This document shows positions 1 to 64,000 of a DNA stretch of 64,000 nucleotides, in pieces. Each line of letters begins with the position of its first letter. Within the stretch, counting starts at the first letter, position 1. This DNA comes from Verrucomicrobiaceae bacterium (lineage in GTDB: Bacteria > Verrucomicrobiota > Verrucomicrobiia > Verrucomicrobiales > Verrucomicrobiaceae). The notes beneath the pieces are model-generated. The model saw nothing but the letters and a program-made list of their open reading frames with translations, searched no databases and was not told the DNA's origin. The stretch lies in assembly GCA_016795465.1 (NCBI GenBank), contig JAEUHK010000124.1, forward strand, positions 1 to 64,000. The letters are read 5' to 3'. The position numbers and the translations under genes were made by a program.

Positions 1-1071
1 TTCGACCCCGTCTCGACGCGTGATTACTACGCGATGGCCGGCGTGTTTGCCTCCGTGAAGAAAGTGAGCCTGCGGCCGGATGGCAAAGACGAGGACGAAA
101 AGACCAACGCGGAGAAAATGGACCCCGGCACGCTGCACATCGTGCGTGATGAGGGCCCGCATGACCTTCCGATCTACCTCCGCGGAGATGTGGAGGCTCC
201 CGCGGAGATTGCTCCACGCGGCTGGCTGCAGGTGCTGAGCAAAAACGAGCCCGTGAAGTTTCAGCACGGCAGCGGTCGCGCCGAACTGGCGAAACTCATC
301 GCCAGCGCCGAGAACCCGCTGACGGCCCGTGTGATGGTCAATCGCGTGTGGGACATGCTTTTCGGCCGCCCGCTGGCACGCACGACGAGCAACTTCGGCG
401 CGATGGGAGACAAGCCCACGCATCCGGCGCTGCTGGATGATCTCGCCCTGCGCTTCATGAAGGACGGCTGGTCGGTGAAGCGACTCATTCGCGAGCTCGT
501 GCTCTCCGCCACATACCGCCAAGGCAGCCAGGGCAGCGCCGCCAATGCGCAAATTGATGAGGCCAATGAGCAGCTGTGGCGCATGAACCGCAAGCGCCTT
601 CCGATTGAGCCGCTGCGTGATGCGATCCTGGCTACCAGCGGCACTTTGAACCTCGAGGGCGGCCGCTCGCTCGACCTCAACACAGCGGAGCATCACAAAC
701 GCACGCTTTACAGCCAGGTCAGCCGCAAGGAGCTGAACAAGACGCTCATGCTCTTCGACTACCCGGATGCGAATGTGCATGCCGCACGCCGCTCGGAGAG
801 CACGACGCCCACGCAGAAGCTCTTTGTGATGAACAGCCCTTTCATCATCGCGCAGGCGAAAAAGCTCGCGCAGCGCCTCCAGCAGCACGCCGGTGATGAG
901 GCTGAGCGCATCCGTTTTGCCTACGAGCTGCTGTTTGCCCGCGAGCCGCTGTCGGAGGAGTTCGACCTGGCGCGGAGTTTCCTCCAACAACCCGCTGAAG
1001 CCGGCCTGAGCACCTGGGAGCAGTTCGCGCAGGCGCTGCTCGCCACCAATGAGATGAGCTATGTGGACTGA
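1..1071 (+). CDS. DUF1553 (PSD1-type) domain protein, 5' end outside window
   Basis: The reading frame is open from base 1, and the residues before the first ATG at 34 (FDPVSTRDYYAMAG) fit the middle of this family, so the gene starts upstream and only the C-terminal ~356 residues are present. Visible DUF1553 hallmarks are the segment NPLTARVMVNRVWDMLFGR, then HPALLDDLA, then SVKRLIRELVLSATYRQ. Planctomycetes and Verrucomicrobia carry many such proteins, usually with a cytochrome-like PSCyt domain and DUF1549 at the N-terminus. Their role is thought to be exported and linked to polysaccharide degradation, but the biochemistry is not established. The next gene is DUF1501, the usual partner, and it overlaps this stop codon or follows within about 14 bases, so the two are probably one operon. 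Confidence 0.93.
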   Translation, partial: FDPVSTRDYYAMAGVFASVKKVSLRPDGKDEDEKTNAEKMDPGTLHIVRDEGPHDLPIYLRGDVEAPAEIAPRGWLQVLSKNEPVKFQHGSGRAELAKLIASAENPLTARVMVNRVWDMLFGRPLARTTSNFGAMGDKPTHPALLDDLALRFMKDGWSVKRLIRELVLSATYRQGSQGSAANAQIDEANEQLWRMNRKRLPIEPLRDAILATSGTLNLEGGRSLDLNTAEHHKRTLYSQVSRKELNKTLMLFDYPDANVHAARRSESTTPTQKLFVMNSPFIIAQAKKLAQRLQQHAGDEAERIRFAYELLFAREPLSEEFDLARSFLQQPAEAGLSTWEQFAQALLATNEMSYVD

Positions 1072-1084
1072 ACCGACCTCCAGC

Positions 1085-2458
1085 ATGTCACGCCGGGATG
1101 CCTTGCAGCGTCTCTCGGCCGGCTTTGGCGTGATCGGGCTTTCAGGCATGCTCGGTGCGGCACCACGGCCGCAGATCACGCCGCGGGCGAAGCGTGTGAT
1201 CTTCCTTTTCATGAACGGCGGGCCGTCGCACATCGACACGTTTGATCCAAAGCCCGCCCTGAAGAAGCAGGAAGGCCAGCAACCGTCCGGAAAGCTCTAC
1301 AAGGCGCCGAAGACCAGCGGCTTCATGTCTTCGCCGCTGCATTTCGAAAAGCGCGGCCAGAGCGGCATCGAGGTCAGCGAGAGCCTGCCGCGCCTCGGCA
1401 GCGTGATCGACGACTGCTGCGTCATCCGCTCGATGCACACGAACGTGCCGAATCATGAGCCCGCGCTGCTCATGATGAACACCGGCAACATCCAGCCGAT
1501 CCGCCCCTCGCTCGGTTCGTGGGTGCTTTACGGCCTCGGCAGCGAAAATGAGAACCTGCCCGGCTTTGTCGTGTTGAGGCCCACGCCGAACATCGTCGTG
1601 GGACCGGCGCTTTGGAGCAATTCCTTCCTCCCCGCCGAGTATCAGGCCACCGGCGTCATCACCTCTGACATGGCGGTGGACAAGCTCGTGGCCAATGTGC
1701 GCAATCCCGAACTCCCGCTGCCCGTTCAGCGCCGCCAGCTCGACCTCGTTCAGCGGCTCAATGGCCTCCACGCCGCCCGCCGCGAGCATGACTCCGCGCT
1801 CGAATCGCAGATCAAGGCGATGGAAACGGCCTACCGCATGCAAACCGCCGCCAGCGAGGCCTTCGACATCAGCAAAGAGCCGCCCAAGATGCGCGAGATG
1901 TATGGCGACACGCCCTTTGGCCGCTCCTGCCTGCTCGCCCGTCGCCTCGCGGAGTCCGGCGTGCGCTTCATCAGCGTCTATTACACCAGCAGCAACAACC
2001 AGCCCTGGGACACGCACAGCGACCACTACAAGCGCCACCCGGAGCTCTGCGCCGACAGCGACCAGGCCTCCGCCGCGCTCATCAGCGATCTCAAGCAGCG
2101 TGGACTGCTCGAGGACACGCTCGTCGTGTGGACCGGCGAATTTGGTCGCACGCCCTACTCGCAGGAAAATCAGGACAAGAACAAGAAGACCGATCCGATG
2201 AAGCGCGGCCGCGACCATCATCACACTGCCTTTAGCACGCTGCTGGCCGGTGGCGGCATCCGCGGTGGCCTAGCCTACGGCACCTCCGACGAGCTTGGCA
2301 TGAACGCCGAGGAAAATCCGGTGCACGTCCACGATCTGCACGCCACCATCCTGCACCAACTCGGCCTCGACCACGAAAAGCTCACCTACCGCTACGCAGG
2401 CCGCGATTTCCGCCTCACCGATGTGTTTGGCAAGGTCGTCACGGACATCCTGGCTTGA
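1085..2458 (+). CDS. DUF1501 family exported protein (sulfatase-like fold)
   Basis: The protein is about 457 residues from the ATG at 1085. That start places a twin-arginine-like motif (MSRRDALQRL) at the N-terminus ahead of a hydrophobic stretch; an ATG at 1061 would add eight residues and overlap the previous gene. The core contains VIFLFMNGGPSHIDTFDPK, a GPSHIDTFD signature of DUF1501, and later DTLVVWTGEFGRTP and the GRDHHH motif. These are the metal-site-like elements of this alkaline phosphatase/sulfatase-superfamily group. Family knowledge says it travels with DUF1553, as here. Export by Tat and a role in degrading sulfated or complex polymers are inferences. Confidence 0.94.
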   Translation: MSRRDALQRLSAGFGVIGLSGMLGAAPRPQITPRAKRVIFLFMNGGPSHIDTFDPKPALKKQEGQQPSGKLYKAPKTSGFMSSPLHFEKRGQSGIEVSESLPRLGSVIDDCCVIRSMHTNVPNHEPALLMMNTGNIQPIRPSLGSWVLYGLGSENENLPGFVVLRPTPNIVVGPALWSNSFLPAEYQATGVITSDMAVDKLVANVRNPELPLPVQRRQLDLVQRLNGLHAARREHDSALESQIKAMETAYRMQTAASEAFDISKEPPKMREMYGDTPFGRSCLLARRLAESGVRFISVYYTSSNNQPWDTHSDHYKRHPELCADSDQASAALISDLKQRGLLEDTLVVWTGEFGRTPYSQENQDKNKKTDPMKRGRDHHHTAFSTLLAGGGIRGGLAYGTSDELGMNAEENPVHVHDLHATILHQLGLDHEKLTYRYAGRDFRLTDVFGKVVTDILA

Positions 2459-2488
2459 AGAAGACTCTCACTTGCTCCAAAAACCATC

Positions 2489-2947
2489 ATGGTCCTCGAC
2501 ACCCTCGCCAACGCCGCCCGCTACGAATCACTGAACTCCCGCTTTGCAAAGGCCTTCGCCTATTTGCGCACCGTGGACGGCACGCAGGAGCTTGGGCGGC
2601 ACGATCTCGATGGCGATCACTGCTTTGCACTGGTGCAGACGTATGAGTCAAAGCCCGTCGAAAAGGCCAAATTCGAGGCACACCGGAAGTACATCGACAT
2701 CCAGTTCATTCACAGCGGCCGTGAGACCATTCTTTGGGCGCCTTTGGCCACGATGAAGGAGGAGACCATGGCCTACTCCGATGAGAAGGATGCCGCGCTG
2801 TGGAAGCTGACGCCGGACACCACGCCGCTGCATGTCAGCGCCGGTCACTTCGCCATCCTCTGGCCGCAGGATGCTCATGCGCCTTGCATCGAATGGGAAA
2901 AGCCGGAGCAGGTCTTCAAAGTCGTCATCAAAGTAGCGGTCGAATAA
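2489..2947 (+). CDS. YhcH/YjgK/YiaL (TabA-like, DUF386) family protein
   Basis: This 152-residue protein has the full length of the YhcH/YjgK/YiaL family, a small cupin-like fold tied to sialic acid, alginate or other sugar-acid catabolism and to biofilm protein TabA. The family core is visible as FEAHRKYIDIQFIHSGRE in the middle, followed by HFAILWPQDAHAPCIEW, which supplies conserved His and Glu residues of the presumed metal site. It starts 30 bases after the DUF1501 stop and may be co-transcribed. It ends directly against the convergent pdxA, with no spacer. The precise sugar substrate cannot be read from sequence. Confidence 0.92.
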   Translation: MVLDTLANAARYESLNSRFAKAFAYLRTVDGTQELGRHDLDGDHCFALVQTYESKPVEKAKFEAHRKYIDIQFIHSGRETILWAPLATMKEETMAYSDEKDAALWKLTPDTTPLHVSAGHFAILWPQDAHAPCIEWEKPEQVFKVVIKVAVE

Positions 2948-3943
2948 TCACGACGCCATCTTCGCCGCGAGCTTCACCGCCTCGACGAGGCTGCTGCCGT
3001 TCGCTTTGCCTTGCCAGGCGATGTCACACGCGGTGCCGTGATCCACACTCGTGCGCGGCACAGGCAGACCGAGCGTCGTGTTCACCGCCGTGTCAAAAGC
3101 CAGCGCCTTGAGCGGAATGAGCGCCTGATCGTGATACAGGCACACATAGGCATCGACTGCGCGACGACGTGCCGGGATGAAGGCCGTGTCCGGAGGCAGC
3201 GGGCCCTCAATCGTGATGCCTTTGGCTTTTGCGGCCTCAATCGCAGGCACGACAAACCTCTCCTCCTCACCGCGGCCAAACAAACCATGCTCGCCCGCAT
3301 GCGGATTCAGCCCGCACACCGCAATGCGCGGCCGTTTGCCCTTCACGCGCTGCACGGACTCCGCGGTGAGCTCGATCACATCGAGAATGCGCTCTTTCGT
3401 CAACGCAGGCACAACGTCTTGATAACCGATGTGCACCGTCACGAGGCTGCAAACCATCTCTGGCGAGAAAAACGTCATGCAGGAGCGCTTCGCGGCCATT
3501 TTCTCGGCAAACATCTCCGTGTGGCCTGGATACGTGATGCCCGCGGCATGCAGCGCCTCCTTGTTCAGCGGCGCGGTGGCCACGGCAGCCACTTGTTTGG
3601 CCAAAGCGGCCTCGATGCTCTTCTCGACGTAGCGAAAGCCCGCCGCGCCGGTTTTCGCGCTGACCTTCCCGGGCTCGAAATCGGCCGCATCGAAGCCAAA
3701 CAGGTCCAAAACGGCTGGTTCATCGATTTGGCCGCATTTCTCCGCCCACTCGATTTCGCTGAGGATGCGTTTCGGAGCCGGGAGACCGGTTTGACGCGCA
3801 CAACGCGCCAAAAGCCGCGCATCGCCAAAAATCACCGGTGTGGCGATCGCGCACACCTCTTCGTTCGCGAGCAGTTGGAGGCAGATTTCAGGCCCGACCC
3901 CGGCAGGGTCGCCCATGGTGACGGCGATGAGTGGTTTGGACAT
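2948..3943 (-). CDS. pdxA: 4-hydroxythreonine-4-phosphate dehydrogenase PdxA
   Basis: The enzyme oxidises 4-hydroxy-L-threonine phosphate with NAD+ in DXP-dependent pyridoxal phosphate synthesis. The ATG at 3943 gives a normal N-terminus (MSKPLIAVTMGDPAGVGPE) and about 331 residues; the frame is open to 4009 but the extra 22 residues do not look like the family. Key motifs are YPGHTEMFAEK with a metal-ligand histidine, PDTAFIPARRR, YHDQALIPLKAL with the second histidine, and the C-terminal GTACDIAWQGKAN. The same family includes PdxA2-type enzymes acting on other phosphorylated substrates, so a catabolic paralogue cannot be excluded, given its sugar-related neighbour. Confidence 0.95.
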   Translation of the reverse strand: MSKPLIAVTMGDPAGVGPEICLQLLANEEVCAIATPVIFGDARLLARCARQTGLPAPKRILSEIEWAEKCGQIDEPAVLDLFGFDAADFEPGKVSAKTGAAGFRYVEKSIEAALAKQVAAVATAPLNKEALHAAGITYPGHTEMFAEKMAAKRSCMTFFSPEMVCSLVTVHIGYQDVVPALTKERILDVIELTAESVQRVKGKRPRIAVCGLNPHAGEHGLFGRGEEERFVVPAIEAAKAKGITIEGPLPPDTAFIPARRRAVDAYVCLYHDQALIPLKALAFDTAVNTTLGLPVPRTSVDHGTACDIAWQGKANGSSLVEAVKLAAKMAS

Positions 3944-4005
3944 CAAAACGAAGGTTGAAGGATGAAGAGCCGCCATCTTGGCGTGCTCACGCGCCTCGGC
4001 AACCC

Positions 4006-5865
4006 TCACAAACCATCCGCTTGGGCCTTCACGGCCGCGTCGTGCTTCTCAATGCTCGCCCCTTGCTCGATCAGCCGCTTCGCGATCTCGTAGGCGCTTT
4101 CGAAACGCCCGTTGCCATCCGCATCGATCCAGATCGGATTCGTGGAGCCGATCACCCGCGGTGTGAAGGTCTTGCTGCTCGGCTGATACGGCCGCGGGAT
4201 CTCCCAAAATGGCTCCGTGACCCCCGGCCCGGTCGCGATGGCAACCAGATGCACGTCGTGCATCGGCTTCGGCATGTTCCAAACGAAGCGCTTTTCATCA
4301 GCGATGGCTCGTTCATGCACGAGATGCCCGTTGGCGAAGATTTGAAGCTTGTCCGCACGTGTCCATGAAGGGCATTGAATCACGCATTCGACCTTCAAGG
4401 TGTCACCCAGCCCCGTCGCGGTGTCTCCGATGCCAAAACGGCCGTCCACCGTCATCGTGACGAGCAACCCGAGGCTCACGAGCAGTCGTCCTTCGTGATA
4501 AGAGCGCCACACCTCGCCGAGATTCACCGCGGCAGGATCATCATCTTTTGCCATCGCGTAAGTCCTGCCCTGCCCCAGAATGAAACGGTTCACGTCATGG
4601 CTGTCGCTCGATCCCACCGCGAAGATGCGATGTCCGCGATTCAGCAGCGCAAACCAGTCACGGTAAAGCAATTCGATATCCGACTGCATGGCCGCGGAGG
4701 TGATGACTTCGAGCGCGTTGAGGCCGCTGAAGGCATCGGCATGGCGATGCTTGCCCGTCTTCGGATTGAACATCACACCACCGAGCGGCACGAAGCCGCT
4801 GTGGAGATCACGCGGATGATTCAGTGTGACCACCTCGACTCCCGGCGTGGCACGAATGGCCGGAAGCAGTCGGCTCCAGTCCTGCTCGTTCGGATCGACG
4901 ACCTTCGCGCCGCTTTGCACCGGAAACGCGTTGAAGTGCCCGTGCTTCGTGGTGACCTCGTTTCCGATCACTGGCGTGAAGTGATGCGCGACATCCATCT
5001 TCGCCGCAGCAGGCGCGTAATCGGTGTGGTGATTGTGATCGGTGGAAATGGCCAGCTCAATGCCTTCGCCCGCAATGGTGAGCATGCGTTCATTGATCGT
5101 GGCATCGCCATGGCCGCTGTGCGTCAGCGTGTGAATGTGACTGTCCACCGCGATCCAGCCTCGCGTGTCCACTTCGCGCTTCAGTTCGATTTTCGCCACT
5201 TTGACCTCTCCAGCCTTCACCGAGAGAGTTTGCCGCTCCACGCTCCATTCAAAGCCTCGGCCAGCATGCAGCACATAGTCACCCGGAGGCACTTCGAGCG
5301 TCACACGGCCCTTCGGCGTATAAACGACACCGGTGCGGGCGGCGACCTGAGCCGCAGGTTCGGCCTTCAACGGCTGTAGGGTGCCATCCGGCCGCGTGAG
5401 CGTGATCCGGCATGGCATATCATTTGTCACAACGACCTCGATTTTCGCCCCGCCGATATCCTGCGCCGTCAAAACGACCGGACCGATCTCGATGTCGTCG
5501 AGTGCGGGAGGTGCGTCGATGCGCAGCACGTTCTCACCATCCTTCAACGTGCCCGCGGGCACCTTGAGAATGCATTCGAGCGGCGTTTCAGCCGTGGTGA
5601 GGCTGCCGAGCTTCTTGTCATTCAGAAACACCGGCCAGCCCAGCTTCACGTCTTTCTGCCAAAGACGCAGAAACAGGGGCTGCACATTGCTTTTGGCCTC
5701 GAAACGCTTTTCCAACCGCTCCGCATCGACCGCACGACCTTCGTAAACGGACCACTCAAACTGGCCTGGCTTGCCCAGATGCAGCCGTGTGGGCACCAAG
5801 GTGATGTCATCGGCCAGCAATCGCGCACTGAGCGCCGTCACGATCATCCAATGAAAGGCATTCAT
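4006..5865 (-). CDS. CehA/McbA-type PHP-fold metallohydrolase, exported
   Basis: A protein of about 619 residues with a weak N-terminal signal-like stretch and a beta-rich N-terminal half of about 240 residues (PEGA/carboxypeptidase-regulatory-like). It is followed by a PHP-type metal-dependent hydrolase domain. Metal-binding motifs are DSHIHTLTHSGHGD, ISTDHNHHTDY, NEVTTKHGHFNAFP and LNHPRD, then a later GSSDSHD. The family includes CehA carbaryl hydrolase and many uncharacterised phosphoesterases. The ATG at 5865 overlaps the stop of the beta-helix gene as ATGA, which favours that start over the one at 5886 and suggests translational coupling. Substrate unknown. Confidence 0.88.
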   Translation of the reverse strand: MNAFHWMIVTALSARLLADDITLVPTRLHLGKPGQFEWSVYEGRAVDAERLEKRFEAKSNVQPLFLRLWQKDVKLGWPVFLNDKKLGSLTTAETPLECILKVPAGTLKDGENVLRIDAPPALDDIEIGPVVLTAQDIGGAKIEVVVTNDMPCRITLTRPDGTLQPLKAEPAAQVAARTGVVYTPKGRVTLEVPPGDYVLHAGRGFEWSVERQTLSVKAGEVKVAKIELKREVDTRGWIAVDSHIHTLTHSGHGDATINERMLTIAGEGIELAISTDHNHHTDYAPAAAKMDVAHHFTPVIGNEVTTKHGHFNAFPVQSGAKVVDPNEQDWSRLLPAIRATPGVEVVTLNHPRDLHSGFVPLGGVMFNPKTGKHRHADAFSGLNALEVITSAAMQSDIELLYRDWFALLNRGHRIFAVGSSDSHDVNRFILGQGRTYAMAKDDDPAAVNLGEVWRSYHEGRLLVSLGLLVTMTVDGRFGIGDTATGLGDTLKVECVIQCPSWTRADKLQIFANGHLVHERAIADEKRFVWNMPKPMHDVHLVAIATGPGVTEPFWEIPRPYQPSSKTFTPRVIGSTNPIWIDADGNGRFESAYEIAKRLIEQGASIEKHDAAVKAQADGL

Positions 5866-7154
5866 GGCTTCAGCTCCTGATTGCACACACCGCGGGTGCC
5901 GGGCGGGAACACATTGTTGCTGAAATGCAGTCCAAGCGGCCCTCTAGGCTCGGTGGAAATCAGGACGTCGTAGATGTAGCGCGGCGGGCCGAGGTTGTGG
6001 ACGAGGTTGCCTTGGATGAGCACCTCCGTGAGCGGTGGATCATCCGCATCCTGCCCCGCGTCGAATTTGAAGGGCGAACGCTCCTCACCCCACATCCAAT
6101 GCGCGTCGCCGTGGCCGAAATCGGAGATGATATTGTTCGCGATGATCGATCCGCCGTCCGCATTCGCCGGTTTGCCGTCCTGCGCCGGGTGCGCGGCCGC
6201 TCCGGGCATCAAACCGATCGCCCACAGGTCGTTGCGGGTGAATTGATTGCCGGTGATGAGCACGTTGCGGCTGCCGTGCATCGCCTTCATGCCGATGTGC
6301 GCATGGTTCACGATGTTGTTCGAGACAATGACATGGTCGCAATGCAGGTCGATGCCCTGGGCAGCATTTTCGATGTGGTTGCCAAGCAATCGCGTGAAGT
6401 CGCTGCTCTCCGGCGCGGTCACCTGGATGGCGCTGCCTTGCCGCCAGTTGTCCGTGTAGCCCGCGTCCCAGGCCTGCTGGCTGAGGTGCGGGCCTTTTTG
6501 CGGGTTCTTCTTCACAAAAGCACCCAGCTTGAATTTTTCGCGACTCTCCTTCGACGGGAAATAGGTCTCCTCGATGACCTGGTTGCCCTCGATCAGCGTG
6601 CCCTGGCAATACCTCACCATGATGCCCGTGCCGTCCGTGCATCGAAACGCGTAGCCGGAAACATCGCCCTGCGTGCGGTCATCAATGCTCACCTTCATGT
6701 AATTGCGCACCAAACAGCGGCTGATCCGCGTCGTGCGGCTGTCCGTGACCAAAATCGCACCCGACTTCGTGCGGTTGTTGATCACCTTCACATTCTCGAT
6801 CACGAGATCGCGGCAGTTTTGCGCTCGCAGCGCCTCACTCTGCGTCTCCGTCTTGTCATCCGGCCGCGTGAGCGTCACATCACGGATTTCGATGCCGTTG
6901 GCGTTTTCGATTTCGATGATCGGCTGCTCGGCATTCTGCTGAATGATGCGCCCAGGCCCATAAAGCCCGCTGCGCTCGCCCCGGATGCGAATCTTCTCCG
7001 TAATCACATGATCGCCCGCCGGCACAAACACCATCTTGTTCGGATTCGCCGCCAAAGCCGCCTGAATCGAAGGATAAGCCGCCGCGGAGATTTGCGCGTC
7101 TGCCGAGCATGCGAGCGCCGTGAAAAAAGCAGGGAGAAAAAGCCTCAAAGTCAT
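5862..7154 (-). CDS. Secreted right-handed parallel beta-helix protein
   Basis: About 430 residues. The ATG at 7154 gives a clean Sec signal peptide (MTLRLFLPAFFTALACSADA). The mature part begins with YPSIQAALAANPNKMVFVPAG, the usual first rung of pectate-lyase-type or NosD-like beta-helices. Repeated rungs with 'N.I....GI' patterns follow, for example IEGNQVIEE, LGNHIENAAQGIDL, VSNNIVNHAHIGM and IANNIISDF. Such proteins often act as polysaccharide lyases, epimerases or glycosidases, but no decisive catalytic triad was recognised. The stop overlaps the start of the downstream PHP hydrolase by ATGA, so the two are probably made together and may act on the same exported substrate. Confidence 0.88.
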   Translation of the reverse strand: MTLRLFLPAFFTALACSADAQISAAAYPSIQAALAANPNKMVFVPAGDHVITEKIRIRGERSGLYGPGRIIQQNAEQPIIEIENANGIEIRDVTLTRPDDKTETQSEALRAQNCRDLVIENVKVINNRTKSGAILVTDSRTTRISRCLVRNYMKVSIDDRTQGDVSGYAFRCTDGTGIMVRYCQGTLIEGNQVIEETYFPSKESREKFKLGAFVKKNPQKGPHLSQQAWDAGYTDNWRQGSAIQVTAPESSDFTRLLGNHIENAAQGIDLHCDHVIVSNNIVNHAHIGMKAMHGSRNVLITGNQFTRNDLWAIGLMPGAAAHPAQDGKPANADGGSIIANNIISDFGHGDAHWMWGEERSPFKFDAGQDADDPPLTEVLIQGNLVHNLGPPRYIYDVLISTEPRGPLGLHFSNNVFPPGTRGVCNQELKP

Positions 7155-7242
7155 GAAAAGAGAGTGGAAGCTCAATCAACGAAGCGAGAAGCGCTCTTCA
7201 TCCCGCTTTCCTTTTTCACCGCCACTTTCCAAAATGCCCGCC

Positions 7243-9270
7243 ATGCACCTCCGCGCCCTTTTTTCGCTCTTTCTGGCCTTCACGCTCACATCGCACGCTG
7301 CCAGCACGCAGTTCACGGAGGAGGATCTCGCGGCGCTGGTGGAGAAGCGCATCATCGAGTCGCCTGAATACTGGCGTGAGAACGCCACCGAGTCCGGCAA
7401 GTGCGATGGTGCCCGCGTGGCGTCGCTGCTGATCAAGATCGCGGGCATCTACAAGCCGGTGAAGACGCTGGATGAAGCACTCGAGGTGCTCACACGGCAA
7501 CGGGTGCTCGGGTCGCCGGACTATTGGAAGAAGACGGCGGTTCCCGGCGGTGTGTGCGTCGGCAAAAATGTCGCCATCGTGCTAAGTCGTGGTGCGGCGC
7601 AGTTGCCGGTCGATCCGCCGAAGTCGGTGGATGCCACGCCGCTCGAGGCGACGAGTTTTGATCAGTTGCGCGAGCGTTATGATGTGGTCATCGCCGGTGC
7701 AGGCATGGGTGGTGTCGGCGCGGCGGTGCAGGCGGCGAGGCTGGGTGCCAGCGTGCTGCTGTTGGAGGAGACGGACTGGATCGGCGGTCAGGCGATGGCT
7801 GCGGGCGTGACCTCGATGGACGAGGGCCGCACGCTGGTGCGCGAGCGTGGGCTGTATCGCGAGCTTTGCGGTCTCATCGCCGCGCATTACCGGCCGCTCG
7901 GCGTGAATCATCTCACCGCTTACTGGCATGGCCACGTTGGCGTGGAGCCACGCGTGGGCCGTCGATTGCTCCACGTCATGCTGAGCGATGCGAAAAGCCG
8001 TGGCGTGCTCGATCTCGCCCTGCTGGCCCGTGTTTCCAAAGTCACGAAGGATGGCAACACGATCACCGGCGTCGAAATCAGCCATGCAGGCCAGACGCGC
8101 CGCATCGCCAGCAAGGTGCTCGTCGATGCCACCGAGTGGGGCGATGTCATCCCGCTCACCGGAGCCCGTTATCGTGTGGGCAATTGCCTCAGCGATGCCA
8201 TCGACCGGAAACGCCATGTCCAGTCCAACACCTGGACCGCCGTCGTGAAACAGTATCCGCAGGGCGTGCCCGATGAGCTGCTCGTGCGCGAAAAACCGCC
8301 CGGCTACACCGACAAGGTGCACGCCACCTTTGCCAAATCGCTCGTCGCTGGTGAGAAGGTCGATTTGAAGGCCAAACCGTGGAACTGGGCCACCTTCATC
8401 GGCTATCGCGGCATGCCTGACAGCGCCCGCCCGGCCGACAACAGCGTCATCACGCGCACGCATCTGAACTACAACAACGACGTCCACTCCACCGTCGCCG
8501 AGATCGAAGATCCCGCCGCGCGTCTCGCGATGAATCGCGTCATGCAGCTCAAGACGCTGCATCTTCTCCACTACATCCACACCACGCTCGGCAAGACCGA
8601 CTGGTCCGTGGCGAATGACGAAGGCTACGACACGCCCGCGCACGGCGCCGAGGTCGATGCGTGGATCAAGCAGCAGCCGGAGCTCGCACCGTTTCGCGCG
8701 GTGCTCGTGCATTTCTGCGTCATCCCCTACACCCGCGAGAGCCGCCGCATCGTCGGCCTGCACACACTGCGCCCCGCCGAGATCGAACGCGTGACGTGCA
8801 AACCGCTGCAATTCCGCCACACCATCGCGCTCGGCGACTACGCCATCGACCTGCACGGCAGCATGCGCAAAGAATGGCTCGAACCGGAGCTCGACCGCGA
8901 GAGCGACATCCCGCACAAGTTCGGCGAGCGCGGCGTCGGCCCCTTCGCCATTCCGTTCGAGTGCCTCATCCCCGAAACGCTCGATGGCTTCCTGCCCGCC
9001 GAGAAAAACTTCAGCCAAAGTCGCATGGTCAACGGCGCCACCCGCCTGCAACCCCACACCCTGAACATCGGCCAGGCCGTCGGCGTCATCGCCGCGCTCG
9101 CCGTGCAGCAAAACATCGCCCCGCGTGCCGTCGATCCCATGAAAGTCCAGCGCCTCCTCCTCGAAGCCGGCGACACCCTCACCATCGAGCCCGTCAAAGC
9201 CCGCCACGGCACCGAAGCCTGGCGCGAGCTTCAGATGGAGGTGCTGAAGAAGGGCGTGGAGGTGAAATAG
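7243..9270 (+). CDS. Secreted FAD-dependent oxidoreductase with duplicated N-terminal unit
   Basis: The frame is open from 7120, but the ATG at 7243 (or 7234) gives a convincing signal peptide (MHLRALFSLFLAFTLTSHAA), so the mature protein is about 655 residues. The dinucleotide-binding fold is clear about 150 residues in: YDVVIAGAGMGGVGAAVQA followed by LLLEETDWIGGQ. The C-terminal part keeps the FAD_oxidored pattern RMVNGATRLQPHTLNIGQA. Before the FAD domain lie two related ~60-residue units, SPEYWRENATESGKCDGA and SPDYWKKTAVPGGVCVGK. The gene is divergent from the beta-helix gene with about 90 bases between them. Family members include secreted oxidoreductases of PVC bacteria with unknown substrates. 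Confidence 0.9.
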   Translation: MHLRALFSLFLAFTLTSHAASTQFTEEDLAALVEKRIIESPEYWRENATESGKCDGARVASLLIKIAGIYKPVKTLDEALEVLTRQRVLGSPDYWKKTAVPGGVCVGKNVAIVLSRGAAQLPVDPPKSVDATPLEATSFDQLRERYDVVIAGAGMGGVGAAVQAARLGASVLLLEETDWIGGQAMAAGVTSMDEGRTLVRERGLYRELCGLIAAHYRPLGVNHLTAYWHGHVGVEPRVGRRLLHVMLSDAKSRGVLDLALLARVSKVTKDGNTITGVEISHAGQTRRIASKVLVDATEWGDVIPLTGARYRVGNCLSDAIDRKRHVQSNTWTAVVKQYPQGVPDELLVREKPPGYTDKVHATFAKSLVAGEKVDLKAKPWNWATFIGYRGMPDSARPADNSVITRTHLNYNNDVHSTVAEIEDPAARLAMNRVMQLKTLHLLHYIHTTLGKTDWSVANDEGYDTPAHGAEVDAWIKQQPELAPFRAVLVHFCVIPYTRESRRIVGLHTLRPAEIERVTCKPLQFRHTIALGDYAIDLHGSMRKEWLEPELDRESDIPHKFGERGVGPFAIPFECLIPETLDGFLPAEKNFSQSRMVNGATRLQPHTLNIGQAVGVIAALAVQQNIAPRAVDPMKVQRLLLEAGDTLTIEPVKARHGTEAWRELQMEVLKKGVEVK

Positions 9271-9357
9271 ACCACAGGACGCCGAGCCTCTGTCGCGATC
9301 TGCACTTCAATCATGGCAAAAGTGGCGCAGAATCACCCTCAACAACCTTCTGCTTAC

Positions 9358-10131
9358 ATGGCCACGCACCAGCCACCCGAAAATGCCACGTCACGCTTCT
9401 CCGACCGGGTGGCGGACTATGTCCGGTATCGCCCGGGCTATCCGGAAGGCGTGCTGACCATGTTGCGAGACCGCGGCTGGTTGAAGCGAGGAGACCAAGT
9501 GGCGGACATCGGGTCAGGGACAGGCATTTTTACGCATCTCCTGCTCGAAGAAGGCGCGGAGGTCTTCGCTGTAGAGCCCAATACGGGCATGCGCGAGGCT
9601 GCCGAAGCTATGCTGGGGCATCATGCCTTGTTTCACTCCATCGCCGCCTCGGGCGAAGAGACCACGCTGGAGGATCAAAGCCTGGATCTCATCGTCTCCG
9701 CCCAAGCTTTTCATTGGCTCGACCGCGCACGAGCACGGCGCGAGTTTACCCGCTTGCTGAAACCTGGCGGCCAAATCGTTCTGGTTTGGAATGTCCGCCA
9801 GACAGCCAGCACGGCCTTTCTCCGCGATTACGAGAACCTGCTGCTCCACTTCGCGCCCGACTACGCCCAGGTTCGTCATGAAAATGTCGATGCAGAGGCT
9901 CTCGCGAGCTTTTTCACCGGTGGAGTCTTCGGGAAGCACGTTTTCGCGAACCACCAGAGCTTCGACTTCAGCGGACTCCGCGGACGCTTGCTGTCTTGCT
10001 CGTATGCGCCAGCCGAAGGCCATCCTTTGCACGAGCCGATGATCGAAGAACTGAGGCGTCTGTTTGAAACTCACGAGCAAAACGGCAGCGTCACATTCCA
10101 CTACGCCACCGAGGTGTTCTTCGGACGATAA
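9358..10131 (+). CDS. Class I SAM-dependent methyltransferase
   Basis: A soluble protein of about 257 residues from the ATG at 9358; the frame also allows an ATG at 9313. Methyltransferase motif I is VADIGSGTGIFTHLLLEEGA with the acidic end of strand 2 at VFAVEPNTGM, and motif IV lies at LDLIVSAQAFHWLD. The N-terminal RFSDRVADYVRYRPGYPE pattern is typical of the UbiE/Methyltransf_11 type of small-molecule methyltransferase common in bacteria. The substrate cannot be predicted. It stands alone between two oppositely arranged genes and ends 1 base before the stop of the convergent nitrilase-like gene. Confidence 0.92.
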   Translation: MATHQPPENATSRFSDRVADYVRYRPGYPEGVLTMLRDRGWLKRGDQVADIGSGTGIFTHLLLEEGAEVFAVEPNTGMREAAEAMLGHHALFHSIAASGEETTLEDQSLDLIVSAQAFHWLDRARARREFTRLLKPGGQIVLVWNVRQTASTAFLRDYENLLLHFAPDYAQVRHENVDAEALASFFTGGVFGKHVFANHQSFDFSGLRGRLLSCSYAPAEGHPLHEPMIEELRRLFETHEQNGSVTFHYATEVFFGR

Positions 10132-10132
10132 T

Positions 10133-11443
10133 TTACTTCCCCGCTGGCACTGGCGGTCGATGCCTCGCGATCATCGAATGGAAGTCACCGAGATTGTAGG
10201 GGCCGTAGTAGGCTTGGTTCAGATCGACTTCGGCGAGGACGACGGTGCCCCATTTCTCCCCTTTGGCGAGGGGGCGTCCGCCCTGGTCGTAGATGGCGGA
10301 GAACATCCAGCCGTCCTCCGGCTTCATGAAGGTGCTGCTGACGACGAAGACGTGGTTCTCGCAGGCACGGGCCTGCGCGAGCAGCGGATTGCAGCCCCAC
10401 ACGGGCCACGCGATGACTTCCGCTCCGTTCTTTGTGAGTTCGCGGGCGACTTCGGGGAAGAAGCCATCGTAGCAGACCATGAGGCCGACTTTGCCGAAGG
10501 CCGTATCGAAGACAGGATAGCCTTTGCCAGGCGCGATGCCTTTCGCGGCCTCGCCGGGCGGCAGCGAGACTTTGCGATACTTGCCGATGAGCGCGCCATC
10601 GGGACCGAGGAGCACCGCGGTGTTGTAGATGAGGTGCGCTTCCTTTTCGTAAAGGCTGAGCACCAGGTGCAGGCGGTGCTGCTTGGCGAGAGCAGCGAAA
10701 TACTCGGTCGAGGGGCCAGGGATGGTCTCCGCGGTGTCTTCGGTCTTCAGTGACTTCACACCAGCCGAGGCCGTCGGCACCGTCTCGCCAAGCACGACGA
10801 GATCGGCGTGCTGTTCCGCCGCCTCGGCGATGAGCGGGGCAAACTCGGCACAGTTTTCGCGCGGCGATTTGCCCGCAGGTTTGTGATGCACGGTGGCGAG
10901 GCGCACCTTTCGCGGCGCAGGTGCCTCCGTGGCGGCAAAACCAGCTCCACGCCACTCGACGCGGCCTCCCGGCGCCCATTGCAGATGCAGCTCGACGACC
11001 GCCTTCGCAGCCTTGGACGGTGCGCGATACACGCCGCTGACGGTGGTCCATCCCTCGGCATCCGTCGCGCCATCAGCGGGATACTCCGGCTCCGCGCTCG
11101 GCATGGGCAGGCCGGGCGTGAGATACTCGGGCGCGGCATCCATTTTCACCCCGTTGCCCTTTTCGTCCTGCCACAACACACGCACGAGGCAGCTCTGACG
11201 TGAATTCGTGACGCCGGTGGTCTTCCTCCGTGCCTCGAAGCGATAAAACGCGCCGCCCTTTACCTCGAAGGTCTTTTGAAACCAGCCGTCGAGCCCCTCA
11301 CGCTGGTCGTGCGTGATGATGAGGTTCTTCTCATCCGCTGAAAACTGCGGGCGAATTTCATCCCGCGGGCTTTCGGTGCTCCAGCCGTGAAAATCAGCGG
11401 CTTGCAGCGAGGTGGCGAGGAAGAGAGCGATGCAGGTTTTCAT
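10133..11443 (-). CDS. Secreted carbon-nitrogen hydrolase (nitrilase superfamily) with N-terminal beta-sandwich
   Basis: A 436-residue protein with a Sec signal peptide (MKTCIALFLATSLQAADF). A region of about 170 residues looks like a carbohydrate-binding beta-sandwich (FYRFEARRKT and VVELHLQWAPGGRVEWRG). The C-terminal half is a complete nitrilase-fold domain with the Glu-Lys-Cys triad: Glu in LVVLGETVP, Lys in GKYRKVSLPPGE, and Cys in GLMVCYDGFFPE. The superfamily hydrolyses amides or nitriles. An exported member with an added binding domain is unusual and suggests a polymer or cell-wall amide substrate, which is inference. The gene is convergent with the methyltransferase. Confidence 0.92.
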   Translation of the reverse strand: MKTCIALFLATSLQAADFHGWSTESPRDEIRPQFSADEKNLIITHDQREGLDGWFQKTFEVKGGAFYRFEARRKTTGVTNSRQSCLVRVLWQDEKGNGVKMDAAPEYLTPGLPMPSAEPEYPADGATDAEGWTTVSGVYRAPSKAAKAVVELHLQWAPGGRVEWRGAGFAATEAPAPRKVRLATVHHKPAGKSPRENCAEFAPLIAEAAEQHADLVVLGETVPTASAGVKSLKTEDTAETIPGPSTEYFAALAKQHRLHLVLSLYEKEAHLIYNTAVLLGPDGALIGKYRKVSLPPGEAAKGIAPGKGYPVFDTAFGKVGLMVCYDGFFPEVARELTKNGAEVIAWPVWGCNPLLAQARACENHVFVVSSTFMKPEDGWMFSAIYDQGGRPLAKGEKWGTVVLAEVDLNQAYYGPYNLGDFHSMIARHRPPVPAGK

Positions 11444-11506
11444 GACGCCAAGTGGAACGCTCCGGACGGCTCTAGCCTTCCACCTGGTGGGTCAAGGGAC
11501 CGCTTC

Positions 11507-12031
11507 TCAACCGGCACGGGCCTGCCCCTGGATGCGGGAGATCATCTCGCGCACATGAGGGGCCTTGAAGGCACGCGGTTTGAGGACGGCGAGGCTTTTG
11601 GCGGGAGAGCCCCAGCGCAGCACGCGGATGTTCACCTTGCGGGTGCCCCAGAGGTTCATAAGGCCAGTGGTGGGCTGGTAGATGTCGATCGTGCGAGTGC
11701 CGACGAGGGCACGGCCGTAGTCATCGACGACATAGACGCTCGGGTCGCCCTGGATCTGAAAGACGGTGCCGAGGGGGTAGATGGACCAATCGGCCGCGGC
11801 GCTGCGGATGGAGCCTGCCTTGAGCAGCGTGCCAGCAGCGGTGCGGGCACCGTATTGCAGGTGATCGGCCTCGGAGTGGGTGTAGGCGGTGGTTCGGACG
11901 CCTGGGATGACCTGTCCGGCTGTGCGGAGGCTTGTTGAGGCTGGCGGAGTCTTTGCTGGTGGAAGTTGGAGCTTTCCAACGAGCGTGCTGGCACACACAA
12001 ACGCGACACAGAGGGGGGCAGAGGCAAACAA
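11507..12031 (-). CDS. 3D-domain (MltA/RlpA-like double-psi beta-barrel) exported protein
   Basis: The small protein of about 174 residues carries the 3D domain named for three conserved aspartates: RTTAYTHSEADH, then AAADWSIYPLGTVF, then YVVDDYGRALVGTRTIDIY. This fold occurs in lytic transglycosylases and in peptidoglycan-remodelling or resuscitation-type proteins. The first ~20 residues resemble a signal peptide (FASAPLCVAFVCASTLVG). No ATG is available: the start shown is a TTG at 12031, so the true N-terminus is uncertain. The gene sits about 60 bases upstream of the nitrilase-like gene, same strand, and may form an operon with it. Confidence 0.85.
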   Translation of the reverse strand: MFASAPLCVAFVCASTLVGKLQLPPAKTPPASTSLRTAGQVIPGVRTTAYTHSEADHLQYGARTAAGTLLKAGSIRSAAADWSIYPLGTVFQIQGDPSVYVVDDYGRALVGTRTIDIYQPTTGLMNLWGTRKVNIRVLRWGSPAKSLAVLKPRAFKAPHVREMISRIQGQARAG

Positions 12032-12261
12032 AACGTGAGGGGGTGGTTGGGATCACGCCTCGCCAGGCAGGTTGGGGGTTGCCCGACGAAGGGGCGCGGA
12101 TGGTGTCGAGATGGGCGGAGGTGTCAAACCGCCATTTGGCCACCGCAACCAGCTGCCAAGGCACGAAGCCAAGTCGGATCAGGCTCATTTTTGAGCCACT
12201 CAGGCACTTTGAATAATTTCGTCAGGGGCGAGTCGGGAATGATGCAGCTGGACCAAGGCAC

Positions 12262-12293
12262 AAAAAAGGCTGACGCAGGTGCGTCAGCCTTTT
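12262..12293 (-). terminator. Rho-independent terminator after the PTPDL gene
   Basis: A perfect 13-bp stem (12264-12276 with 12281-12293) closes a four-base loop. On the minus strand it is followed by a run of six T at 12267-12262. It lies 26 bases beyond the stop of the PTPDL-family gene and matches the textbook intrinsic terminator. The A-rich 5' arm means it could also work weakly on the plus strand. Confidence 0.88.
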
Positions 12294-12319
12294 CGTGAAA
12301 AGTTTCGCTCAGCGGGATC

Positions 12320-13840
12320 TCACTTCTTCTTTTTGCCCATCATGAGGGTCAGGAGCAGGACCAAAACGACGGCTCCACCAGCCACCATGAGAATGGTGTC
12401 CATGCTGATCGCGCCCTCTTCCTCGGCTGGCGGGGCCTCATCGACCGGAGCGGGAGCGGGAGCCACTGCGCCCGGCTGGACGGCTGGAACAGGTGCCACA
12501 GGGGCAACGCCAGGTTGAACAGGAACTACGCCAGGCTGAACGGGGACGGCTCCGGGCTGGGGCATCACGCCGGGTTGTGTGGGGACAACGCCAGGCGTCG
12601 TCGCAGGGGCTGCTGCACCACCAGACATGGCCAAGGCACGGGCCACGGCAGGGTCCATTCCGGGAGTGGCAGCGCCATTGACTGGCACTGCTCCGGGGGC
12701 GCCCGCAGGCGTCACGAGTGCGCTCGCATTGGCAGCCTGCTGCTTGGCAGCAAATTCGGCACGCTTGCGGGCAAAGCCATCGCGATAAATCTGGAGGATG
12801 GGGCCATACTCTTGGTTGGCCGAGGCAGCTTTGTAGGCCTCCAGCAGGGCGAGTTCGCCCTCCACGATCTTGTCGTTGTAGAAGTGCAGGGTGGCTTGAT
12901 GAATCGCATCGGTGATCTTGGACACTTGGGCGACATTGATCTTCTGAAGCCTTGTCTTCTCCTCAAACACGGCCTTTTGCAGTTCCTGTAGGCGCTTCAG
13001 GTTGTATTTATAGGTGGTCACCCACTTGCTCTCCTTGCGTTCGACGTCATAGCGTGAATTGGCCTCCTGGACCTCACGCTCAATGGCCGCCTTGGAGCGG
13101 GAAAGGTCCGGCTCGACGAGCCTCTTCATATTGTCATCACGCTGCTTCTGAAGCACCGGCTGGTCCTTGATCATCTGGGAGAGCTTGGCGTCAAAGCTCG
13201 TGAGGATGGCGAGGGCCTCCTCGACGGCTTTCGGCCAATGAACAGACGCTATGTGCAGCCTCTTGGGGCTGGAGAGCTGCTCGAACTCCCTCAGCGCACC
13301 ACTGTAATCACCAGCGGTGGCCTTCTCATTCATGGCTTGCACAATGGTGTAGGCATCGATGTTGTATTTTTCGGCCTTGGCATCCTGCGGGGTGAGCCAA
13401 CGGCCCTGCATCTTGATGCCGCCGGCCACCACTTTCTCCTTCTCCTCCTGGAACTCATCGACCATCTTCTTGATCTCATCCGCCTGGGGAGTGCCGGGAT
13501 AGCGGTTGATGAAGGGACGCAAACGATCCTGGATGAGCTGCTCATACTTTTCAGCGGTCAGCAGGTCGGCGGTGGGCAGCAGCTTGCGCAGTTCCTTGAT
13601 CTCCACCTCCTCCGGCTTCTCTTTGAGAATGCCGCCCGGCGCGATTTCCGCCATGGGGATGAATTTTTCATCCATGATCTTGGCGGTGACCTTGTACTTC
13701 ATGAGCACTCCTTCGGGCTTTTGCTCCAAAATGGTGCCTTCGAGCTTCTTGCCGTCCTTCAGCGTGACAATGTCAGCGCGAAGCGTGCCGGTAATGGAGG
13801 TGGCGAGGGCCAGGACGAGCAGGGAACGGCTCAATTTCAT
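12320..13840 (-). CDS. PTPDL-family exported, C-terminally membrane-anchored protein
   Basis: A 506-residue protein with a signal peptide (MKLSRSLLVLALATSITGTLRA). An N-terminal small beta domain (DIVTLKDGKKLEGTILE) leads to LLPTADLLTAEKYEQL, the position of the PTPDL(L) signature that names a family known from Verrucomicrobiota. A long charged helical region, probably coiled coil, spans about residues 130-350. A Pro/Ala/Val tract with repeated QPGVVPVQPGV-like units follows at about 370-470. The C-terminus is one transmembrane helix with a short KKKK cytoplasmic tail, so the protein likely spans the periplasm from an inner-membrane anchor. Function is unknown. A strong terminator follows. 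Confidence 0.85.
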   Translation of the reverse strand: MKLSRSLLVLALATSITGTLRADIVTLKDGKKLEGTILEQKPEGVLMKYKVTAKIMDEKFIPMAEIAPGGILKEKPEEVEIKELRKLLPTADLLTAEKYEQLIQDRLRPFINRYPGTPQADEIKKMVDEFQEEKEKVVAGGIKMQGRWLTPQDAKAEKYNIDAYTIVQAMNEKATAGDYSGALREFEQLSSPKRLHIASVHWPKAVEEALAILTSFDAKLSQMIKDQPVLQKQRDDNMKRLVEPDLSRSKAAIEREVQEANSRYDVERKESKWVTTYKYNLKRLQELQKAVFEEKTRLQKINVAQVSKITDAIHQATLHFYNDKIVEGELALLEAYKAASANQEYGPILQIYRDGFARKRAEFAAKQQAANASALVTPAGAPGAVPVNGAATPGMDPAVARALAMSGGAAAPATTPGVVPTQPGVMPQPGAVPVQPGVVPVQPGVAPVAPVPAVQPGAVAPAPAPVDEAPPAEEEGAISMDTILMVAGGAVVLVLLLTLMMGKKKK

Positions 13841-13930
13841 GGTAGTGCGTATGGGTGGGAAATTTCGGGGGAATTGGGAAGGTAACCAAAAAGCCTGCGT
13901 CTCGTAAAGGAAGGAATCATTGGCGCGGGA

Positions 13931-14392
13931 TTATTTTTGCCGGCGCTGGAGGGTGATGCGCTTGAACCGGGCATCGCCACCGGAGCTCGTGCTGGCCACT
14001 TCCGTGTCATCGACGAAGACATTGTGAATCAGCCGGCGGTAGTAGCTGTTCATCGGCGGCAGCTCGGCGGACTGGCCGGTGGCACGAACTTTCTCGGCCA
14101 GCTCTTTGGCGCGGGCGATCATTTTGTCCTCCCTCATCGAGCGGTAGAACTCCACATCGACGCGGATGCGCGGAGCATCCGGCATGTGGCGGAACAGGAT
14201 GCGGTTCACGAGGTATTGGATGTCCTCCAGCACCTCGCCACGGCGGCCGATGAGGGCATCGCTGTCCTTGGTCAAAACTTGGAGCGTGGGGCCGTCGGCG
14301 CCGTCATCCTGCTCGATCTGGGCAGTGAAGCCCAAGTAACCGAGCATGGCGTCGAGGATGTGCTGGGCGTGTTCGAGGGCAGAAGCATTCAT
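13931..14392 (-). CDS. khpB: KhpB/Jag-type RNA-binding protein (KH and R3H domains)
   Basis: About 153 residues from the ATG at 14392; an upstream in-frame start at 14431 adds 13 unlikely residues. The KH domain carries the GxxG-type loop in DALIGRRGEVLEDIQYLV, and the R3H-like end has PMNSYYRRLIHNVF. The long N-terminal Jag domain of Firmicutes is absent. It is the last gene of rpmH-rnpA-yidD-yidC-khpB, the classic position of jag next to yidC. Family knowledge: a small-RNA/mRNA-binding regulator linked to cell elongation and division. Its position suggests coupling to membrane protein biogenesis. Confidence 0.92.
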   Translation of the reverse strand: MNASALEHAQHILDAMLGYLGFTAQIEQDDGADGPTLQVLTKDSDALIGRRGEVLEDIQYLVNRILFRHMPDAPRIRVDVEFYRSMREDKMIARAKELAEKVRATGQSAELPPMNSYYRRLIHNVFVDDTEVASTSSGGDARFKRITLQRRQK

Positions 14393-14460
14393 AATGACCA
14401 ACCCGGTATGCGATTCTGCCCGGTTCGTCATTTAGAAATTAGGCCCCAGCCCGGCGGAAA

Positions 14461-16260
14461 CTAGCCCCCGAGCTTCGGCGGCTTGTTGCCGGGCTTCTTC
14501 TTGTCCTTCTGGTGGCCCATCGGGTTGAAGAAGGGACTTTGGGGTGCCGGTTTGGGCTCGCGCTTGACCTTTTCGAGCTTCGGCTCGGGCACGTAGAGCT
14601 TCATGATCCACGTCTGGGCGATGCTGAAGAGGTTCTGGGTGGACCAGTAAAGGGCGAGCGCGGAGGCGAAGTCGTAGCTGATCCAGAGGAAGATCAGCGG
14701 CATGAACATGAAGATGCGCTGCTGCATCTTGTCCACCGTGGCAGGCTGTGGTGTGAGCTTCATCTGCGCCACCATGGTGATGCCCATGATGATCGGCAGC
14801 GGGTTGATGTTGAAGCCGGCCAGTTGGGCGACCGTGTCGGGCGCGGAGAGGTCCTTCACCCACCAGAGGCCGTGGCCGCGGAGCTCGGCGGCGTATTCGA
14901 GCATGCTGTAAAGGCCGATGAAGATGGGGAACTGCAGCAGCAGCGGCAGACAGCCACCGAGCGGATTCACGCCGTATTCGCGATACAGCTTCATCACCTC
15001 CATTTGCTGCTCCTGCGGGTTGTCTTTATACTTCTCCTGCAGCTCCTTCATCATCGGCGCCAGCAGGCCCATGCGTTTCATGGTGCGCATGGATTTGGCG
15101 TGGATCGGCCAGATGCAGAGGCGGACGAAAATGGTGAGCAGGATGACCGCCACGCCCCAGTTGCCGGTGACGCCGTGCATCCAGCGCATCACGCTCACGA
15201 GGAAAATGCTCACCGGCTTGAACCAGCCGTAAAACATCGCGTAGCGGCGCTGGCGGTCGGTTTCCTCGTCGATCTTGCTGAGGCGGTGATACTCCTTCGG
15301 GCCGAGGTAAACCTGATACGTCTCCGTCTTGCTGGCACCGGGGGCCAGATCGACCACCGGGAGTCCCATCGCACCTTCGTAGGCATAGTCTTCAATGGCT
15401 GCGTTCTCGGGATGACCGGCGAGCGGCTTGGTCAAGCGGCGGCGGGATGACCAGAACTTCGCCGGCGCACCTTTCTCATCCGTCGTGCGGGTGAGGATGT
15501 GGGAATAAAAGCGGCTCGAAACACCCGCATAACGCAGGTTGGCAAATGACTGGCGGAATTCCGTGGCGGCCTCGCTGAACCAGCCCTTGCCGTAGTAGCT
15601 GGAGATCTTGAAATCGGCGTTGCCGTTGTCGTTCCAGAAGAAGCTCTGGTAGCGCTCATCGGCATGTTTCAGGGCGGTGGAGGCTCCAGTGAAGAGATAA
15701 TACTCCTCGGAGCGATGCTGCGCGGTGCCGGCGTTCGTCAGCGTGACGGTGAGGTTCAGCAAATGCTCGTCGCTGGAGGCTCCATCCGTCAGCGTGTAGG
15801 TCTTTTTCACGCGGATGCCCTCGGCGGAGGTGCCCTCGAAGCTCACCGAGCGGTCACTCTGCTCCGCCATCTGGTAAGTGATCGCGTCCACGCCAGCGGG
15901 TTCGCGACGCAACGCCCCGATGGGCTCCAACGCATGCTCATTGAGCGTGATGTGGTCATTGCCACCCAAGACAGCACGGGAGATGCCACCGCCCTTCGTG
16001 CTGAATTCATAGGTCACCGTGCCGGCGGTGATCGAGTGCTTCTGCTCGGGCGTGGAAGGCGTGACGACAGCAACTGCGGCGGGTTTGGCAGCCTCGGCAG
16101 CAGGAGCGGCAGGGGCGTCTTTCGGAGCCTCGGGCTTCTTCTTGGCCTGCTCGGCGATCCGCTGGGCCTCGACCAGCTTCTGGTTCTCCTGCATGTAGTA
16201 GAAGTTCACCCCCATGAGGAGAATGCAGGTGATGATGACGATCCAGCCTTTGCGATCCAT
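14461..16260 (-). CDS. yidC: Membrane protein insertase YidC
   Basis: The 599-residue protein has the Gram-negative YidC layout. It begins with one N-terminal transmembrane helix (MDRKGWIVIITCILLMGVNFYY) and a short Ala/Lys/Pro linker. A periplasmic P1 beta-domain of about 300 residues follows, then the conserved five-helix insertase region starting near WGVAVILLTIFVRLCIWP. Conserved blocks include NPLGGCLPLLLQFPIFIGLY and the C-terminal PLIFLWISYDFASALALYW. The tail is basic and may contact the ribosome. It inserts inner-membrane proteins alone or with SecYEG. The gene lies 68 bases upstream of khpB and downstream of yidD. Confidence 0.97.
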   Translation of the reverse strand: MDRKGWIVIITCILLMGVNFYYMQENQKLVEAQRIAEQAKKKPEAPKDAPAAPAAEAAKPAAVAVVTPSTPEQKHSITAGTVTYEFSTKGGGISRAVLGGNDHITLNEHALEPIGALRREPAGVDAITYQMAEQSDRSVSFEGTSAEGIRVKKTYTLTDGASSDEHLLNLTVTLTNAGTAQHRSEEYYLFTGASTALKHADERYQSFFWNDNGNADFKISSYYGKGWFSEAATEFRQSFANLRYAGVSSRFYSHILTRTTDEKGAPAKFWSSRRRLTKPLAGHPENAAIEDYAYEGAMGLPVVDLAPGASKTETYQVYLGPKEYHRLSKIDEETDRQRRYAMFYGWFKPVSIFLVSVMRWMHGVTGNWGVAVILLTIFVRLCIWPIHAKSMRTMKRMGLLAPMMKELQEKYKDNPQEQQMEVMKLYREYGVNPLGGCLPLLLQFPIFIGLYSMLEYAAELRGHGLWWVKDLSAPDTVAQLAGFNINPLPIIMGITMVAQMKLTPQPATVDKMQQRIFMFMPLIFLWISYDFASALALYWSTQNLFSIAQTWIMKLYVPEPKLEKVKREPKPAPQSPFFNPMGHQKDKKKPGNKPPKLGG

Positions 16261-16364
16261 GAAAAGTGTGGGGAGGGGAGAGTGAGAGTTTCGGGAATTA
16301 GCGGGCCGGATGAATGGCCGTGAATGCGCCGGTGGCGACGGAAAAATGAGGAATCATTTGGATT

Positions 16365-16607
16365 TCAGGCCTCCGACTTCGGCGGCACCGGGTCGTGGCC
16401 GTGACCACCCCAGGGCTGACAGCGGGCGATGCGGCAAAGGCCCATCCACGAGCCGCGGAGCACGCCGTGAGTCTCGACGGCCTCCAAAAAGTAGGCGGAG
16501 CAGGTCGGCGTGTAGCGGCAGCCGGAGCCGGGACCTCCAAAAGCATGAATCACCGGGGAGATTAACTTCTGGTAAAAGCGGATAAGGACTCGGACGACCC
16601 ATTTCAT
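16365..16607 (-). CDS. yidD: Membrane protein insertion efficiency factor YidD
   Basis: An 80-residue protein with the complete YidD signature: FYQKLISP, GSGCRYTPTCSAYFLEA with its cysteines, and the HGVLRG and WGGHGHDPVP elements near the end. The family helps YidC-dependent insertion. Its ATG overlaps the rnpA stop as ATGA (16604-16607), so translation is probably coupled, as in many bacteria. A longer ORF in another frame over the same bases is a shadow. Confidence 0.96.
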   Translation of the reverse strand: MKWVVRVLIRFYQKLISPVIHAFGGPGSGCRYTPTCSAYFLEAVETHGVLRGSWMGLCRIARCQPWGGHGHDPVPPKSEA

Positions 16608-16990
16608 GACGCGGGAGACGCTGGGGAGGCCTCGATGGGCGGTGGCGGGAGGAGGACACCGAGTCGTTTGGCCAGCTTCAGCCAGTCACGCTCTATCTCC
16701 TGCAAAGTGGCGTCCGCGGCACGCCAGCGACCGATGATGACAAACTGCCAGCCGGGGGCGATTTCGGCCCGGTGGGCCCGGATCACCTCGCGCATGAGGC
16801 GGCGGATGCGGTTCCGCTTCACAGCAATGCCCAGTTTTTTGCCTGTGATGAGCCCGTAGCCAAATTCGGCCACTTTTTCGTCCCTCAGGACGCCAAGAAC
16901 GAGATACTTGCCCGCGTAACTTGAACCCTTTTCCCTCACGCGAGCAAAGTCGCTCGCGTGCTTCAACCGCAGATGAGAGGGGAGGCGCAT
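16604..16990 (-). CDS. rnpA: Ribonuclease P protein component
   Basis: A 128-residue basic protein with the RnpA signature AVKRNRIRRLMREVIRAH, containing the RNR motif that binds RNase P RNA and the tRNA leader. The start RLPSHLRLKHASDFARVREKG is the usual N-terminal family pattern, and the C-terminal Pro/Ala tail is an addition without known role. It works with the RnpB RNA to mature tRNA 5' ends. It lies 17 bases after rpmH and overlaps yidD by four bases, as expected for this conserved cluster. Confidence 0.97.
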   Translation of the reverse strand: MRLPSHLRLKHASDFARVREKGSSYAGKYLVLGVLRDEKVAEFGYGLITGKKLGIAVKRNRIRRLMREVIRAHRAEIAPGWQFVIIGRWRAADATLQEIERDWLKLAKRLGVLLPPPPIEASPASPAS

Positions 16991-17007
16991 GCCCGGCGGG
17001 CGGAAAA

Positions 17008-17196
17008 TCAGGCGTGCTGCTGGATGTGGCGCTTGAAGTGCACTTCCACGCCCTTCGGCAGGAGGCGCTTGCGGCCGGCGGCGCGGCGACGGCGAAGGAT
17101 GTCACGGCCGTTGGCGGTCTTCATGCGGGCACGGAAACCAAACTGCTGTTTGCGAGTGCGCTTGGAGGGTTGGTAGGTCCTGAAGGTCTTGGGCAT
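17008..17196 (-). CDS. rpmH: 50S ribosomal protein L34, C-terminally extended
   Basis: The N-terminal 45 residues are a normal L34: [18 protein letters not shown], then [18 protein letters not shown] and AAGRKRL. The protein continues for about 16 further residues ([17 protein letters not shown]) before the stop, giving 62 residues against the usual 44-46. It is the first gene of the rpmH-rnpA-yidD-yidC-khpB cluster. About 260 bases without a gene lie upstream. They hold several small imperfect hairpins but no recognisable DnaA boxes, so an adjacent replication origin is not supported. Confidence 0.95.
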
Positions 17197-17456
17197 GGTG
17201 TTCTGGGGTGGTTAAAAAGTTTGGCGACAGGGAGTCGATCATCCAAGAACACGCCGCAGAGGCCATGTCCCCGGAAAAAGGGGCGGGAGACTACCGGGAA
17301 CGCCTGTTTTGTCAAACAGTGCTTCCTCCCAGCGGCCAAAGCGGGGCTTTTTACCGCTGTTTGCCCCATCAGAACCGTTCACTGGCGCACGGTTCCTTGC
17401 ACCGTGCCGCCTCACTCGAACACCGGGAACTTGTTCCGGGTTACCATTTCGTTGGT

Positions 17457-18149
17457 TCAGGTGCCAACGCGTTTGGCGGGGTGTCTCCGAAGCCATCCCA
17501 AGACCAAGGCCCCCAACGCCACGAGGGCTCCCACCATCCACCACCACGCACCTCCATCCTCTGAACTTCCCTGGTCATCCAGTTTCGTTGCGGGCTGGGC
17601 TACTTTGGGCGGCTTGACGGCAGGAGGCGTGATCACCGGCACCTCGGGAACGGGTGGCGCTTGGATTTGAGGAGCCTGCTGTTTTGCTGCGATTGGCACA
17701 GGCGTCAGCCGCTCAGGGTGATCACGGCGTTCACGAAACCATTGAAGCATGACGTCATACTCAGGATGCACTCCTTCAATCAGAGGAAACATCATGTCTC
17801 CTGGACTGAGTCCGCCACTCCCCCAAAACACACCTCCTCGCTCGACGACGTAAAGCATACATACTTGACCCTTCTCCAAGAGGGGTTGCGACACAAACTG
17901 CACGCTGCTTCCTAGAAATGGCTTGTCCGAATTGGCAATATCTAAACTTTTTCCCATAAAGTCCGCCCTACCTTTTAAAACCTCCTCAACTTCTCCCGTC
18001 GCCACATAATAAGAGCTGCCTGCATTCTCATTCTTCACAATTTTCACCCGCACGACATGTAGCTGGGGATTGGCGAAAATATCCTCCTCGACCCCAGTAG
18101 CGTAAAGCGTACAGCGAGACAGTAGGATTAGCACTACAAAGGTTTTCAT
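17457..18149 (-). CDS. Hypothetical exported protein with C-terminal membrane anchor
   Basis: About 230 residues from the ATG at 18149, which overlaps the upstream stop as ATGA (18146-18149). A signal peptide (MKTFVVLILLSRCTLYATG) is followed by a small beta-rich domain (HVVRVKIVKNENAG, ATGEVEEVLKGR). A Pro-rich linker around residues 165-195 leads to one C-terminal helix (WWWMVGALVALGALVLGW) and a basic tail (LRRHPAKRVGT). The layout is an exported domain on a stalk held by a C-terminal anchor, resembling a sorting signal, though no PEP-CTERM or LPXTG motif is present. The ATGA coupling to the large secreted protein suggests the two work as a pair. No family was recognised. Confidence 0.8.
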   Translation of the reverse strand: MKTFVVLILLSRCTLYATGVEEDIFANPQLHVVRVKIVKNENAGSSYYVATGEVEEVLKGRADFMGKSLDIANSDKPFLGSSVQFVSQPLLEKGQVCMLYVVERGGVFWGSGGLSPGDMMFPLIEGVHPEYDVMLQWFRERRDHPERLTPVPIAAKQQAPQIQAPPVPEVPVITPPAVKPPKVAQPATKLDDQGSSEDGGAWWWMVGALVALGALVLGWLRRHPAKRVGT

Positions 18150-20962
18150 TGCCATGTTTTGATGCTTAAAAGGTAGTTCATCGGACTCCACCCAGTGAAC
18201 TTTGGCTGGTCACCGGATACTACAGGCTGAAACTTTTGAGTTCTGGATGTTGTACCGAGCCCTGTGGGCGTCCAACTGGCGGCAGTGTTGAACCGCCCGC
18301 TGCCATCCCACCGCCACTGTGCTCTAGCAAGGACAGTGTACTTATACGGCGCATCAGAAGTTTGAACCGCGAAATCGAGTTCAAAATCATATATCCAAGC
18401 GTTTGTCACAACATACTTGGTCAAGTCCACTATCAAACTAGGAACCTCACCTGACGGACTGTCTTCAGTTGTGAACTGTGTTGCGCCTGACGAAGACCAA
18501 CCGCCCCGCGGAATCACGCTGAATGAATTGAGCCCTCCAGCATTCGATTGGTTATACCACGGACTGGATACCTGCGCGGCCGTTGCGCCAGCTACATCAA
18601 CATGCCACGCACCGCTCTGCACGCTGCATACTTTGATTATGTCAGGAATCCGACCATCAGAGTATGTCGCCCGAGCCTGAGTGAACCGTCCACTTTGGAT
18701 CCACCCGCATCGAAATCTATCCGCGACTCGGGTTTGACCCGCAATATCCGGACCAGTCACAGAACTCACCACCAGTTTGCCTTCCATGGCAGCAGGAGTG
18801 ATTGGTATCAAGGAGGATACGATGCGATTGGGTGAGGATGGATGCTGCCGAGTTAGGAGCGGGCGACAGACGATTTGATTCGAGGCACCCGCAAAATCGA
18901 TCTTGAACTCCACCACATTGACCTCGCGGCTCCACATGTAGTCCTGGTTGATGTAGTAGTTGCAGAGGCCGACGACGGGGCCGCTGTCCCAGAGGATTTC
19001 CACGTCGTTCACATCGCCCGTGGGGCGGCTCATGATACGGCCCCCCGTGGGGTCGATCCACTTGCTGCCCGGCGGCGCTCCAAACGCGGTGTAGCGGTGC
19101 CGCGAATACCCCGGCACATTCAGCGGCCCGCCCCACTCGAACACGGTGATCTTGATCCGGTCCACCGGGGTTGTTGTTCCTGCGTAGGACAAGCCCAAGG
19201 TGAGAAAATCCGAGGCCTGGGTAATGCCTTCCACAAACAGCCGGGTGTCACCCCCCGAGGGGACATTCACCGCTGCCGTGCTTCCTCCCGCACCAATGAG
19301 GCCCGTACGGTCTGGATTGGCCCACACTTTGACATGGGCGGGAATGGCGAGCACATACGTGCTGCTCGGAGGCATCGAAGCCCCCCCGCCCCGGAGAATA
19401 ATGGGCAGGAGGTCCGTGTCCGTTCCTCCCCACCACACGCCACCGCTCCAAGAGCCGGGATAGCGGGCGGTGCTGCCCGCCTGTTTCCAATCGGCTTCGT
19501 TGGCTGAATCGTAATCGTCGTCATCATCATTCAGCGGGAGGAAAGCACCGATCGTCTCCTCGCGCGTCTCATCCAGTTGGTTTCCCATGGTGGTGCCGCG
19601 GATCGTGATGGCGTCCAAATCCGGGGTGATATGCTGGATGCTGTAATACCCATTTCTTGGATCGAAGCGCGGATCAATGGTGTAAACAGGGCTGGTGGTG
19701 GCCCCAGCAGGCGTCCACGACATGACCTTGTGCTCCACCGGCCCGCTTTGTGGGACAAACCTCTCCACCCAAAGGACAGTGCGAGGGTCCCCCGCAGCCA
19801 CCTGCCAACGATACTGGCAGCGCCTTACGCCATAGAAATCCGCGAGATAGCTCTGCGAGCCGTCATCTATCCAGTTTTTGAGATACCGGGCAGGAAGGTC
19901 AATGGACCAAGGTGTCGGTGCAAACCCACCGGTGAAAGGTGGAATCGAGGCATTGGCCTCGGCCTCCATCCCAGATCTGGTATAGGACGATGAAATTGTT
20001 TCTATCACCTCGGACGGCGGGCCGATTATGAAAGGATTGTTAGTGTTGTGCCCCCTGCGTACCGTGTCACCCTCGACGTCCCAAAGTTCCGGCGTGTAAG
20101 GTATCAGCCAGCCGGTGACATCCGGCGGATGATCACCTTGATAAGAGCTCTCTGATCCCGTGGTCTTGGAAATCTCCCATGTGCAGCTTCCCTCAATGTA
20201 TTTGTTCTGAGCCACAGACCAGAGCTTCCACTCCCATTTACGCACCAGGTAGCGATTAGCACGCGTCTGAAAGCCACGGTAACCGTGTCTCCACCGGCTG
20301 ACCTCCTTGGACTCCCCTTCGAGCGCAGGCGTGGGGAAATATACTTGATGTGAACCCGGCGAAGACGCCTGCCCGTTCCCGCCCTGGCTGACCGGGCCGC
20401 TGTTTACCAATGGATCCCAGCCGCTCGCGATCTCAATTGCATCTGTATACCCATCCCAATCGCTGTCCATGTCCTGCACCACGAATGAGAACACCGTTTT
20501 CACCTGGCCCGCATTGACGAGGCGGTAGTCATCATCATCGGCGGTACTTGTCGTCCATGGATTGGGCACATTCCTGCCTGCTGCACGCAGCCTGGAGTAT
20601 ATCGTGTTCACCACCGTCTTGAGCTGCCCGGCATTTACCGCCGCGTAATCATCCCTTGCCACACCCGGCCCAGGAGCGGCGTTCCAAGTGTCGAGCAAGG
20701 TGTGGATTTCAGCTCCCGCACCACCAGGAAGAGTGGCATCCAGGTAAACGGCGGTCTTTGAAACGATGGTCTTGAGCTGGCCGTGGTTCACCACGGCGAA
20801 ATCGTCCACCTCGGACGAAGCGTCAAGCACCCCGTAGGAGGCCCACCAAGCAGGAGGAGCCGCAACGACGCTGGAAGTCAGGCTGAGCACCAGCGCCATG
20901 CTAAGGCAGCAGCGCCAGATGAAAGCTTGGCTGGCTTTGCCTTCAAGAAAGGGGCGTTTCAT
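18146..20962 (-). CDS. Large secreted protein with 'VNxGQLK' repeats
   Basis: About 938 residues from the ATG at 20962; the frame is open to 20980. A long basic n-region precedes the hydrophobic part of the signal peptide (LSMALVLSLTSSVVA). The N-terminal 170 residues hold three copies of a ~45-residue repeat whose core is DFAVVNHGQLKTI, DYAAVNAGQLKTV and DYRLVNAGQVKTV. This 'A(V)NxGQLK' repeat is recurrent in verrucomicrobial surface proteins. An Asp-rich calcium-type segment (DMDSDWDGYTDAIEI) follows, then about 750 residues of probable beta structure without a recognised fold. The stop is ATGA-coupled to the small anchored protein. The gene lies 29 bases below the YadA-head-like gene, so a four-gene surface operon is likely. 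Confidence 0.82.
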   Translation of the reverse strand: MKRPFLEGKASQAFIWRCCLSMALVLSLTSSVVAAPPAWWASYGVLDASSEVDDFAVVNHGQLKTIVSKTAVYLDATLPGGAGAEIHTLLDTWNAAPGPGVARDDYAAVNAGQLKTVVNTIYSRLRAAGRNVPNPWTTSTADDDDYRLVNAGQVKTVFSFVVQDMDSDWDGYTDAIEIASGWDPLVNSGPVSQGGNGQASSPGSHQVYFPTPALEGESKEVSRWRHGYRGFQTRANRYLVRKWEWKLWSVAQNKYIEGSCTWEISKTTGSESSYQGDHPPDVTGWLIPYTPELWDVEGDTVRRGHNTNNPFIIGPPSEVIETISSSYTRSGMEAEANASIPPFTGGFAPTPWSIDLPARYLKNWIDDGSQSYLADFYGVRRCQYRWQVAAGDPRTVLWVERFVPQSGPVEHKVMSWTPAGATTSPVYTIDPRFDPRNGYYSIQHITPDLDAITIRGTTMGNQLDETREETIGAFLPLNDDDDDYDSANEADWKQAGSTARYPGSWSGGVWWGGTDTDLLPIILRGGGASMPPSSTYVLAIPAHVKVWANPDRTGLIGAGGSTAAVNVPSGGDTRLFVEGITQASDFLTLGLSYAGTTTPVDRIKITVFEWGGPLNVPGYSRHRYTAFGAPPGSKWIDPTGGRIMSRPTGDVNDVEILWDSGPVVGLCNYYINQDYMWSREVNVVEFKIDFAGASNQIVCRPLLTRQHPSSPNRIVSSLIPITPAAMEGKLVVSSVTGPDIAGQTRVADRFRCGWIQSGRFTQARATYSDGRIPDIIKVCSVQSGAWHVDVAGATAAQVSSPWYNQSNAGGLNSFSVIPRGGWSSSGATQFTTEDSPSGEVPSLIVDLTKYVVTNAWIYDFELDFAVQTSDAPYKYTVLARAQWRWDGSGRFNTAASWTPTGLGTTSRTQKFQPVVSGDQPKFTGWSPMNYLLSIKTWQ

Positions 20963-20991
20963 GGCGATGTGAAGAAACACAGCGTGGATGA

Positions 20992-22443
20992 TCAGGGCTG
21001 CCCGAGGCCGCCGTCATTCTGGAAAGCAGCATCCATGGGCAGATCCCCTCCGGGCTGCACCCGCACTTTTCTGGCCGTGATGGTGCCCTGTGTGCCTTGA
21101 AAGCCCGTCACATTCAGCGTGCCTTCAATCTCAGCCGCGCCTGCGACAGAAACCGGTGCGGCCAACGACACGCCGCCGGTAATCGTGGCCGGACCATTGA
21201 CCGTCAGGCCGCGGCTGATGGTGGCGGTGCCCAGCACATTCAGCGCCTCGGGCGGGCTGGTGTCCGCATGATTTTTATGCCGGATCGTTGTGCGCCCGCT
21301 GAGCTGCACTTCTAAGGCATTGCTCTTGTGCGGGTTCAACTCGGGGTGGAACCACTCGGTGTAAGGCGAAACCCACGCAGGCGGGAGACCGTTGCCAATC
21401 ACAAAGAGCAAATCCCCTGGCAGCCCGGGCGAGGAAAAGTCATTCCACTGCCCCAAAACGACCTGCCCCGGTCCACCCGTTTTGAGGCCGTAGCCCATCA
21501 AGGCCGTCCTGTCATGCACCGCAGTGGACCAACTGCCGGTCGCAAACGAACTCAGCCCGGCAGCCATGATATTCGGGCCACCCAAAGCCACGGATGAATC
21601 CCCCACAGACCACGCCCAAAAACCCAAGGCCATTGAGGTCGAGCCGCTGGCAAACGTCCAGGCACCAATCGCCGCAGAGGCGTAGCCTGACGCCACATTC
21701 CCCTGCCCCGATGTCAGGCTCGCGCTGCCGCTGGCCGTGCTTCCGATGCCAAACGCTGCGGAGGCGTAACCACTGCCCAGAGTCCCATCCCCCATCGCCA
21801 GCGACCCCGCATCGCTCTGTGTCACCACCTGCCGTCCATTCAAAGTGATCGTGCTCGTCGCCGGATTGAGCACGATCTTCTTCGTCGCATCCGCCGGATC
21901 AAACAACGTCAGCGCATTGTCCGCCCCGCCGAGGCGCATGATGGCCGCGCTCCGCAGCGAGATGTCCTCCGACAAACCCGAACCCGAGAGCGGGCGGTGC
22001 CAAGTGTAGTGAAGCGGGCTGCTGCCCGTGATTGGCGAGGCCTGGGTGCCCTCCACATAATCCGTGAAAAACTCCATGCCCGGCAGGCTGCCCGAAGGAT
22101 TCAAGCGGACCAACCCGCTCCAGTCCTGGCGGCCCAGGCTGCTCGTGGCCTCACGCCCCGTGTTGAGAAACAGGCCACCCGGTGTCAACGCCGAGCGGGT
22201 CAGGTAATCGCCCCCAGGCAAGGTGACACCCATCTGGGCCTCAATCTGCCCTGGATTGAGGAATGATTTGAGCAACCCACTGCCATCGAGCGTCACGGCA
22301 TCGGTGTTCGCTGGTGGCGGATTCACCAGCAGGTTTCCATTGATGGTCGTGAGGTCATTCAACGTTTGCTGCGCGAAAACCGGGGTGGCGAGCATGCTGC
22401 CCAGCACGAAGAGGCGGTAGAGACAGGTTTGATGTGTTTTCAT
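20992..22443 (-). CDS. YadA-head/Hep_Hag-like surface fibre protein
   Basis: A 483-residue secreted protein (signal peptide ending LATPVFAQQ). Residues about 215-320 contain repeated 14-residue-type units with the small-residue pattern of trimeric adhesin heads: GYASAAFGIGSTASGSAS, GYASAAIGAWTFASGSTS, then VGDSSVALGGPNI. These fold as a left-handed beta-roll in YadA-type trimers. No C-terminal YadA anchor barrel was found. The C-terminal part has phage-tail-like 'LNVLGTATISRGLTVNG' repeats common in verrucomicrobial fibre-like proteins. A trimeric extracellular fibre is a reasonable inference. Confidence 0.78.
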   Translation of the reverse strand: MKTHQTCLYRLFVLGSMLATPVFAQQTLNDLTTINGNLLVNPPPANTDAVTLDGSGLLKSFLNPGQIEAQMGVTLPGGDYLTRSALTPGGLFLNTGREATSSLGRQDWSGLVRLNPSGSLPGMEFFTDYVEGTQASPITGSSPLHYTWHRPLSGSGLSEDISLRSAAIMRLGGADNALTLFDPADATKKIVLNPATSTITLNGRQVVTQSDAGSLAMGDGTLGSGYASAAFGIGSTASGSASLTSGQGNVASGYASAAIGAWTFASGSTSMALGFWAWSVGDSSVALGGPNIMAAGLSSFATGSWSTAVHDRTALMGYGLKTGGPGQVVLGQWNDFSSPGLPGDLLFVIGNGLPPAWVSPYTEWFHPELNPHKSNALEVQLSGRTTIRHKNHADTSPPEALNVLGTATISRGLTVNGPATITGGVSLAAPVSVAGAAEIEGTLNVTGFQGTQGTITARKVRVQPGGDLPMDAAFQNDGGLGQP

Positions 22444-22506
22444 GATGTTTGAGAATGGTTTCCCGGTTGGTTACGACAGGTCCGGTCTTCGAATGCGGCC
22501 CCGTGA

Positions 22507-23388
22507 TCACCCGCCGACGCTCACGCTGGCCTCCGCGCTCCACTGGCCGACCTGGTGGTCGTCCACGCGGTAGATGGCGCGGTATTTCCATTTCGTGAGG
22601 GCGGCGGGGAAAGGGGTCGTGTCCAGGTAGCCGGGCGTGGTGTCGTAGGTGAGGACGACCCAGCCTTTGCCATCGGCGCGGTCCACCTGGATTTCGCATT
22701 GGTCCAGGAACTTGGCGAGGCCCTGCCAGCCCCAGCCGATCTGCACGCCAGCAGCGGAGACGATGGCGGTGATGTCCGGGCGCACCAGCTCGAAGTCTGG
22801 CGTGGTCTCCACGGAGCCGAGGATGCCCAAGTCCACGCACATCGGCTCCGGGCAGGCATCGTTTTCCTTCAACTCGGCAATGAGATCAAAAATACGGGAC
22901 AGCGCCCCGGCGGGACGTGCCACCACGCCATCCGGCAGCGCGGGCGGCGTATGCACCGGGAGCACCAGCGGGCCGCTGCCGCTCATCGCCTGCTCCAGCG
23001 CGTTCGTGGCGGCTTTCCCATGTGTGCGCACGGATTCCAGCCAGGAGACAAGCAGATAAACCAGCCAGCGGGCATCCGCGATGATGTCCGCCACGCGTGG
23101 GGCGGGCAGGCCGAGGGCGGCGGCGTGAAGGGCCAGCTTCAGGCGGAAGTTTTCCAGCCAGACGGCCTGGTCTGCCTGGCGTGTGGGGAAGTAGTTCTGG
23201 CGTTTCATACGGGTGTGACGGTGGGTGGTGGAGGATGGATGAGGAGGAATCACATAGGGCACGAAACCGGGATCACCCGGCTCACGGGCATAGCCGAGGC
23301 CATCGGGGCCGAAAAAGAGGTTCGGGTCGTCGAAGGTATAACCGCGGCCGGTGTGGGGATTGATGGCATCGAAGTGGAGCAGGCGCAT
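22507..23388 (-). CDS. Hypothetical protein with C-terminal FN3-like domain (two family units fused in frame)
   Basis: Two starts are plausible. The ATG at 23208 gives a 233-residue protein beginning MKRQNYFPTRQADQAVWLEN. The ATG at 23388 adds 60 residues containing YTFDDPNLFFGPDGLG and REPGDPGFVPY, which look like a separate short family but read through in frame without a stop. The main part is helical for about 120 residues, then beta-rich with an FN3-like end (EIQVDRADGKGW, YDTTPGYLDTTPF, KWKYRAIYRVDDHQVGQWS). Similar proteins recur in Verrucomicrobiota next to fibre or collagen-like genes, but function is unknown. It is upstream of and probably co-transcribed with the YadA-head-like gene, with a 21-bp DNA array beyond it. 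Confidence 0.72.
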   Translation of the reverse strand: MRLLHFDAINPHTGRGYTFDDPNLFFGPDGLGYAREPGDPGFVPYVIPPHPSSTTHRHTRMKRQNYFPTRQADQAVWLENFRLKLALHAAALGLPAPRVADIIADARWLVYLLVSWLESVRTHGKAATNALEQAMSGSGPLVLPVHTPPALPDGVVARPAGALSRIFDLIAELKENDACPEPMCVDLGILGSVETTPDFELVRPDITAIVSAAGVQIGWGWQGLAKFLDQCEIQVDRADGKGWVVLTYDTTPGYLDTTPFPAALTKWKYRAIYRVDDHQVGQWSAEASVSVGG

Positions 23389-23638
23389 AAGGTCGCTGCG
23401 CTCCCGCCGTGAGCGGTAGGCAAAGGGCGTGGAGCCCTTGAAATCCCACGCTGTGCCGTGTGAGCTGTAAGGGGCGCGGATTCCGCCTCGCACGGTGTTG
23501 GGGCTTTCCTGCAGGGATCGTCCTCGTGCTCGTTCTCCCCCTCGTCCTCGATTCTGGGAGCCTGTTCCATCGTGTTTCGAGGGTGAAAAAGGACGGAAAG
23601 GGCCTCTCCGAGCCCAAAAAGCACCGAAACGGAGAAAA

Positions 23639-23866
23639 GGGGGCGGTTTCCTGGAAAAAGGGGGCGCTGAAAAACGCTCCGGGATGGCCCCCAGAAAGAA
23701 AGGGGGCGGCGAAAAACCCGAACGGGGCACCCCCATGGAAAAAGGGGGCGCTGAAAAACGAAAAGGGGGCGATCCCGCCGAAAAAGGGGCTGCCCCCGGA
23801 AGAAATGGGGGCGCTCACCTGAGAAACGGGGGCCATCCCGCAGAAAAAGGGGACGCCCCCTTTTTT
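23639..23866. repeat. Degenerate 21-bp phased tandem array (array A)
   Basis: The motif (A)4-5(G)4-5CG recurs with its closing C at 23644, 23665, 23707, 23728, 23749, 23770, 23790, 23812, 23833 and 23854. That is multiples of 21 bases with at most one base of drift over eleven phases (one unit, near 23686, is degenerate). The last unit forms a perfect 9-bp A5G4/C4T5 hairpin (23844-23852 with 23857-23865). Shorter GGGG/CCCC palindromes sit near 23729 and 23791. On the minus strand the array would encode proline/phenylalanine heptads (APFFxxx), but all minus frames are open, so coding is not supported. Confidence 0.8.
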
Positions 23867-23952
23867 CAGCTCGCAAGCCCGAGAAACCCGCGATGCTCCC
23901 AAAAAACCGGCTCGTGCTTGAAAAGGGCTTTTCGCCTGAATGCGCCGCCTTA

Positions 23953-23986
23953 CTGCCCTCTGCCCTCTGCCCTCTGCCCTCTGCCC
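23953..23986. repeat. Heptanucleotide tandem repeat (CTGCCCT)n
   Basis: Almost five perfect copies of the unit CTGCCCT lie in a row, 34 bases in all. It is a simple-sequence tract outside any supported gene and may vary in copy number between strains. Confidence 0.9.
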
Positions 23987-24186
23987 AGCAAATCCCTCAG
24001 GTGAAGGTCAACCGAATTCCCGAGAAATACCCTTCCCCCATCTAGGTGGTCAGCCGGGGTGTGCATTGGCCATGAGTGGTTGGACTGCATGATTTTTGCG
24101 GAATTCTTTTCGGTATAACCCGAGTGACCTTTTTTCCGCAATGTTTTTTTCCTACCCGCTGGCACGTCCCAAGGACACCGGGCTTT

Positions 24187-25407
24187 TTACCGCGGCCGGG
24201 CCACCATCAAGCAGGTCGTCGAGGGCTGGAAAAGGTAGCCGATGCCGAAATCGAGCGGTTTGACCGGGTGGCGGCCGCTTTGGTAGGCCTGCATCAGATC
24301 GGGCTGCTGGCAGCCTTTGAAGACTTCGAGGGTGCCCTGGTAGTTGCCGTAGAGCCAGAGGCTCCAGCCGTAGCGGCCAAAGTCAGCATACGGGATGCCG
24401 GAGGGGTCCTGGACGATGACGCTGGCGTTTCGCAGCATGAAATCGCGGATTCGGGAGAAGCCGCCGTCGTGCATGAGGTAGGAGGCGCTCTTTGTGAAAG
24501 CGGGCACGCGGCCGAAACTCTGCACAAACCGCAGGAAGGAGCCGCTGAGGCCGCCATTCGAGAGATCCTGGCGAAAGTAGAAGATGCGCTTCTGCGCCCC
24601 CCAGCCGCTGCGGGCACGGATCATGAGACCGGTATTTCCGGAGGAGCCAGCCATAGTGACATTGCCCGATCCATCAAGCCGCACGGTGTCCACGGAATCG
24701 ATTGTGTGGCCGGTGCGGGCGAGGAAGACCATCAGCACGGGCAGCACGCCGCGGAATCGCGTGGCCTGGAGGTCCTTGCGCATGTCCGTGGTGATGAAAT
24801 AACTGAACTGCATGCTCGTGGAGAGTGTGGTGCGGAGGCGGGCGAGGCCGTTTTCGACCTCGGGAGCACTCAGGCCGCCGAGCTGCGGCATCGGGTCCGC
24901 GCCTTCCAGACCGCAGAGGATGTAAGTCTCCGCACTGGGGAAGAAGGCGCTGGCAAAAAGGAAGTCCGGTCCGCTGAAGGGATAGAAGAGCGTGCTGGAA
25001 CGCTGCGCATCGCCGATCTCGCCACCGGCCCAGCTTTGAATCGGGCCGCGATGCAGCGACTCATGGGTGGACCACATCACATCGAGACGCTGGCGGTGCG
25101 TCTGCCACGCCGCGGAATTCCGGATGCCGGAGAGTTGGTCGTAGCCATCGGCATCCATGCCGGCAAGCATGCGGGCGGTGTCGTTGATCGTGGTGGCGTG
25201 CGTGGGCACGTTCATGGAGGCCGCGCCGTTGTAGAGAGGGCCGCTGCCATCGACCGGCAGGGCTCGGAGCACCGGGCTGGAGCCGCCAAAGGTGGTCGAA
25301 GCGGTCTGCCAGTTCCTCGGGTAGGCGCAGGAGGCCAAAACAAGCGCTAGGCTGAGGCCGGCAGCGCGGAGGAACATCATCCCGTTCACGTCTGGAGAAG
25401 CTTTCAT
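24187..25407 (-). CDS. Hypothetical lipoprotein
   Basis: About 406 residues from the ATG at 25407; ATGs at 25380 and 25377 are alternatives. A hydrophobic stretch ends in the lipobox LVLASC, so the mature protein is probably lipid-anchored at Cys. The body has repeated references to aromatic and glycine-rich segments (FYPFSGPDFLFASAFFPS, DFGRYGWSLWLYGNYQGT). Two cysteines near the C-terminus (KGCQQPDL and STTCLMV) could pair. No family was recognised. It is separated from the fibre operon by the repeat-rich stretch and from the acyltransferase upstream by about 150 bases. Confidence 0.75.
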   Translation of the reverse strand: MKASPDVNGMMFLRAAGLSLALVLASCAYPRNWQTASTTFGGSSPVLRALPVDGSGPLYNGAASMNVPTHATTINDTARMLAGMDADGYDQLSGIRNSAAWQTHRQRLDVMWSTHESLHRGPIQSWAGGEIGDAQRSSTLFYPFSGPDFLFASAFFPSAETYILCGLEGADPMPQLGGLSAPEVENGLARLRTTLSTSMQFSYFITTDMRKDLQATRFRGVLPVLMVFLARTGHTIDSVDTVRLDGSGNVTMAGSSGNTGLMIRARSGWGAQKRIFYFRQDLSNGGLSGSFLRFVQSFGRVPAFTKSASYLMHDGGFSRIRDFMLRNASVIVQDPSGIPYADFGRYGWSLWLYGNYQGTLEVFKGCQQPDLMQAYQSGRHPVKPLDFGIGYLFQPSTTCLMVARPR

Positions 25408-25559
25408 GCGGGCGCGGATTTTAGTGGTCATCGCTGCTTCGCCAACTCCCGATTTGTAAGTGCTTGTCACGCCATTTCTGATGCCATCGAATGCCTATGG
25501 CCTTTTCAGCCTAGAATTGGCCGGACGCCAATTGTTGGCTCCCCCGAATCTTTCGCCAC

Positions 25560-27371
25560 TCACTCAGCCTTCATCTCGATCCCATGCTGCGAGAGGTAGG
25601 CACGGCACTTCTCCTCGCCCATGTACTTGCTCAGCGTGCGGGGATCGATCTCCTTGAAATCGACCATAATGAGGCCGTCGAGCACATCGGAGAAGTCCTT
25701 GTCCACGTTGAAGCTCAGGATCGTGGCGTTGAGCTTCAAATAATGCTTCAGCAGCACCGGGATGCCCTTGCCATCCGTCTCCACGCTGGAGACGAGGGCG
25801 GAGCAATCGTCCACATTTTGCAGATTTGCGGAGATGAACTCGCGCATGAGCCGGCGGCCGCGGATGTAGCGGAAAGGATTCCGCGGCTTCACAAAGCTGG
25901 CGAGCTGCGGGTGCAGTTTGTTGTCCTGCAAAAAGGCCACGATGATCTTCCGCGAGAGGCTGTTGTAGTCCCGGCTGATGCTCACGGGGCCAAAGAGCTT
26001 CGTGTACTGCGGATTTCGAGCCACCCAGTGGGCGATGCCTTTCCAAAGCAGCGGCAGCGAGGCCAGATTCCGCTGATAAGCCTTCACAATGAAGCTGCGA
26101 CCCATCTCCACCGCATTGCCGAGATGCGAGAGGAAGGGTTTTTCGAAACGGAACAGCGTGCTCGTGTAGAGGCCCTTCGGTCCGTATTCGCGCAAAATGA
26201 TGTCCGCACGGCCGAGACGGTAAGCGCCGGCAATCTGCTCCTTCTCCTCGTCCCACAGAATGAGGTGCTCGTAGTAGCGGTCAAAGCGATCGAGGTCCAC
26301 GGCCTCGCCCGTGCCTTCACCCACTTCGCGGAAGGTCACCTCACGCAGGCGGCCGATCTCCTGCAGCAGGCAGGGGATCTCGTGCGAGTGCGCTTGATAG
26401 ACGGAAAGGTTCCCCTGCCCCACCAGGCGTCCGCCGCGGGCACGGAGCTGGTCCACCTCGCACACCATGCGGGTCTGAAAATCGGGCGCGGGCTCCGGCA
26501 GCGTGCCATCGGCGTTTGGCTCGATCACGACCTTCGGCACCTTGCCGCGCTGATGCAGCACAAAGGTGTGGATGCGCAGGTAGCGGGTGAGCGACTCGTC
26601 ATCCTCGAATTTCTTCAAGCGTGAAAACGGGATCGCATGGCCCACCCGCATCGGAACCTCCGTTCCCTCGCGTTTGTTGAACTCACGCAGCAGCAGGCTG
26701 GTGCGCAGCCGCGGATGAATCAGGCCCGCGGTGTGGAAAAGAGCGCTGTTGGAGCCCGGGAAATACACCGGCAGCACCGTCGCCTGCGTGCGGCGCACGA
26801 GCGAGCCGAGGTGATTCGTCCACGCGGGCTCCTCCACGCCGCGACCGGGCTTGTAGGCGGCCACTTCACCGGCCGGGAAGATGATCATAGCACCACCGCC
26901 GCGCAGCAGCCGGATGGCGTCCTTCATCGGGCCGAGGTTTTGCTTCGCCGCGCCTTCGCCGCCAAACGGATTCACCGGGATGATGTGACCCTCCAGCTCC
27001 TTCATCGCGAGCATCATGGAGTTCGTCATCACCTTCAAATCCGGCCGGAACTGCGCCGCCCAGCGGCTGAGCATCACCGGATCGACGATGCCAAAGGGAT
27101 GATTTGCGATGATGATGAGCGGCCCGCTCTTCGGAAACTCGAAACCAGAGGGCAGGTCCACTTTTTCGCGAGCATTGATCACCTTCGCCACCGAATCGAA
27201 CCACGCAAAGACACTCGGATGCTGCGGATGGTCGCGGAACAGGCGGGCAGAGCCTTCGTAAACCGCGTTGAAGCCCTTCAAGCCGAGCGATTTCTCCAAA
27301 GCGGGACCGAACACGCGGTAAAGCCTGCGCTGGAGGGGAGTCTTGAGATGTTCGCTGAGGTCGAAAACCAT
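25560..27371 (-). CDS. OlsF-like bifunctional acyltransferase (PlsC-type domain plus GNAT/OlsB-type domain)
   Basis: About 603 residues from the ATG at 27371 (MVFDLSEHLKTPLQ). The N-terminal half is a lysophospholipid acyltransferase with the NHPFGIVD (HX4D) motif and the FPAGEVA block. The C-terminal half is an OlsB-type N-acyltransferase (hemolysin-like GNAT) with REVGEGTGEAVDLDRFDRYY, then YRLGRADII and LGNAVEMGRSFI. This domain order matches OlsF, a known single enzyme that makes ornithine lipids, phosphorus-free membrane lipids. The amino acid acylated (ornithine, lysine, glycine or other) cannot be read from sequence. The gene stands alone between a lipoprotein and an intergenic region. 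Confidence 0.83.
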   Translation of the reverse strand: MVFDLSEHLKTPLQRRLYRVFGPALEKSLGLKGFNAVYEGSARLFRDHPQHPSVFAWFDSVAKVINAREKVDLPSGFEFPKSGPLIIIANHPFGIVDPVMLSRWAAQFRPDLKVMTNSMMLAMKELEGHIIPVNPFGGEGAAKQNLGPMKDAIRLLRGGGAMIIFPAGEVAAYKPGRGVEEPAWTNHLGSLVRRTQATVLPVYFPGSNSALFHTAGLIHPRLRTSLLLREFNKREGTEVPMRVGHAIPFSRLKKFEDDESLTRYLRIHTFVLHQRGKVPKVVIEPNADGTLPEPAPDFQTRMVCEVDQLRARGGRLVGQGNLSVYQAHSHEIPCLLQEIGRLREVTFREVGEGTGEAVDLDRFDRYYEHLILWDEEKEQIAGAYRLGRADIILREYGPKGLYTSTLFRFEKPFLSHLGNAVEMGRSFIVKAYQRNLASLPLLWKGIAHWVARNPQYTKLFGPVSISRDYNSLSRKIIVAFLQDNKLHPQLASFVKPRNPFRYIRGRRLMREFISANLQNVDDCSALVSSVETDGKGIPVLLKHYLKLNATILSFNVDKDFSDVLDGLIMVDFKEIDPRTLSKYMGEEKCRAYLSQHGIEMKAE

Positions 27372-27693
27372 GCGTTGAATACGCCGGAGGGCGGTTGGCG
27401 GGTGGAGCATCCATCCGCACGAATCACCGCCACGCAAGGCGCTTCATCGTTTCGAAACTGTCAGCTTGACGCTCTTTACTTCACCTTCGTCTGAAAGACT
27501 GGGCGAGGCAGCCCCTGTCGAGCCGCGCATGATCGAGGGCGATGTCGAACGCATTATGGGGGAGCTTACGAGCTCCTCCATCGCGAACGACCCGGATCAG
27601 GCGACGGCGAGCGGCAGGCGTAGATGACACGACAGATGCTATACGAGCCGTTGCCTGCATCCGCTTTGTTCGCCCCTGTCTGTTGATATTCGC
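27372..27693. other. Gene-free stretch between the acyltransferase and the orphan gene
   Basis: About 320 bases without a supported gene. The part nearest the acyltransferase presumably holds its promoter, but no clear -35/-10 pair was recognised. A short inverted repeat (GGAGCTTACGAGCTCC, near 27562) is the only structure seen. Confidence 0.5.
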
Positions 27694-28188
27694 TCATTCC
27701 AAAGTCGAAAAGAAGGTTATCATTTCTGAGCGGACGCATTCATGTGATGGATGGTAGCAAAGTCCTCCCCCAATGCCTTCTGGGGCAGCGTAGTTGGCTG
27801 AAAGACATCCGCCATTTTCAAAGATCAAGATCGTCCCCTCGGGGTCATAAAAATCTAGGTCTGGCAACATCGGTGCACAAAGTATCTCCGAAATTGGGCT
27901 TCCGGTCACTTGCTCGACAAGCTTGTTTGCCCGCTTAGTGAATCCAAACCAAGCAAGGAGTTCATTCAGCAGGGACTCTTGATCACAAAGCTCGACGGCA
28001 GATGACGGAACATCGGTAGTTTCCCACGGATAGCCACCACAGGGCATACAAAATGAGAAACCTCTGTTACAGGTGAAATATGCCTGAAATAAATGAATAT
28101 CGTTCTCCCAACTGTGGACCACATAAATAGATTCAATGGTGGCCCCCAAAATCATTTCAGGAGTGATTTTTGCGGCCGCTTGTTTCAC
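27694..28188 (-). CDS. Hypothetical protein, AT-richer than its surroundings
   Basis: A 164-residue soluble protein starting MKQAAAKITPEMILGATIES. It has cysteines in FTCNRGFSFCMPCGGYPWE and an acidic middle. No signal peptide or transmembrane segment is visible. Base composition is lower in GC than the neighbouring genes by eye, and it is flanked by gene-free DNA on both sides (27372-27693 and 28189-28838), which suggests acquisition. The compact size resembles small immunity-type proteins, but no family was recognised and this is only a guess. Confidence 0.6.
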   Translation of the reverse strand: MKQAAAKITPEMILGATIESIYVVHSWENDIHLFQAYFTCNRGFSFCMPCGGYPWETTDVPSSAVELCDQESLLNELLAWFGFTKRANKLVEQVTGSPISEILCAPMLPDLDFYDPEGTILIFENGGCLSANYAAPEGIGGGLCYHPSHECVRSEMITFFSTLE

Positions 28189-28282
28189 ATGCTAATAGGC
28201 GGTGAATGCTTCGCTAAAGGAGTTCTTGGCGAACTGCGATGGACTTAGTGGTTGGGCGAACGTTGTTTAGTCACACTTCACT

Positions 28283-28305
28283 GTGGGCGAATCAGATTCG
28301 CCCAC
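28283..28305. terminator. Perfect 11-bp palindrome followed by a T-run
   Basis: An 11-base arm (28283-28293) pairs perfectly with 28295-28305 around a single central base. The plus strand continues CG then five T. It looks like an intrinsic terminator for plus-strand transcription, though no plus-strand gene lies just upstream. A dispersed palindromic repeat is equally possible, since a one-base loop would need rearranged pairing. Confidence 0.5.
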
Positions 28306-28588
28306 CGTTTTTCGCGGTCTTTCAGGGGTGGCTTCAGGGAAAAGGAGCGTCATACCCAAATCGAAGGTTTTTCATGAATGAACTGATTGGAGCGAAAACG
28401 GCTCCGCGGGTCAAGCCTTGAGTGCCGGGTTGTTGATGCTGAAAAAGCAGATGGGCAGCCGATTCAGGCCCGGGTTCGCCCATTCACCAACCCGCCTTTC
28501 TCATGCTCGTTTTCGCCGCCGAGGAGCAAAAGGGGGGGCATCGGGGAAGTTGGTGCGATCCTCAAGTTTCAGCGCTGTTTGGCGAAGC

Positions 28589-28773
28589 CTTGGACTGCGG
28601 CAGCCTGCTGCCGCTTGTCCGAGGCAGCCCTGCTGCCGTCGAAGTCTCCAGGCTGCCGGAAAGCCTCTCCGCTCCCGCAAGCGCGGACACGTCATGGCGA
28701 AATGGAGTCATCGAATGCTCGAAGGCCAGCAGGCTGGCCTCCCGAAAGCGGCAGCAGGCTGCCGCAGTCCAAG
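28589..28773. repeat. 28-bp perfect inverted repeat (REP-like/MITE-like)
   Basis: Bases 28589-28616 are the exact reverse complement of 28746-28773, with about 130 bases between. Each arm is itself nearly palindromic (GGCAGCCTGCTGCC). The spacer contains further related palindromes such as GCCAGCAGGCTGGC. No transposase is nearby. This is the form of a small non-autonomous palindromic element or REP doublet. The rest of the gap, 28189-28838, holds no supported gene. Confidence 0.75.
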
Positions 28774-28838
28774 TGGCTGCCGGTGTTTGACCGCTTCCTC
28801 GCCAACTTCCCGGAGGTGATCCGTGAATGGCGATCGGA

Positions 28839-31574
28839 CTACTTCTCCTTCGTCTGGAAGACGAGGCGGAGGCAGTCGAGGCGCAGGGCGGCGGTGTCGA
28901 GGGCGGCTTCGATCTCGGTCATGTGCTTCTGGAGGGCTTCGATCTCCTCTGGGCGCACATGGTCGTTGAGCTGGCGCAGGTCTTCGAGGCGGTCGATCTC
29001 GGCCTGGAGCTGCTGGCGCATCGTTTCCTTCGCGGTGGTCACGAGCTTGGCGAGTTCCTCCTCGGCCAGCTTGCGGGCTTTGGCGAGCATGGCGGGGAAG
29101 AGCTTGTTGCGGATGGCTCCTTTTTCAAAGAGGCCGGTGGGCTGGCTCTTTTCGAGCTTCACCTCCTCCAGCGGATCGTTCTCGCGCCGGTCGGCCTGCG
29201 TGTGATCGACGATCATGCGCAGCGGCGAGGGCGAGAGGAAGCGGTCCACATGCAACGCGGATGGCGCGACGCATTCGACGATGAAATGTGTTTCGAGGAA
29301 GAGGCACTCGCTCTTCGGATGCTTGCACACGGCGAAGTTGCTGTTCCCATCCTCGCTGCCGAGTAGCAGATCGAGCACGCCACGCACGAGCGGATGGTCC
29401 TGCGTGAGGAAGGCGATGTTTTCGCGGCTGAGAGCCCGTGTGCGGTCAAAGGTGACGGTGAGGCCATCCTCGGGCAGGGAAGGGAAGCGGTCGGTTTTGA
29501 TGTCCTCGGGCTTCAGGAAGTAGGTGCGCGGGGCGTGCTCCTCGACGTGGAGGCCGAAGTGATCGACGAGGCGGATGAAGAAGGCCTCGAAGTCGAGGCT
29601 GTCATCGTGCTCGCGGATGGCGTCGATCACGCTGGCGGCACGCTCAGGCTTGCAGGAGTTCAGCTCGAGCAGGCGGTCGTGGCCGCGCTCGAGTTTTTGG
29701 GTCACCTGCTGGCGCAGTTTCTGCGTTTCTTTGAGAAAGGCGGTGAAGCGCTTCGCATCAAAATCGGCCAGCAAATCCTGCAGGCTCTCCGCGAGGCCTT
29801 GAGCGATCTCGGTGGCACCGTGGAGGTTTTTCTCGAGAGCGTTCAAACCTTCGTGATACCAGCGGGCGAGCACCTCCTCGGCGGTTTGCGTCACAAACGG
29901 CACATGAATGTGAATCGTGCTCGTCTGGCCAATGCGGTCGAGGCGGCCGATGCGCTGCTCGAGCAGCTCGGGATCACGCGGAAGGTCGAAAAGCACCAGA
30001 TGATGCGCGAACTGGAAATTGCGGCCTTCGCTGCCGATCTCGGAGCAGAGCAGCACGCGGGCACCATCCTCATCGGCGAAGAACGCAGCATGGCGGTCAC
30101 GCTGCACCATGGTGAGACCTTCGTGGAAGAGGGCGGCGTTGATGTTGATCTCACGCAGGAGCTTCTCGTGGATCTCGCCGGCCAGCTCGCGGGTGCGGCA
30201 GATGAGCAGCACCTTTTGATCGCCGAGTTGTTTGATGAGCGCGGCGAGCCACTTCACTTTGGCTTCGAGGGCGTCGCTGCCTGCGTCGATGGGGGCGAGG
30301 TGCGCTTCACGCTGGGGAAAGCCGGTCAAAGCAGCTCGCGTGTTGCGGAACATGACACGGCCGGTGCCGAACTCGTCGAGCATCGCGGCGATGAGCTTGT
30401 CGCGACTGCCTTCGACCTTCTTTTTGGTCTCTTTGAGCAGGTCGCGGAGGTGCGTGGATTTCTTCGCGAAGAGCTTCTCATCCTTCGCGGCGAGGTTTTT
30501 GCCCTCGACGAGGCGATCGACCGCGGCGGCGACTTCTTCGTAGTGGCTGCTTTCCTCGAGGAACTGGGTCAAATCCGCGTAGCGAGCCGGATCGAGCAGT
30601 CGCAGGCGGGCGAAGTGTCCTTCAGGTCCAAGCTGCTGCGGCGTGGCGGTGAGCAGGAGAAGGCCGGGCACTTTCGCCGCGAGTTGATCGACGAGCTGAT
30701 ACTCGGCACTCGGCTTCTCGGGGCTCCATTCGAGATGGTGCGCCTCATCGACAACGAGCAGGTCAAAGCCGGCCTCAAGGGCTTGCTGGGCTCGATTGGT
30801 AGCATTCGCGAGGAATTTGGTGCTCGCGAGGATGAGCTGGGATTCGAGGAAGGGATTGCTCACTTCGCCATTGGCTTCGAGGGACTCGCAGCGGTCCTCG
30901 TCGTAGATGGCGAAGAGCAGGTGGAAGCGGCGGAAGAGCTCGACGAACCACTGATGCACCAGCGCCTCCGGCACAAGAATGAGCACACGCTCGGCACGGC
31001 CGGTGAGCTGGAGGCGATGCAGAATGAGGCAGGCCTCGATGGTCTTGCCAAGACCGACTTCATCCGCCAGCAGCACGCGTGGCACGAGACGGCCCGCCAC
31101 CTCGCTGGCGATGTACATTTGATGTGGCAGCAAATCGACGCGACCACCGCAGAAGCCACGCACCGGGCTCTGGCGCATCGCCGCCCGGCGTTCCAGCGCC
31201 TCGACACGCAGGTCGTAGGCACGCAAATCGTCCACCTGGCCGGCTTTGAGGCGATCCTCCGGCTTCGAGAAGGTGATCGTGTCTGAAAGCTCCGCCTCGC
31301 TGATCTCGCCGTCGTCGCTGAGGTAAAAGAGGATGTTCTGGCGCTCCTCGACGCTCGTCACATTCAGCGAGCGACCATCGTGCGTCTTGACCGTGTCACC
31401 CGCTTGGAATTTCACGCGACGCAGCGGCGCGGCGGTGAGCGAGTAGGTGCGGGCCTGCTGCGCGGCCGGGTAGTAGATCTGCACGCGGCCAAATTCACAC
31501 TTGCCGACGACGCCAATGCCAAGCTCGGGCTCAGTGTCACTGACCCAACGCTGTCCGGGGAAAGGTTGCTCCAT
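28839..31574 (-). CDS. rapA: RapA-type SNF2 helicase, RNA polymerase recycling factor
   Basis: About 911 residues from the ATG at 31574 (MEQPFPGQRWVSDTEPELG, the usual RapA start); the frame is open to 31643. Two N-terminal SH3-like Tudor/KOW-type units cover roughly residues 1-120. The SNF2 ATPase shows ADEVGLGKTIEA (Walker A), VVDEAHHLEW (motif II) and TATPQQLG. The second RecA-like lobe ends with EGRNFQFAHHLVLFDLP and EQRIGRLDRIGQ. A long C-terminal region with a coiled coil near the end (about residues 830-900) completes the family length. RapA binds RNA polymerase and frees it from stalled post-termination complexes. It begins about 107 bases from the collagen-like gene upstream. Confidence 0.95.
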   Translation of the reverse strand: MEQPFPGQRWVSDTEPELGIGVVGKCEFGRVQIYYPAAQQARTYSLTAAPLRRVKFQAGDTVKTHDGRSLNVTSVEERQNILFYLSDDGEISEAELSDTITFSKPEDRLKAGQVDDLRAYDLRVEALERRAAMRQSPVRGFCGGRVDLLPHQMYIASEVAGRLVPRVLLADEVGLGKTIEACLILHRLQLTGRAERVLILVPEALVHQWFVELFRRFHLLFAIYDEDRCESLEANGEVSNPFLESQLILASTKFLANATNRAQQALEAGFDLLVVDEAHHLEWSPEKPSAEYQLVDQLAAKVPGLLLLTATPQQLGPEGHFARLRLLDPARYADLTQFLEESSHYEEVAAAVDRLVEGKNLAAKDEKLFAKKSTHLRDLLKETKKKVEGSRDKLIAAMLDEFGTGRVMFRNTRAALTGFPQREAHLAPIDAGSDALEAKVKWLAALIKQLGDQKVLLICRTRELAGEIHEKLLREININAALFHEGLTMVQRDRHAAFFADEDGARVLLCSEIGSEGRNFQFAHHLVLFDLPRDPELLEQRIGRLDRIGQTSTIHIHVPFVTQTAEEVLARWYHEGLNALEKNLHGATEIAQGLAESLQDLLADFDAKRFTAFLKETQKLRQQVTQKLERGHDRLLELNSCKPERAASVIDAIREHDDSLDFEAFFIRLVDHFGLHVEEHAPRTYFLKPEDIKTDRFPSLPEDGLTVTFDRTRALSRENIAFLTQDHPLVRGVLDLLLGSEDGNSNFAVCKHPKSECLFLETHFIVECVAPSALHVDRFLSPSPLRMIVDHTQADRRENDPLEEVKLEKSQPTGLFEKGAIRNKLFPAMLAKARKLAEEELAKLVTTAKETMRQQLQAEIDRLEDLRQLNDHVRPEEIEALQKHMTEIEAALDTAALRLDCLRLVFQTKEK

Positions 31575-31681
31575 GTTCTGGGGGTAAAAGGGGCGCGGAG
31601 AGTAGAATGCCGCACCGGGAGTGCAACGCCACAAATCGCTCATTTTGAGGGCGAAAAATGTGCGCCGCCTGTTCCTCCCTG

Positions 31682-32128
31682 TTACCTCCGCAGCGCATTG
31701 ATCAGCTCGTCCATCTTGTCGAGCAGGGCCTGGATCTGCGCTGGGTTGTAGGTGCCGTCTGCGCTCTGGTTCAAGGTGCTCACGCCGTTGCTGTTATTGC
31801 TGCACTGGCTGAGCGTGTTGAGGAGGCCGTTGTTGAGATCGGTCTGCGTCACTTCGCCGGGCGGGCCTTGGGGGCCGGTGGGGCCTTGTGGCCCTTCAGG
31901 GCCGGGTGGGCCTTGCGGGCCGCCGGGGTCTCCCTGTGGCCCTTGGGGCCCGGGCGGACCTTGCTGCCCTTGAGGGCCTTCGGGGCCTTGCGCTCCGGCG
32001 GGTCCTTCCGGCCCTGGCGGTCCGGCGGGGATGGCGTCGATGAGCTCTTTGAGGCCTTGAAACTGGCCGCGGAACATGGCGGAGGTGAGTTCCGCGTTGT
32101 GGACGGGGACGTTGGGATCGAAGGGCAT
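31682..32128 (-). CDS. Collagen-like protein with Gly-X-Y repeats
   Basis: A 148-residue protein with a ~35-residue N-terminal head ([20 protein letters not shown]). About 18 uninterrupted-to-slightly-broken G-P-P/G-P-Q triplets follow at residues 36-91. The C-terminal globular end is helical ([21 protein letters not shown]) and could trimerise. Bacterial collagen-like stalks form triple helices in phage tails and surface fibres. No signal peptide is seen, so the protein may be cytoplasmic, phage-derived or exported by another route. It is 87 bases below the helical hypothetical gene, same strand, probably one operon. Confidence 0.85.
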
Positions 32129-32215
32129 GGCGGACGACGGCGTGTTGAAGGTGGGTGACGCGGGATGGAGGATGCCCGGCGGGCTGGCCGCCGGGCATTG
32201 GGAACAGGCCGTGCG

Positions 32216-32692
32216 TTACGGGGCGGGGGGCGGTGTGGGCTGCTGGCGGCTGCGGCGGGCGAAACGCTGGCCGAAGGCTTGCACAAAGGCGTCATACTGG
32301 CCGCTGGTGTTCAGCGCCTTCGCCACGCGGTAGATGTCGAGCGCGGCCACATAGGCATCGCTCAGCGCGGACATGCAGTTGTCGCCGGCCATTTCGGCGG
32401 TCTGGTTGGCTTTGGCGCAGATGGGCAGGTATTGGCGGCCGAGGGCGATGTCCTCGGCGAGGGCGGCCAGATTGACATCGGCGGGCATGGCACCGGGGTT
32501 TTGCTGGGCGAACTGGAGGGCCTGGTCGAGCAGGGTCATGTCGGCAGCTTCGATCTTGGTGAGGCGGCGGCGGTCCTCCGGGGTGAGGGAGTGGCTGCTG
32601 TCGGCCATCTTGGTCTGCGCGGCGGTGAGATCGGCGAGGATCGCATCGCGCTGGGCATCGGTGAGGGCGGCGGAGATGAGGTTCTGGTTCAT
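32216..32692 (-). CDS. Helical hypothetical protein of the fibre-associated type
   Basis: A 158-residue, Ala/Gln-rich, almost entirely helical protein from the ATG at 32692 (MNQNLISAALTDAQRDAILA). The frame is open further up to 32974 but that part reads as low-complexity sequence. It has the pattern TPEDRRRLTKIEAADMTLLD and a basic C-terminus (FARRSRQQP). Similar small proteins are recurrent in Verrucomicrobiota genomes next to tail-fibre or collagen-like genes, but no function is known. It is the first gene of a probable two-gene unit with the collagen-like protein, and it lies below the 42-bp hairpin array. Confidence 0.72.
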   Translation of the reverse strand: MNQNLISAALTDAQRDAILADLTAAQTKMADSSHSLTPEDRRRLTKIEAADMTLLDQALQFAQQNPGAMPADVNLAALAEDIALGRQYLPICAKANQTAEMAGDNCMSALSDAYVAALDIYRVAKALNTSGQYDAFVQAFGQRFARRSRQQPTPPPAP

Positions 32693-32928
32693 GGGGCGGC
32701 GTGGGTTGCTGGCCGGCGGCCCTGGTTCATCAAGCCGCAAACCGCTGTCGAGCCTGAGTCCAGTGTCGAGCCGAGCCATGTTGGGTTGGGTGAGCGGGAG
32801 GTTGAGTGCCCGCTGGTTGGAGCGGATTGCACCAAAAACGCCGCCGGAACTCAAGAATATAATTTCCACGATGGAGCGGCATTCGGGAAAAAAGGTGCTC
32901 GCGATGTGCTCGGAGGGCTTCCATTTGA

Positions 32929-33082
32929 GAAAATTTCGCAAATGGACGGGAAATTTTCTGAAATGACGGAGCAAAAAGGCCGGCTGGAGGACCTTTTTGC
33001 TCGATCAGAGGTGAAAAGAGCGCGGCGCACCGGCCTTTTTTCACTTCCCGCCGGGCAAAAAGGACATCGGGAGCACCTTTTT
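32929..33082. repeat. Array of four hairpins spaced exactly 42 bp (array B)
   Basis: Hairpin arms are 32929-32937/32950-32958 (9 bp), 32969-32979/32992-33002 (11 bp), 33011-33020/33035-33044 (10 pairs, one G-U) and 33057-33063/33076-33082 (7 bp). Their centres fall at 32943.5, 32985.5, 33027.5 and 33069.5, so each is 42 bases from the next. Three of the four loops are exactly 12 bases. The arm sequences differ between units while pairing is kept. A decayed unit is visible near 32886-32922. Confidence 0.85.
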
Positions 33083-33302
33083 TCTGAAACGGCGGTGAAA
33101 CGAGGCGGAATGGCGGCCTTTCAATTCGGTGCCGAAGGGCGCAGAGGGTGCGCCCCCGGTAGTTTTACCGACAAGATTGGAACGGAGAAAAGGATTTACA
33201 TGCCCATGCCGCCAAGATACAAGCCGTGCATCAATCTCTCACCGCCTATCGAATAGCTTTTTCTCTCCATCGAATTCTGCGCAGTCGGAATTCTTCAAAC
33301 GG

Positions 33303-33423
33303 CACTGCTGAAAACCGGGAAGTTTGTCTAGCCAGCCGGAATGACCATCTGAGTGCGCACCCCATCGGGTGCGCCTTGGATGTCGCTTCATTCCAAGGCT
33401 ACCTTCCCGGTGCCTCAGCAGTG
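33303..33423. repeat. 121-nt nested hairpin (long imperfect inverted repeat)
   Basis: Successive arms pair from the outside in: 33303-33311 with 33415-33423, 33314-33322 with 33403-33411, 33329-33333 with 33397-33401, 33338-33344 with 33388-33394, 33346-33349 with 33379-33382, and 33355-33362 with 33367-33374 around a CATC loop. All of these are perfect Watson-Crick matches separated by small bulges. It lies about 90 bases before the start at 33516, so it could be a 5' leader RNA structure or a palindromic mobile element. No known riboswitch consensus was recognised. Confidence 0.8.
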
Positions 33424-33515
33424 GGTGCTCCAAGGTGTCACCCCTGCTGGAGGGAAAAGTCCCAAGCAGAGCCCAAACCGAAATCCTTGGTTCACGATCA
33501 TCCAAGACGCTCTGC

Positions 33516-34268
33516 ATGAAACGACACCTCAAACACCCAATCCGAGGCCTGTTGAGCCTTCTGTTCCTAGCTCCGATAGCCGCAGCCTTCGGCCAAGACA
33601 CCTCGAAGCTGATTCCCAATCCGCGCATTTTGTTTTCGAGCACGGTGCGCAAGGCGGATGGCGGGACGACGACTTATCAGCACATCGAGCCGCCCACGGC
33701 GGAGCAGCTCGCGGCGCTGGCGGCGGCCCGGCTGGCGGCGAATCCGGCTCCTTCCACCGCGCCTGTGCTGCCGAGGCTGCAACTGACGGCGCGGGTCTAT
33801 GAGGGTTCGCTCACGGAGCTGAAATGGTCCCATCAAGGCGTGGAATGTACTGCTTGGAGCAGCGTGGATTTTCGGTTGTTGGAGGCGATTCCGCAGTTTG
33901 AGCAGGATGGTATCACACGGAGGCTTTCTTCCATTACGATCACGCATCGCCAGCCTCCGGCGGGGGTGGTTTCGGCACGTCCGTGGCCGCAGTTTCCGGC
34001 GGAGGTGCTCGCAGCGGTGCCGCAGGGTTTGCGGGCGTGGTATATCCTGACCGAATTTGGCGGCACGGCGGCGATGGAGGCGGAGGCCTGCGCGGCTTTG
34101 GATGCACTGCACCGCTATGTGGAGGTGCATTGGGAGGCTTTGCAGGCTCGCAGGACGGAACGTGAGGCTCAAAAGGCCGCGGAGGCGGCTTACAAGCTGG
34201 CGCACCCTGAGCCGCCCCCGGCTCCGACGAACACGATCATCCAGTTTTGGAAGGAGGAGCGGCCATGA
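33516..34268 (+). CDS. Hypothetical exported protein
   Basis: About 250 residues from the ATG at 33516, which gives a good signal peptide (HPIRGLLSLLFLAPIAAAFG); upstream in-frame sequence to 33369 is not protein-like. The mature part has an Ala-rich helical segment (EQLAALAAARLAANPAP), a beta-rich centre containing ARPWPQFPAEVLAAVPQG, and a charged helical end (ARRTEREAQKAAEAAYKLA). No family was recognised. The stop overlaps the ATG of the metzincin-like gene as ATGA, making this the first gene of a three-gene coupled operon. Confidence 0.75.
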   Translation: MKRHLKHPIRGLLSLLFLAPIAAAFGQDTSKLIPNPRILFSSTVRKADGGTTTYQHIEPPTAEQLAALAAARLAANPAPSTAPVLPRLQLTARVYEGSLTELKWSHQGVECTAWSSVDFRLLEAIPQFEQDGITRRLSSITITHRQPPAGVVSARPWPQFPAEVLAAVPQGLRAWYILTEFGGTAAMEAEACAALDALHRYVEVHWEALQARRTEREAQKAAEAAYKLAHPEPPPAPTNTIIQFWKEERP

Positions 34269-36418
34269 GAACGATCCAAGCATGGGGTCTTATGATGCTG
34301 GTGATGGTTTCGGCTGCTTTTGGGCAGACGGCGTCGGACCTCGGTGAAGGCCTGAGGGCTGAACTCACCAACACGCCGGGCGTGACGGCGATCAAGTGGT
34401 GGGGGAAGGCGGGGCGCACTTACTTTGTGCAGAGCAGCGAGACGCTGCTGCCGGATAGCTGGCAATACATGCCGGTGGTGGAGGCGGGCGCGGACGCGGT
34501 CTGCACTTGGAACCTGCAAACCTCCGCCTCGAAGATGTTTGTGCGGCTGGTCTTTACCGATCAGGCGTTTTCCGGCAGCGCGGCGGACGCGGACTTCGAT
34601 GGTGACGGGCTGACGAATGGACAGGAGGTCGCTGTGGGCGGGCCGGGGACGGACCCAGTGGGAACGGATACGGATGGTGACGGCGCACCTGACGGAGCTG
34701 AATACAGACAGGGTAGCAACCCACGTGACAGTGCATTGAAACCGATGGCAGGCGAACCGGAGCAGTACAACTATGCGCCGACCTTGATACTTGGGAGGCA
34801 GACGAGGCACCTCACCAACAGCTGGGGCAAGTCCAAAGATGCCCAGAATCAAACCGTTGAATGGGGTTCCCTCTCCTGGCAGACGCCTGGATTAAGCAAC
34901 CACAGCCTCAACTACAATGACTTTGCCGAGCGCTACACCGCCAAGCTGTCCGAACCCGTGATGGACTGGCTGGCTTCCGGCTTCGGCGAACCGACGACGT
35001 CCTATGCCATCGGCTCTTGTCTATGGCGGTACAGTTCCCAAAACAACGGAGACACGCAGTCTCATTATGTCAGTGTGAACGACGCACGAATCGTCCTGCG
35101 GACGTACCATTCGGGAACGGCGGCCCAATGGGAAATACCCCGGACAGTGATGCGTTATGTGCATGAAGGCTCTGAAAAGCCACCGTATGCCTACAACTAT
35201 ACCAACGTGGAACTTGCAACCATGACCGTCGGCCCGCTTGCCAGCATGTCACAGCCCATGGATCTAATGCCGCGCCCCAGCCAGGACAGGGGCACGACAG
35301 AAGGCGCGGGCCTGATTGGGATCTCCTCATTTGCCGGGCTGTCCCTTGATGCCGAAACGTCCAACACAATTGTCCCCAAGCTTGAACCTTGGTTCATGCT
35401 CCCTGTGGGTGAGACCCGGACGGTTACGGTCAGCAACGGCGTGGCTAACGACGATACCGTCTATCAACTCTCCGGCGGGGGGCTGCCCGGCAGTATCCTC
35501 ACAGGCGGGAGCATCAGCCTCAGCAGCACGGCGACGGATGACATTACGGGTGTGCTGCGTGTTGGCTACCGGCCGGCTGGAGGAACCGCGGTTTTTGCCC
35601 AAGAACCCTTGCTCAACATCGCGGTTTACACCCGGAGGGTGCTGGACATCAACATCATCCCGGTGGCCTACGTGGCGGCCAGCGGAACGGTCGTCCCGCC
35701 TGCGCACCTGCCCACGGAGGCGGCTGCAAAGAGCTATCTGGACAGCGTGTATCTGCCGCAGGCGAACATCGAATGCCGGGTGACCATCAAGCCGGTGCAG
35801 CAGATCGAATGGGACAACCGCGGAGGATGGGAGAACTCCAACGGGTCCATCTTCGGCGCGGGTGATGGCTGCTTCACCTTCGTCGATACCACCGTCGTCC
35901 CCCTGAGCGTGCCCCGCGGGGACCTTAGCACCCTGGAGGAGACAGAGCTCATGGAGCAGTTGATGTACCATCGCACCCCCTCCGTCATTGCCAACCCGAC
36001 GACAACCCTGAATGTCCTGTGGATCGTGGCACCCAAAGGGCTGTATCACATTGACTGGGCGCGGGAGGAGGACCAGCCTGATTTCACCGAGGCAACGTAT
36101 GCGGACGTGGTCGGCTACTGCATGAAGGGGCCGAAGTGGTTTGGGCAGTATGTCTATGTGCTGGACCGTGCACCACACCCACTCGAGCCGCAGGCAACGG
36201 TACTTTATACGCTGGCGCATGAGATCGGCCACGCGCTGGGTCTGGACCACTGTACCGAACAAAGAACCCAGGCTTACTCCCGCTTCTCTGAAAATGAACA
36301 CCGCCTGATGACCGGGCGCTACGGCCCTAAGCGTGGCACCGGCCCCAAGAAGATGGTCCACTGGGAGTGGGACCGAGTGAGGCAGTCTAGTTTTGCAAAA
36401 ACCCCTGGAAATTCATGA
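34265..36418 (+). CDS. Secreted metzincin-like putative metalloprotease
   Basis: About 717 residues from the ATG at 34265, which overlaps the previous stop (ATGA). A signal peptide (GLMMLVMVSAAFGQ) leads to an N-terminal 'VQSSETL' verrucomicrobial-type beta domain. Calcium-binding Asp repeats follow at about residues 108-145 (DADFDGDGLTNGQE and DTDGDGAPDGAEY). A long region of unknown fold precedes the C-terminal catalytic-like motif HEIGHALGLDHC, the zinc-binding HEXXHXXGXXH of metzincins. The region after it (EHRLMTGRYG) supplies a methionine in the place of a Met-turn. Protease activity and substrate are unproven. Possible roles are surface-protein processing or polymer degradation. Confidence 0.83.
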   Translation: MRTIQAWGLMMLVMVSAAFGQTASDLGEGLRAELTNTPGVTAIKWWGKAGRTYFVQSSETLLPDSWQYMPVVEAGADAVCTWNLQTSASKMFVRLVFTDQAFSGSAADADFDGDGLTNGQEVAVGGPGTDPVGTDTDGDGAPDGAEYRQGSNPRDSALKPMAGEPEQYNYAPTLILGRQTRHLTNSWGKSKDAQNQTVEWGSLSWQTPGLSNHSLNYNDFAERYTAKLSEPVMDWLASGFGEPTTSYAIGSCLWRYSSQNNGDTQSHYVSVNDARIVLRTYHSGTAAQWEIPRTVMRYVHEGSEKPPYAYNYTNVELATMTVGPLASMSQPMDLMPRPSQDRGTTEGAGLIGISSFAGLSLDAETSNTIVPKLEPWFMLPVGETRTVTVSNGVANDDTVYQLSGGGLPGSILTGGSISLSSTATDDITGVLRVGYRPAGGTAVFAQEPLLNIAVYTRRVLDINIIPVAYVAASGTVVPPAHLPTEAAAKSYLDSVYLPQANIECRVTIKPVQQIEWDNRGGWENSNGSIFGAGDGCFTFVDTTVVPLSVPRGDLSTLEETELMEQLMYHRTPSVIANPTTTLNVLWIVAPKGLYHIDWAREEDQPDFTEATYADVVGYCMKGPKWFGQYVYVLDRAPHPLEPQATVLYTLAHEIGHALGLDHCTEQRTQAYSRFSENEHRLMTGRYGPKRGTGPKKMVHWEWDRVRQSSFAKTPGNS

Positions 36419-37230
36419 AACTATATCCGCACCTCATCTGTTTGCTCCTCTTGATCTACGGAGCCATGCGAAGCCATGGGGCTAATCTCTTACCCGATTT
36501 TAGTTTCCCAAATGCAGATAGTAAAAAGCTTGCCACAGGGGATATGTCCGTGCTTTCAAAGTATCAGGGGAACATTCCTGCATTATGGTATGTCTTCGAT
36601 GCTTCTAGCGGCGGAGAATACGGCACCCTCTCCTTTCCAAGAGAGGGCCGCAACGAACAGGAGCAGGTTATCAGAGTTAAAGCCTACAACAAGGAGTTGA
36701 AAGAGAAGGTCGCAGAGATGCTGAGCAGCACTCCTGGGCATGCGGATTACATCGGAGGAGTGATCAATAAGATCAGCTCGTTGCCTGAGGAATCAGCAAG
36801 GCGGATTCCCATCGAACGCTATTTCGAAGCGCTGGCGCGGCTGAAGACGCCCGAGTGTGTTCAAACCATGATGAGGTTCATCGATGATGAGCGGCAGGTG
36901 GGATACTTTACCCCGTGTGGGCCATCGTCAAGACGGCCTCCAAACTGGAGTGTGATGCTCCACGAGCTAGGCCTAGCGGTTGGCAAATCGTTCAATCAAC
37001 CCATTGCGCGAATGTGGTGGGACAGCCCGGCGGCATCGGAATTCTGGCCGCCTGAGAAGCTGAAGGCCTATGAGCAGCGGAAACGCGAGGAGGAGGCCAC
37101 GCTGCTCTACCGCCTGGGCCTGCCCCTTGCTGACAGCCCCCTCTGGAAAGTCCTCGGAGTGATCGCCCTTCTAGGTGCTGCCATCGCAGGTGCCGCGCAT
37201 TTTCGGAAATCACGCCAGCCACCGGGCTAG
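36415..37230 (+). CDS. Hypothetical exported protein with C-terminal membrane anchor
   Basis: A 271-residue protein whose ATG overlaps the protease stop (ATGA, 36415-36418). Its signal peptide is PHLICLLLLIYGAMRSHG. The middle is mostly helical with VVQTMM-like and 'RIPIERYFEALARLKTPE' segments that could form alpha-alpha repeats. One C-terminal helix (WKVLGVIALLGAAIAGAAHF) and a basic tail (RKSRQPPG) end the protein. The first half reads as lower in GC than the flanking genes. Its design matches the small anchored protein at 17457-18149, again directly coupled to a large secreted gene. No family was recognised. Confidence 0.78.
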   Translation: MKLYPHLICLLLLIYGAMRSHGANLLPDFSFPNADSKKLATGDMSVLSKYQGNIPALWYVFDASSGGEYGTLSFPREGRNEQEQVIRVKAYNKELKEKVAEMLSSTPGHADYIGGVINKISSLPEESARRIPIERYFEALARLKTPECVQTMMRFIDDERQVGYFTPCGPSSRRPPNWSVMLHELGLAVGKSFNQPIARMWWDSPAASEFWPPEKLKAYEQRKREEEATLLYRLGLPLADSPLWKVLGVIALLGAAIAGAAHFRKSRQPPG

Positions 37231-37234
37231 GTTT

Positions 37235-38035
37235 TCACTTCCCGCCCAAAGCCTCGATGAAGGTCTCTTCGAGGCGTTTCACGAAATGCTGGGCGGTCTC
37301 GTCAGCGTCGCAGGCGAGGGGTTCGCCGATGGTGATGCGGATGTGGATGCGGCGGAGCTGCACCCGCCACACCGGCCAGCCTTTGCTGAGGTAATCGCTG
37401 TCCGTTTCGATGAAGACAGGCCACACCGGGGCACCCGATTGAGCGGCGATGATGCCGATGCCGCCTTGAAAAGGGTTCACCACGCCTTCTTTTTTCCGCG
37501 TGCGAGTGCCTTCGGGGAAGAACAGCAGCCGCTCGCCCTGCCGCAGGGCCTCGATGGACCGCTGCACCATTTTATGCACCGGCTTGTTCGGGATGAAGCC
37601 GGCCAGCGTGGCACCGCCGACGAGGATGGGATTGTGCAGCAGCGAGGCTTTCAAAATGCAGCGCAGGCCCTCGATGCGGGCGATGACGCACACGGCATCC
37701 CACAGCGCGGGATGATTCGGGGCCACGATGAGGCCGCCGGTGCTGTCACGCAGTTTGTCGAGCCCGCGATACTCGACCCGCAGCACGCCGAAAAACCGCA
37801 GCAGCAGCAAAAAGGTGCGAAACGCCCTCTGCAGCAGCCACTGGCCCAGCGCACGCGAGGTCTCGCCCGGCAGAAACGGCACGCACACCAGCCCAGCGAT
37901 CACAAAAAGCAGCCCGCCGACGACCCAATACACCAGGCTGGCGAGACCCGCGGCCAGCATGCGCAGGCCATGCAGCCAGCACCAGACGCTCACGCCTCCC
38001 GTGCCGCCTTGCTCATTGCTCCCGCTCTGGTTCAT
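37235..38035 (-). CDS. Lysophospholipid acyltransferase (PlsC-type)
   Basis: A 266-residue membrane protein with two N-terminal hydrophobic helices. The acyltransferase signature follows: NHPALWD (HX4D), GFIPNKPVHKM, and the FFPEGTRTRKKEG block that binds the phosphate of the acceptor. The enzyme class acylates lysophosphatidate at position 2 or related acceptors, using acyl-ACP or acyl-CoA. The start at 38035 gives a short polar lead before the first helix. It is 14 bases from the divergent FabZ-like gene, which fits a fatty-acid and lipid function. PlsC itself or a paralogue for another acceptor cannot be distinguished. Confidence 0.9.
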   Translation of the reverse strand: MNQSGSNEQGGTGGVSVWCWLHGLRMLAAGLASLVYWVVGGLLFVIAGLVCVPFLPGETSRALGQWLLQRAFRTFLLLLRFFGVLRVEYRGLDKLRDSTGGLIVAPNHPALWDAVCVIARIEGLRCILKASLLHNPILVGGATLAGFIPNKPVHKMVQRSIEALRQGERLLFFPEGTRTRKKEGVVNPFQGGIGIIAAQSGAPVWPVFIETDSDYLSKGWPVWRVQLRRIHIRITIGEPLACDADETAQHFVKRLEETFIEALGGK

Positions 38036-38049
38036 GCTTATGGCGCATC

Positions 38050-38490
38050 ATGGCATCTGCCCCAGACCTTTTCCAAGCTCTTTCCTCTCTCCCGCATGGT
38101 CCGGAGTTTCGTTTCATCGACGAACTCACGGAACTGGAGCCCGGCATCGCAGGAAAAGCGCGGTGGGCGCTAAAAGGTGGTGAGGATTTTCTCCGCGGCC
38201 ATTTCCCGAATGCCCCGCTGATGCCCGGCGTGCTCATGATCGAGGCGCTGGCGCAACTCGGCGGCATTTTGGTGCAAACGAGGCCCGGCATCGCGCCGCT
38301 GAAAAACCTGCGCCTCACCGCCGTGCGCCAGATCAAGGTCCTCGGCAGCATCACGCCCGGCCAAAGCCTCCATCTAAGTGCGAAGCTGGACGCCGTGATG
38401 GGCACGCTCGGCCAGGTGACGGGCGAAATCCGCGATGACGCGGGCAATGTCGTGCTCACCGGTGCGGTGACGCTCGCGGGCGAGCTTTGA
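38050..38490 (+). CDS. FabZ-type 3-hydroxyacyl-ACP dehydratase
   Basis: A 146-residue hot-dog-fold protein of full FabZ length. The catalytic histidine lies in LRGHFPNAPLMPGVLMIEAL, with the acidic partner in MIEALAQLGG. The protein starts with a FabZ-like PHGPEFRFIDELTELEPG. FabZ dehydrates 3-hydroxyacyl-ACP in type II fatty acid synthesis. A paralogue acting in a lipid side pathway is possible. It is divergently arranged with the PlsC-type gene and precedes the RfaE2-PurN fusion by about 37 bases. Confidence 0.9.
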   Translation: MASAPDLFQALSSLPHGPEFRFIDELTELEPGIAGKARWALKGGEDFLRGHFPNAPLMPGVLMIEALAQLGGILVQTRPGIAPLKNLRLTAVRQIKVLGSITPGQSLHLSAKLDAVMGTLGQVTGEIRDDAGNVVLTGAVTLAGEL

Positions 38491-38526
38491 AACGCTTGCC
38501 CCTTGCATCGCGAAGGCCTTCACGCG

Positions 38527-39621
38527 ATGAGCAAAGCCATGACTGATGCTGATTTTACCCCTGCCACAGCTGCCGAAGTAAGGCAGCTCCGCGATCAACT
38601 GGATGCGCAGGGAAAAAAACTGGTCTTCACCAACGGCTGCTTTGACCTGCTGCATGCCGGCCATGTCCGTTACCTCAATGAAGCCCGTGCTTTGGGCGAT
38701 GCGATGGTCGTGGCGCTGAATTCCGATGCGAGCGTCCGTGCCCTGAAAGGCCCCGAAAGGCCGCTGAACAACGAAAACGATCGCGCCGAGGTTTTGTGCG
38801 GTCTTCGAGCCGTGGACACGGTGGTGGTTTTTGGTGATGAACGGGCCACAAGCCTCATCGAGGCCATCCGCCCGCATGTGTATGCGAAGGGCGGTGACTA
38901 CACCGTCGAGTCGCTGAATGCCGAAGAGCGTGCCGCGCTGCAATCCGTGGGCGCTGAGATCCGCATCCTTCCGCTGGTGCCGGGTCGCTCGACCACCGCC
39001 ACGATTCAAAAAATGCACGCACCGCAGAGCGGCAAGCTGCGCATCGCCGTGCTCGGCAGCGGCGTCGGCTCGAACTTCAAAGCCATCGTCGAGGCCATCG
39101 CGGCCGGAAAACTCGACGCCGAGGTCGTGGCGGCCATTTCCGATCAAAAAGACTCCGGCTTCCTCGCCATCGCCAAGCAAGCAGGACTGCCTGCGCACTT
39201 CGTCGATCCCGGCTCGAACCCCAAAAAGCTAGGCGAGGCCGCGCAGAAGGAGATCTTCGAGCATCTCGAACGTGCGCGAACCGATGTCGTCGTGCTCGCG
39301 GGCTTCATGCGCATCCTGAAAGAGCCGGTGATCAGCCACTACTCCGGCCGCATCGTGAATGTGCATCCTTCCCTGCTGCCAAAGCACAAGGGCGCTCACG
39401 CCGTGCAGGATGCTCTCGATGCCGGCGATGCCGAGGCAGGGTGCAGCGTCCATCTCGTCACCGCCGAAATCGACGCCGGAGACATCCTTGAGCAAGGCCG
39501 CGTCCCCGTCCTCCCCGGCGACACCGCCATCGTCCTACACGACCGCATCAAGCAAGTCGAGCATGTGCTCCTTCCCAAGGTCCTCAACGAATGGCGTCAG
39601 CGTGGGCTGGCCGTGCGATAG
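38527..39621 (+). CDS. Fusion: heptose-1-phosphate adenylyltransferase (RfaE2/HldE C-domain) with GAR formyltransferase (PurN)
   Basis: Two enzymes are joined in one frame of about 364 residues. Residues 1-157 are a nucleotidyltransferase (KLVFTNGCFDLLHAGHVRYL with the HxGH motif, then RPHVYAKGGDY and PGRSTTATIQKM), matching the ADP-heptose adenylyltransferase RfaE2. Residues about 165-364 are a full PurN: VLGSGVGSNFKAI, IVNVHPSLLPKHKGAHA (catalytic Asn and His), and the Asp of EIDAGDILEQ. The first makes ADP-heptose for LPS; the second adds formyl from 10-formyl-THF to GAR in purine synthesis. The ATG at 38527 is preferred over ATG 38539 and an upstream TTG at 38503. No frameshift or internal stop is present. 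Confidence 0.9.
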   Translation: MSKAMTDADFTPATAAEVRQLRDQLDAQGKKLVFTNGCFDLLHAGHVRYLNEARALGDAMVVALNSDASVRALKGPERPLNNENDRAEVLCGLRAVDTVVVFGDERATSLIEAIRPHVYAKGGDYTVESLNAEERAALQSVGAEIRILPLVPGRSTTATIQKMHAPQSGKLRIAVLGSGVGSNFKAIVEAIAAGKLDAEVVAAISDQKDSGFLAIAKQAGLPAHFVDPGSNPKKLGEAAQKEIFEHLERARTDVVVLAGFMRILKEPVISHYSGRIVNVHPSLLPKHKGAHAVQDALDAGDAEAGCSVHLVTAEIDAGDILEQGRVPVLPGDTAIVLHDRIKQVEHVLLPKVLNEWRQRGLAVR

Positions 39622-39624
39622 CCT

Positions 39625-40095
39625 TTATTTCACGAAGATGACCTTGGCGGTCACGCCGGGCCGCATCGCGATACCGTCTCCAACTCGCTTGCCGACGAGC
39701 TTTTGCCCCAAAGGCGAGCTGGGGGTGATGACGACGACCTCGCGGCCTTCGTGAACGATTTCTGTTCCTCCCTCCGAAGGGCCAATGAAGTAGTGATCAC
39801 GTCCATCAGGCCCTTCCAAAGCCACGAGCGAGCCCATCGAAGCCGCGGAGCCTTGATCGAGTTCCACGCCGGAAAGCGCCGAAAAGGCCTGCACGGCCTC
39901 TTGAAGCTCCGCGACACGTTTCGCCTGCCCGCGGGCGATGTAGGAGGCCTCGAGCGTGCGGGTATCGTATTTGTTCTCCGCCTTGCTGTCCGGGTCCGTG
40001 GCCGCAGCAAAGGCTCCCTGCGCCGCACGCGTAAGCGTGTCGAGATCGGCTTGGAGCACGGCGCGGAGTTGGTCGAGAACGGCTTGTTTGGTCAC
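39625..40095 (-). CDS. GreA/GreB-family transcription elongation factor
   Basis: A 156-residue protein. The short helical N-terminal part (LRAVLQADLDTLTRAA, then DPDSKAENKYDTRTLEASY) is followed by a C-terminal GreA/B FKBP-like domain with FIGPSEGG and ITPSSPLGQKLVGKRVGD. The Gre signature acidic loop (KAENKYDTRTLE) is present. GreA/B bind the RNA polymerase secondary channel and stimulate cleavage of backtracked RNA. The N-terminal coiled coil is shorter than in classical GreA, so it may be a GreAB-like paralogue. It converges with the fusion gene with 3 bases between stops. Confidence 0.88.
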   Translation of the reverse strand: MTKQAVLDQLRAVLQADLDTLTRAAQGAFAAATDPDSKAENKYDTRTLEASYIARGQAKRVAELQEAVQAFSALSGVELDQGSAASMGSLVALEGPDGRDHYFIGPSEGGTEIVHEGREVVVITPSSPLGQKLVGKRVGDGIAMRPGVTAKVIFVK

Positions 40096-40247
40096 GGGAT
40101 GAGGCGCTTCCGGTGGGATGGAACGTGCAACGCTTCAAGATCAAATTCATCGCAATGATCGGTTGCTTGCATGATGGCGGCTTCGTGCCATGAGCAGGGC
40201 ATGAAGTCTGTTTCAAACCACCCTGAATTCCGCGGCGCGACGAGGTC

Positions 40248-42254
40248 ATGAGCGGATTCACCGGCACTCTCAATCCCCAACAGCGGGAGGCGGCCACGCA
40301 CATTCACGGCCCCCTGCTCATCCTTGCCGGAGCGGGCACGGGCAAAACCCGTGTGATCACCGCCCGCATCGCCCACATGGTGAACGAGGGCATCGAACCG
40401 AAGCACATCCTGGCCGTGACCTTCACGAACAAGGCCGCGAACGAGATGCGCGAGCGTGTGAAAGGCATGGTGCGGGATGGTTTGGGCAAAAAGATCGGCG
40501 TGGGCACCTTCCACGCCTTTTGCGCGAAGCTGCTGCGCGAGTTCGCGGAGCATGTGGGCTACAAAAAGAACTTCGTCATCTACAGCCAGTCCGAGCAAGA
40601 GAGCCTCATGAAGCAGGTTCTGAAGACCTTGCTCAGTTCCGATGAATCGATGGATGCCAGCGTGATGCTTTCGCGCATCAGCAAGGCGAAGAACGATGGC
40701 AACAGCCTCGGCAATCCCGAAGAATCGACCGAGGGTGCGATCATGGAACGCTATCAGGGCGAGATGCGCGGGCGCAACGTGATGGACTTCGACGACTTGC
40801 TGCTGCTCGGCGTGCAATTGCTCGAAAACACCGCGGAGGTGCGCCAGCAGGTGCAGGCGCGGCATCGCTATGTGATGGTGGATGAGTTCCAGGACACGAA
40901 CTCGCTGCAGATGCGCCTTTTGAAGGCGCTGGTGCCGCCACCCTTCAACGTGTGCGTGGTGGGCGATGACGATCAAAGCATCTACGGCTGGCGCGGCGCG
41001 GAGATCACGAACATCACGCAATTCGAGAACTTCTTCCCGAATCCGCACGTCGTGAAGCTGGAGGAGAACTATCGCAGCACGACGCAGATTCTCCACACCG
41101 CGAACAGCCTCATCAAAAACAACGCCGGACGCCGCCCGAAGAGCCTCTGGTGCCGCACGGAGAAGGGCGACAACGTGAAGCTCATCGTGACCGCCGATGA
41201 AAAAGAGGAGGCGGACATGGTGACGAAGGAGGTCGAGGCCACGCACTACCGCGACAAACGCGAGTGGGAGGACTTCGCCGTGCTTTTCCGCACGAATGAC
41301 CAGTCCCGCGTGCTGGAGCAGGCCTTCCGCCAGCGCCGCATCCCGTATCGCGTCGTCGGTGCACGTAGCTTCTTCGACCGTCGTGAGGTAAAGGACATCG
41401 TGGCCTACCTGAAGGTGTTCGCGAATCCGCACTCGGACATCGATTTGCTCCGCATCATCAATGTGCCAGCCCGCGGCATCACACCCTCGATCGCCGAGCT
41501 GGCCCGCGAGCGCAGCATGGAAAAGCATCACAGCGTATGGGTGGCGCTTTGCGATCCGGACTGGCAGCGCCAGGTGCCGGAAAAGGCCCGCGTGGCCGTG
41601 CGCGGCTTCGTTTCACTCGTCACCAAATACAACGCCGCGGCCACCGCGGAGGGCACGAAGCTCGCCGAGATGGGCGAGATGCTGCTCAAGGAGACCGAAT
41701 ACCTCGCGTGGCTCAAAAAAGGCGCGAAGACGCCGGAAGACACCGTCCGCTGGGAAACCGGCGTGAATGAGATGCTGAAGAGCCTCGCGGCTTACGATGA
41801 AAAAAATGCCCGCGATGGCCTCACCGGCTACCTCGACGAGATTTGTCTCGATGATGAGCGTGAGGACAAAGATGACATCGAGAAGAAAAAAGGCGTCTGC
41901 CTCATCACGATGCATGCCTCGAAGGGCCTCGAATTTCCCATCGTGTATCTTCCCGGCCTGGAGCAGGGCATTCTCCCGCATCGTCGAAGCTACGAAGAAG
42001 GTCGCGTGGACGAGGAACGCCGTCTTTTTTATGTCGGCATCACGCGAGCGAAGCAGCGACTGACGATCAGCTACACGCGAAACCGCATCAAATGGGGCCA
42101 GAAGCAGACCTCATTGCCCAGTCCCTTCCTCAAAGAGCTCGACCGCAAGTTCGTCGAGGAGATGGACTACAGCCGCCACATGAATGAAACCGTCACGCAG
42201 GAGGAGAACACGAACTTCTTCTCCGGCCTGCGGGCCATGCTGGCGGAAGGCTGA
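40248..42254 (+). CDS. UvrD/PcrA/Rep-type superfamily 1 DNA helicase
   Basis: A 668-residue helicase with all SF1A motifs: LNPQQREAATHIHGPLLIL (Q motif), AGAGTGKTRV (Walker A), DEFQDTNSLQ (motif II), GDDDQSIYGWRGA (motif III), LEENYRSTTQIL (motif IV), TMHASKGLEFPIVYLP (motif V) and VGITRAKQRL (motif VI). Length and order fit Rep or PcrA more than full UvrD, but the exact orthologue is not fixed. It unwinds DNA in repair or replication restart. The ATG at 40248 follows a usual GGT-type leader. It ends 3 bases before a convergent lipoprotein stop. Confidence 0.95.
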   Translation: MSGFTGTLNPQQREAATHIHGPLLILAGAGTGKTRVITARIAHMVNEGIEPKHILAVTFTNKAANEMRERVKGMVRDGLGKKIGVGTFHAFCAKLLREFAEHVGYKKNFVIYSQSEQESLMKQVLKTLLSSDESMDASVMLSRISKAKNDGNSLGNPEESTEGAIMERYQGEMRGRNVMDFDDLLLLGVQLLENTAEVRQQVQARHRYVMVDEFQDTNSLQMRLLKALVPPPFNVCVVGDDDQSIYGWRGAEITNITQFENFFPNPHVVKLEENYRSTTQILHTANSLIKNNAGRRPKSLWCRTEKGDNVKLIVTADEKEEADMVTKEVEATHYRDKREWEDFAVLFRTNDQSRVLEQAFRQRRIPYRVVGARSFFDRREVKDIVAYLKVFANPHSDIDLLRIINVPARGITPSIAELARERSMEKHHSVWVALCDPDWQRQVPEKARVAVRGFVSLVTKYNAAATAEGTKLAEMGEMLLKETEYLAWLKKGAKTPEDTVRWETGVNEMLKSLAAYDEKNARDGLTGYLDEICLDDEREDKDDIEKKKGVCLITMHASKGLEFPIVYLPGLEQGILPHRRSYEEGRVDEERRLFYVGITRAKQRLTISYTRNRIKWGQKQTSLPSPFLKELDRKFVEEMDYSRHMNETVTQEENTNFFSGLRAMLAEG

Positions 42255-42257
42255 GGC

Positions 42258-42794
42258 TTACTGGTTGACCGTGGGCGCGTCGTAAACGGTCCCAGGAAAG
42301 TTCTGGCGACCGAGGGCACCGCCACCGCCACTGGAAGAAGTCGAGCCCATGATGCTGGAACCCAGCATATTGCTGCCGCCCACACCTGCCGTGATATTAT
42401 ATTGCTGCTGGTAGTTGCGATAAAGGGACTGGCCGCCGGCACCACCGTTCATGGCATTGGGAGCCATGAGCTGGACGGGTTGGTCCGGAGTGGGCACGCC
42501 CTGGGCCTTCCGTTCGAGTTCGGCGAGGTTATGCTGCTCCCAGGCAAGGGTGTGGGCACGAGCCACGACTCGGTCATCCAGTTTGGAAAGCTCCGCCTGA
42601 TACTCGGCCTCGCTTAGCACGTTGGAATGCCTCAATTCGGCCAACCGCGTGTATTCCGACCCCATTTCCCGCTGGGCTTGCTGCTTGTAGATCTGCATCT
42701 GGGCTCCTGTGGGGATGGAATCCATCGTGGACGCTGCGCAGGAAGCCAGCACGACGCAGGCGGCGAGACTGAGAAACATGAAAAGGCGGCTCAT
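42258..42794 (-). CDS. Hypothetical lipoprotein
   Basis: About 178 residues from the ATG at 42794 (MSRLFMFLSLAACVVLASC), giving a clear lipobox VLASC. The mature part has a helical region with DRVVARAHTLAWEQHNLAELE and LAELRHSNVLSEAEYQAEL, followed by a Gly/Ser/Asn-rich low-complexity end. The ASXY(L)-type small outer-membrane lipoprotein architecture is visible but the family was not recognised. It converges with the helicase gene. The upstream in-frame Met at 42830 is less likely because it lengthens the signal peptide. Confidence 0.82.
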   Translation of the reverse strand: MSRLFMFLSLAACVVLASCAASTMDSIPTGAQMQIYKQQAQREMGSEYTRLAELRHSNVLSEAEYQAELSKLDDRVVARAHTLAWEQHNLAELERKAQGVPTPDQPVQLMAPNAMNGGAGGQSLYRNYQQQYNITAGVGGSNMLGSSIMGSTSSSGGGGALGRQNFPGTVYDAPTVNQ

Positions 42795-42890
42795 GGGGGG
42801 GAGATTAGGCGGACTTTGAGAGGCTGGCAATGCTTCCGTTCAATCCACTGCTTGAAGCCCGGCGTATCTTCCCGACTTTCCCCACACGTT

Positions 42891-43322
42891 TTGGACCCCA
42901 TCGACACAGCTCTCCAAGCCCCCGAGCCGCGCGGCAACTACCTCGCCTATCCGGTTTCACGCCTCGCCGCGAAGATAGTTCCGCAGGACCTCACCAACTT
43001 CAAATCCCGTGGCGTCTCACGCGTGGAGCGGGAGCTGCAGCAGGAAATGCTGGAGATTCAGGAGCGCTACATGGAGGTCATTGATGCCTTCAATTGGAAC
43101 AAGCTCATCTACGAGGCCCATTTCGGCTTTGAGCCCGTCATCGGTGAAATCTACCACCTCTATGAAGTCGGCACGAAATGCCACCTCAGCATGATCGAGC
43201 CCGAAAAATGGCACCAGCGCTGGATCGGCAGCTTTCGCCTCAATGCCGACGGCCGCTGGCAGGTGGAAAAGACCGCGCAGGATTTTGATATTCGGAACTG
43301 GGTGAGCACCCGCGTGGGCTAA
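42891..43322 (+). CDS. DUF2452 family protein
   Basis: About 143 residues. The body (YLAYPVSRLAAKIVPQ, then FNWNKLIYEAHFGFEPVIGE and YHLYEVG) is the DUF2452 family, found scattered in bacteria with unknown function. No ATG is in the right place: the nearest downstream in-frame ATG would remove most of the domain, so the TTG at 42891 is used and the N-terminus is uncertain. The upstream in-frame sequence has no stop but reads as intergenic shadow of the lipoprotein. A hairpin lies 30 bases after the stop. Confidence 0.78.
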   Translation: MDPIDTALQAPEPRGNYLAYPVSRLAAKIVPQDLTNFKSRGVSRVERELQQEMLEIQERYMEVIDAFNWNKLIYEAHFGFEPVIGEIYHLYEVGTKCHLSMIEPEKWHQRWIGSFRLNADGRWQVEKTAQDFDIRNWVSTRVG

Positions 43323-43352
43323 AGCCCGCCCACAATGACGAATGGCGAATTC

Positions 43353-43380
43353 CGAATGACGAAGCATGATTCGTCATTCG
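43353..43380. terminator. 11-bp hairpin between DUF2452 and aminotransferase genes
   Basis: Bases 43353-43363 pair perfectly with 43370-43380 around a palindromic six-base loop (GCATGA). No long T-run follows on either strand, so it may be a weak terminator or part of a repeated GACGAATGACGAA-type palindromic element, since related ATTCGTCATTC copies follow at 43389-43400. Confidence 0.6.
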
Positions 43381-43407
43381 ACATTCATCATTCGTCATTC
43401 CCACCCC

Positions 43408-44655
43408 ATGACCACTTTCTCAGACATCGGCTCCCGCCTGGGCGGCCCCAGCGGCATTCAGGAGCTCATGGACGACCTCGGCGAGGCTTTGTCGCTGCAT
43501 CCGGACATGCGCATGCTCGGTGGCGGACAACCCGCCGCCATCCCGCAGGCGCAGGCGCTGTGGCGTCAGCGCATCGCCGACATGCTCGCTGATGGCAGCA
43601 TCGACAAGGCGCTGCTCAATTACGACCCGCCCGGCGGCAATCCCATCTTCCGCGAGGCCATGGCGGGCTTTTTGCGTCGTGAATGCGGCTGGGATGTCAG
43701 CAAAGAAAACATCGCGGTGCTGCCCAGCAGCCAGAGCGCATGCTTCCTGCTCTACAACCTCCTCGCGGGCGATTCCGCCGGCAAAAAGCGTCGCGTGCTC
43801 TTCCCGCTGCTGCCTGAGTACATCGGCTACGCGAACCAAGCGCTGTGCGAAGGCCAGTTCACCGCCTGTTTGCCCAAAATCACCGACACCGCGCCGCACG
43901 AGATCAAATACCACGTCGATTTCGACCGCCTGCGGCTCGATCCGTCCATCGCCGCCATGGCGGTGAGCTGCCCCACGAATCCGACAGGCAATGTGCTCAC
44001 CGAAAACGAGTTTCAGAGCCTCCACGCCCTCTGCGCAGCTCAGGGCATCCCGCTCATCATCGATAACGCCTACGGCCATCCCTTCCCCGGCGTCATCCAC
44101 AACGGCTTTCAGCCGAAATGGCAGCCCGGCATGATCTTCAGCATCAGCATGAGCAAGGTCGGCCTCCCCGGCGTGCGCAATTCCATCGTCGTCGCCGACG
44201 CGCCGATCGTGAAGGCCCTCTCGAACATGAACGCCATCACCGCGCTCTCGAACGGCAACCTCGGCCAGGCCATCCTCACGCCGTTGCTCGCCGATGACAC
44301 GCTCATCAAACTCGGCCGCGAGACCATCCGCCCGTTTTATCGCGAACGCAGCGACCATGCGAAGGCCATCCTCACCGCCGCCCTCGGCGAAAACGTCCCG
44401 TGGGCGCTTCACGCACAAGAAGGTGCCTTCTTCCTCTGGCTCTGGATCAAAGGTCTGCCCATCCCCGCCGCCGAGCTCTACCGCCGCCTCAAATTGAGAA
44501 AGGTCCTCGTCATCCCCGGCCACTACTTCGCGTTCGGCCTCGACCAGCCCTGGCAACACCCCAACGAATGCCTCCGCCTCACCTACTCCCAGCCCCCGCA
44601 CATCGTGCAGGAGGGACTGGAGATCATCGCGGAGGAGGTCATCAAATTGTTCTGA
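43408..44655 (+). CDS. Valine-pyruvate-type aminotransferase (AvtA-like, PLP class I)
   Basis: About 415 residues from the ATG at 43408; ATG 43366 would lie inside the palindromic repeat. Class I/II aminotransferase features are LNYDPPGGNPIFREAM, SCPTNPTGNVLT, LIIDNAYGHPFPG (the PLP-ring-binding Asp and Tyr) and the Schiff-base lysine in SMSKVGLPGVRNSI. The pattern ISMSKVGLPG matches AvtA, which uses valine and pyruvate, or alanine and 2-ketoisovalerate. Other substrates are possible. It stands before an island of decayed genes. Confidence 0.88.
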   Translation: MTTFSDIGSRLGGPSGIQELMDDLGEALSLHPDMRMLGGGQPAAIPQAQALWRQRIADMLADGSIDKALLNYDPPGGNPIFREAMAGFLRRECGWDVSKENIAVLPSSQSACFLLYNLLAGDSAGKKRRVLFPLLPEYIGYANQALCEGQFTACLPKITDTAPHEIKYHVDFDRLRLDPSIAAMAVSCPTNPTGNVLTENEFQSLHALCAAQGIPLIIDNAYGHPFPGVIHNGFQPKWQPGMIFSISMSKVGLPGVRNSIVVADAPIVKALSNMNAITALSNGNLGQAILTPLLADDTLIKLGRETIRPFYRERSDHAKAILTAALGENVPWALHAQEGAFFLWLWIKGLPIPAAELYRRLKLRKVLVIPGHYFAFGLDQPWQHPNECLRLTYSQPPHIVQEGLEIIAEEVIKLF

Positions 44656-44658
44656 GCT

Positions 44659-44981
44659 ATGCCGGACACTCGTGAAGAAATAATCGCAGAGCGCCAGCGC
44701 TTGAAGGCGGAGTATCGAGGCCTTTTTGATGAGGTTGCCGCGTTGCTGTTTCGTCATGACCCTGTGGCATCAATTTTGAAGACAATACGGATGAGTATGA
44801 GCCAGAGGTAGGCACCATTCTTCCACGACTTCGAAGCTGCCACTCAAGCGGGGATGTTCGCCAAGTAGTCCATCAAGAGTTCGTTCGTTGGTTTGATGCC
44901 GACATCGTCGGAGCAGAGCAACATTACGACAAGATTGCCATAGAGATTTGGGAACGTTGGCAGAAGTTCAACGCGGTGTAA
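44659..44981 (+). pseudogene. Frameshifted short gene
   Basis: An ATG at 44659 starts MPDTREEIIAERQRLKAEY and LFDEVAALLFRHDP, then the frame closes after 50 codons. One base is missing near 44764-44766 (the bases there are GTGGC where GTN-GGC is needed). If restored, translation continues in the next frame as GINFEDNTDEYEPEVGTIL and HQEFVRWFDADIVG to the stop at 44979-44981, giving about 107 residues of a coherent acidic protein. The agreement of both halves supports a single-base deletion, either real decay or a sequencing error. The family was not named. Confidence 0.75.
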
Positions 44982-45247
44982 TGGATGTCATCGCGCAAGA
45001 AGTGAAGAATTTGTCTTGAGGCACTCGAAGAGCGCGACAGCGTCGTAAAGCGAAGCGTAGATAGACAGCACTGAGTGCTGCCCGAAGGGTGAGCGAAGCG
45101 AATCAATGCAGTGGCAAAGATGCAAGTGCACCTTGCATCGACGACACCGCTGTCGAGGGGTCTGCGGTGTTCGAAGACTTGCCTGCCTTCGACTGCGGTG
45201 TCGCGCCAAGGCTTCCCACCGCACTCCACGACGCTGCCGCGCACGCT
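44982..45247. repeat. Palindrome-rich gene-free stretch
   Basis: Several small inverted repeats lie close together: CAGCAC-TGA-GTGCTG near 45066, ACACCGC (45144-45150) with GCGGTGT (45164-45170), TGCAAG/CTTGCA near 45121, and GCGGTG (45196-45201) with CACCGC (45218-45223). The last unit looks like a REP-type element of about 30 bases. No coding is supported; a spurious minus-strand ORF is explained by these repeats. Confidence 0.55.
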
Positions 45248-45601
45248 TTACTCCATCTGCTTTTCCTTGGTCTTCTGATGCTCGATCCAGTCCAGCATCG
45301 CCTTCAATCGCTTTTGAGATGCGGTATCCAGCGCGGAACAAAGCTGCGTGATGATCATGATTACGTAGAACACGAGCAACGAGCGCTCATGTGTGATGTT
45401 GCTCGTCCAGGCTGCGGCGACCGCCGTGACGATCCCGATCCAAAACGCGGGTTCAAAGACGACCGGATGCGCCATTCGTTTCTTGAGCCGCTCCTCAATC
45501 TCTCGCTCCTGCTTCCTCCCCTCCAGTAGCGTCACACCTCTCTGAAACCACGCTTCGCCGCTCGCGTCGTCTTCCAGTATAGGCTCACCGATTGTTTTCA
45601 T
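45248..45601 (-). CDS. Small two-transmembrane hypothetical protein
   Basis: A 117-residue protein from the ATG at 45601. A charged N-terminal segment (RGVTLLEGRKQEREIEERLK) leads to two transmembrane helices (FWIGIVTAVAAAWTSNI and LLVFYVIMIITQLCSAL). A charged C-terminus ends LKAMLDWIEHQKTKEKQME. No family was recognised. It lies inside the decayed island between palindromic repeats and the kinase-like gene, so accessory status is likely. The start is preferred because it begins a clean charged region after a stop-rich leader. Confidence 0.65.
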   Translation of the reverse strand: MKTIGEPILEDDASGEAWFQRGVTLLEGRKQEREIEERLKKRMAHPVVFEPAFWIGIVTAVAAAWTSNITHERSLLVFYVIMIITQLCSALDTASQKRLKAMLDWIEHQKTKEKQME

Positions 45602-45686
45602 GATGGAAGAGCATACCAAAGCACAACGAGGCGTCAATTCGGCGGGGCGCCGGTTCCGCAGGCGGATGGTGACTGATCCTGGCAAT

Positions 45687-46214
45687 TCAAAAACCCCACG
45701 CTGCCGCCATTTCCTGCGTGGCCTGCTGCACCAGCACATCGATGGGCAGCACAGTGCCGTCCGGCGTTTGAAGAAAGTTGGCCCGCTTCGTGTCTCCGAG
45801 AGCGATTCCATCTTCGGGGCGATACCACATCAGCAAATCCGTGCGGTGGAAACCGAGCTGCTTCAGCTCCGCGTTGATGGCCGGAGCCTCGGGGAGCGTG
45901 CCTTCGAGTTTTGGTTGGGAAATGACCATCGAAGGCAGATCACCATCTATCACGCCCTCAAAACGGACCGCATCGCCGAACACCTCGTTCACGAGGATGA
46001 ACCGGCGCAGATAGTCCAAAGGTGTCGACGAGGTCTGCGCCACCTGCGGCTCGCCACCGATGATTTTCATCGTCAGGCAAAGTCCTGCCTGTCCCGGATG
46101 CGTGACTTTATAATAGCGATTCTCGCCGCGACTGGAGTTGTAGATCAAATGCTCGCCGCCTTGATCCTTCTGAGTGCCCAACAGGCTGACGTCAAAGAGC
46201 CTGCCGTTTGCCAC
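45687..46214 (-). CDS. Polyvalent-protein-type putative kinase domain protein, start uncertain
   Basis: The frame is open upstream to 46715, but only the part from about 46250 reads as protein. Using GTG at 46214 gives about 175 residues. Recognisable segments are SLLGTQKDQGGEHLIYNSS, YYKVTHPGQAGL, YLRRFILVNEVFGD, then MVISQPKLEG and a C-terminal TPDGTVLPIDVLVQQA. This resembles the small kinase-like domain known from polyvalent proteins of mobile elements and from accessory gene pairs. Conserved protein-kinase catalytic residues could not be assigned. The 53-residue ORF upstream overlaps in another frame and may be the N-terminal part of the same gene. Confidence 0.6.
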   Translation of the reverse strand: MANGRLFDVSLLGTQKDQGGEHLIYNSSRGENRYYKVTHPGQAGLCLTMKIIGGEPQVAQTSSTPLDYLRRFILVNEVFGDAVRFEGVIDGDLPSMVISQPKLEGTLPEAPAINAELKQLGFHRTDLLMWYRPEDGIALGDTKRANFLQTPDGTVLPIDVLVQQATQEMAAAWGF

Positions 46215-46225
46215 GGCCCATCGAG

Positions 46226-46387
46226 TCAGGGCTTGGTACTGGAGGACGGCATCGACTGCTCCAGCGACAGGCGTAGAGCACGATTCCGCTCGATCTGTGC
46301 GTCCGCCTTCACCGGATCGGTCAAGACCCAGCGGGCACGTGACTGGCGCATGCGTTCGGCTTGTTGCTTGATCTCGGCTTTGCTCAT
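46226..46387 (-). CDS. Small ORF upstream of the kinase-like gene (53 aa)
   Basis: ATG at 46387 starts MSKAEIKQQAERMRQSRARW and VLTDPVKADAQIERN, a charged helical 53-residue protein ending at 46226. It overlaps the kinase-like frame, and the end of this ORF (LRLSLEQ) would run smoothly into the other frame (VDAVLQYQALTRWA) with one base shift. Either it is a separate small partner gene or the two are one gene with a frameshift near 46240-46250. Confidence 0.5.
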   Translation of the reverse strand: MSKAEIKQQAERMRQSRARWVLTDPVKADAQIERNRALRLSLEQSMPSSSTKP

Positions 46388-46460
46388 GGTGAAGGAGGGC
46401 GTTGATCGCCGGCAGAAAGGTCTCGGATTCGGGATTCAACGCGGCTACAATGACCGGACC

Positions 46461-46652
46461 AGCTTGCTTTGCAACCTTCATGAAGGCAGCTCGGTGGACT
46501 GTGACTGCGTCGTGCTCGCGGGCGACATCTCGACCGAGACCAACGGCTTGAAGTGGATTCTGCGCACCTTCACCGACGAGCTTCGACAACGTGTTGTCGC
46601 TTCTTCCCAAAGCTTCCCGCTGCAGGAATCGACCATGGACAACAGGCAATAG
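46461..46652 (+). pseudogene. Remnant of a metallophosphoesterase gene
   Basis: On the plus strand, in the gap before the methyltransferase, a frame reads LHEGSSVDCDCVVLAGDIS, then TETNGLKWILRTFTDELRQ, stopping at 46652. The block VVLAGDIS with a following GLKW segment resembles the second metal-binding motif of small metallophosphoesterases (normally VVLAGDI...GNHE). The N-terminal DLHLE motif and the later GNHE motif are missing, so the fragment cannot be active. Assignment is by this one motif, hence moderate confidence. Confidence 0.45.
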
Positions 46653-46678
46653 AAGGCTACTCCGAGTGCGACACTGAC

Positions 46679-47899
46679 ATGGACGCCCCCCAACGACCGA
46701 AAAAATTCCTGCCACATCCGTTCCACTACCACCAGGAGCTGGAGGTGAGCATCGAGAACCTCACGAACGAGGGCACCGGCGTGGCACGCGTTAGCGGCTG
46801 GGTCGTCTTTGTGCCCTTCACCCTGCCGGGCGAGCGGGTGCGCTGCCGGGTCTTCCGCAATCACAAGAACTACAGCGAGGCAGACCTCATCGAGGTGCTC
46901 GAAGCATCGCCGAAGCGTTTGCAGCCGCCTTGTCCGCTCTTCGGCCAGTGCGGCGGCTGCCAGTATCAGCACCTCGCGTATGAGGAGCAGCTCATCTGGA
47001 AGCGCAACCAGGTCACCGAGCTCCTGCGCCACATGGCCCGCATCGAGCACGAGGTGCTGCCGGTCATCCCATCGCCGATGGAATATGGCTACCGCTCAAA
47101 GATCACCCCGCACTTCCAAAAGCCGCGGGAAGGCCAGATCCGCGACATTGGTTTCCTCCGCATCGGCACGCGCATGGCGCTGGTGGATGTGCCGCAGTGC
47201 CAGATCGCCATGAAGGCGATCAACGAAGCTCTCCCCGCCCTGCGCGAGGACATCAAGGCGAAGTCCGACCAGTTCAAACGCGGTGCCACCCTGCTCATGC
47301 GTGCGGCGAAGAACGGTGTGCTCACGCAGAGCGATCAAATCGCCATCGAGGAGGTGGACGGCATCCGGTTCGAGTTCCAGGCCGGCGACTTCTTCCAAAA
47401 CAACCCCTTCATCCTGCCCGCCTTCGTGCAGCATGCCGTTGCGGAGGCAAAAGCATGCGGTGCCCGTTTCCTGGTGGATGCGTATTGCGGCAGCGGCTTG
47501 TTCGCGCTTTCCGCTGCGAAGGCTTTCGAGGAGGTCATCGGCGTCGAGATCTCCGAAACAGCCGTCGCCAAGGCCACGCACAATGCGCAGCTCAATGAGA
47601 TCACGAATTGCCGCTTCCTCGCCGCCGATGCGCAGAAGGTTTTCGAGGTCGTCCCGCATGCCGGGGCGGAAACGGTGGTGCTCATCGACCCGCCGCGGGC
47701 CGGCTGCAGCCGCGAGTTCCTGGAGCAGCTCTTCGCCTTCGGCCCAAAAGCCGTCGTCTATGTGAGCTGCAACCCCGCCACGCAGATGCGCGACCTCGTC
47801 CTGTTCAACGAAGCGGGCTTCAAGTTGCACAAGGTGCAGCCTTTCGACCTCTTCCCGCAGACAAAGCACCTCGAGTGTGTGATGACGCTGTCGAAGTGA
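46679..47899 (+). CDS. 23S rRNA (uracil-C5)-methyltransferase, RlmD/RumA-type
   Basis: About 406 residues from the ATG at 46679 (MDAPQRPKKFLPHPFHYHQ). A TRAM domain covers roughly 20-80 (EVSIENLTNEGTGVARVSG). An iron-sulfur cluster motif follows at CPLFGQCGGCQYQHL, then the SAM domain with FLVDAYCGSGLFAL, VVLIDPPRAGCSREF and YVSCNPATQMRDL, where the last cysteine is the catalytic nucleophile. The TrmA/RlmC/RlmD family methylates uridine in rRNA or tRNA; which position is modified here is not fixed. The start is preferred over the open frame to 46553, which covers the decayed gap. Confidence 0.93.
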   Translation: MDAPQRPKKFLPHPFHYHQELEVSIENLTNEGTGVARVSGWVVFVPFTLPGERVRCRVFRNHKNYSEADLIEVLEASPKRLQPPCPLFGQCGGCQYQHLAYEEQLIWKRNQVTELLRHMARIEHEVLPVIPSPMEYGYRSKITPHFQKPREGQIRDIGFLRIGTRMALVDVPQCQIAMKAINEALPALREDIKAKSDQFKRGATLLMRAAKNGVLTQSDQIAIEEVDGIRFEFQAGDFFQNNPFILPAFVQHAVAEAKACGARFLVDAYCGSGLFALSAAKAFEEVIGVEISETAVAKATHNAQLNEITNCRFLAADAQKVFEVVPHAGAETVVLIDPPRAGCSREFLEQLFAFGPKAVVYVSCNPATQMRDLVLFNEAGFKLHKVQPFDLFPQTKHLECVMTLSK

Positions 47900-47903
47900 G
47901 GAA

Positions 47904-49067
47904 TCACTTCTTCTTCAGCGCCTGATCAATGTCCTCCCAGAGGTCCTCGACATGCTCGATGCCCACGGAGAAGCGCACGAGGCTGTCGGTGACGCCGGCG
48001 GCTTCGCGGACGTCTTTGGGGAAAGAGGCGTGCGTCATGCTCGCGGGATGCGCGACGAGGCTTTCGATGCCGCCGAGGCTTTCGGCTTGGGTGAAAAGGC
48101 GCAGGCGGCGGATGAAATCGAGCGTCTTGGCGTAGCTGAGGCCGAAATCGGCGAGCAGCATGCCACCGCCGAGCTTCATCTGCTTCTTCGCGAGCTTGTA
48201 CTGCGGGTGGCTGGTCAAAAATGGATACTTCACGCTCTTCACGCCTTTGCGATCCTGCAGACGTTTGGCGAGTTCGAGGGCGTTCGAGCTATGGCGCTCG
48301 ATTCGGACGGCTTCGGTCTTCGCGCCGCGTGAGACGAGCCACGCGTCGAAGGGGCTCGGCTGCAAACCGAGAGCTTTTTGGGCGAAGATCATCTTTTCCT
48401 GCCACTCATCGCTGTTCGTGCACACCGCGCCGCCGAGGCAGTCGCTGTGACCGTTGGTGTATTTCGTCGTGCTGAGCTGCGAGAGGTCCGCGCCGAGGTC
48501 GAGCGGCTGCTGGAGCAGGCTGGAGGCGAAGGTGTTGTCCACGGCGACGATGCTGCCGACTTTGTGCGCGGCTTCGGAGATCGCTTTGATGTCGAGGATC
48601 TTCAAAAGCGGGTTCGTGGGCGATTCGATCCAGATGAGCGCGGGTTTGAGCTCCTTGATGAGGGCGTAGTTCGCCGGGTTGGTGAGGTCGGCGTATTTGA
48701 TGCGGATGTCGAAGCGGCGCAGCACGCGCTCGAACAGGCGGTAGGTCGCGCCGTAGATCTGCTGCTCGCTGAGAATGGTATCGCCCGCTTTGAGCGAAAA
48801 CATGATGGCGCTGATGCTGCTGATGCCGCTGGCAAAGATGGTGGCGTGCTTCGCATTCTCCAGGCTGGCGAGCGTGGCCTGGAGATTGCGGAAGTTCGGG
48901 TTGCCGCTGCGTGTGTAATCAAAGCCGCCGGGGTTTCCCGTCTCGAAGGTCGAGGTCATGTAGATCGGCGGGATCACGGCGCCGGTTTCACTGCGCCAGT
49001 CCTGCCCGACGTGGATGGCACGGGTCTCAAAACGGGCGTCGGCGGGGATGGTGGGGTCGTCCTTCAT
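47904..49067 (-). CDS. Trans-sulfuration PLP enzyme (cystathionine gamma-synthase/lyase family)
   Basis: A 387-residue PLP protein. Family blocks are ETRAIHVGQDWRSETGAVIP, YTRSGNPNFRNLQATLA, then LIWIESPTNPLLKILDI, and the Schiff-base lysine in STTKYTNGHSDCLGG. The C-terminus shows LFTQAESLGGIESLVAHP and FSVGIEHVEDLWEDI. Members make cystathionine (MetB), cleave it (MetC/CGL), or act as O-acetylhomoserine sulfhydrylase or methionine gamma-lyase; the sequence alone does not decide between these. It sits 5 bases from the convergent methyltransferase and about 50 bases below the giant gene. Confidence 0.92.
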   Translation of the reverse strand: MKDDPTIPADARFETRAIHVGQDWRSETGAVIPPIYMTSTFETGNPGGFDYTRSGNPNFRNLQATLASLENAKHATIFASGISSISAIMFSLKAGDTILSEQQIYGATYRLFERVLRRFDIRIKYADLTNPANYALIKELKPALIWIESPTNPLLKILDIKAISEAAHKVGSIVAVDNTFASSLLQQPLDLGADLSQLSTTKYTNGHSDCLGGAVCTNSDEWQEKMIFAQKALGLQPSPFDAWLVSRGAKTEAVRIERHSSNALELAKRLQDRKGVKSVKYPFLTSHPQYKLAKKQMKLGGGMLLADFGLSYAKTLDFIRRLRLFTQAESLGGIESLVAHPASMTHASFPKDVREAAGVTDSLVRFSVGIEHVEDLWEDIDQALKKK

Positions 49068-49117
49068 GCGGCGGGAGGAATGGCGCGGCGGGCGTGTCTT
49101 TGCAAGGCTGCGAGGCG

Positions 49118-52100
49118 TCAGTTGCTGGTGACGCGGAGGCGGACGAATTTGGCTCCGCCGAGATCGCTGGACGGCGTGACGCGAACGGTGACCGTCTCGG
49201 TGGTGCCATCGCCGGTGGGAACGGCAGATTTTTCGACGACGCTGGCTCCGGTGTCGTCCCAGGTGAGGAGATCGGTGCTGGTCTCGACGATGTAGTTCAG
49301 GCCCGCTCGCTGGATGCGGCGGCGGAATTGCATGCAGAGATACTTTTGGCCGCTACCGCCATCGGTTTCAGTGAGTGCCGCGGGGAGCATGCTGCGGGCA
49401 TTGGCGGAGCCTGCGGGGATGCCAAGAGCGTGCTCGAGGAGTGCATCTATGCCGTTGCTTTCCGGATCGCCGCCAGGCGTGGCGATGCGGAAGACGGTGA
49501 CGGTGGTGGTGGCGGTGTTGGGCGGGACGGCATGGTCCGCCGCAGTGACGGTGATGGAGTTCGTGCCATCGGTGAGGCCGGTGAGGGCTGAGGTCCAGTT
49601 CGCGAAGGCGTTTGATGTGCTGGCGGCATTGCCCGCAGCAGTGACGCTGACGACTCCGCTGGTGGCATCACTGGCGGTGCCGGCGAGGGTGGCTGTGGCG
49701 GCTGTGGTGGTGAGTTGCGGGACGGTGATGACGGGTGGCGTGGCGTCCTGGGTGGAGGTGACGACGGGGGACCATGCTCCAGGGAAAGCGAGGACACTTT
49801 GTGGAATGAAGCTGAGCTGCCAATCGTGGAGGAGTGGGGTGAGGGAGGGATTGGTGGAGGAGAGATTCGCACGAAGACGAAGCGCAGGTGCGGTGATGTA
49901 GCCTAGATTCGCACCGTTGATGACGTTACTGGCGAGAACGGCACTGGTGGTAGCGTCGAGCACATCGATCGTGAGAGTCGTGCCTGATGGGACAGTGGTG
50001 GTATAGCGGAGGGTGCCCCAGGACTGGCGGACGCTGGGGGAGATGATCGGGGAAAGAACGGTGCCGCTGGCGAGGTGGTTCCTCGGAGTGATGGTGAGGC
50101 TGAGGTCATCAAAGAGTGCGGCAGTCCCCGTGACGAAGGCGCGGAGGCCAGCACGGCCAGCGACGTAGCGTGTGTCGTAGAAACTGAGATTCGCGTTACC
50201 GGCGCTGGTGAGGATGGGAGTTTCTGAGACAGCTCCGGCGACGACGGAGACTTTCCAGGCGTTGAGGGTGAGATTGGGGCCTTTGGCGCTGAAGCGGAGC
50301 TTGAAGATGTCGCCCGCAGCGACGGTGACGGAGGGGAAGCTGGTCACGGTGCCGTTGAGGTAGCCGAGAGAAATGTTGGCGAGGGTGGGTGAGCTATGAC
50401 TGATGTTAGCGAGGTAGCCATAGGGCGTGGTGGTGGTGCCGCTGGTGGTGGTGCCGCCGCGTAGGATGAGCCCACAACTCGTGCTGCTGGCAGGTGTCTC
50501 GATGCAGAGGTAACTTTCGATACTGCCATCCGCGAAGGTGTTGGAGGCGGTGTCAGCGGCGAGGGCCCAGCCATAGGTGCCGGTGATGCGACCTTCGAGA
50601 TCGCCGCCTTGATTGATGGGGAGAGGCGGGGTGGTGTTCGGGCCGGTGGTGAGGGAACTGCTGGTGAAAAGATAGCCGGAATTTCCGCCGAGGACGTCGA
50701 AGTAGCTGCTCCAGGCATTGCCCGTGAGAGCATTAAAATTTTCCGTGGTGGTGATGGAGAGTGCTGGGCTGGAATAAAGTGCAACACTGCCACCATGACT
50801 GCCGCTGGTGGTGCCAGAGTGAGTGGAATTCGAAAAATCTCCCCAGTCAGTGTCTTGCCAGAAATCACTGGTATAGAAGGCGTTGTTATGAGCACGGACG
50901 CGGTAGTAGTAGAGGCGCTCTTCGGGGAGTATGCCGGTGGTGACCATGGTGCTGGTAATGGTGGCATTTCCTGTCCAGGCGAGCGGTGAGAAAGCCGTGC
51001 TGGTAGCGGCCTGGATTTCGTAGCGATTTACATTGGTGTTGGAGGGGGCCCAGGTGAGCGTATTCGTGCGTCCGCCAGTGAAAGCGGGTTCGGTAACAAG
51101 GATGGGTTTTTGTGAGGCTTGAATGGTGAGGCTGCTCACGGTTCCGGAGCGGCCTGGACGATCCTGAGCACGGAGGATGGCGTCTTTGGAGAGTCCATTG
51201 ATGGTGACATTTCCAGTCCAGGCACCCGAGGTGAGGGTGGCATTCTTCGGCGTGATTGTGAGGTTCGTGTATAGCAGCAGGCGCAACTGTGGCTGTGACA
51301 TCGTGCCGAAAGGAGTCGGGGATGTGCCTGACCATGTGATGGGAGCACTGAGGGTGCTGTTGTCTGTGCCGTACACAGTCATGAGTGCCTCGGCAGGATC
51401 GTGACGTGAGGAGATGATGTTGGTGGCAGCGGTATTATCGAAGCTGATATCCACCATGAGGCTATTGACGCCATCGTAGCTGAAAAGCGTGGAGAAAGGG
51501 AAGGTGTGCCAGCCATTGCCCGTGGTGGTGAAAGTGGAGGAGTGAACGGTCGTCCAGCCCGTCGATTCCCAGCTTGAGCCAGCCGCGTAGCTGGTGAGAG
51601 CGGTATGACGGAGGCGGATGGTGAGATTGTTGAAAACGGTGCCACTGAGGCCAGTGAGGTTCAGAGAGAGTCCTAGGATCTGCTGCGGCTGCCTACCGAG
51701 CTGCTCAGCCGTGTAGATGGTTTGAGTGCGTGCATCATGCGAGCTGCCGTTGAAGGGTGTGCTGGAGAGTATAGTTCCACGGCCGACGAGGCGCTCTCCC
51801 GAACCAGGAGCGCGGATGCTGAGGTCAACGGGGCCACTGTAGCTGGTATCCGCAGCGCCACTCGGTGTGACGGCGCTGATGGTGACGCTGTAGGGCGTGC
51901 CAGAGATGAGTTCGCGGCTCGTGGGTAGTCCACTGATGAGGAGGCTTGAGGCCTGTCCCTGCGCAGAGCCGAGATCAAAAGGGGTAGAGAAGCTGCTCGC
52001 TGAGCCGCTGAGAGCCTCGAGCCGCAAACCTGTGCCCTGGCCGCTGAGGGTGAGATCTCCTGTCCACATACCCGCTGTGAAGTTTCCCGTGTTCGCAGGT

Positions 52101-55100
52101 GTGAGGGTGACGTTTTGTGCCGTGCCGAAGCGGATGTCAGGGCGTGTGACGGAGGGGGTTCCGAGTGGTGTGAGGCCGCTCCAGCCGAGGGGATCGCCAT
52201 CCGCACTGTCAGAGAGGTAATGGAGCGTGCGGTAGGCGGTGCCTGCCGTAGCCTGGACGATGCCAGCGGCGCTGGGGGCATTGCCATCGAAGCTGATGTC
52301 CACGAGCACGTTCTGCCTGCCATCATAGGGGAAGGGAGTGGTCAAAGGAATGCTGTCCCAGCCGGTGGCCGTGATGCTGTGCGTGCCGCTGTAGCAGACA
52401 GTCCAGCCAGTAGATTCCCAGCTCACATTGCTGGAGGCGTAGTTCTGCAGCGTGGTGTGCTTCATGCGCACGGTCAGATTTGTGAGTGGATGGCCTGGCA
52501 GGGTCGTTACGTTGAAAGCGATGGAGTCGATGCTCCTCGCCGCGCCGATCTCCTCAGCGGTGTAGAGGCTCTGCGTGCGGCCATCGTGAGAGGAGGTGCC
52601 GAACAATGGCGTGAAGGAAGTATCTCCGACACCTACCTCACCCGTGCCATGCACTTTGAGAGAAACGGGGTCGGTATGGCTGGCGACGGTATTGCCGTTC
52701 ACATCCTGCGCGGTGAGAGTGATGGGGATGGGCTGGTCGGAGGTGACCTGAGGTGGCAGGCCGGAGAAGTGGAATTTGGCGATGGTGGCAGGGATGATGT
52801 TGAAGGCATTGCTGCTGCCGCTGGCGGCCGCGGCGGCATCCGTGACGGTCAGGACGGCATTCGTGGCCAAGCTGCCGAGGGTGACGGCGGTGGTGCATGT
52901 GCCTGCGGTGAAGGCTCCCGTGCTGGCGGGAGAGGGTGTGAGCGGGGTGGCACCATCAGCGGCGGTGAGAGCGGGATTGCCGGTGTAGGTGGTGATGGTG
53001 GCGTTGTCGATGGCGCGGGCGGTGAAGGTGACGTTGAAGGGCACATCCCGCACCTGCGGGCCTGGAATGGTGGAGACGAGGAAGCTGTGCAGCTCGTTAT
53101 CAGCGATGGAAATGGTGGCCGAGCCGCTATCGGCATGGGTGTAGGCGGCGGAGATGTGGACGTTTTGCGCCCCGTCCTTCACTGTGTCATTGACCACGTT
53201 GAGCGTGAAAGCGGCCGACAAGGTTCCGGCTGCGATGGTGACGGTGGCTGCGGCGGGTGCCGCCTGAGCAGGCACGCTGGAAGACAGATTGATCACGGTG
53301 GCGGCACTTTGCACCGATGAAATCGAGACCGTGCCTGGAACCGTGCCCACAGACTCCGAGACCGAGGCTGGAAGGGTGACCGTGAGCACTGGCAGGGAGA
53401 GGATGAATGCGGCGGAGACACCCGTGGCGCTGCCACTGGTCGCAGTCAGCGTGGCGCTGCCACTGCCCAGCACAGAGACATTGCCGGTCCACGCCCCACC
53501 CGAGAATGCCCCCGTGGCGGCAGGGGTGACAGACGCGGCTGGTGTCGATAGAGACGCGGTGCCTGTGAAGCCGGTGGCGGGCTGGTTGTCCACCGTGCGG
53601 GCATTGATGGTGACCGAGAAGGGGGCTCCGGAGATGCGCGGCGAGGAGATGGTGTTCCAGGTGAAGTAGCTGAGGTCGTTGTCGTTGACGATGATGTTCG
53701 TGCTGGCGCTTGGGACGCCGGCGACACTGACGGTGATGGTGGCAGTCTGGGCACCGTCTTGGAGCGTGTCGTTGATGATGTTGAGCGTGAAATTCGCCGA
53801 AGTGGAGCCGGCGGGGATGGTGACGGTGGCAGCCGCCGGATTCGCCTCGGTGGTGTCATTGGAGGAGAGATTTACCGTGACGGCAGAGGCCTGGGCGGCG
53901 CTGATGGTGACCGTGCCGGAAACGCTTCCGGCGGATTCGGCGGCGGCGGCTGGCAGCGTGAGGCCGAGGGTGTAGGATGGGATGTCATTGACGTTGAAGC
54001 TGTTGGAAAGGCCGGTGATGGAGCCGCTGGAGGCCTGGAGCTGGATGTTTGTCGCAGGGGCGGCAAGCGTCAGATTTCCAGTCCAGACACCACCGGAGAA
54101 GGCACTGGTGACGATGGGGCTAAGTCCCACGCTCGTGCCGGAGGCCACGCCGAGTCGAATGTCAGTAATCCTGCTGTCTGGAAAGGCGGCAGGGACGAGA
54201 CCGGACCAAGTTAAGGGGTCAGCACCGCTACTGGTGTAGTAATTGATTGTCCTCGTGCTTCCAGACCTTGTCGTGCCGGCGACCGTTGGCCGATTGGCCG
54301 TCGTGCTGGAGGCACGGTAACTCATGTCCACCATGAGATTACTCACACCATCGTAGGCAAATCCGGTGGTGAAATTAAAAGTCGCATAGCCAGCAGTACT
54401 GAGTGAGGGACTACCCTGATACACCGTGGTGAAACCACTGGATTCCCAGATGCGGTCGCTGGCATCGGTGTAACCCGTGCGTGAGGTATGTTTGAGACGG
54501 ATGGTGAAGTCCGTTACGCTCACGGTGTAGGGAACGGTAATGTTGATCGCCAATGAGGTCAGTGTGCCCGCGCCGCCCAACTCACTGGCTAAATGCACCT
54601 GTTGTGTTCTGCATTTGCTGAAGATGGTGTTGAAGGGGACCCAGCATGGATCTGCATTGCTCCCCACGTCGCGGATAATGCCGGAGCCTGCGACCGCAAG
54701 GTTCGCCACCGAAGTGAAGTCCGTGGCTGTGTTCCCCGCGACATCTTTTGCGGTGATGGTCACGGGAAAGGCTGTCCCACTCGTTTGAGGCGAGGTGATG
54801 GTGCTCCACACGAACTGGCTGGCCGTGCCTGTCCCCACAGCAAAGGCATTGCTCGATCCTGAGGCGACGGCGGCAGCATCCGTGAGAGTCAATACCGCAT
54901 TGGTGGCAAAGCTTCCCACGGTCACTGCGACCGTGCGGCTTCCATTGCTAAAACTTCCCACACTGGTCGGCGTGACGGTCAGCGCCGTGATGCCATCCAG
55001 GCCGGTCAGGGCGGGCGTGCCGGAGTAGTTGGTGATGGTGGCGTTGTTAATGTCCCGAGCGGTGAAGGTGACGTTGAAGGGCTGGTTGCGGACTTGCGGG

Positions 55101-58100
55101 CTGCCGATGCTGGAGAGGAGGAAATTCGCCACGTCATTGTCCGTGACGGTCAGCGCCCGCGTGCCGGTGGTGAAGCCTGCGGAGGCGGCAGAGATGGTGA
55201 GGCTCTGCGAGCCGTCTTTGATCGTGTCATCGAGGATGGTGATGGTGAAGGTCATGCTGCTGGCTCCCGCAGGGATGGTGGCCGTGGCGGGCACGGTGGC
55301 CTCGGTGGTGTCCGTGGAGGTCAAAGTGACCGTGGTGGCATTCTGCACAGGATTGGAGGCCGTAATGGTGGCGGATAGGGTGCCGCTGCCTTCCGCCACG
55401 GAGCTGGTGAAGCTGAGGCCGAGCGTGGCGGTCTCGTTATCCGTGATGGAGATGCTGGCGCTGCCCCCGGTCCAGCCGGCCATGCTGGTGCTGACGGTCA
55501 CACTTTGAGCAAAATCGATCAGCGCATCATCCACCGGCGTGATGGCAAAGGTGGCGCTCGTGCTGCCTGAGGGGATAGTGACGGTGGAGGGGACCAAAAG
55601 CTCCGTGGAATCACTGGAGGTCAGCGGCAGGGTGATGTTCGCTCCTGCGGCGGCTCCGAGGGTGACGGTGCCGGTCGCCGCAGCGGCATTTTCCGCCAAC
55701 ATGGCGGGAAGCGTGAGCGAGATGGTGGTGGTTTCATCATCCACGACGCTGAGCGTGCTGACGCCTGAATCGTAACCGGATGCCGAAGCGGTGAGAGTGC
55801 TGGTTTGAGTGCCATCGAGCAGTGTGTCATTAACAATAGACACAGGGAAGGTCGTGCTGGTCTGTCCGGCGACGATGGTGGCCGTGGCCGGGACGGTGGC
55901 GGCAGCGGTGTTCGAGGAGTTCAGCGCCACGATGAGATCGGTCACGGGCGCGGTGGCGATGCTGAGCGTGGCGGTGAGCGCAGCGCCACCCTCTGTCACA
56001 GAAGCCGCGTGATTGAGAGTTAATGCCCCCAAAGCAACGGCATTAAACATCGAGCTCATTCCCCCCACCACGCCAGAGCTGGCCCGCAGGCGAATACCAG
56101 TCCCAGAAGCATTCACCGCAACCTGCCCTGACCAGGCACCTCCTGAAAAACTTACCGAGCTGGAGGGGGAAATGGCAATGGGCAGGCCCGTCGAGAATCT
56201 CACGTTGGGCATGGATGACTGGGTGAAATTGTTGGCGTAGCCCCAGTTGTAAGGATCACCGTATCCCCAGGCTTTTAGATTGGCAGCGGCCATGTGCCTG
56301 GAGGGTGATACCAAGGTAGATTGGCATATCCCGGCCGTGGAAGAGCCGGCATTGTCAAAAACCATGTCCACGAGGAGGTTTTGCACACCGTTGTAGGCGA
56401 AGGGTGTGTCGAATACAAACTCACGCCACCCTGTGGCGGTGATGCTTTCCGAAGATCGTTGATAGACGGTGATGAGGCTCGTGTTGTCGAAACTGGTGCT
56501 GGATGGATAGGAGCCGGTGGCTGTGTGCTTCAATCGTATGCCAAAACGTGTCAGGGGCAGCGCAGGAGGCGTCGTGATGTTCAAAGAGATGCCGGTGAGC
56601 AGCCTCGACCCTCCAATCTCCGAAGGAATGAATATCATCTGGGAGCGGGCGCCATCATAGGAAGTATCCAAAGGCTTTCCGCTCGTGCTCGTGCCGGCGC
56701 CAATCGTCACTGGGGTGGATGGATAAACGGCATCAAGAGACGCAGTGCCGGCGAAGCTCGTGACCGTGTTTTCATAGGCATCCCTGGCGCTAAGGCTTGC
56801 GGCAAAGGGTACGGAGACTGTTTGCGGTGAAGGAACATTTCCCCAGGTGAAATGGTGCAGGGCACCCGCGCCGACGCTAAAAGCATTGCTGCTGCCGGTG
56901 GAGCCGCTGGCGGCATCCGTGAGAGTGAGCACGGCGGCGGAGGCCAGAGTGTTCACCGTGACGCTTTGTGTTTTTTGGCCAGAGCTGAACCCAGACAACG
57001 AGGTCGGTGTGACGCTCAGAACTGTACCGCCTGAGGCCGCCGTGAGCGCCGGGGTGCCCGCATAGGTGGAAATGGTGCTGTTATTGATGTCCTGGGCAGT
57101 GAATGTCACATTGAACGGTGCCCCGCGAACCTGACTGGCGGGCACGGCGGAGACGGCGAAGTGATGCAGATCGTCATCGAGGATCTGGATGGAGGAGGTG
57201 CCGGTGGTAAATGTGGCTGCTGCGGCGCTCACCGTGACGTTTTGCATGCCATCCTGCAGGGTGTCATTCACTGGCGTGAGAGTGAAGAAGCCGGACTGGC
57301 TGCTGCCTGCCGGAATGGTCACGGTGGCAGGCACGGTGAGCTCCGTCGTATCACTGGAGGAAAGGTTGATCATCAGCGCATTCGCCACACTGCCCGAAAG
57401 ATAGACATAGCCGCCGCTGACCACCGGAGCGGCTCCTTCGGAAAGGCTGTAGTAGTAGAGTTGAAGCCAGATTTGCCTGCTTTCATTATCCAGGACTTGC
57501 AAAGTGCCGGTGCCGGGTGTGGAGCCGGCGAGCGTGGCGGTGATCGTGGCCGCGATATTGTCTTCGATGATGTTGTTATCCGCCAGCGTGAGGGTGAAGG
57601 TGGCGCTGCTTTGCCCGGCCGGAATGGTCACGGTGGCAGGCACCGTCAGGCGGGAGAGCATGGAGGAGGCAAGCGTGAGCTTGAGGCTGCCAGCGGCGGG
57701 CGTGGCGAGAGTGACCGTGCCCGTGGCGGTCACCGTGGTGGAGGACTGCTCCGTCATGCTCGCGGGCAGGGTGAGAGTGACAGTGGTCGTCTCATCGTCC
57801 ACCACCGTGTTGCTGGCCGTGGCAGTGGGATAGCCCACCGCCAGCGCCCGCACGGTGACTAGAGCCGGACCGTCGAGCAGGGTGTCGTTCACCGGTGTGA
57901 CGTCGAAGCTCACGCTCGTCTGCCCGGCTGGCAGTGTCACCGTGGTCGGCACGGAGAGATCACCTGGCGTCAAATTCTCCAGCGTCACCGTGACATTCGC
58001 CGCGGGAGCCGTGGAGGCGGTCAATGTGCCACCATTCGTGATGGTGCCCTGCCCCTCGGTCATGCTCGCAGGCAGGGTGAGAGTCAGCGAGCCTCCAGAC

Positions 58101-61100
58101 GAGGTCGTCGTGACCGTGTTGCTCTTGCCAGAGACATTGGCCGCCGCCGTCGCCGTGACCTCAATGCTGCCGATGCTGCCCAAACGCACATTTCCAGTCC
58201 AAACACCATTGGCAAAGCTGCCGGTGGCTGGTGGAGAAACCTGGGCCACAACTCCAGACCTCACCAGCCGCAAGTTGGGGAGGGCATTGCCGGTGTAGGC
58301 ATAGGCACTGCTGCTCCAATTCAGAGGATCTCCAGAGTAGGCACCGGCATAGATTGTCCGGTTTGATGTGGTCGTGCTGTAGCGGATATTTGAAGCGCTG
58401 CTGTAGGAGCTGTTCACAAAGCTGATGTCCACCATCAGATTGCTGCTGCCGTCATAATCGAACGGCGTGGCAAAAGAGAAGTAATTCAAACCTGTTGTCA
58501 GGGTTTTGCTTCCCGCGAAAACGGTGGTCCACCCGGACGTCTCCCAGGAGGTATCGGTGCTGTAGTCCGCACGGCCGGTGTGTTTTAGGCGAATGGTAAA
58601 CTGGCTCGCAGCAGGCGAGCCGAGTGTGGCGACATCAAAGGCCAGTCCGCTGAGGCGTGCCGCCTGCCCAACCTCAGCAGGTGTGTAAATGCACTGGGTG
58701 CGATGGATCGCATAGCTTGTGTCGTGAATATACCAGGTGCTGGATGTGCCCGTGCCTGTGGCACCCTCACTTGCGGCAATCTGAAACGCAGAAAGCGCCG
58801 CTGTTCCCTCGAAATCCGTCACCGTGGCTCCTGAGGCGTCTTTGGCCCGTATCGTGGCGGAAACGGGCGTGTTCACCACCTGCGGGGTAGGCAGCGCGTC
58901 CCATTCCAGATGATGCACGCCCGGAGTGACCGTCATCGTGGCTGGCACGGCCAGCGGGGAGGTCAGGGCATCATTGCTCGTGAGAGAGATGGTGTCCGTG
59001 TAGGCGCCCGCCGCCAGTCCGCCAGCGATAAAGGTAACCGCCACGCTTTGGCTGCCGCCTGCAGGGATGGTGCCGGAGGCAGGCGAGACCGTGATCCAGC
59101 TACCGGAACCTGCCACATCGAGGAATTTTTCGAAGATGGCCTGCGTGGCGGCGTCATCCACATCGCCACCATTCACGGCGGAATAGAGCAGGTAATACAT
59201 GCGTGTGCGTGCCCCGAGGCCGGTGACATGGTGGTCATCACTATCCACTGTGCTGGAGAAGGACTGAGCCGCCGCCGCGTCGTTTTCGATGATGATGAGA
59301 TGGTTCACCGATTCCGCGTTATAGCTCGTATCTCCCCGTGCCCGCTTCACAAAGCCTTTGAAGGTCCGGCTGCCCCGCACCGCCGTCAGCACGGAGCCTT
59401 CCACGATGCCGAAGTGGTTTCCCGTTCCACCGCTGATGATGAACTCAGGAACACCGCTCATGTCCGCCGCCATGACAAACAGTCCCGGCACCTTGCGGGT
59501 GAAGTAGCGCCCGCCTGTGCCGAAGCTCGCCGAAGTGGCGATGACGTTGTTGCTGTAGTTCAGGTAGCTGGTCGGAGCCAGCGAGGTGCTCAAAGAGTTC
59601 CCGCCGTGATACATGTGTGAGCCGCCTCCATCGTAGATGGAGGTCCCCGTCTCCCCCTCGGTAAAATTGAAGCGGTTTGGCACCAGTGCGGTGATCTCCG
59701 CGTGGCGGGCATTGATGCCAGCGAGCACGTCCTCCAGCGGCGGGTTGATGGTGCCAAGAGTGCTGGCGCTCCAGGTCAGCGGTTCCGTACCGGTGTTGTT
59801 CAGCGCCAGCGGACGGGTCTTGGAGAAATTTTGCGCCACGCTCATCGCCAGGCTGGTCGGATTCACGGAAAGCCGTGGCCCGGCCGTCACATCAAACGCG
59901 TTTGACTGGTTCGTGGCGGTCGGAGAGGCCACGGTGAGCCTCACATTCACTCCCGGAGCCATCACACGCACATTTCCCGTCCACACACCGGCGGTAAAGC
60001 TCAGCGGCGTGGCGGGCAGCACGCTCAGTGTCCCGCCATCACCCGCCGCAGTCAGATTCACCGGCCCGCCCACCTCCGTGGTGATCGTCACATCGTTCAC
60101 ATCCTTCGCCGTGGCGGTGAAGGGGATGGCAGCTCCTTCCCTCACAGGCCCCGTCACGCTCGAAAGAGCGAAATGATGCACATCATCATCCAAAACGGTC
60201 ACGGCGGCTGTTTCGCTGATGAAGCTCAGCGCCGTGGCCGTGAGCGTCACAGGCTGCGTACCGTCAAAAAGCAGGTCATCCACCGGATCGAGGTCAAAAG
60301 CCGCAAAACTGGCCCCGGCAGGAATCGTGACCGTTTGCGAAGGAATCGCCGTCTCATCGCTGGAGGTAAGCGTGACCACCACCGCGCTCACCGCCTGCCC
60401 GGTCAGCGTCACTCGCGGCGTGGTGAGCGTCACCGCACCTTCCGCGAGGCTCGTCGGCATGCCGCTGAAGTTCAATTTCTTCAATTCATTGTCAGTGACC
60501 GTCAAAGTCACCATGCCTGCCGTCCATCCAGGCACGGTGGCGGTCAGATCGGTGCTCCGCGTGCCGTCCACCAGCGTGTCATCCACCACTGTGACCGTGA
60601 AGGAGGCCGTCGTGGCACCGGCGGGCAGCGTCACACTCGCGGGCAGCGTCGCCTCGCTGGTATCGCTCGAGCTCAAAGAGACCGTCACCGGCACCACCGG
60701 CGCGGCGCTGGATGTGAGCGTGGCGGAAAGCGTGCCATCTCCCTCCGCCGCCGTCGTGGCGGTCAGACTCAGCGTCAAAACCGCCGTCTCATCATCGTCC
60801 ACCGTCAGCGGCACGTTCACCGCCGGAAAACCCGCCGCCACCGCGCCGATCTGCGTCACCTGCCCACCATCCAGCAGCGTGTCATTGGTGATGTTCAGTG
60901 TGAATGCTGCGCTCGTGCTGCCAGACGGTACCGTGACCGTGGCCGTGGCCGGCGTGGCCGCTCCCGCCACACTCGAACTCACCGCCACCACCACATCCGC
61001 AGCAGGCGCGGGCGTGACCGTGACCGTTCCCGCCAGCGTCCCCGCGTTTTCCGCCGCTGAAGCCGCCAGCGTGATGCCCAACGTGCCATCTGTGACCACA

Positions 61101-64000
61101 TCGAAAGTGTTCGACTCGCCGAGAATGCCGCCAGACTGCGCACGGAACCAACCATTGGTGAACACCTCGCCTGGTGTTACCGAGCCATTCCATACCCCGT
61201 TCACAAAAGCGGCGCTCTGCGTCGGCGTGAGCAACCGCGGTGTGTTTTGCGGCCCGGCGGCGGCCACCGCGTTGGCGATCACACGATCCATTGAAGTGTT
61301 GGGCGTGTAATAATCCGTGCCGATGAGCACCACGCGGCCCGCTCCAACCTGCCGGTGGAGAACGACAGGATAGTTTGTTCCTACCTCACGGATAGAGACT
61401 GTTCCATTTGTTGAGGTTTGATAGGTACTGAGCCATTCACTGGTGATGGGCGGAACGATTCCAGTGTTCAGAAATGTGGTGCCAGCCAGTTCCAAGCTGG
61501 CTGTTTGCGGAGAGGAAACCTTGGTGACACTCAACAAACCTGTAGAGCTGAGAATGAGTGACTCGTCCAAATGATTGGAACAGACGATGATCATGCCACC
61601 TTGATTGACGAACTGATTTAATGCATCGCTCCACTGCGTGCCAAGACTGCTGAAAGTGGTATTTGAAGTGGCATTCTCCTGCTCGGGTATAAGCAAGACC
61701 TGCTTCCCGGCCAGCGCGGCAGTGAGATCCGCAGAGGTCGTTCCGGTAAACGAGGTTTCTGTGTAGTTCGTAAAGTAGCGGGAGATGGCTGCTTTTGTAT
61801 TCAGATACTCTCCTGCAATGTCCGCGTAGCCGATGAAGCTCGCCACCTGCACTGTGGGAGATCCGGCTGTGCCCGTGAAGGCCTCCAAACCCACCGTCCC
61901 CTCAAACCCCGTTACCGTCGCCCCGCCAGCATCCTTCGCGGTCACGGTCACCGCCACAGGCGCGTTCACCCGCTGGGGCGAGGGCACGATGTCCCACGCA
62001 AAGCTGGCGACAGGCCCGGTCACGTTCAGCGTCACCGGAACGGCCACGGATGGATTGGTGAGATCGTTCGAGGTGAAGGTAAGCTGGGCTGTGGCAGCAC
62101 CGAGTGGCAGCGTGGTGGCATTGAAGGTCACAGTCACTTCGGCGGAGGCTCCTGCGGGCACGCTGCCGGAGGCGGGAGAGGCCGTGAGCCAGGTTTGCGT
62201 GCTCGCCGCGTTCCAATTCATCGCGCCCAGCCCGGTGTTCGTGAGCGTGACCGTCCGCGTCTTGCTCGACTGCCGAGGAATGTCCAGGGTGAAGGAAGCT
62301 GGTGCCACGCCGATGCGAGGCCCTGTGAGCACGGCGAAGGGATTGCTCGCCGCCGTGGCCTGCGGCCCCGTCACGGTGATGCGCACATTCGTCCCGGCGG
62401 CCAGCACACGCACATTCTGCTGCCACACACCGTTCACAAACTCCGCCGCCGTCGGATACGAATAGGCCAGCGCCCCCGCATCTCCCGCCGCCGCCTGCGT
62501 CACCGGCCCGGCAACGGCCGGGAGAGTGGCGCCGTTCACATCCTTCGCCGTGATCGTGAGCGGGATGTTGGCCCCCTCGATCTGCGGGCTGGCAATGCTG
62601 CCGATGACAAAACTGGCCGCGTCATTATCCCGCACGGCGATCACATCGGTCAAAGCCGTGCCGCCGAAGGCGCTGGCGCTCACCGTCACATTTGCCGTGC
62701 CATCCAGAGCCGTGTCATCCACCACCGCCGCTGGCACCGCCGCCGTGCTTTGACCAGCGGCGATGGTGATCGAGGCCGGCACGGTGAGCTGGGCCGGATG
62801 GCTGGAGGTCAAACTCACCGTCACCGGCGTCACCGCCACACCGCCGAGCGTCACCACACCCGGCGCGGGCGTCGTTGGAGCGCCCTCATAGGTCTCGTCA
62901 TTCATGTTCAGCGTGATGGTGGCCGTCTCATCATCCGTCACCGCCACGCCGGCTGTGCCGCTGGTCCAATTCGCCACGCTGGCCGTGAGCGTGACGTTTT
63001 GCGTGCCGTCGAGCAGCGTGTCCTGCGGCGCATTGAGGGTGAATGATGCCTGAGACTGCCCTGCGGGAATGGTGATGAATTCCGGCACGATAATTTCCCC
63101 CGTGTCATTGCTGAGCAGGCTCACCTGTACATCACGCCCCGCCGCCGCCGGAATGCTCACGCTGCCGGTGGTGGCTGCCGCACCTTCGGCGAGGGTCGCG
63201 GGGGCGGTCAGTGTCAGCGTCGTCGTCTCATCATCCATGATGCTGATCGTGCGGTTGGCCGTGGTAAAGCCGGAAGCGGTCGCCGTGATCTGCGCCGACT
63301 GCGTGCCATCCAGCAGCGTGTCATTCACCACATTCAGCGTGAAGCTCACACTGCTCTGCCCGGCCAGGATCGTCACGCTGGCAGGCACCGTGACCTCCGC
63401 CGTGTTCGAGGAGGCCAGGCTCACCGTCGTATCTGCCGCCACCGTACCGCTAGTTTGTAGCGTTCCCGTGAGGCCGCCCGCGCTCTCCGCAGCATTCGCC
63501 GCGAAGCTCAGCGTCAGCGGCAGGATGTTCTGATACCCGCTGAAATTGCTCTCAACAAAATCCGCCGGCACTCCTGTGCCACGGGACAGGCCGATCACCC
63601 CGCTGGTGACGCCCACATCCAGGTGGGTGATGCGGATGCGCCCGTCGAAGAACATCTCGATCTGGAAGTTGCTCAAGTTTCCGCCTCCATAGGGCGGCAC
63701 ATTCAACCACGTCACCGCCGCCCGATCTGCCAGCTCACGCCAGGTCACCAAGCCTGTGCTCGGATATAGGTCCAGCAGCATGCCGGAGATGCGCGGCAGG
63801 GAAAAATGCGTGCCGGTGCTGATCGAGTAATTGCTGTCACCGTTCCCAAAAGTCACATAGCCGTTGCTGCCGACAAAAAAGCCGTTGTAGCTCGTGCCGT
63901 GGAGCTTCACCTGGTTTCCGCCGGTCAGAGACACGCTCGCATAGGTGTCATCGCTCATCGGCAGGCTCGCACCGCCTGCAGGGTCCGTGGGAAACGCAGT
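49118..64000 (-). CDS. Giant secreted multidomain protein (Calx-beta, host Ig-like repeats with inserted domains), 5' end outside window
   Basis: The frame runs unbroken from 64000 (first residues TAFPTDPAGGASLP before the ATG at 63958) to the stop at 49118, about 4960 codons, so the true start lies beyond the window. A nidogen-like or adhesin-type N-terminal region (DDTYASVSLTGGNQVKLH) precedes three interleaved repeat classes. About fourteen Calx-beta-like repeats of ~100 residues end in 'VxDDE/DNE'. About twelve host Ig-like repeats start 'HFxxSxIxxPQ' and end '...SxNAFxV'. BACON-like domains make the third class. Six host repeats contain an extra domain. The last ~600 residues hold an LamG/concanavalin-like domain and a verrucomicrobial-type C-terminal segment (LEHALGIP, then YIVETSTDLLTWDD). 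Likely a surface or matrix adhesin; calcium binding by Calx-beta is family knowledge. Confidence 0.88.
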   Translation of the reverse strand, partial: TAFPTDPAGGASLPMSDDTYASVSLTGGNQVKLHGTSYNGFFVGSNGYVTFGNGDSNYSISTGTHFSLPRISGMLLDLYPSTGLVTWRELADRAAVTWLNVPPYGGGNLSNFQIEMFFDGRIRITHLDVGVTSGVIGLSRGTGVPADFVESNFSGYQNILPLTLSFAANAAESAGGLTGTLQTSGTVAADTTVSLASSNTAEVTVPASVTILAGQSSVSFTLNVVNDTLLDGTQSAQITATASGFTTANRTISIMDDETTTLTLTAPATLAEGAAATTGSVSIPAAAGRDVQVSLLSNDTGEIIVPEFITIPAGQSQASFTLNAPQDTLLDGTQNVTLTASVANWTSGTAGVAVTDDETATITLNMNDETYEGAPTTPAPGVVTLGGVAVTPVTVSLTSSHPAQLTVPASITIAAGQSTAAVPAAVVDDTALDGTANVTVSASAFGGTALTDVIAVRDNDAASFVIGSIASPQIEGANIPLTITAKDVNGATLPAVAGPVTQAAAGDAGALAYSYPTAAEFVNGVWQQNVRVLAAGTNVRITVTGPQATAASNPFAVLTGPRIGVAPASFTLDIPRQSSKTRTVTLTNTGLGAMNWNAASTQTWLTASPASGSVPAGASAEVTVTFNATTLPLGAATAQLTFTSNDLTNPSVAVPVTLNVTGPVASFAWDIVPSPQRVNAPVAVTVTAKDAGGATVTGFEGTVGLEAFTGTAGSPTVQVASFIGYADIAGEYLNTKAAISRYFTNYTETSFTGTTSADLTAALAGKQVLLIPEQENATSNTTFSSLGTQWSDALNQFVNQGGMIIVCSNHLDESLILSSTGLLSVTKVSSPQTASLELAGTTFLNTGIVPPITSEWLSTYQTSTNGTVSIREVGTNYPVVLHRQVGAGRVVLIGTDYYTPNTSMDRVIANAVAAAGPQNTPRLLTPTQSAAFVNGVWNGSVTPGEVFTNGWFRAQSGGILGESNTFDVVTDGTLGITLAASAAENAGTLAGTVTVTPAPAADVVVAVSSSVAGAATPATATVTVPSGSTSAAFTLNITNDTLLDGGQVTQIGAVAAGFPAVNVPLTVDDDETAVLTLSLTATTAAEGDGTLSATLTSSAAPVVPVTVSLSSSDTSEATLPASVTLPAGATTASFTVTVVDDTLVDGTRSTDLTATVPGWTAGMVTLTVTDNELKKLNFSGMPTSLAEGAVTLTTPRVTLTGQAVSAVVVTLTSSDETAIPSQTVTIPAGASFAAFDLDPVDDLLFDGTQPVTLTATALSFISETAAVTVLDDDVHHFALSSVTGPVREGAAIPFTATAKDVNDVTITTEVGGPVNLTAAGDGGTLSVLPATPLSFTAGVWTGNVRVMAPGVNVRLTVASPTATNQSNAFDVTAGPRLSVNPTSLAMSVAQNFSKTRPLALNNTGTEPLTWSASTLGTINPPLEDVLAGINARHAEITALVPNRFNFTEGETGTSIYDGGGSHMYHGGNSLSTSLAPTSYLNYSNNVIATSASFGTGGRYFTRKVPGLFVMAADMSGVPEFIISGGTGNHFGIVEGSVLTAVRGSRTFKGFVKRARGDTSYNAESVNHLIIIENDAAAAQSFSSTVDSDDHHVTGLGARTRMYYLLYSAVNGGDVDDAATQAIFEKFLDVAGSGSWITVSPASGTIPAGGSQSVAVTFIAGGLAAGAYTDTISLTSNDALTSPLAVPATMTVTPGVHHLEWDALPTPQVVNTPVSATIRAKDASGATVTDFEGTAALSAFQIAASEGATGTGTSSTWYIHDTSYAIHRTQCIYTPAEVGQAARLSGLAFDVATLGSPAASQFTIRLKHTGRADYSTDTSWETSGWTTVFAGSKTLTTGLNYFSFATPFDYDGSSNLMVDISFVNSSYSSASNIRYSTTTSNRTIYAGAYSGDPLNWSSSAYAYTGNALPNLRLVRSGVVAQVSPPATGSFANGVWTGNVRLGSIGSIEVTATAAANVSGKSNTVTTTSSGGSLTLTLPASMTEGQGTITNGGTLTASTAPAANVTVTLENLTPGDLSVPTTVTLPAGQTSVSFDVTPVNDTLLDGPALVTVRALAVGYPTATASNTVVDDETTTVTLTLPASMTEQSSTTVTATGTVTLATPAAGSLKLTLASSMLSRLTVPATVTIPAGQSSATFTLTLADNNIIEDNIAATITATLAGSTPGTGTLQVLDNESRQIWLQLYYYSLSEGAAPVVSGGYVYLSGSVANALMINLSSSDTTELTVPATVTIPAGSSQSGFFTLTPVNDTLQDGMQNVTVSAAAATFTTGTSSIQILDDDLHHFAVSAVPASQVRGAPFNVTFTAQDINNSTISTYAGTPALTAASGGTVLSVTPTSLSGFSSGQKTQSVTVNTLASAAVLTLTDAASGSTGSSNAFSVGAGALHHFTWGNVPSPQTVSVPFAASLSARDAYENTVTSFAGTASLDAVYPSTPVTIGAGTSTSGKPLDTSYDGARSQMIFIPSEIGGSRLLTGISLNITTPPALPLTRFGIRLKHTATGSYPSSTSFDNTSLITVYQRSSESITATGWREFVFDTPFAYNGVQNLLVDMVFDNAGSSTAGICQSTLVSPSRHMAAANLKAWGYGDPYNWGYANNFTQSSMPNVRFSTGLPIAISPSSSVSFSGGAWSGQVAVNASGTGIRLRASSGVVGGMSSMFNAVALGALTLNHAASVTEGGAALTATLSIATAPVTDLIVALNSSNTAAATVPATATIVAGQTSTTFPVSIVNDTLLDGTQTSTLTASASGYDSGVSTLSVVDDETTTISLTLPAMLAENAAAATGTVTLGAAAGANITLPLTSSDSTELLVPSTVTIPSGSTSATFAITPVDDALIDFAQSVTVSTSMAGWTGGSASISITDNETATLGLSFTSSVAEGSGTLSATITASNPVQNATTVTLTSTDTTEATVPATATIPAGASSMTFTITILDDTIKDGSQSLTISAASAGFTTGTRALTVTDNDVANFLLSSIGSPQVRNQPFNVTFTARDINNATITNYSGTPALTGLDGITALTVTPTSVGSFSNGSRTVAVTVGSFATNAVLTLTDAAAVASGSSNAFAVGTGTASQFVWSTITSPQTSGTAFPVTITAKDVAGNTATDFTSVANLAVAGSGIIRDVGSNADPCWVPFNTIFSKCRTQQVHLASELGGAGTLTSLAINITVPYTVSVTDFTIRLKHTSRTGYTDASDRIWESSGFTTVYQGSPSLSTAGYATFNFTTGFAYDGVSNLMVDMSYRASSTTANRPTVAGTTRSGSTRTINYYTSSGADPLTWSGLVPAAFPDSRITDIRLGVASGTSVGLSPIVTSAFSGGVWTGNLTLAAPATNIQLQASSGSITGLSNSFNVNDIPSYTLGLTLPAAAAESAGSVSGTVTISAAQASAVTVNLSSNDTTEANPAAATVTIPAGSTSANFTLNIINDTLQDGAQTATITVSVAGVPSASTNIIVNDNDLSYFTWNTISSPRISGAPFSVTINARTVDNQPATGFTGTASLSTPAASVTPAATGAFSGGAWTGNVSVLGSGSATLTATSGSATGVSAAFILSLPVLTVTLPASVSESVGTVPGTVSISSVQSAATVINLSSSVPAQAAPAAATVTIAAGTLSAAFTLNVVNDTVKDGAQNVHISAAYTHADSGSATISIADNELHSFLVSTIPGPQVRDVPFNVTFTARAIDNATITTYTGNPALTAADGATPLTPSPASTGAFTAGTCTTAVTLGSLATNAVLTVTDAAAAASGSSNAFNIIPATIAKFHFSGLPPQVTSDQPIPITLTAQDVNGNTVASHTDPVSLKVHGTGEVGVGDTSFTPLFGTSSHDGRTQSLYTAEEIGAARSIDSIAFNVTTLPGHPLTNLTVRMKHTTLQNYASSNVSWESTGWTVCYSGTHSITATGWDSIPLTTPFPYDGRQNVLVDISFDGNAPSAAGIVQATAGTAYRTLHYLSDSADGDPLGWSGLTPLGTPSVTRPDIRFGTAQNVTLTPANTGNFTAGMWTGDLTLSGQGTGLRLEALSGSASSFSTPFDLGSAQGQASSLLISGLPTSRELISGTPYSVTISAVTPSGAADTSYSGPVDLSIRAPGSGERLVGRGTILSSTPFNGSSHDARTQTIYTAEQLGRQPQQILGLSLNLTGLSGTVFNNLTIRLRHTALTSYAAGSSWESTGWTTVHSSTFTTTGNGWHTFPFSTLFSYDGVNSLMVDISFDNTAATNIISSRHDPAEALMTVYGTDNSTLSAPITWSGTSPTPFGTMSQPQLRLLLYTNLTITPKNATLTSGAWTGNVTINGLSKDAILRAQDRPGRSGTVSSLTIQASQKPILVTEPAFTGGRTNTLTWAPSNTNVNRYEIQAATSTAFSPLAWTGNATITSTMVTTGILPEERLYYYRVRAHNNAFYTSDFWQDTDWGDFSNSTHSGTTSGSHGGSVALYSSPALSITTTENFNALTGNAWSSYFDVLGGNSGYLFTSSSLTTGPNTTPPLPINQGGDLEGRITGTYGWALAADTASNTFADGSIESYLCIETPASSTSCGLILRGGTTTSGTTTTPYGYLANISHSSPTLANISLGYLNGTVTSFPSVTVAAGDIFKLRFSAKGPNLTLNAWKVSVVAGAVSETPILTSAGNANLSFYDTRYVAGRAGLRAFVTGTAALFDDLSLTITPRNHLASGTVLSPIISPSVRQSWGTLRYTTTVPSGTTLTIDVLDATTSAVLASNVINGANLGYITAPALRLRANLSSTNPSLTPLLHDWQLSFIPQSVLAFPGAWSPVVTSTQDATPPVITVPQLTTTAATATLAGTASDATSGVVSVTAAGNAASTSNAFANWTSALTGLTDGTNSITVTAADHAVPPNTATTTVTVFRIATPGGDPESNGIDALLEHALGIPAGSANARSMLPAALTETDGGSGQKYLCMQFRRRIQRAGLNYIVETSTDLLTWDDTGASVVEKSAVPTGDGTTETVTVRVTPSSDLGGAKFVRLRVTSN
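51260..58790 (-). repeat. Five copies of a ~165-180 residue guest module in the giant protein
   Basis: Copies lie at about 58240-58790, 56180-56720, 54140-54700, 52110-52640 and 51260-51790. Each opens with a strand such as DTSYDGARSQMIFIPSEIG. It then has LxIRLKHTxxxxY, W(E/D)xxGWTTVYxG, a GWxxFxFxTPFxYDG turn, NLMVDISFxN, and closes near PLxWSG and DIRFG. Copies are clearly homologous but divergent. Each sits inside one of the host Ig-like repeats at the same place. By eye this DNA is less GC-rich than the flanking Calx-beta DNA. No family name was recognised. Confidence 0.8.
59120..59770 (-). other. ~200-residue domain splitting a BACON-like domain
   Basis: The BACON-like domain at 62010-62320 is intact (from GPRIGVAPASFTLDIPR to VPVTLNV). 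A second copy starts GPRLSVNPTSLAMSVAQ at about 59880 and resumes as WITVSPASGTIPAGGSQSV only at about 59110. Between them lies a different domain with AGINARHAEITALVPNRF, YDGGGSHMYHGGN and NHLIIIENDAAAAQSF. So one globular domain is nested inside another. Confidence 0.65.
61250..61840 (-). other. Rossmann-like (GATase1-like) domain inserted in a host repeat
   Basis: Within the giant gene this stretch encodes ADIAGEYLNTKAAISRYF, KQVLLIPEQENATSN, FVNQGGMIIVCSNHLDE, and AGRVVLIGTDYYTPN, the alternating strand-helix pattern of class I glutamine-amidotransferase-like or ThuA-like folds. It interrupts a host repeat between FEGTVGLEAF and its closing FVNGVWNGSV strand. Catalytic Cys-His-Glu was not confirmed, so a binding role is as likely as an enzyme. 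Confidence 0.6.

Follow-up and report, generated by a model that had tools for sequence, protein, structure and literature searches.

The OR and OL regions of phage lambda are tandem operators of Cro/CI-type repressors, with three sites. Plasmid iterons are repeats of 19-22 bp, and the centromere array sopC of the F plasmid is built of 43-bp repeats. Palindromic REP/BIME units (GTAG and CGTC families) occur in Verrucomicrobia; REPs are dispersed copies of one sequence, and head-tail tandems are under-represented (PMC3733652). Here we describe helically phased arrays that are a real, module-bound DNA-level element across Verrucomicrobial families. We found no paper on such arrays in Verrucomicrobia, and neither a Methylacidiphilum paper nor the REP paper (PMC3733652), both of which were checked, yielded a match to them.

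The window analysed is a 64-kb stretch of contig C125 from a 6.76-Mb Verrucomicrobial draft genome. A first-pass annotation had claimed a motif in 21-base phase from 23644 to 23854, and the phase was borne out: the self-match of array 1 at lags 21/42/63 is 0.54 against 0.283 ± 0.020 in 3000 dinucleotide shuffles (z 12.8), none of which exceeded 0.39 at any period of 10-31. The G4-5 run starts in phase in nine of the eleven phases; the run at 23724 is shifted by +1, and at phase 23681 GGGATGG takes its place. Most G4-5 runs are directly preceded by A3-5, giving A-tracts in phase at 21-bp spacing. By scan the phased stretch covers ~23590-23910, beside which lies a perfect 7-bp tandem repeat, (CTGCCCT)x4.9, at 23953-23986; 7-bp repeats like TCTCCGC near modules in genome G016 resemble it. 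The array 1 motif recurs on contig C32 and in G016, a pattern search matching only the C32 paralog and one weak site. A sigma-70 promoter scan around array 1 found none. The 42-bp array placed earlier at 32929-33082 is also real, with slightly wider limits (Table 1) and z42 = 6.0-6.4. Both arrays lie, as had been noted, upstream of a small-protein gene that is followed on the same strand by a YadA-head-like or collagen-like gene.

Table 1 Features of the two arrays and their operons. Coordinates are window positions unless a contig is named.
Feature	Position	Strand	Details
21-bp phased array 1	23639..23866	.	11 phases A3-5 G4-5 C; GCCCCC arms between, every 42 bp
Paralogous copy of array 1	G000:C32:138360-138681		22 substitutions, no indel in 244 bp (C125/C32 alignment)
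Two open minus-strand frames through array 1	23250..24007	-	23996-23252 and 24007-23284
Small-protein gene downstream of array 1	22507..23388	-	N-terminus MRLLHFDAINPHTGRGYTFDDPNLFFG; conserved 233-aa part begins MKRQNYFPTRQ at 23208
YadA-head-like fibre gene, array 1 operon	20992..22443	-	Pfam YadA_head E 4e-4, below curated cut-off
Large protein gene after YadA-head-like gene, same direction	18146..20980	-	no family match
Array 2	32926..33122	.	AAAAAGG and CCTTTTT arms, 42-bp period; inverted pairs, e.g. GAGCAAAAAGG...CCTTTTTGCTC
Small-protein gene downstream of array 2	32216..32779	-	N-terminus MARLDTGLRLDSGLRLDEPGPP
Collagen-like fibre gene, array 2 module	31682..32128	-	Pfam Collagen E 1e-7

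The 233-aa protein matched no Pfam family, and a tblastn search of phages with the small protein gave no match. Its predicted structure (pLDDT 85, pTM 0.53) combines a helical N-terminal half with an Fn3-like C-terminal half, a fold in keeping with a surface role. At their N-termini the products of the modules' main genes carry short repeats rich in W or F (MNWDxGxWD, MALWNSGxTW, FDDPNLFFG), the window's subfamily being of the FDDPNLFFG type. A threefold short N-terminal repeat is common to different small-protein families of the modules (MALWNSGxTWxSG, MNWDxGxWDxG, MARLDTGLRLDSGLRLDEP) and is perhaps an assembly or export signal.

The downstream small-protein gene is present in eight copies in the window's genome, each with a phased array upstream. 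The distribution of the family is patchy (22 of 56 genomes), with up to ~20 modules per genome; the named genomes of relatives are mostly Verrucomicrobiaceae and Prosthecobacter MAGs. Where sufficient upstream sequence is available, an array immediately precedes the gene at 42 of 43 loci and at a further 33 of 34, the latter including Chthoniobacteraceae and other families and two loci below z 8; the total is 75 of 77. Random DNA (400 kb) contained one array, without the small-protein gene. The proposal that a phased binding or structural element is tied to these surface operons thus holds far beyond the window as regards the tie, and two-turn arrays also occur in a second type of small-protein/collagen module; binding by a protein, the other part of the proposal, is putative.

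A census of 1.54 Mb, part of it targeted, gave 13 strong arrays of period 21 and two of period 22, and none of period 15, 20, 27 or 30-33. Periods 18 and 24 were represented by a single array apiece; the two lie in long open frames, one belonging to a collagen-like gene. Arrays also occur outside recognised modules. A solo 42-bp array (GGGATGAACACGAAAC) lies between a topoisomerase-like gene and lspA at G000:C32:76126-76398, in the L031/L028 region, with no surface gene recognised adjoining. A 22-bp array of TTTGAGCTCAAA palindromes at G000:C119 ~177650-177900 has no recognised module; an HNH gene is nearby and a weak XRE match ~1.9 kb away. A solo 21-bp array in G016 (L108:3141-3674) has the same 5' head sequence as the L089 array and no 233-aa gene, and is a possible module remnant.

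The array motif is specific to the locus, the 74 arrays falling into 43 groups by common 12-mers, and is common to orthologs (for example GGTAGCnnTACC in six). The arrays of the C8/C10 paralogs differ by 64 substitutions and no indel in 456 bp, and overall, at 14-28% divergence, the phase persists across 450 bp with no indel in the array. Several orthologs have the same number of units. Loss of phase in relatives, which the first-pass annotation had named as the observation that would speak against its proposal, was not seen at up to ~28% divergence. In most pairs with gene dS >0.25 the leader dS is lower than that of the gene (e.g. 0.17 vs 0.44 and 0.04 vs 0.59), and in some closer pairs it is not. 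In the paralogous modules L240 and L242 (G282) the arrays are 95% identical and the surface genes have a dS of 0.59, which would reflect either gene conversion or a strongly constrained array.

These data bear on whether the arrays are a functionless minisatellite, a mutational by-product of slippage and hairpin template switching. Template switching is able to make palindromes, and some arrays (L089, L090, L095) are nearly perfect, recent expansions. However, the phase is retained without indels at considerable divergence, the array mostly evolves more slowly than synonymous sites, the period is confined to 21/22 and the association with one gene family is almost complete, so we regard such an origin as highly improbable.

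As 21 bp is seven codons, the array could instead be the heptad repeat region of a leader protein, and the reading frames give this some substance. Of the 74 arrays of the first type, 61 are open in the frame whose stop overlaps the next start codon, against 36 and 38 in the other two frames and 31-33 in each reverse frame; with one array per group this frame is open in 32 of 43, against 21 and 25. In 45 of 74 loci the array is traversed by an open frame whose stop meets the next start codon (ATGA, TGATG, TAATG), and in 20 of the 25 arrays with a single open frame that frame is the coupled one. The array is therefore probably translated in many loci, where the leader frame looks, from its sequence, as if it were kept open and translationally coupled. 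The lengths of many indels between orthologs are also divisible by 3 or 21. Such coupling to the start codon was not seen in the window's FDDPNLFFG subfamily. Through array 1 itself, where all three minus frames had been described as open, one contains a TGA at ~23815-23817. The other two are open, as are frames in the paralog and the ortholog, and neither stop coincides with the start codon at 23388 in the window copy.

The array nevertheless does not evolve as a protein-coding repeat. Substitutions between the C8/C10 arrays are spread evenly over codon positions (20/23/21), as opposed to 7/5/41 or 13/11/60 in the adjoining gene. The omega of the leader frame is about 0.8 (mostly 0.6-1.3, range 0.5-2.1), compared with about 0.1 (0.0-0.23) for the gene, and amino-acid-level purifying selection in one array frame was not found. 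Owing to a conserved +1 shift in the L012 orthologs, the two halves of the array encode different peptides, VAIP and GSHP/GRPT, from one DNA motif. Together with dS, these observations indicate that the constraint acts on the DNA rather than on the peptide. The two leader proteins tested have no family match except a compositional one, and seven arrays of the second type have 22-bp periods and stops in all six frames. What survives of the suggested coding-heptad origin is that the array is probably translated within a leader frame in many loci; we consider it unlikely that the array is there as a protein repeat.

In 38 of 74 loci the gene directly upstream of the array, on the same strand and typically 60-370 bp away, encodes a Cro/CI-type (XRE) helix-turn-helix protein assigned to HTH_3 by Pfam. 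Arrays are more alike where the XRE proteins are more alike, even when gene similarity is controlled for (partial Mantel r 0.31 to 0.36, p 0.0005), a link that physical linkage alone could produce, and there are exceptions: L100 and L101 have near-identical XRE proteins and different arrays, L080 and L177 similar arrays and different XRE proteins. These pairs, with exceptions in the second type, led us to reject a rule by which equal XRE proteins have equal motifs. No XRE gene adjoins the arrays of the window's subfamily, including the window's own; one relative has a LuxR-type gene upstream and another a response regulator gene.

The second array type lies directly upstream of a gene of another XRE subfamily in all eight loci found in the 56 genomes, five of which were fetched by XRE sequence alone, without reference to arrays. 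On contigs of sufficient length the XRE gene is followed by genes for small proteins whose N-termini resemble MSLRYDTSPPLRMDAGLRFDAG, and in several loci collagen-like fibre proteins come next. The eighth array has a period of 21 bp, so that across both types the spacing is mostly 22 bp in untranslated DNA and 21 bp in a leader frame. As these non-coding arrays have the same design, the element is separable from the coding question. The recognition helices in this type are alike and the motifs mostly unrelated between loci, which argues against a simple one-to-one code. The arrays of L287, L289, L290 and L292 have common palindromic units (AAATCCGAGCTCGGATTT-like) and then a locus-specific motif, upstream of the XRE gene.

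Dyad symmetry exceeds that of column-shuffled controls at z>2 in 22 of 40 arrays, not in all, and the spacing by whole helical turns is kept among orthologs. The nearly perfect recent arrays of G016 have little symmetry. At the best axis, GT mismatches (564) are as frequent as AC mismatches (565), and both strands fold alike, indicating that the symmetry belongs to double-stranded DNA and not to RNA pairing. This is relevant to a further explanation, in which the array is transcribed into serial hairpins of an RNA leader with an effect on termination or translation, among them terminator-like stems at array 1. About half of the arrays do fold at z < -2, and four terminator-like minus-strand matches lie within or next to array 1 (region total 6 vs 2.4 in shuffles). 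Yet there is no strand preference in folding, a four-way ortholog alignment contains no double compensatory change inside the array, and an Rfam scan gave only one weak match, on array 2, far below the gathering score. Neither strand-specific pairing nor covariation was thus found, and we judge the RNA leader to be very unlikely.

It has also to be considered that phased palindromes serve to recombine fibre modules, or to wrap or curve DNA, with no specific regulator. Self-similar arrays whose motifs turn over between loci, the many modules per genome, the two G282 paralogs and the in-phase A-tracts of array 1 would all suit such an element. It does not explain the XRE neighbours, however, and the stable unit number among several orthologs also argues against it. 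Most arrays contain no A-tracts, so curvature was rejected as a shared basis. Overall this explanation appears quite unlikely.

We favour the interpretation that the array is a helically phased tandem operator at fibre operons, bound cooperatively by the neighbouring XRE regulator, and assign it a probability of about 0.5 on the evidence of sequence comparison. It would bring together the features that can be read directly from the DNA, namely phasing, module association, symmetry, constraint, XRE neighbours and the open leader frame. Dyad-symmetric sites two helical turns apart would place dimeric regulators on one face of the helix, the dimers would bind cooperatively along the series of sites, and the array-bound regulator would silence or switch the surface-fibre operon. 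The prime candidate for binding is the Cro/CI-type protein encoded beside the array in most modules, each module having its own motif; for the window's subfamily, without an adjoining XRE gene, we assume that the regulator is encoded elsewhere. Arrays that precede the XRE gene and are not translated would usually have the 22-bp spacing. Where the XRE gene precedes the array and the surface gene follows it, the array being contained in a leader frame whose stop meets the next start codon, the spacing would be 21 bp; we propose that this keeps the frame open and allows translation of the operon message to continue.

More tentatively, the arrays may form a class of regulatory DNA in which the geometry is invariant across the phylum (two-turn phasing, self-similarity and dyad symmetry) and the motif is rewritten at each locus with a module-specific XRE protein, giving each fibre operon an insulated cooperative switch. 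If so, they would constitute a natural library of dozens of unrelated operators of fixed geometry, each beside a candidate regulator, in which joint shifts of specificity in cooperative repressors and their sites could be tested directly. They would also offer a handle on how Verrucomicrobia control surface-fibre families of unknown use, and an example of a DNA element that a translated frame can accommodate once its spacing is 21 rather than 22 bp.

Among known systems, phased A-tract curved DNA resembles array 1, with its A-tracts at 21-bp spacing, whereas most other arrays are GC-rich and lack A-tracts. REP/BIME elements are similar in their palindromic units (PMC3733652), and one array motif contains GTAG. 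Unlike theirs, the array sequence is locus-specific, period and symmetry being the only common features; identity with REP/BIME was rejected, as the motif differs at each module and dispersal of the same palindrome was not observed. Plasmid iterons and centromeres likewise consist of direct repeats in helical phase (19-22 or ~42 bp, in some cases with inverted repeats), arrayed beside the gene of a binding protein (here a candidate one). In contrast, the Verrucomicrobial arrays are chromosomal, numerous in each genome and located beside surface-fibre genes, and the modules examined contained no recognisable rep or par gene. Compared with lambda OR/OL, the arrays have up to 20 or more sites rather than three, their motif varies by module and arrays of the first type sit within a leader frame that is probably translated; they are alike in having tandem dyad-symmetric sites, spaced near two helical turns, by the gene of an HTH_3 regulator.

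Follow-up and report, generated by a model that had tools for sequence, protein, structure and literature searches.

The window, the whole stretch of 64,000 nucleotides analysed here, carries two 21-bp arrays. The features needed for the description are the following.

22507..23388, minus strand: LHFDAINP-leader gene, downstream of the second array
23590..23890, no strand assigned: second 21-bp array of the window ("array 1"), units mostly in one orientation, with homologues at L040, L036/L189 and L188
31682..32128, minus strand: collagen-like gene of the MPFDP family (Pfam Collagen, E-value = 9.6e-8)
32216..32779, minus strand: helical-protein gene (ORF), with an inner start at 32692 and a possible start at 32779 that would give the leader MARLDTGLRLDSGLRLD; it adjoins the array
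32866..33138, no strand assigned: 21-bp phased array of about 13 units, the A/T tract changing strand with each unit (from the period-21 fold score and an in-register print)
32922..32965, no strand assigned: hairpin 1, axis 32943.5, 16-nt arms, 12-nt loop
32964..33007, no strand assigned: hairpin 2, axis 32985.5, 16-nt arms, 12-nt loop
33008..33047, no strand assigned: hairpin 3, axis 33027.5
33055..33084, no strand assigned: hairpin 4, axis 33069.5, 12-nt loop

The product of the helical gene is predicted to be all-helical (pLDDT 84). As the first-pass annotation had it, the larger surroundings of the hairpins include this gene and the collagen-like gene, and the array lies upstream of both in the window. 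Beside the collagen-like gene, positions 28839-31643 encode a RapA-like helicase with Tudor and RapA_C domains. Just outside array 1, at 23953-23986, the heptamer CTGCCCT is repeated five times, and a run of this heptamer is also found in the homologue L188.

The array adjoining the helical gene is about 270 bp long and non-coding, with AT-rich patches at 21-base intervals. The first-pass annotation had described it as four stem-loops spaced by 42 bp. These stem-loops are real, their axes fall exactly at the positions given above, and three of them (hairpins 1, 2 and 4) have the 12-nt loops then reported. The spacing is non-random and does amount to whole helical turns, but the basic unit is 21 bp rather than 42. 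The fold score of the array reaches z = 10.8 at period 21 and 6.7 at period 42, and is at most 2.7 at the other periods from 8 to 60; none of 1000 dinucleotide shuffles exceeded 4.9 at period 21, or 7.7 when all periods were considered. Each hairpin consists of two adjacent 21-bp units on opposite strands, which accounts for the 42-bp interval. When the sequence is written in rows of 21 bases, the tracts keep a single column from 32888 to 33121, A-rich and T-rich by turns. They remain in phase beyond the hairpins on both sides (32888-32893; 33098-33100; 33119-33121), and the hairpins themselves fade at the array edges, with poor pairing at axes 32901.5 and 33111.5. The main feature of the element is the 21-bp array, not the hairpins. 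Twenty-one base pairs correspond to two turns of B-DNA.

The arms of the hairpins had also been said to differ in sequence while keeping their pairing. Each hairpin does pair with itself, the complementarity over 10-bp arms being 0.90 within and 0.65 between the four hairpins, but the claim leans mainly on hairpin 1. The arms of hairpins 2 and 4 are interchangeable at 0.9 complementarity, so that a different permutation scores as well as the true pairing. When six hairpins are considered, complementarity within hairpins (0.52) barely exceeds that between hairpins (0.46; z = 0.5).

The A/T tracts of the window array stand in helical phase, and the curvature predicted for it, 236 degrees per 168 bp, is larger than that of all 42,780 sampled background windows (99.9th percentile, 134 degrees; wedge model). 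This array and seven other helical-family arrays (L168, L169, L171, L177, L178a, L180 and L181) are all predicted to exceed the 99.9th percentile, and array 1, L176a, L183 and L106 remain below the 95th. Most helical-family arrays are strongly curved by this prediction, and many leader-family arrays are not. High curvature is thus not universal, and the common denominator of the arrays is the two-turn spacing.

Of 56 genomes searched, 9 carry homologues of the helical gene and 18 carry homologues of the leader gene. Loci were collected by similarity of the neighbouring protein alone and scanned for arrays afterwards. An array was called at 10 of the 17 helical-family loci and at 18 of the 30 LHFDAINP-leader-family loci (9/16 and 17/29 without the window's own loci), against 3 of 360 background pieces of 3 kb; the Fisher p-values of 4e-13 (helical) and 2e-20 (leader) are indicative only, since the loci are interrelated. 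Loci within one family are not independent, L050 and L054 for instance being similar copies. Four of 770 control genes had an array upstream, and two of these four were leader-type genes again. The remaining loci (7/17 helical, 12/30 leader) had no called array, some of them being cut by contig ends. The period-21 score z21 was at least 7 at 12 of the 17 helical-family and 15 of the 30 leader-family loci, and the maximum curvature was at least 150 degrees at 12 of the 17 helical-family loci.

All 18 leader-family arrays are located upstream of the gene, 47-297 bp from the matched region. Examination of the homologues of the 32216-32692 gene, as suggested by the first-pass annotation, returned phased arrays at 10 of 17 loci, but in nine of the ten the array follows the gene rather than preceding it, the window being the exception. 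A collagen-like gene comes next after the array in five of the nine (L168, L169, L178, L180, L181). Overall, the arrays lie upstream of LHFDAINP-leader genes, or usually between a helical gene and the gene that follows it, which is often collagen-like; the array of L124 sits between genes belonging to neither family. An additional locus search yielded called arrays in 4 of 12 loci, and in L190, too, 21-bp units can be made out by eye and in the alignment. Named records bearing arrays include the Verrucomicrobiaceae MAGs L188, L189 and L192, as well as L191, labelled Spartobacteria. The number of HU/IHF genes does not distinguish array-bearing genomes, since G000, G016 and G036 have two each, the usual number among the 37 genomes. 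Non-coding arrays with a fixed 21-bp repeat form a set that accompanies uncharacterised multicopy genes in Verrucomicrobiaceae and related bacteria.

Sampled DNA was also scanned in two ways, by self-identity and by W/S folding after the codon periodicity had been taken out. Period 21 was the commonest in the self-identity scan of G016 and the window. At scores of at least 7, it also led in G000, with 5 of 7 hits, and in G016 (2 of 7, five other periods occurring once each), and it was not seen at such scores in 400 kb from other members of the genus nor in 400 kb from other families of the order. Some scan hits are coding: that at window position 21571 lies within the gene 20992-22443, and those at L094, L097 and window position 12410 look coding by sequence. 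Two pattern searches gave no measure of the spread of the arrays. AAAAAGG...CCTTTTT retrieved mostly ordinary terminator-like hairpins in relatives, and AAAAAG triplets in 387 genomes of the phylum were dominated by apparent lysine-rich coding repeats. Two tandem arrays of period 41, differing in sequence, were noticed at L096:15601-16291 and L115:10096-10486 (in G016 and G000).

The sequence of an array is mostly private to its locus, and the 21-bp period is common to all (median of the best period, 21.00). Examples of units are AAAAAGCTCCGACCTCGGAGC (L056), CCGTTTTCGGAGGTCAAAGCT (L047), CGGTGGCTCGTTCACCGAAAG (L085) and CACGTACCCAGCTTCTGGGTA (L078). Sequence is held in common among orthologous or recently copied loci (L171, L172 and L169; array 1, L040 and L188), and some helical-family arrays have by eye a loose common motif like ACCTTTTT. 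A 10.5-bp harmonic is clear in helical-family arrays and less regular in leader-family arrays. At many loci the arrays comprise about 8-22 modules at 21-bp steps, some arrays not being based on A-tracts.

The array adjoining the helical gene has no alignable homologue, and the comparison of close homologues was made with others. Between array 1 and L040, a close homologue or copy in the same genome, the core (280 columns, identity 0.88) shows one indel event, against 12 in the flank (328 columns, identity 0.79). With L188 the core (290 columns, 0.87) shows none and the flank (361 columns, 0.83) one. In close homologues, the array thus resists indels relative to its flanks. L171 and L172 align without gaps in array and flank alike. 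The species pair L169 and L171 differs by one gap of exactly 21 bp and, in the last unit, by a gap of one base. Among distant pairs, gaps of exactly 21 bp account for 2/11 (L168-L180), 2/9 (L190-L191), 1/16 (L190-L192) and 1/15 (L191-L192) of the gaps, and for 1/38 in the poor alignment of L188-L189; these pairs also carry gaps of other lengths. Copy number can differ between species by whole units. The assemblies end or carry N-runs at or near the arrays of L171, L172 and L037.

The explanation that we favour, while granting it slightly less than an even chance, is that of a phase-dependent cis element working at the DNA level, whose two-turn units on one face of the helix control the adjacent gene. 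The element would act as DNA, its modules lined up along one side of the helix. The modules would bend the DNA, or take side-by-side binding by a putative shape-reading or multimeric DNA-binding protein, or both, and this bending or binding would set the expression of the adjacent gene.

Alternatively, though this is rather unlikely, the arrays may be operators, each unit binding a dimeric regulator at an approximately palindromic site. The regulator might be encoded by the adjacent gene, and its specificity would diverge from locus to locus. The unit consensus has dyad symmetry in many arrays (within-unit complementarity 0.75 in L177, 0.68 in L178a, 0.60 in L169 and 0.58 in L171), and sequences private to a locus yet common to orthologues are consistent with such a regulator. 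However, symmetry is slight in some arrays (about 0.33 in L180 and L181), and no DNA-binding fold is recognised in the helical protein, which has no Pfam family and no PDB match at E-value ≤ 0.001.

The multicopy state of the paralogues, the presence of two similar copies (L171 and L172) in one genome and the contig ends at or near some arrays would fit a substrate for recombination or mobility, by which arrays would aid the duplication, movement or part exchange of these genes. We consider this improbable. The arrays of different paralogues mostly have no common sequence and so could not pair for homologous recombination.

Selection for pairing, as RNA hairpins or as phased cruciforms, was the reading of the first-pass annotation, which expected it to show as covariation. 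Such an RNA could be a leader, or a repeat RNA resembling the antitoxins of type III toxin-antitoxin systems. Folding of 32920-33068 as RNA gives -60.8 kcal/mol (z = -5.1) for the plus strand and -54.2 (z = -3.9) for the minus strand, no shuffle matching the real sequence on either strand; the L177 array reaches z = -7.4, and leader-family arrays are directly upstream of the gene. Against this, the orthologous arrays of two species show a single compensatory change versus 16 that break or make pairs. In RNAalifold predictions for the homologues of array 1, only 2 of 71 predicted pairs changed on both sides, with an unfavourable covariation term of +0.13. The expected covariation failed to appear in these arrays, and the proposal now seems quite improbable. 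Since the pair changes between orthologues are non-compensatory and RNAalifold lends no covariation support, both results coming from other arrays, inverted adjacent units are a likelier source of the strong fold seen in the window array than selection for that fold. The alternation of A-tracts and T-tracts in that array also counts against a single-stranded RNA, as does the occurrence of both unit orientations in a single array, and the only Rfam match was below threshold (25.8 bits versus 48.4). An excess of within-hairpin pairing at 21- or 42-bp axes was sought in 19 arrays and was mostly absent; the highest z values (L176a 3.7, L102 3.6, L177 2.8, L178b 2.8, L106 2.6, L168 2.5, L181 2.5) are inflated, the axis having been picked for each array.

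ToxIN-like repeats were compared in this context. The arrays have another unit length than ToxIN; they also have units in both orientations and no covariation, and no toxin-like family was found, since comparison with Pfam, NCBIfam and PHROGs gave no family that would mark an adjacent gene as an endoribonuclease toxin. The resemblance to ToxIN, a type III toxin-antitoxin system with a repeat RNA (PMC8860590), lies in tandem repeats of family-specific sequence beside a gene.

Functionless minisatellites arising by slippage are a very improbable explanation. Units are near-identical in some arrays (L056, L085, L102), and copy number may vary by whole units, but a single unit length recurs across many unrelated sequences with a preference for two gene families, close homologues conserve the array above its flanks, and homologous arrays align unit by unit without homogenisation. 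Coding for a 7-residue repeat is contradicted and hardly credible: 21 is divisible by 3 and most arrays have at least one open frame, but L171 and L180 have stops in all six frames, codon log-odds are mostly negative, L178b contains a 20-bp step, and no continuous frame joins array to gene, the gene frame having up to 5 stops upstream. The arrays are non-coding.

The phase-dependent DNA element has partial parallels in known systems. Plasmid iteron and centromere arrays are helically phased, repeated protein sites; the arrays described here are likewise helically phased, but there are several per chromosome and their sequences are mostly private. The promoter repeats of HMW1/HMW2 are reportedly short, identical and fast-changing in number, whereas the present arrays are often degenerate, have a 21-bp unit and are stable against small indels in close homologues. 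They share with these Haemophilus tandem repeats, located in adhesin promoters (PMC2424069), a position upstream of surface-protein genes. Another parallel is the curved DNA upstream of Helicobacter pylori sabA, where A/T tracts lie in helical phase, with a single variable T-tract and A-boxes at intervals of 10-11 nt, and geometry is proposed to matter over any single sequence (PMC4081817). Unlike sabA, the present arrays comprise about 8-22 modules, one every 21 bp, at many loci, and some are not A-tract based.

We found no description of such arrays in the open-access papers searched, and the results suggest a new kind of control element. It is conceivable, though doubtful, that they form a class defined by geometry instead of sequence, in which exact two-turn units, each array with a sequence of its own, stand beside members of paralogous families and are read either by way of DNA shape or by a protein specific to the array. 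As a rule, it is a conserved sequence that identifies regulatory DNA. Here the letters are mostly free and the spacing is kept, and the arrays mark little-known gene families in an understudied phylum. They offer a natural test set for the question of whether selection in bacteria can act on helical phase and curvature by themselves. If the arrays are read as DNA, disruption of phase should matter and a change of letters should not.

Some other features of the window and of the gene families may be recorded. Positions 34265-36418 encode a protein that contains a TSP3 repeat and weakly matches metzincin-like proteases, and an ORF of 4946 codons extends from 49118 to 63958. Seven loci (L193-L199) match the LHFDAINP query over its first ~40-65 residues only, and the leader seems to be joined to differing protein bodies.

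Follow-up and report, generated by a model that had tools for sequence, protein, structure and literature searches.

Split Ig-like repeats in the tail of a giant predicted M36 protease of Verrucomicrobiota receive unrelated domains at one hairpin

The tail of a giant protein encoded at the end of the window (the whole stretch of DNA analysed, 64,000 nucleotides) carries 12 homologous Ig-like repeats (hosts), six of them empty and six loaded with a second domain (guest): one beta-sandwich module of ~185 residues (G1) in five cases, and a Rossmann-like domain in the sixth. Hosts of the same family occur in other Verrucomicrobiota, where the same loop holds at least eight families of guests, and guests have been replaced both at orthologous slots and at the DNA level. 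We consider it quite probable that the protein is a secreted M36 protease with a beta-rich stalk of split Ig-like repeats, from which the guests would project sideways as likely binding modules, and that these are replaced by recombination.

The giant protein and its repeats

The single open reading frame at 49118-64000 (-) is still open at the window edge; its most likely start is contig position 66634, about 2.6 kb past the window, for a total length of about 5,838 residues. The N-terminal 900 residues include a hydrophobic N-terminus, an FTP propeptide motif (PF07504, 3.3e-6), an M36 fungalysin metallopeptidase (PF02128, 4.6e-111, above the curated Pfam cut-off) whose HExxH zinc motif is HEYTH (residue 514), and a BACON-like domain. 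Judged by family criteria (profile, HExxH, FTP), the head is a predicted M36 metallopeptidase. The sequence-only reading had described a giant surface protein: giant it is, but not a surface protein only, because the head is that of a protease (M36 here, a subtilase in several relatives). In relatives, subtilases as well as kelch, RCC1 and cadherin-like regions are found at the head. The tail within the window comprises LapA/Calx-beta-type repeats, BACON domains, the host repeats, and fn3-like and glucodextranase-B-like domains (Pfam scan).

The M36 head (contig about 63958-66634, locus L007) stands at 66% to locus L057, from another genus of the same family, versus about 49-50% to most same-genus copies; transfer of the gene between genera, or a misplaced contig, might account for this (estimated contamination of the assembly: 7.5%). 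The gene downstream, at 47904-49067 (-), encodes an ordinary PLP enzyme of Cys/Met metabolism (PF01053, 1.3e-126), and this neighbour showed no sign of being a dedicated partner gene. The features of the giant gene are as follows:

49118-64000 (-), C-terminal part of the giant open reading frame, about 85% of it
62327-62617 (-), host repeat h1, empty
61094-62008 (-), host repeat h2, loaded with the Rossmann-like guest
61232-61885 (-), guest of h2, a Rossmann/GATase-like domain (DUF7408 and Glyco_hydro_42M matches in relatives)
59885-60178 (-), host repeat h3, empty
59105-59761 (-), guest within the BACON domain after h3, a second kind of split host, kept in relatives
58103-58915 (-), host repeat h4, loaded with G1 (guest about 58241-58789)
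56870-57166 (-), host repeat h5, empty
56036-56857 (-), host repeat h6, loaded with G1 (guest about 56174-56734)
54833-55129 (-), host repeat h7, empty
53987-54820 (-), host repeat h8, loaded with G1 (guest about 54125-54697)
53396-53671 (-), host repeat h9, empty
52793-53089 (-), host repeat h10, empty, first half of the modelled dyad
51968-52780 (-), host repeat h11, loaded with G1 (guest about 52106-52657), second half of the modelled dyad
51116-51949 (-), host repeat h12, loaded with G1 (guest about 51257-51817)

From h1 to h12, the residues between the two host halves number 15, 218, 9, 183, 9, 187, 9, 191, 5, 10, 184 and 187. Profiles made from the empty or the loaded copies recover all 12 repeats in their own genome (complete matches, E 1e-30 to 1e-122), indicating that the repeats are not due to chance, and within that genome the profile search found the host in this gene only. 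The sequence-only reading had counted about twelve hosts, six uninterrupted and six interrupted by five copies of one module and one Rossmann-like domain; all were located at the places described, and the two kinds of guest were borne out.

The BACON domain is a second type of scaffold with the same guest-in-domain habit. Its guest, of about 219 residues, gave no Pfam match and is found at 46-70% identity in six other loci (L057, L063, L066, L067, L196, L206; BLASTP). Two copies of this BACON-split guest domain are present in L077.

One insertion site and many kinds of guest

Host profiles detected relatives among near genomes (38 of 143), in the class (32 of 286 genomes) and in the phylum (32 of 387), with up to 14 copies of the host in one protein; G1-loaded hosts were also present in one Planctomycetota contig and one Hydrogenedentes contig. 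Host halves were paired across 100 loci taken from the Verrucomicrobiota searches (234 pairings), and the loop length in the 234 hosts was bimodal: 5-34 residues in 112 copies, 134-374 in the other 122, and none intermediate. As the halves used for pairing had been cut at the loop by hand choice, an independent profile was prepared from empty copies only and run on all the proteins. It identified 149 unbroken and 110 broken copies, and all 110 breaks fell in the same loop (mode position 45-50 of 98). The bimodal gaps and this independent profile rule out chance or an alignment artefact, and the search by alignment for insertions at differing host positions failed to refute the single fixed loop that had been proposed from the sequence.

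The predicted structure of the h10 (empty) and h11 (loaded) dyad, modelled with 21 sequences, has a mean pLDDT of 92.7 and a pTM of 0.57, the latter leaving the relative orientation of the domains uncertain. The strands of the empty host (2-5, 18-25, 40-45, 48-50, 64-71, 75-84, 89-92, 96-99) correspond one-to-one to those on both sides of the guest in h11 (105-109, 120-128 and 143-152 before it; 328-330, 341-349, 352-361, 364-367 and 371-373 after it), and the guest (157-323) occupies the position of the tight hairpin between host strands 40-45 and 48-50. The 93 residues across both host halves of h11 superimpose on a region of PorU (rmsd 2.3, Z 10.1; VIA-align 2). Model residues 147-327 alone resemble beta-sandwiches of phage tail proteins and the lectin-like domain of Cwp84 (Z 9.9-11.7, rmsd 3.1-3.5; VIA-align 2); as these are generic beta-sandwiches, they say little about the ligand.

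Host and guest are both beta-sandwich in character and form one continuous polypeptide, as they would if both belonged to one larger domain family whose middle varies, with the guest a structural extension of it and not an autonomous unit. We regard this as very improbable: 112 hosts are complete without a guest, the Lamin tail domain and DUF4082 are Pfam families of their own, G1 occurs on its own, with no host detected, in other phyla (Planctomycetota, Armatimonadetes, Deltaproteobacteria, Chloroflexi, Bacteroidia), including three copies in tandem in L214, and the model shows host and guest as separate units. Structure prediction had been put forward as the check for one continuous fold of guest and flanks, and it failed to refute the nested arrangement, as the strands of the host continue beyond the guest.

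The model of the Rossmann-loaded host h2 is weak (pLDDT 57), so closure of this host around its guest is read from the sequence; the guest part shows alternating helices and strands. Models were made with window sequences and related loci, and the Rossmann-like guest thus had no homologues in its alignment. Foldseek returned only generic Rossmann/flavodoxin rows from this weak model, and for this reason the guest is given no family name. It had no Pfam match below E 0.01, and its profile had no match among PDB sequences. With regard to a glutamine-amidotransferase-like type (ThuA/DUF4350/GH42M), Rossmann-like guests of relatives matched DUF7408 (1.4e-7) and Glyco_hydro_42M (1.2e-4; 22.1 bits versus a cut-off of 25.8). 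The sequence search of solved structures gave nothing convincing for either the host or G1.

The 122 guests include 82 G1, 13 DUF4082-like, 11 Lamin-tail-like, five Rossmann-like, four sialidase-CBM-like, two PA-IL-like and two MAM/Reelin-like domains, and three singletons. Guests of relatives reach the Pfam cut-offs for the Lamin tail domain, DUF4082, Sialidase-like_CBM and Reelin_subrepeat-B; matches to PA-IL (just below), InhA-like_MAM and CBM_4_9 lie under them. For the Lamin tail (PF00932, cut-off 34.3 bits), L058 (47.2), L078 (47.1) and L172 (34.8) exceed the threshold, and by this profile their guests are classed as Lamin tail domains; L079 is below it (25.4). One host loop in L062 (contig G008:C23, ORF residues 3083-3456) contains two G1 in tandem (374 residues), counted as one of the 82. 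The subtilase ORF L127 (genome G169, 4,725 residues) has a tail in which empty and loaded hosts strictly alternate and which carries three different kinds of guest, in the order DUF4082, G1, PA-IL-like lectin, PA-IL-like, G1.

Duplication of repeats and exchange of guests

Empty and loaded repeats alternate in 76 of 88 neighbours, a value reached in none of 5,000 shuffles, and the empty/loaded state tracks the host tree (25 changes versus a shuffled mean of 78). From this alternation, and from the empty/loaded state following host ancestry, the five G1 of this protein most likely spread by duplication of an empty plus loaded dyad. Five independent G1 insertions are not supported, since the alternation and the host-tree pattern fit dyad duplication. 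The idea of evolution by insertion, advanced in the sequence-only reading, thus stands for a scaffold that receives guests but not for five insertions behind five equal guests.

The same alternation, the clustering of loaded hosts and the predominance of G1 (82 of 122 guests) would also be expected if G1 had been inserted once in an ancestor and the composite then duplicated, the apparent hotspot reflecting shared ancestry with little or no exchange. A single G1 entry followed by duplication is likely the history of the five copies in this protein. As an account of the socket we judge it unlikely: at least eight unrelated guest families share the loop, and guest type among loaded hosts hardly tracks the host tree (33 changes versus a shuffled mean of 38.9, on a tree of 88 columns that is poorly resolved). 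As the sole explanation it is refuted by guest changes at orthologous slots and by replacement in DNA, both described below.

In the M36 proteases of relatives the first loaded repeat lies about equally far from the start, and its guest, placed on the tree of the heads, is Rossmann-like (this protein, L065), Lamin-tail (L058, L060, L071) or G1 (the others), amounting to at least four changes of guest type at this orthologous slot (parsimony counted by hand). In both this protein and L057 the slot falls on residue 1584; their host strands are very much alike, yet the guests differ. L071 (Lamin tail) and L073 (G1) have 85% of the host N-half in common. At the DNA level, two ORFs of genome G189 (L132 and L133) are 93% identical on either side of the loop (1,034 nt ahead of it, 529 nt behind it). 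Between these flanks one ORF has a DUF4082 domain, whereas the domain in the other is unrelated to it. Similarity stops within about 10 nt of the guest ends, and the downstream junction is abrupt, the two being identical from CCCAGTCGCGATCGCC onward. The G189 assembly is fragmented and probably metagenome-derived, and two strains could be mixed in it; in that case the swap would still stand, but between strains. We read most G1 copies as products of dyad duplication, and the guests in loaded hosts as having been replaced. The plug-in scaffold suggested by the sequence-only reading gains support from the spread of guest families, the changes at orthologous slots, the replacement in DNA and the confident dyad model.

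Relation to known split domains and proposed role

The split-domain principle itself is known. In RTX adhesins, split Ig-like domains, named in AhLap, FrhA and MpIBP, project ligand-binding domains from the fibre, and glycan affinity was measured for a CBM guest (PMC12077191, PMC10865825; Graham et al. 2024 as cited there); in these adhesins the guest binds its ligand at its distal tip, away from the host. Of known systems this is the closest. In both cases an Ig-like domain within a giant extracellular protein of many repeats is broken by a whole second domain, often of a carbohydrate-binding kind, and completed afterwards. The break and the later completion are also seen in our alignments and model. 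The two termini of the guest are adjacent, which would let it stand out from the axis. The differences are that here one homologous repeat is used, in 14 or fewer copies per protein, both empty and loaded, with a fixed loop and the wide range of guests described; that the chain of AhLap leaves one split domain after the first strand, whereas here the exit is a mid-domain hairpin; and that the heads are proteases (M36, S8). RTX adhesins have a C-terminal RTX beta-roll and a type I secretion signal; no RTX repeat family was detected by Pfam in the window part of the protein, C-terminus included. By these tests the host works like a split domain, but the protein is not an RTX adhesin.

Compared with the M36 family (fungalysin, PF02128), the head is alike, and the tail of about 5,000 residues with its split domains is outside the family definition. 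Guests of relatives match Lamin tail (PF00932), DUF4082 (PF13313) and Sialidase-like_CBM (PF22585) at or above the curated cut-offs, but they are nested inside an Ig-like host rather than standing in line. The empty host belongs to the same fold class as the Ig-like folds of Big_1, filamin and invasin. Only two of 46 empty hosts reach even E 0.001-0.1 against Big_1 or Invasin_D3 (Big_1 best, 0.001), and the resemblance to a filamin domain stands in the fold (Z 9.6, rmsd 2.6; VIA-align 2), with a profile score below the filamin threshold (PF00630, 18.6 versus 26.9 bits). No Pfam family covering the host repeat was found, and the literature searched held no description of a socket of this kind in Verrucomicrobiota. 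As far as the literature could be searched, what seems to be new is the host family, the fixed mid-domain hairpin, the layout with many empty and loaded copies, the range of guests and their documented exchange.

We propose that the M36 metalloprotease is secreted and carries a long beta-rich stalk of Calx-beta/LapA-type, BACON and Ig-like repeats. Some Ig-like repeats would be split domains whose hairpin opens to take a complete, independently folding guest; as both guest ends return to the host, the guest would project sideways and the stalk would stay continuous, the empty repeats serving as spacers. Guests are mostly beta-sandwich and lectin/CBM-like, would most likely bind glycans or other polymers, and could thereby hold protease and cell on the substrate, with a presumed selective advantage. 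Host and guest would evolve as separate units, dyads being duplicated and socket guests replaced via recombination, for which the conserved host halves could act as homology arms.

That the guests are binding modules on a secreted protease is the most likely reading, given the analogy with RTX adhesins and the largely CBM/lectin/MAM-like nature of the guest families; the Rossmann-like guest, a non-lectin, fits poorly with a purely glycan-binding role. The tail might otherwise be a passive spacer or wall-spanning stalk, its guests neutral decorations without binding in a permissive loop. In favour of this, the loop is evidently permissive and one guest is Rossmann-like; we nevertheless hold it to be rather unlikely, because CBM/lectin/MAM-like families are enriched among guests, different species retain G1 copies at corresponding positions, and split domains with tested ligand binding are known from RTX adhesins.

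Insertions of one domain into another are mostly reported as one-off events. The loop described here has received many unrelated domains and keeps exchanging them, and the rules of tolerated insertion (which loop, guest termini, linkers) become directly testable. The repeat offers a natural scaffold for domain display and an aid to the annotation of many uncharacterised verrucomicrobial giant proteins, in which the sequence between host halves is a candidate binding domain, and it extends the split-domain idea from RTX adhesins to predicted secreted proteases of another phylum. The chances seem to us evenly balanced that the Ig hairpin is a phylum-wide docking socket, where giant secreted proteins, extracellular proteases among them, from Verrucomicrobiota and from some Planctomycetota and Hydrogenedentes swap whole binding domains by recombination between the conserved halves of the host; if so, it would rewire the specificity for substrates or partners while leaving the stalk undisturbed.
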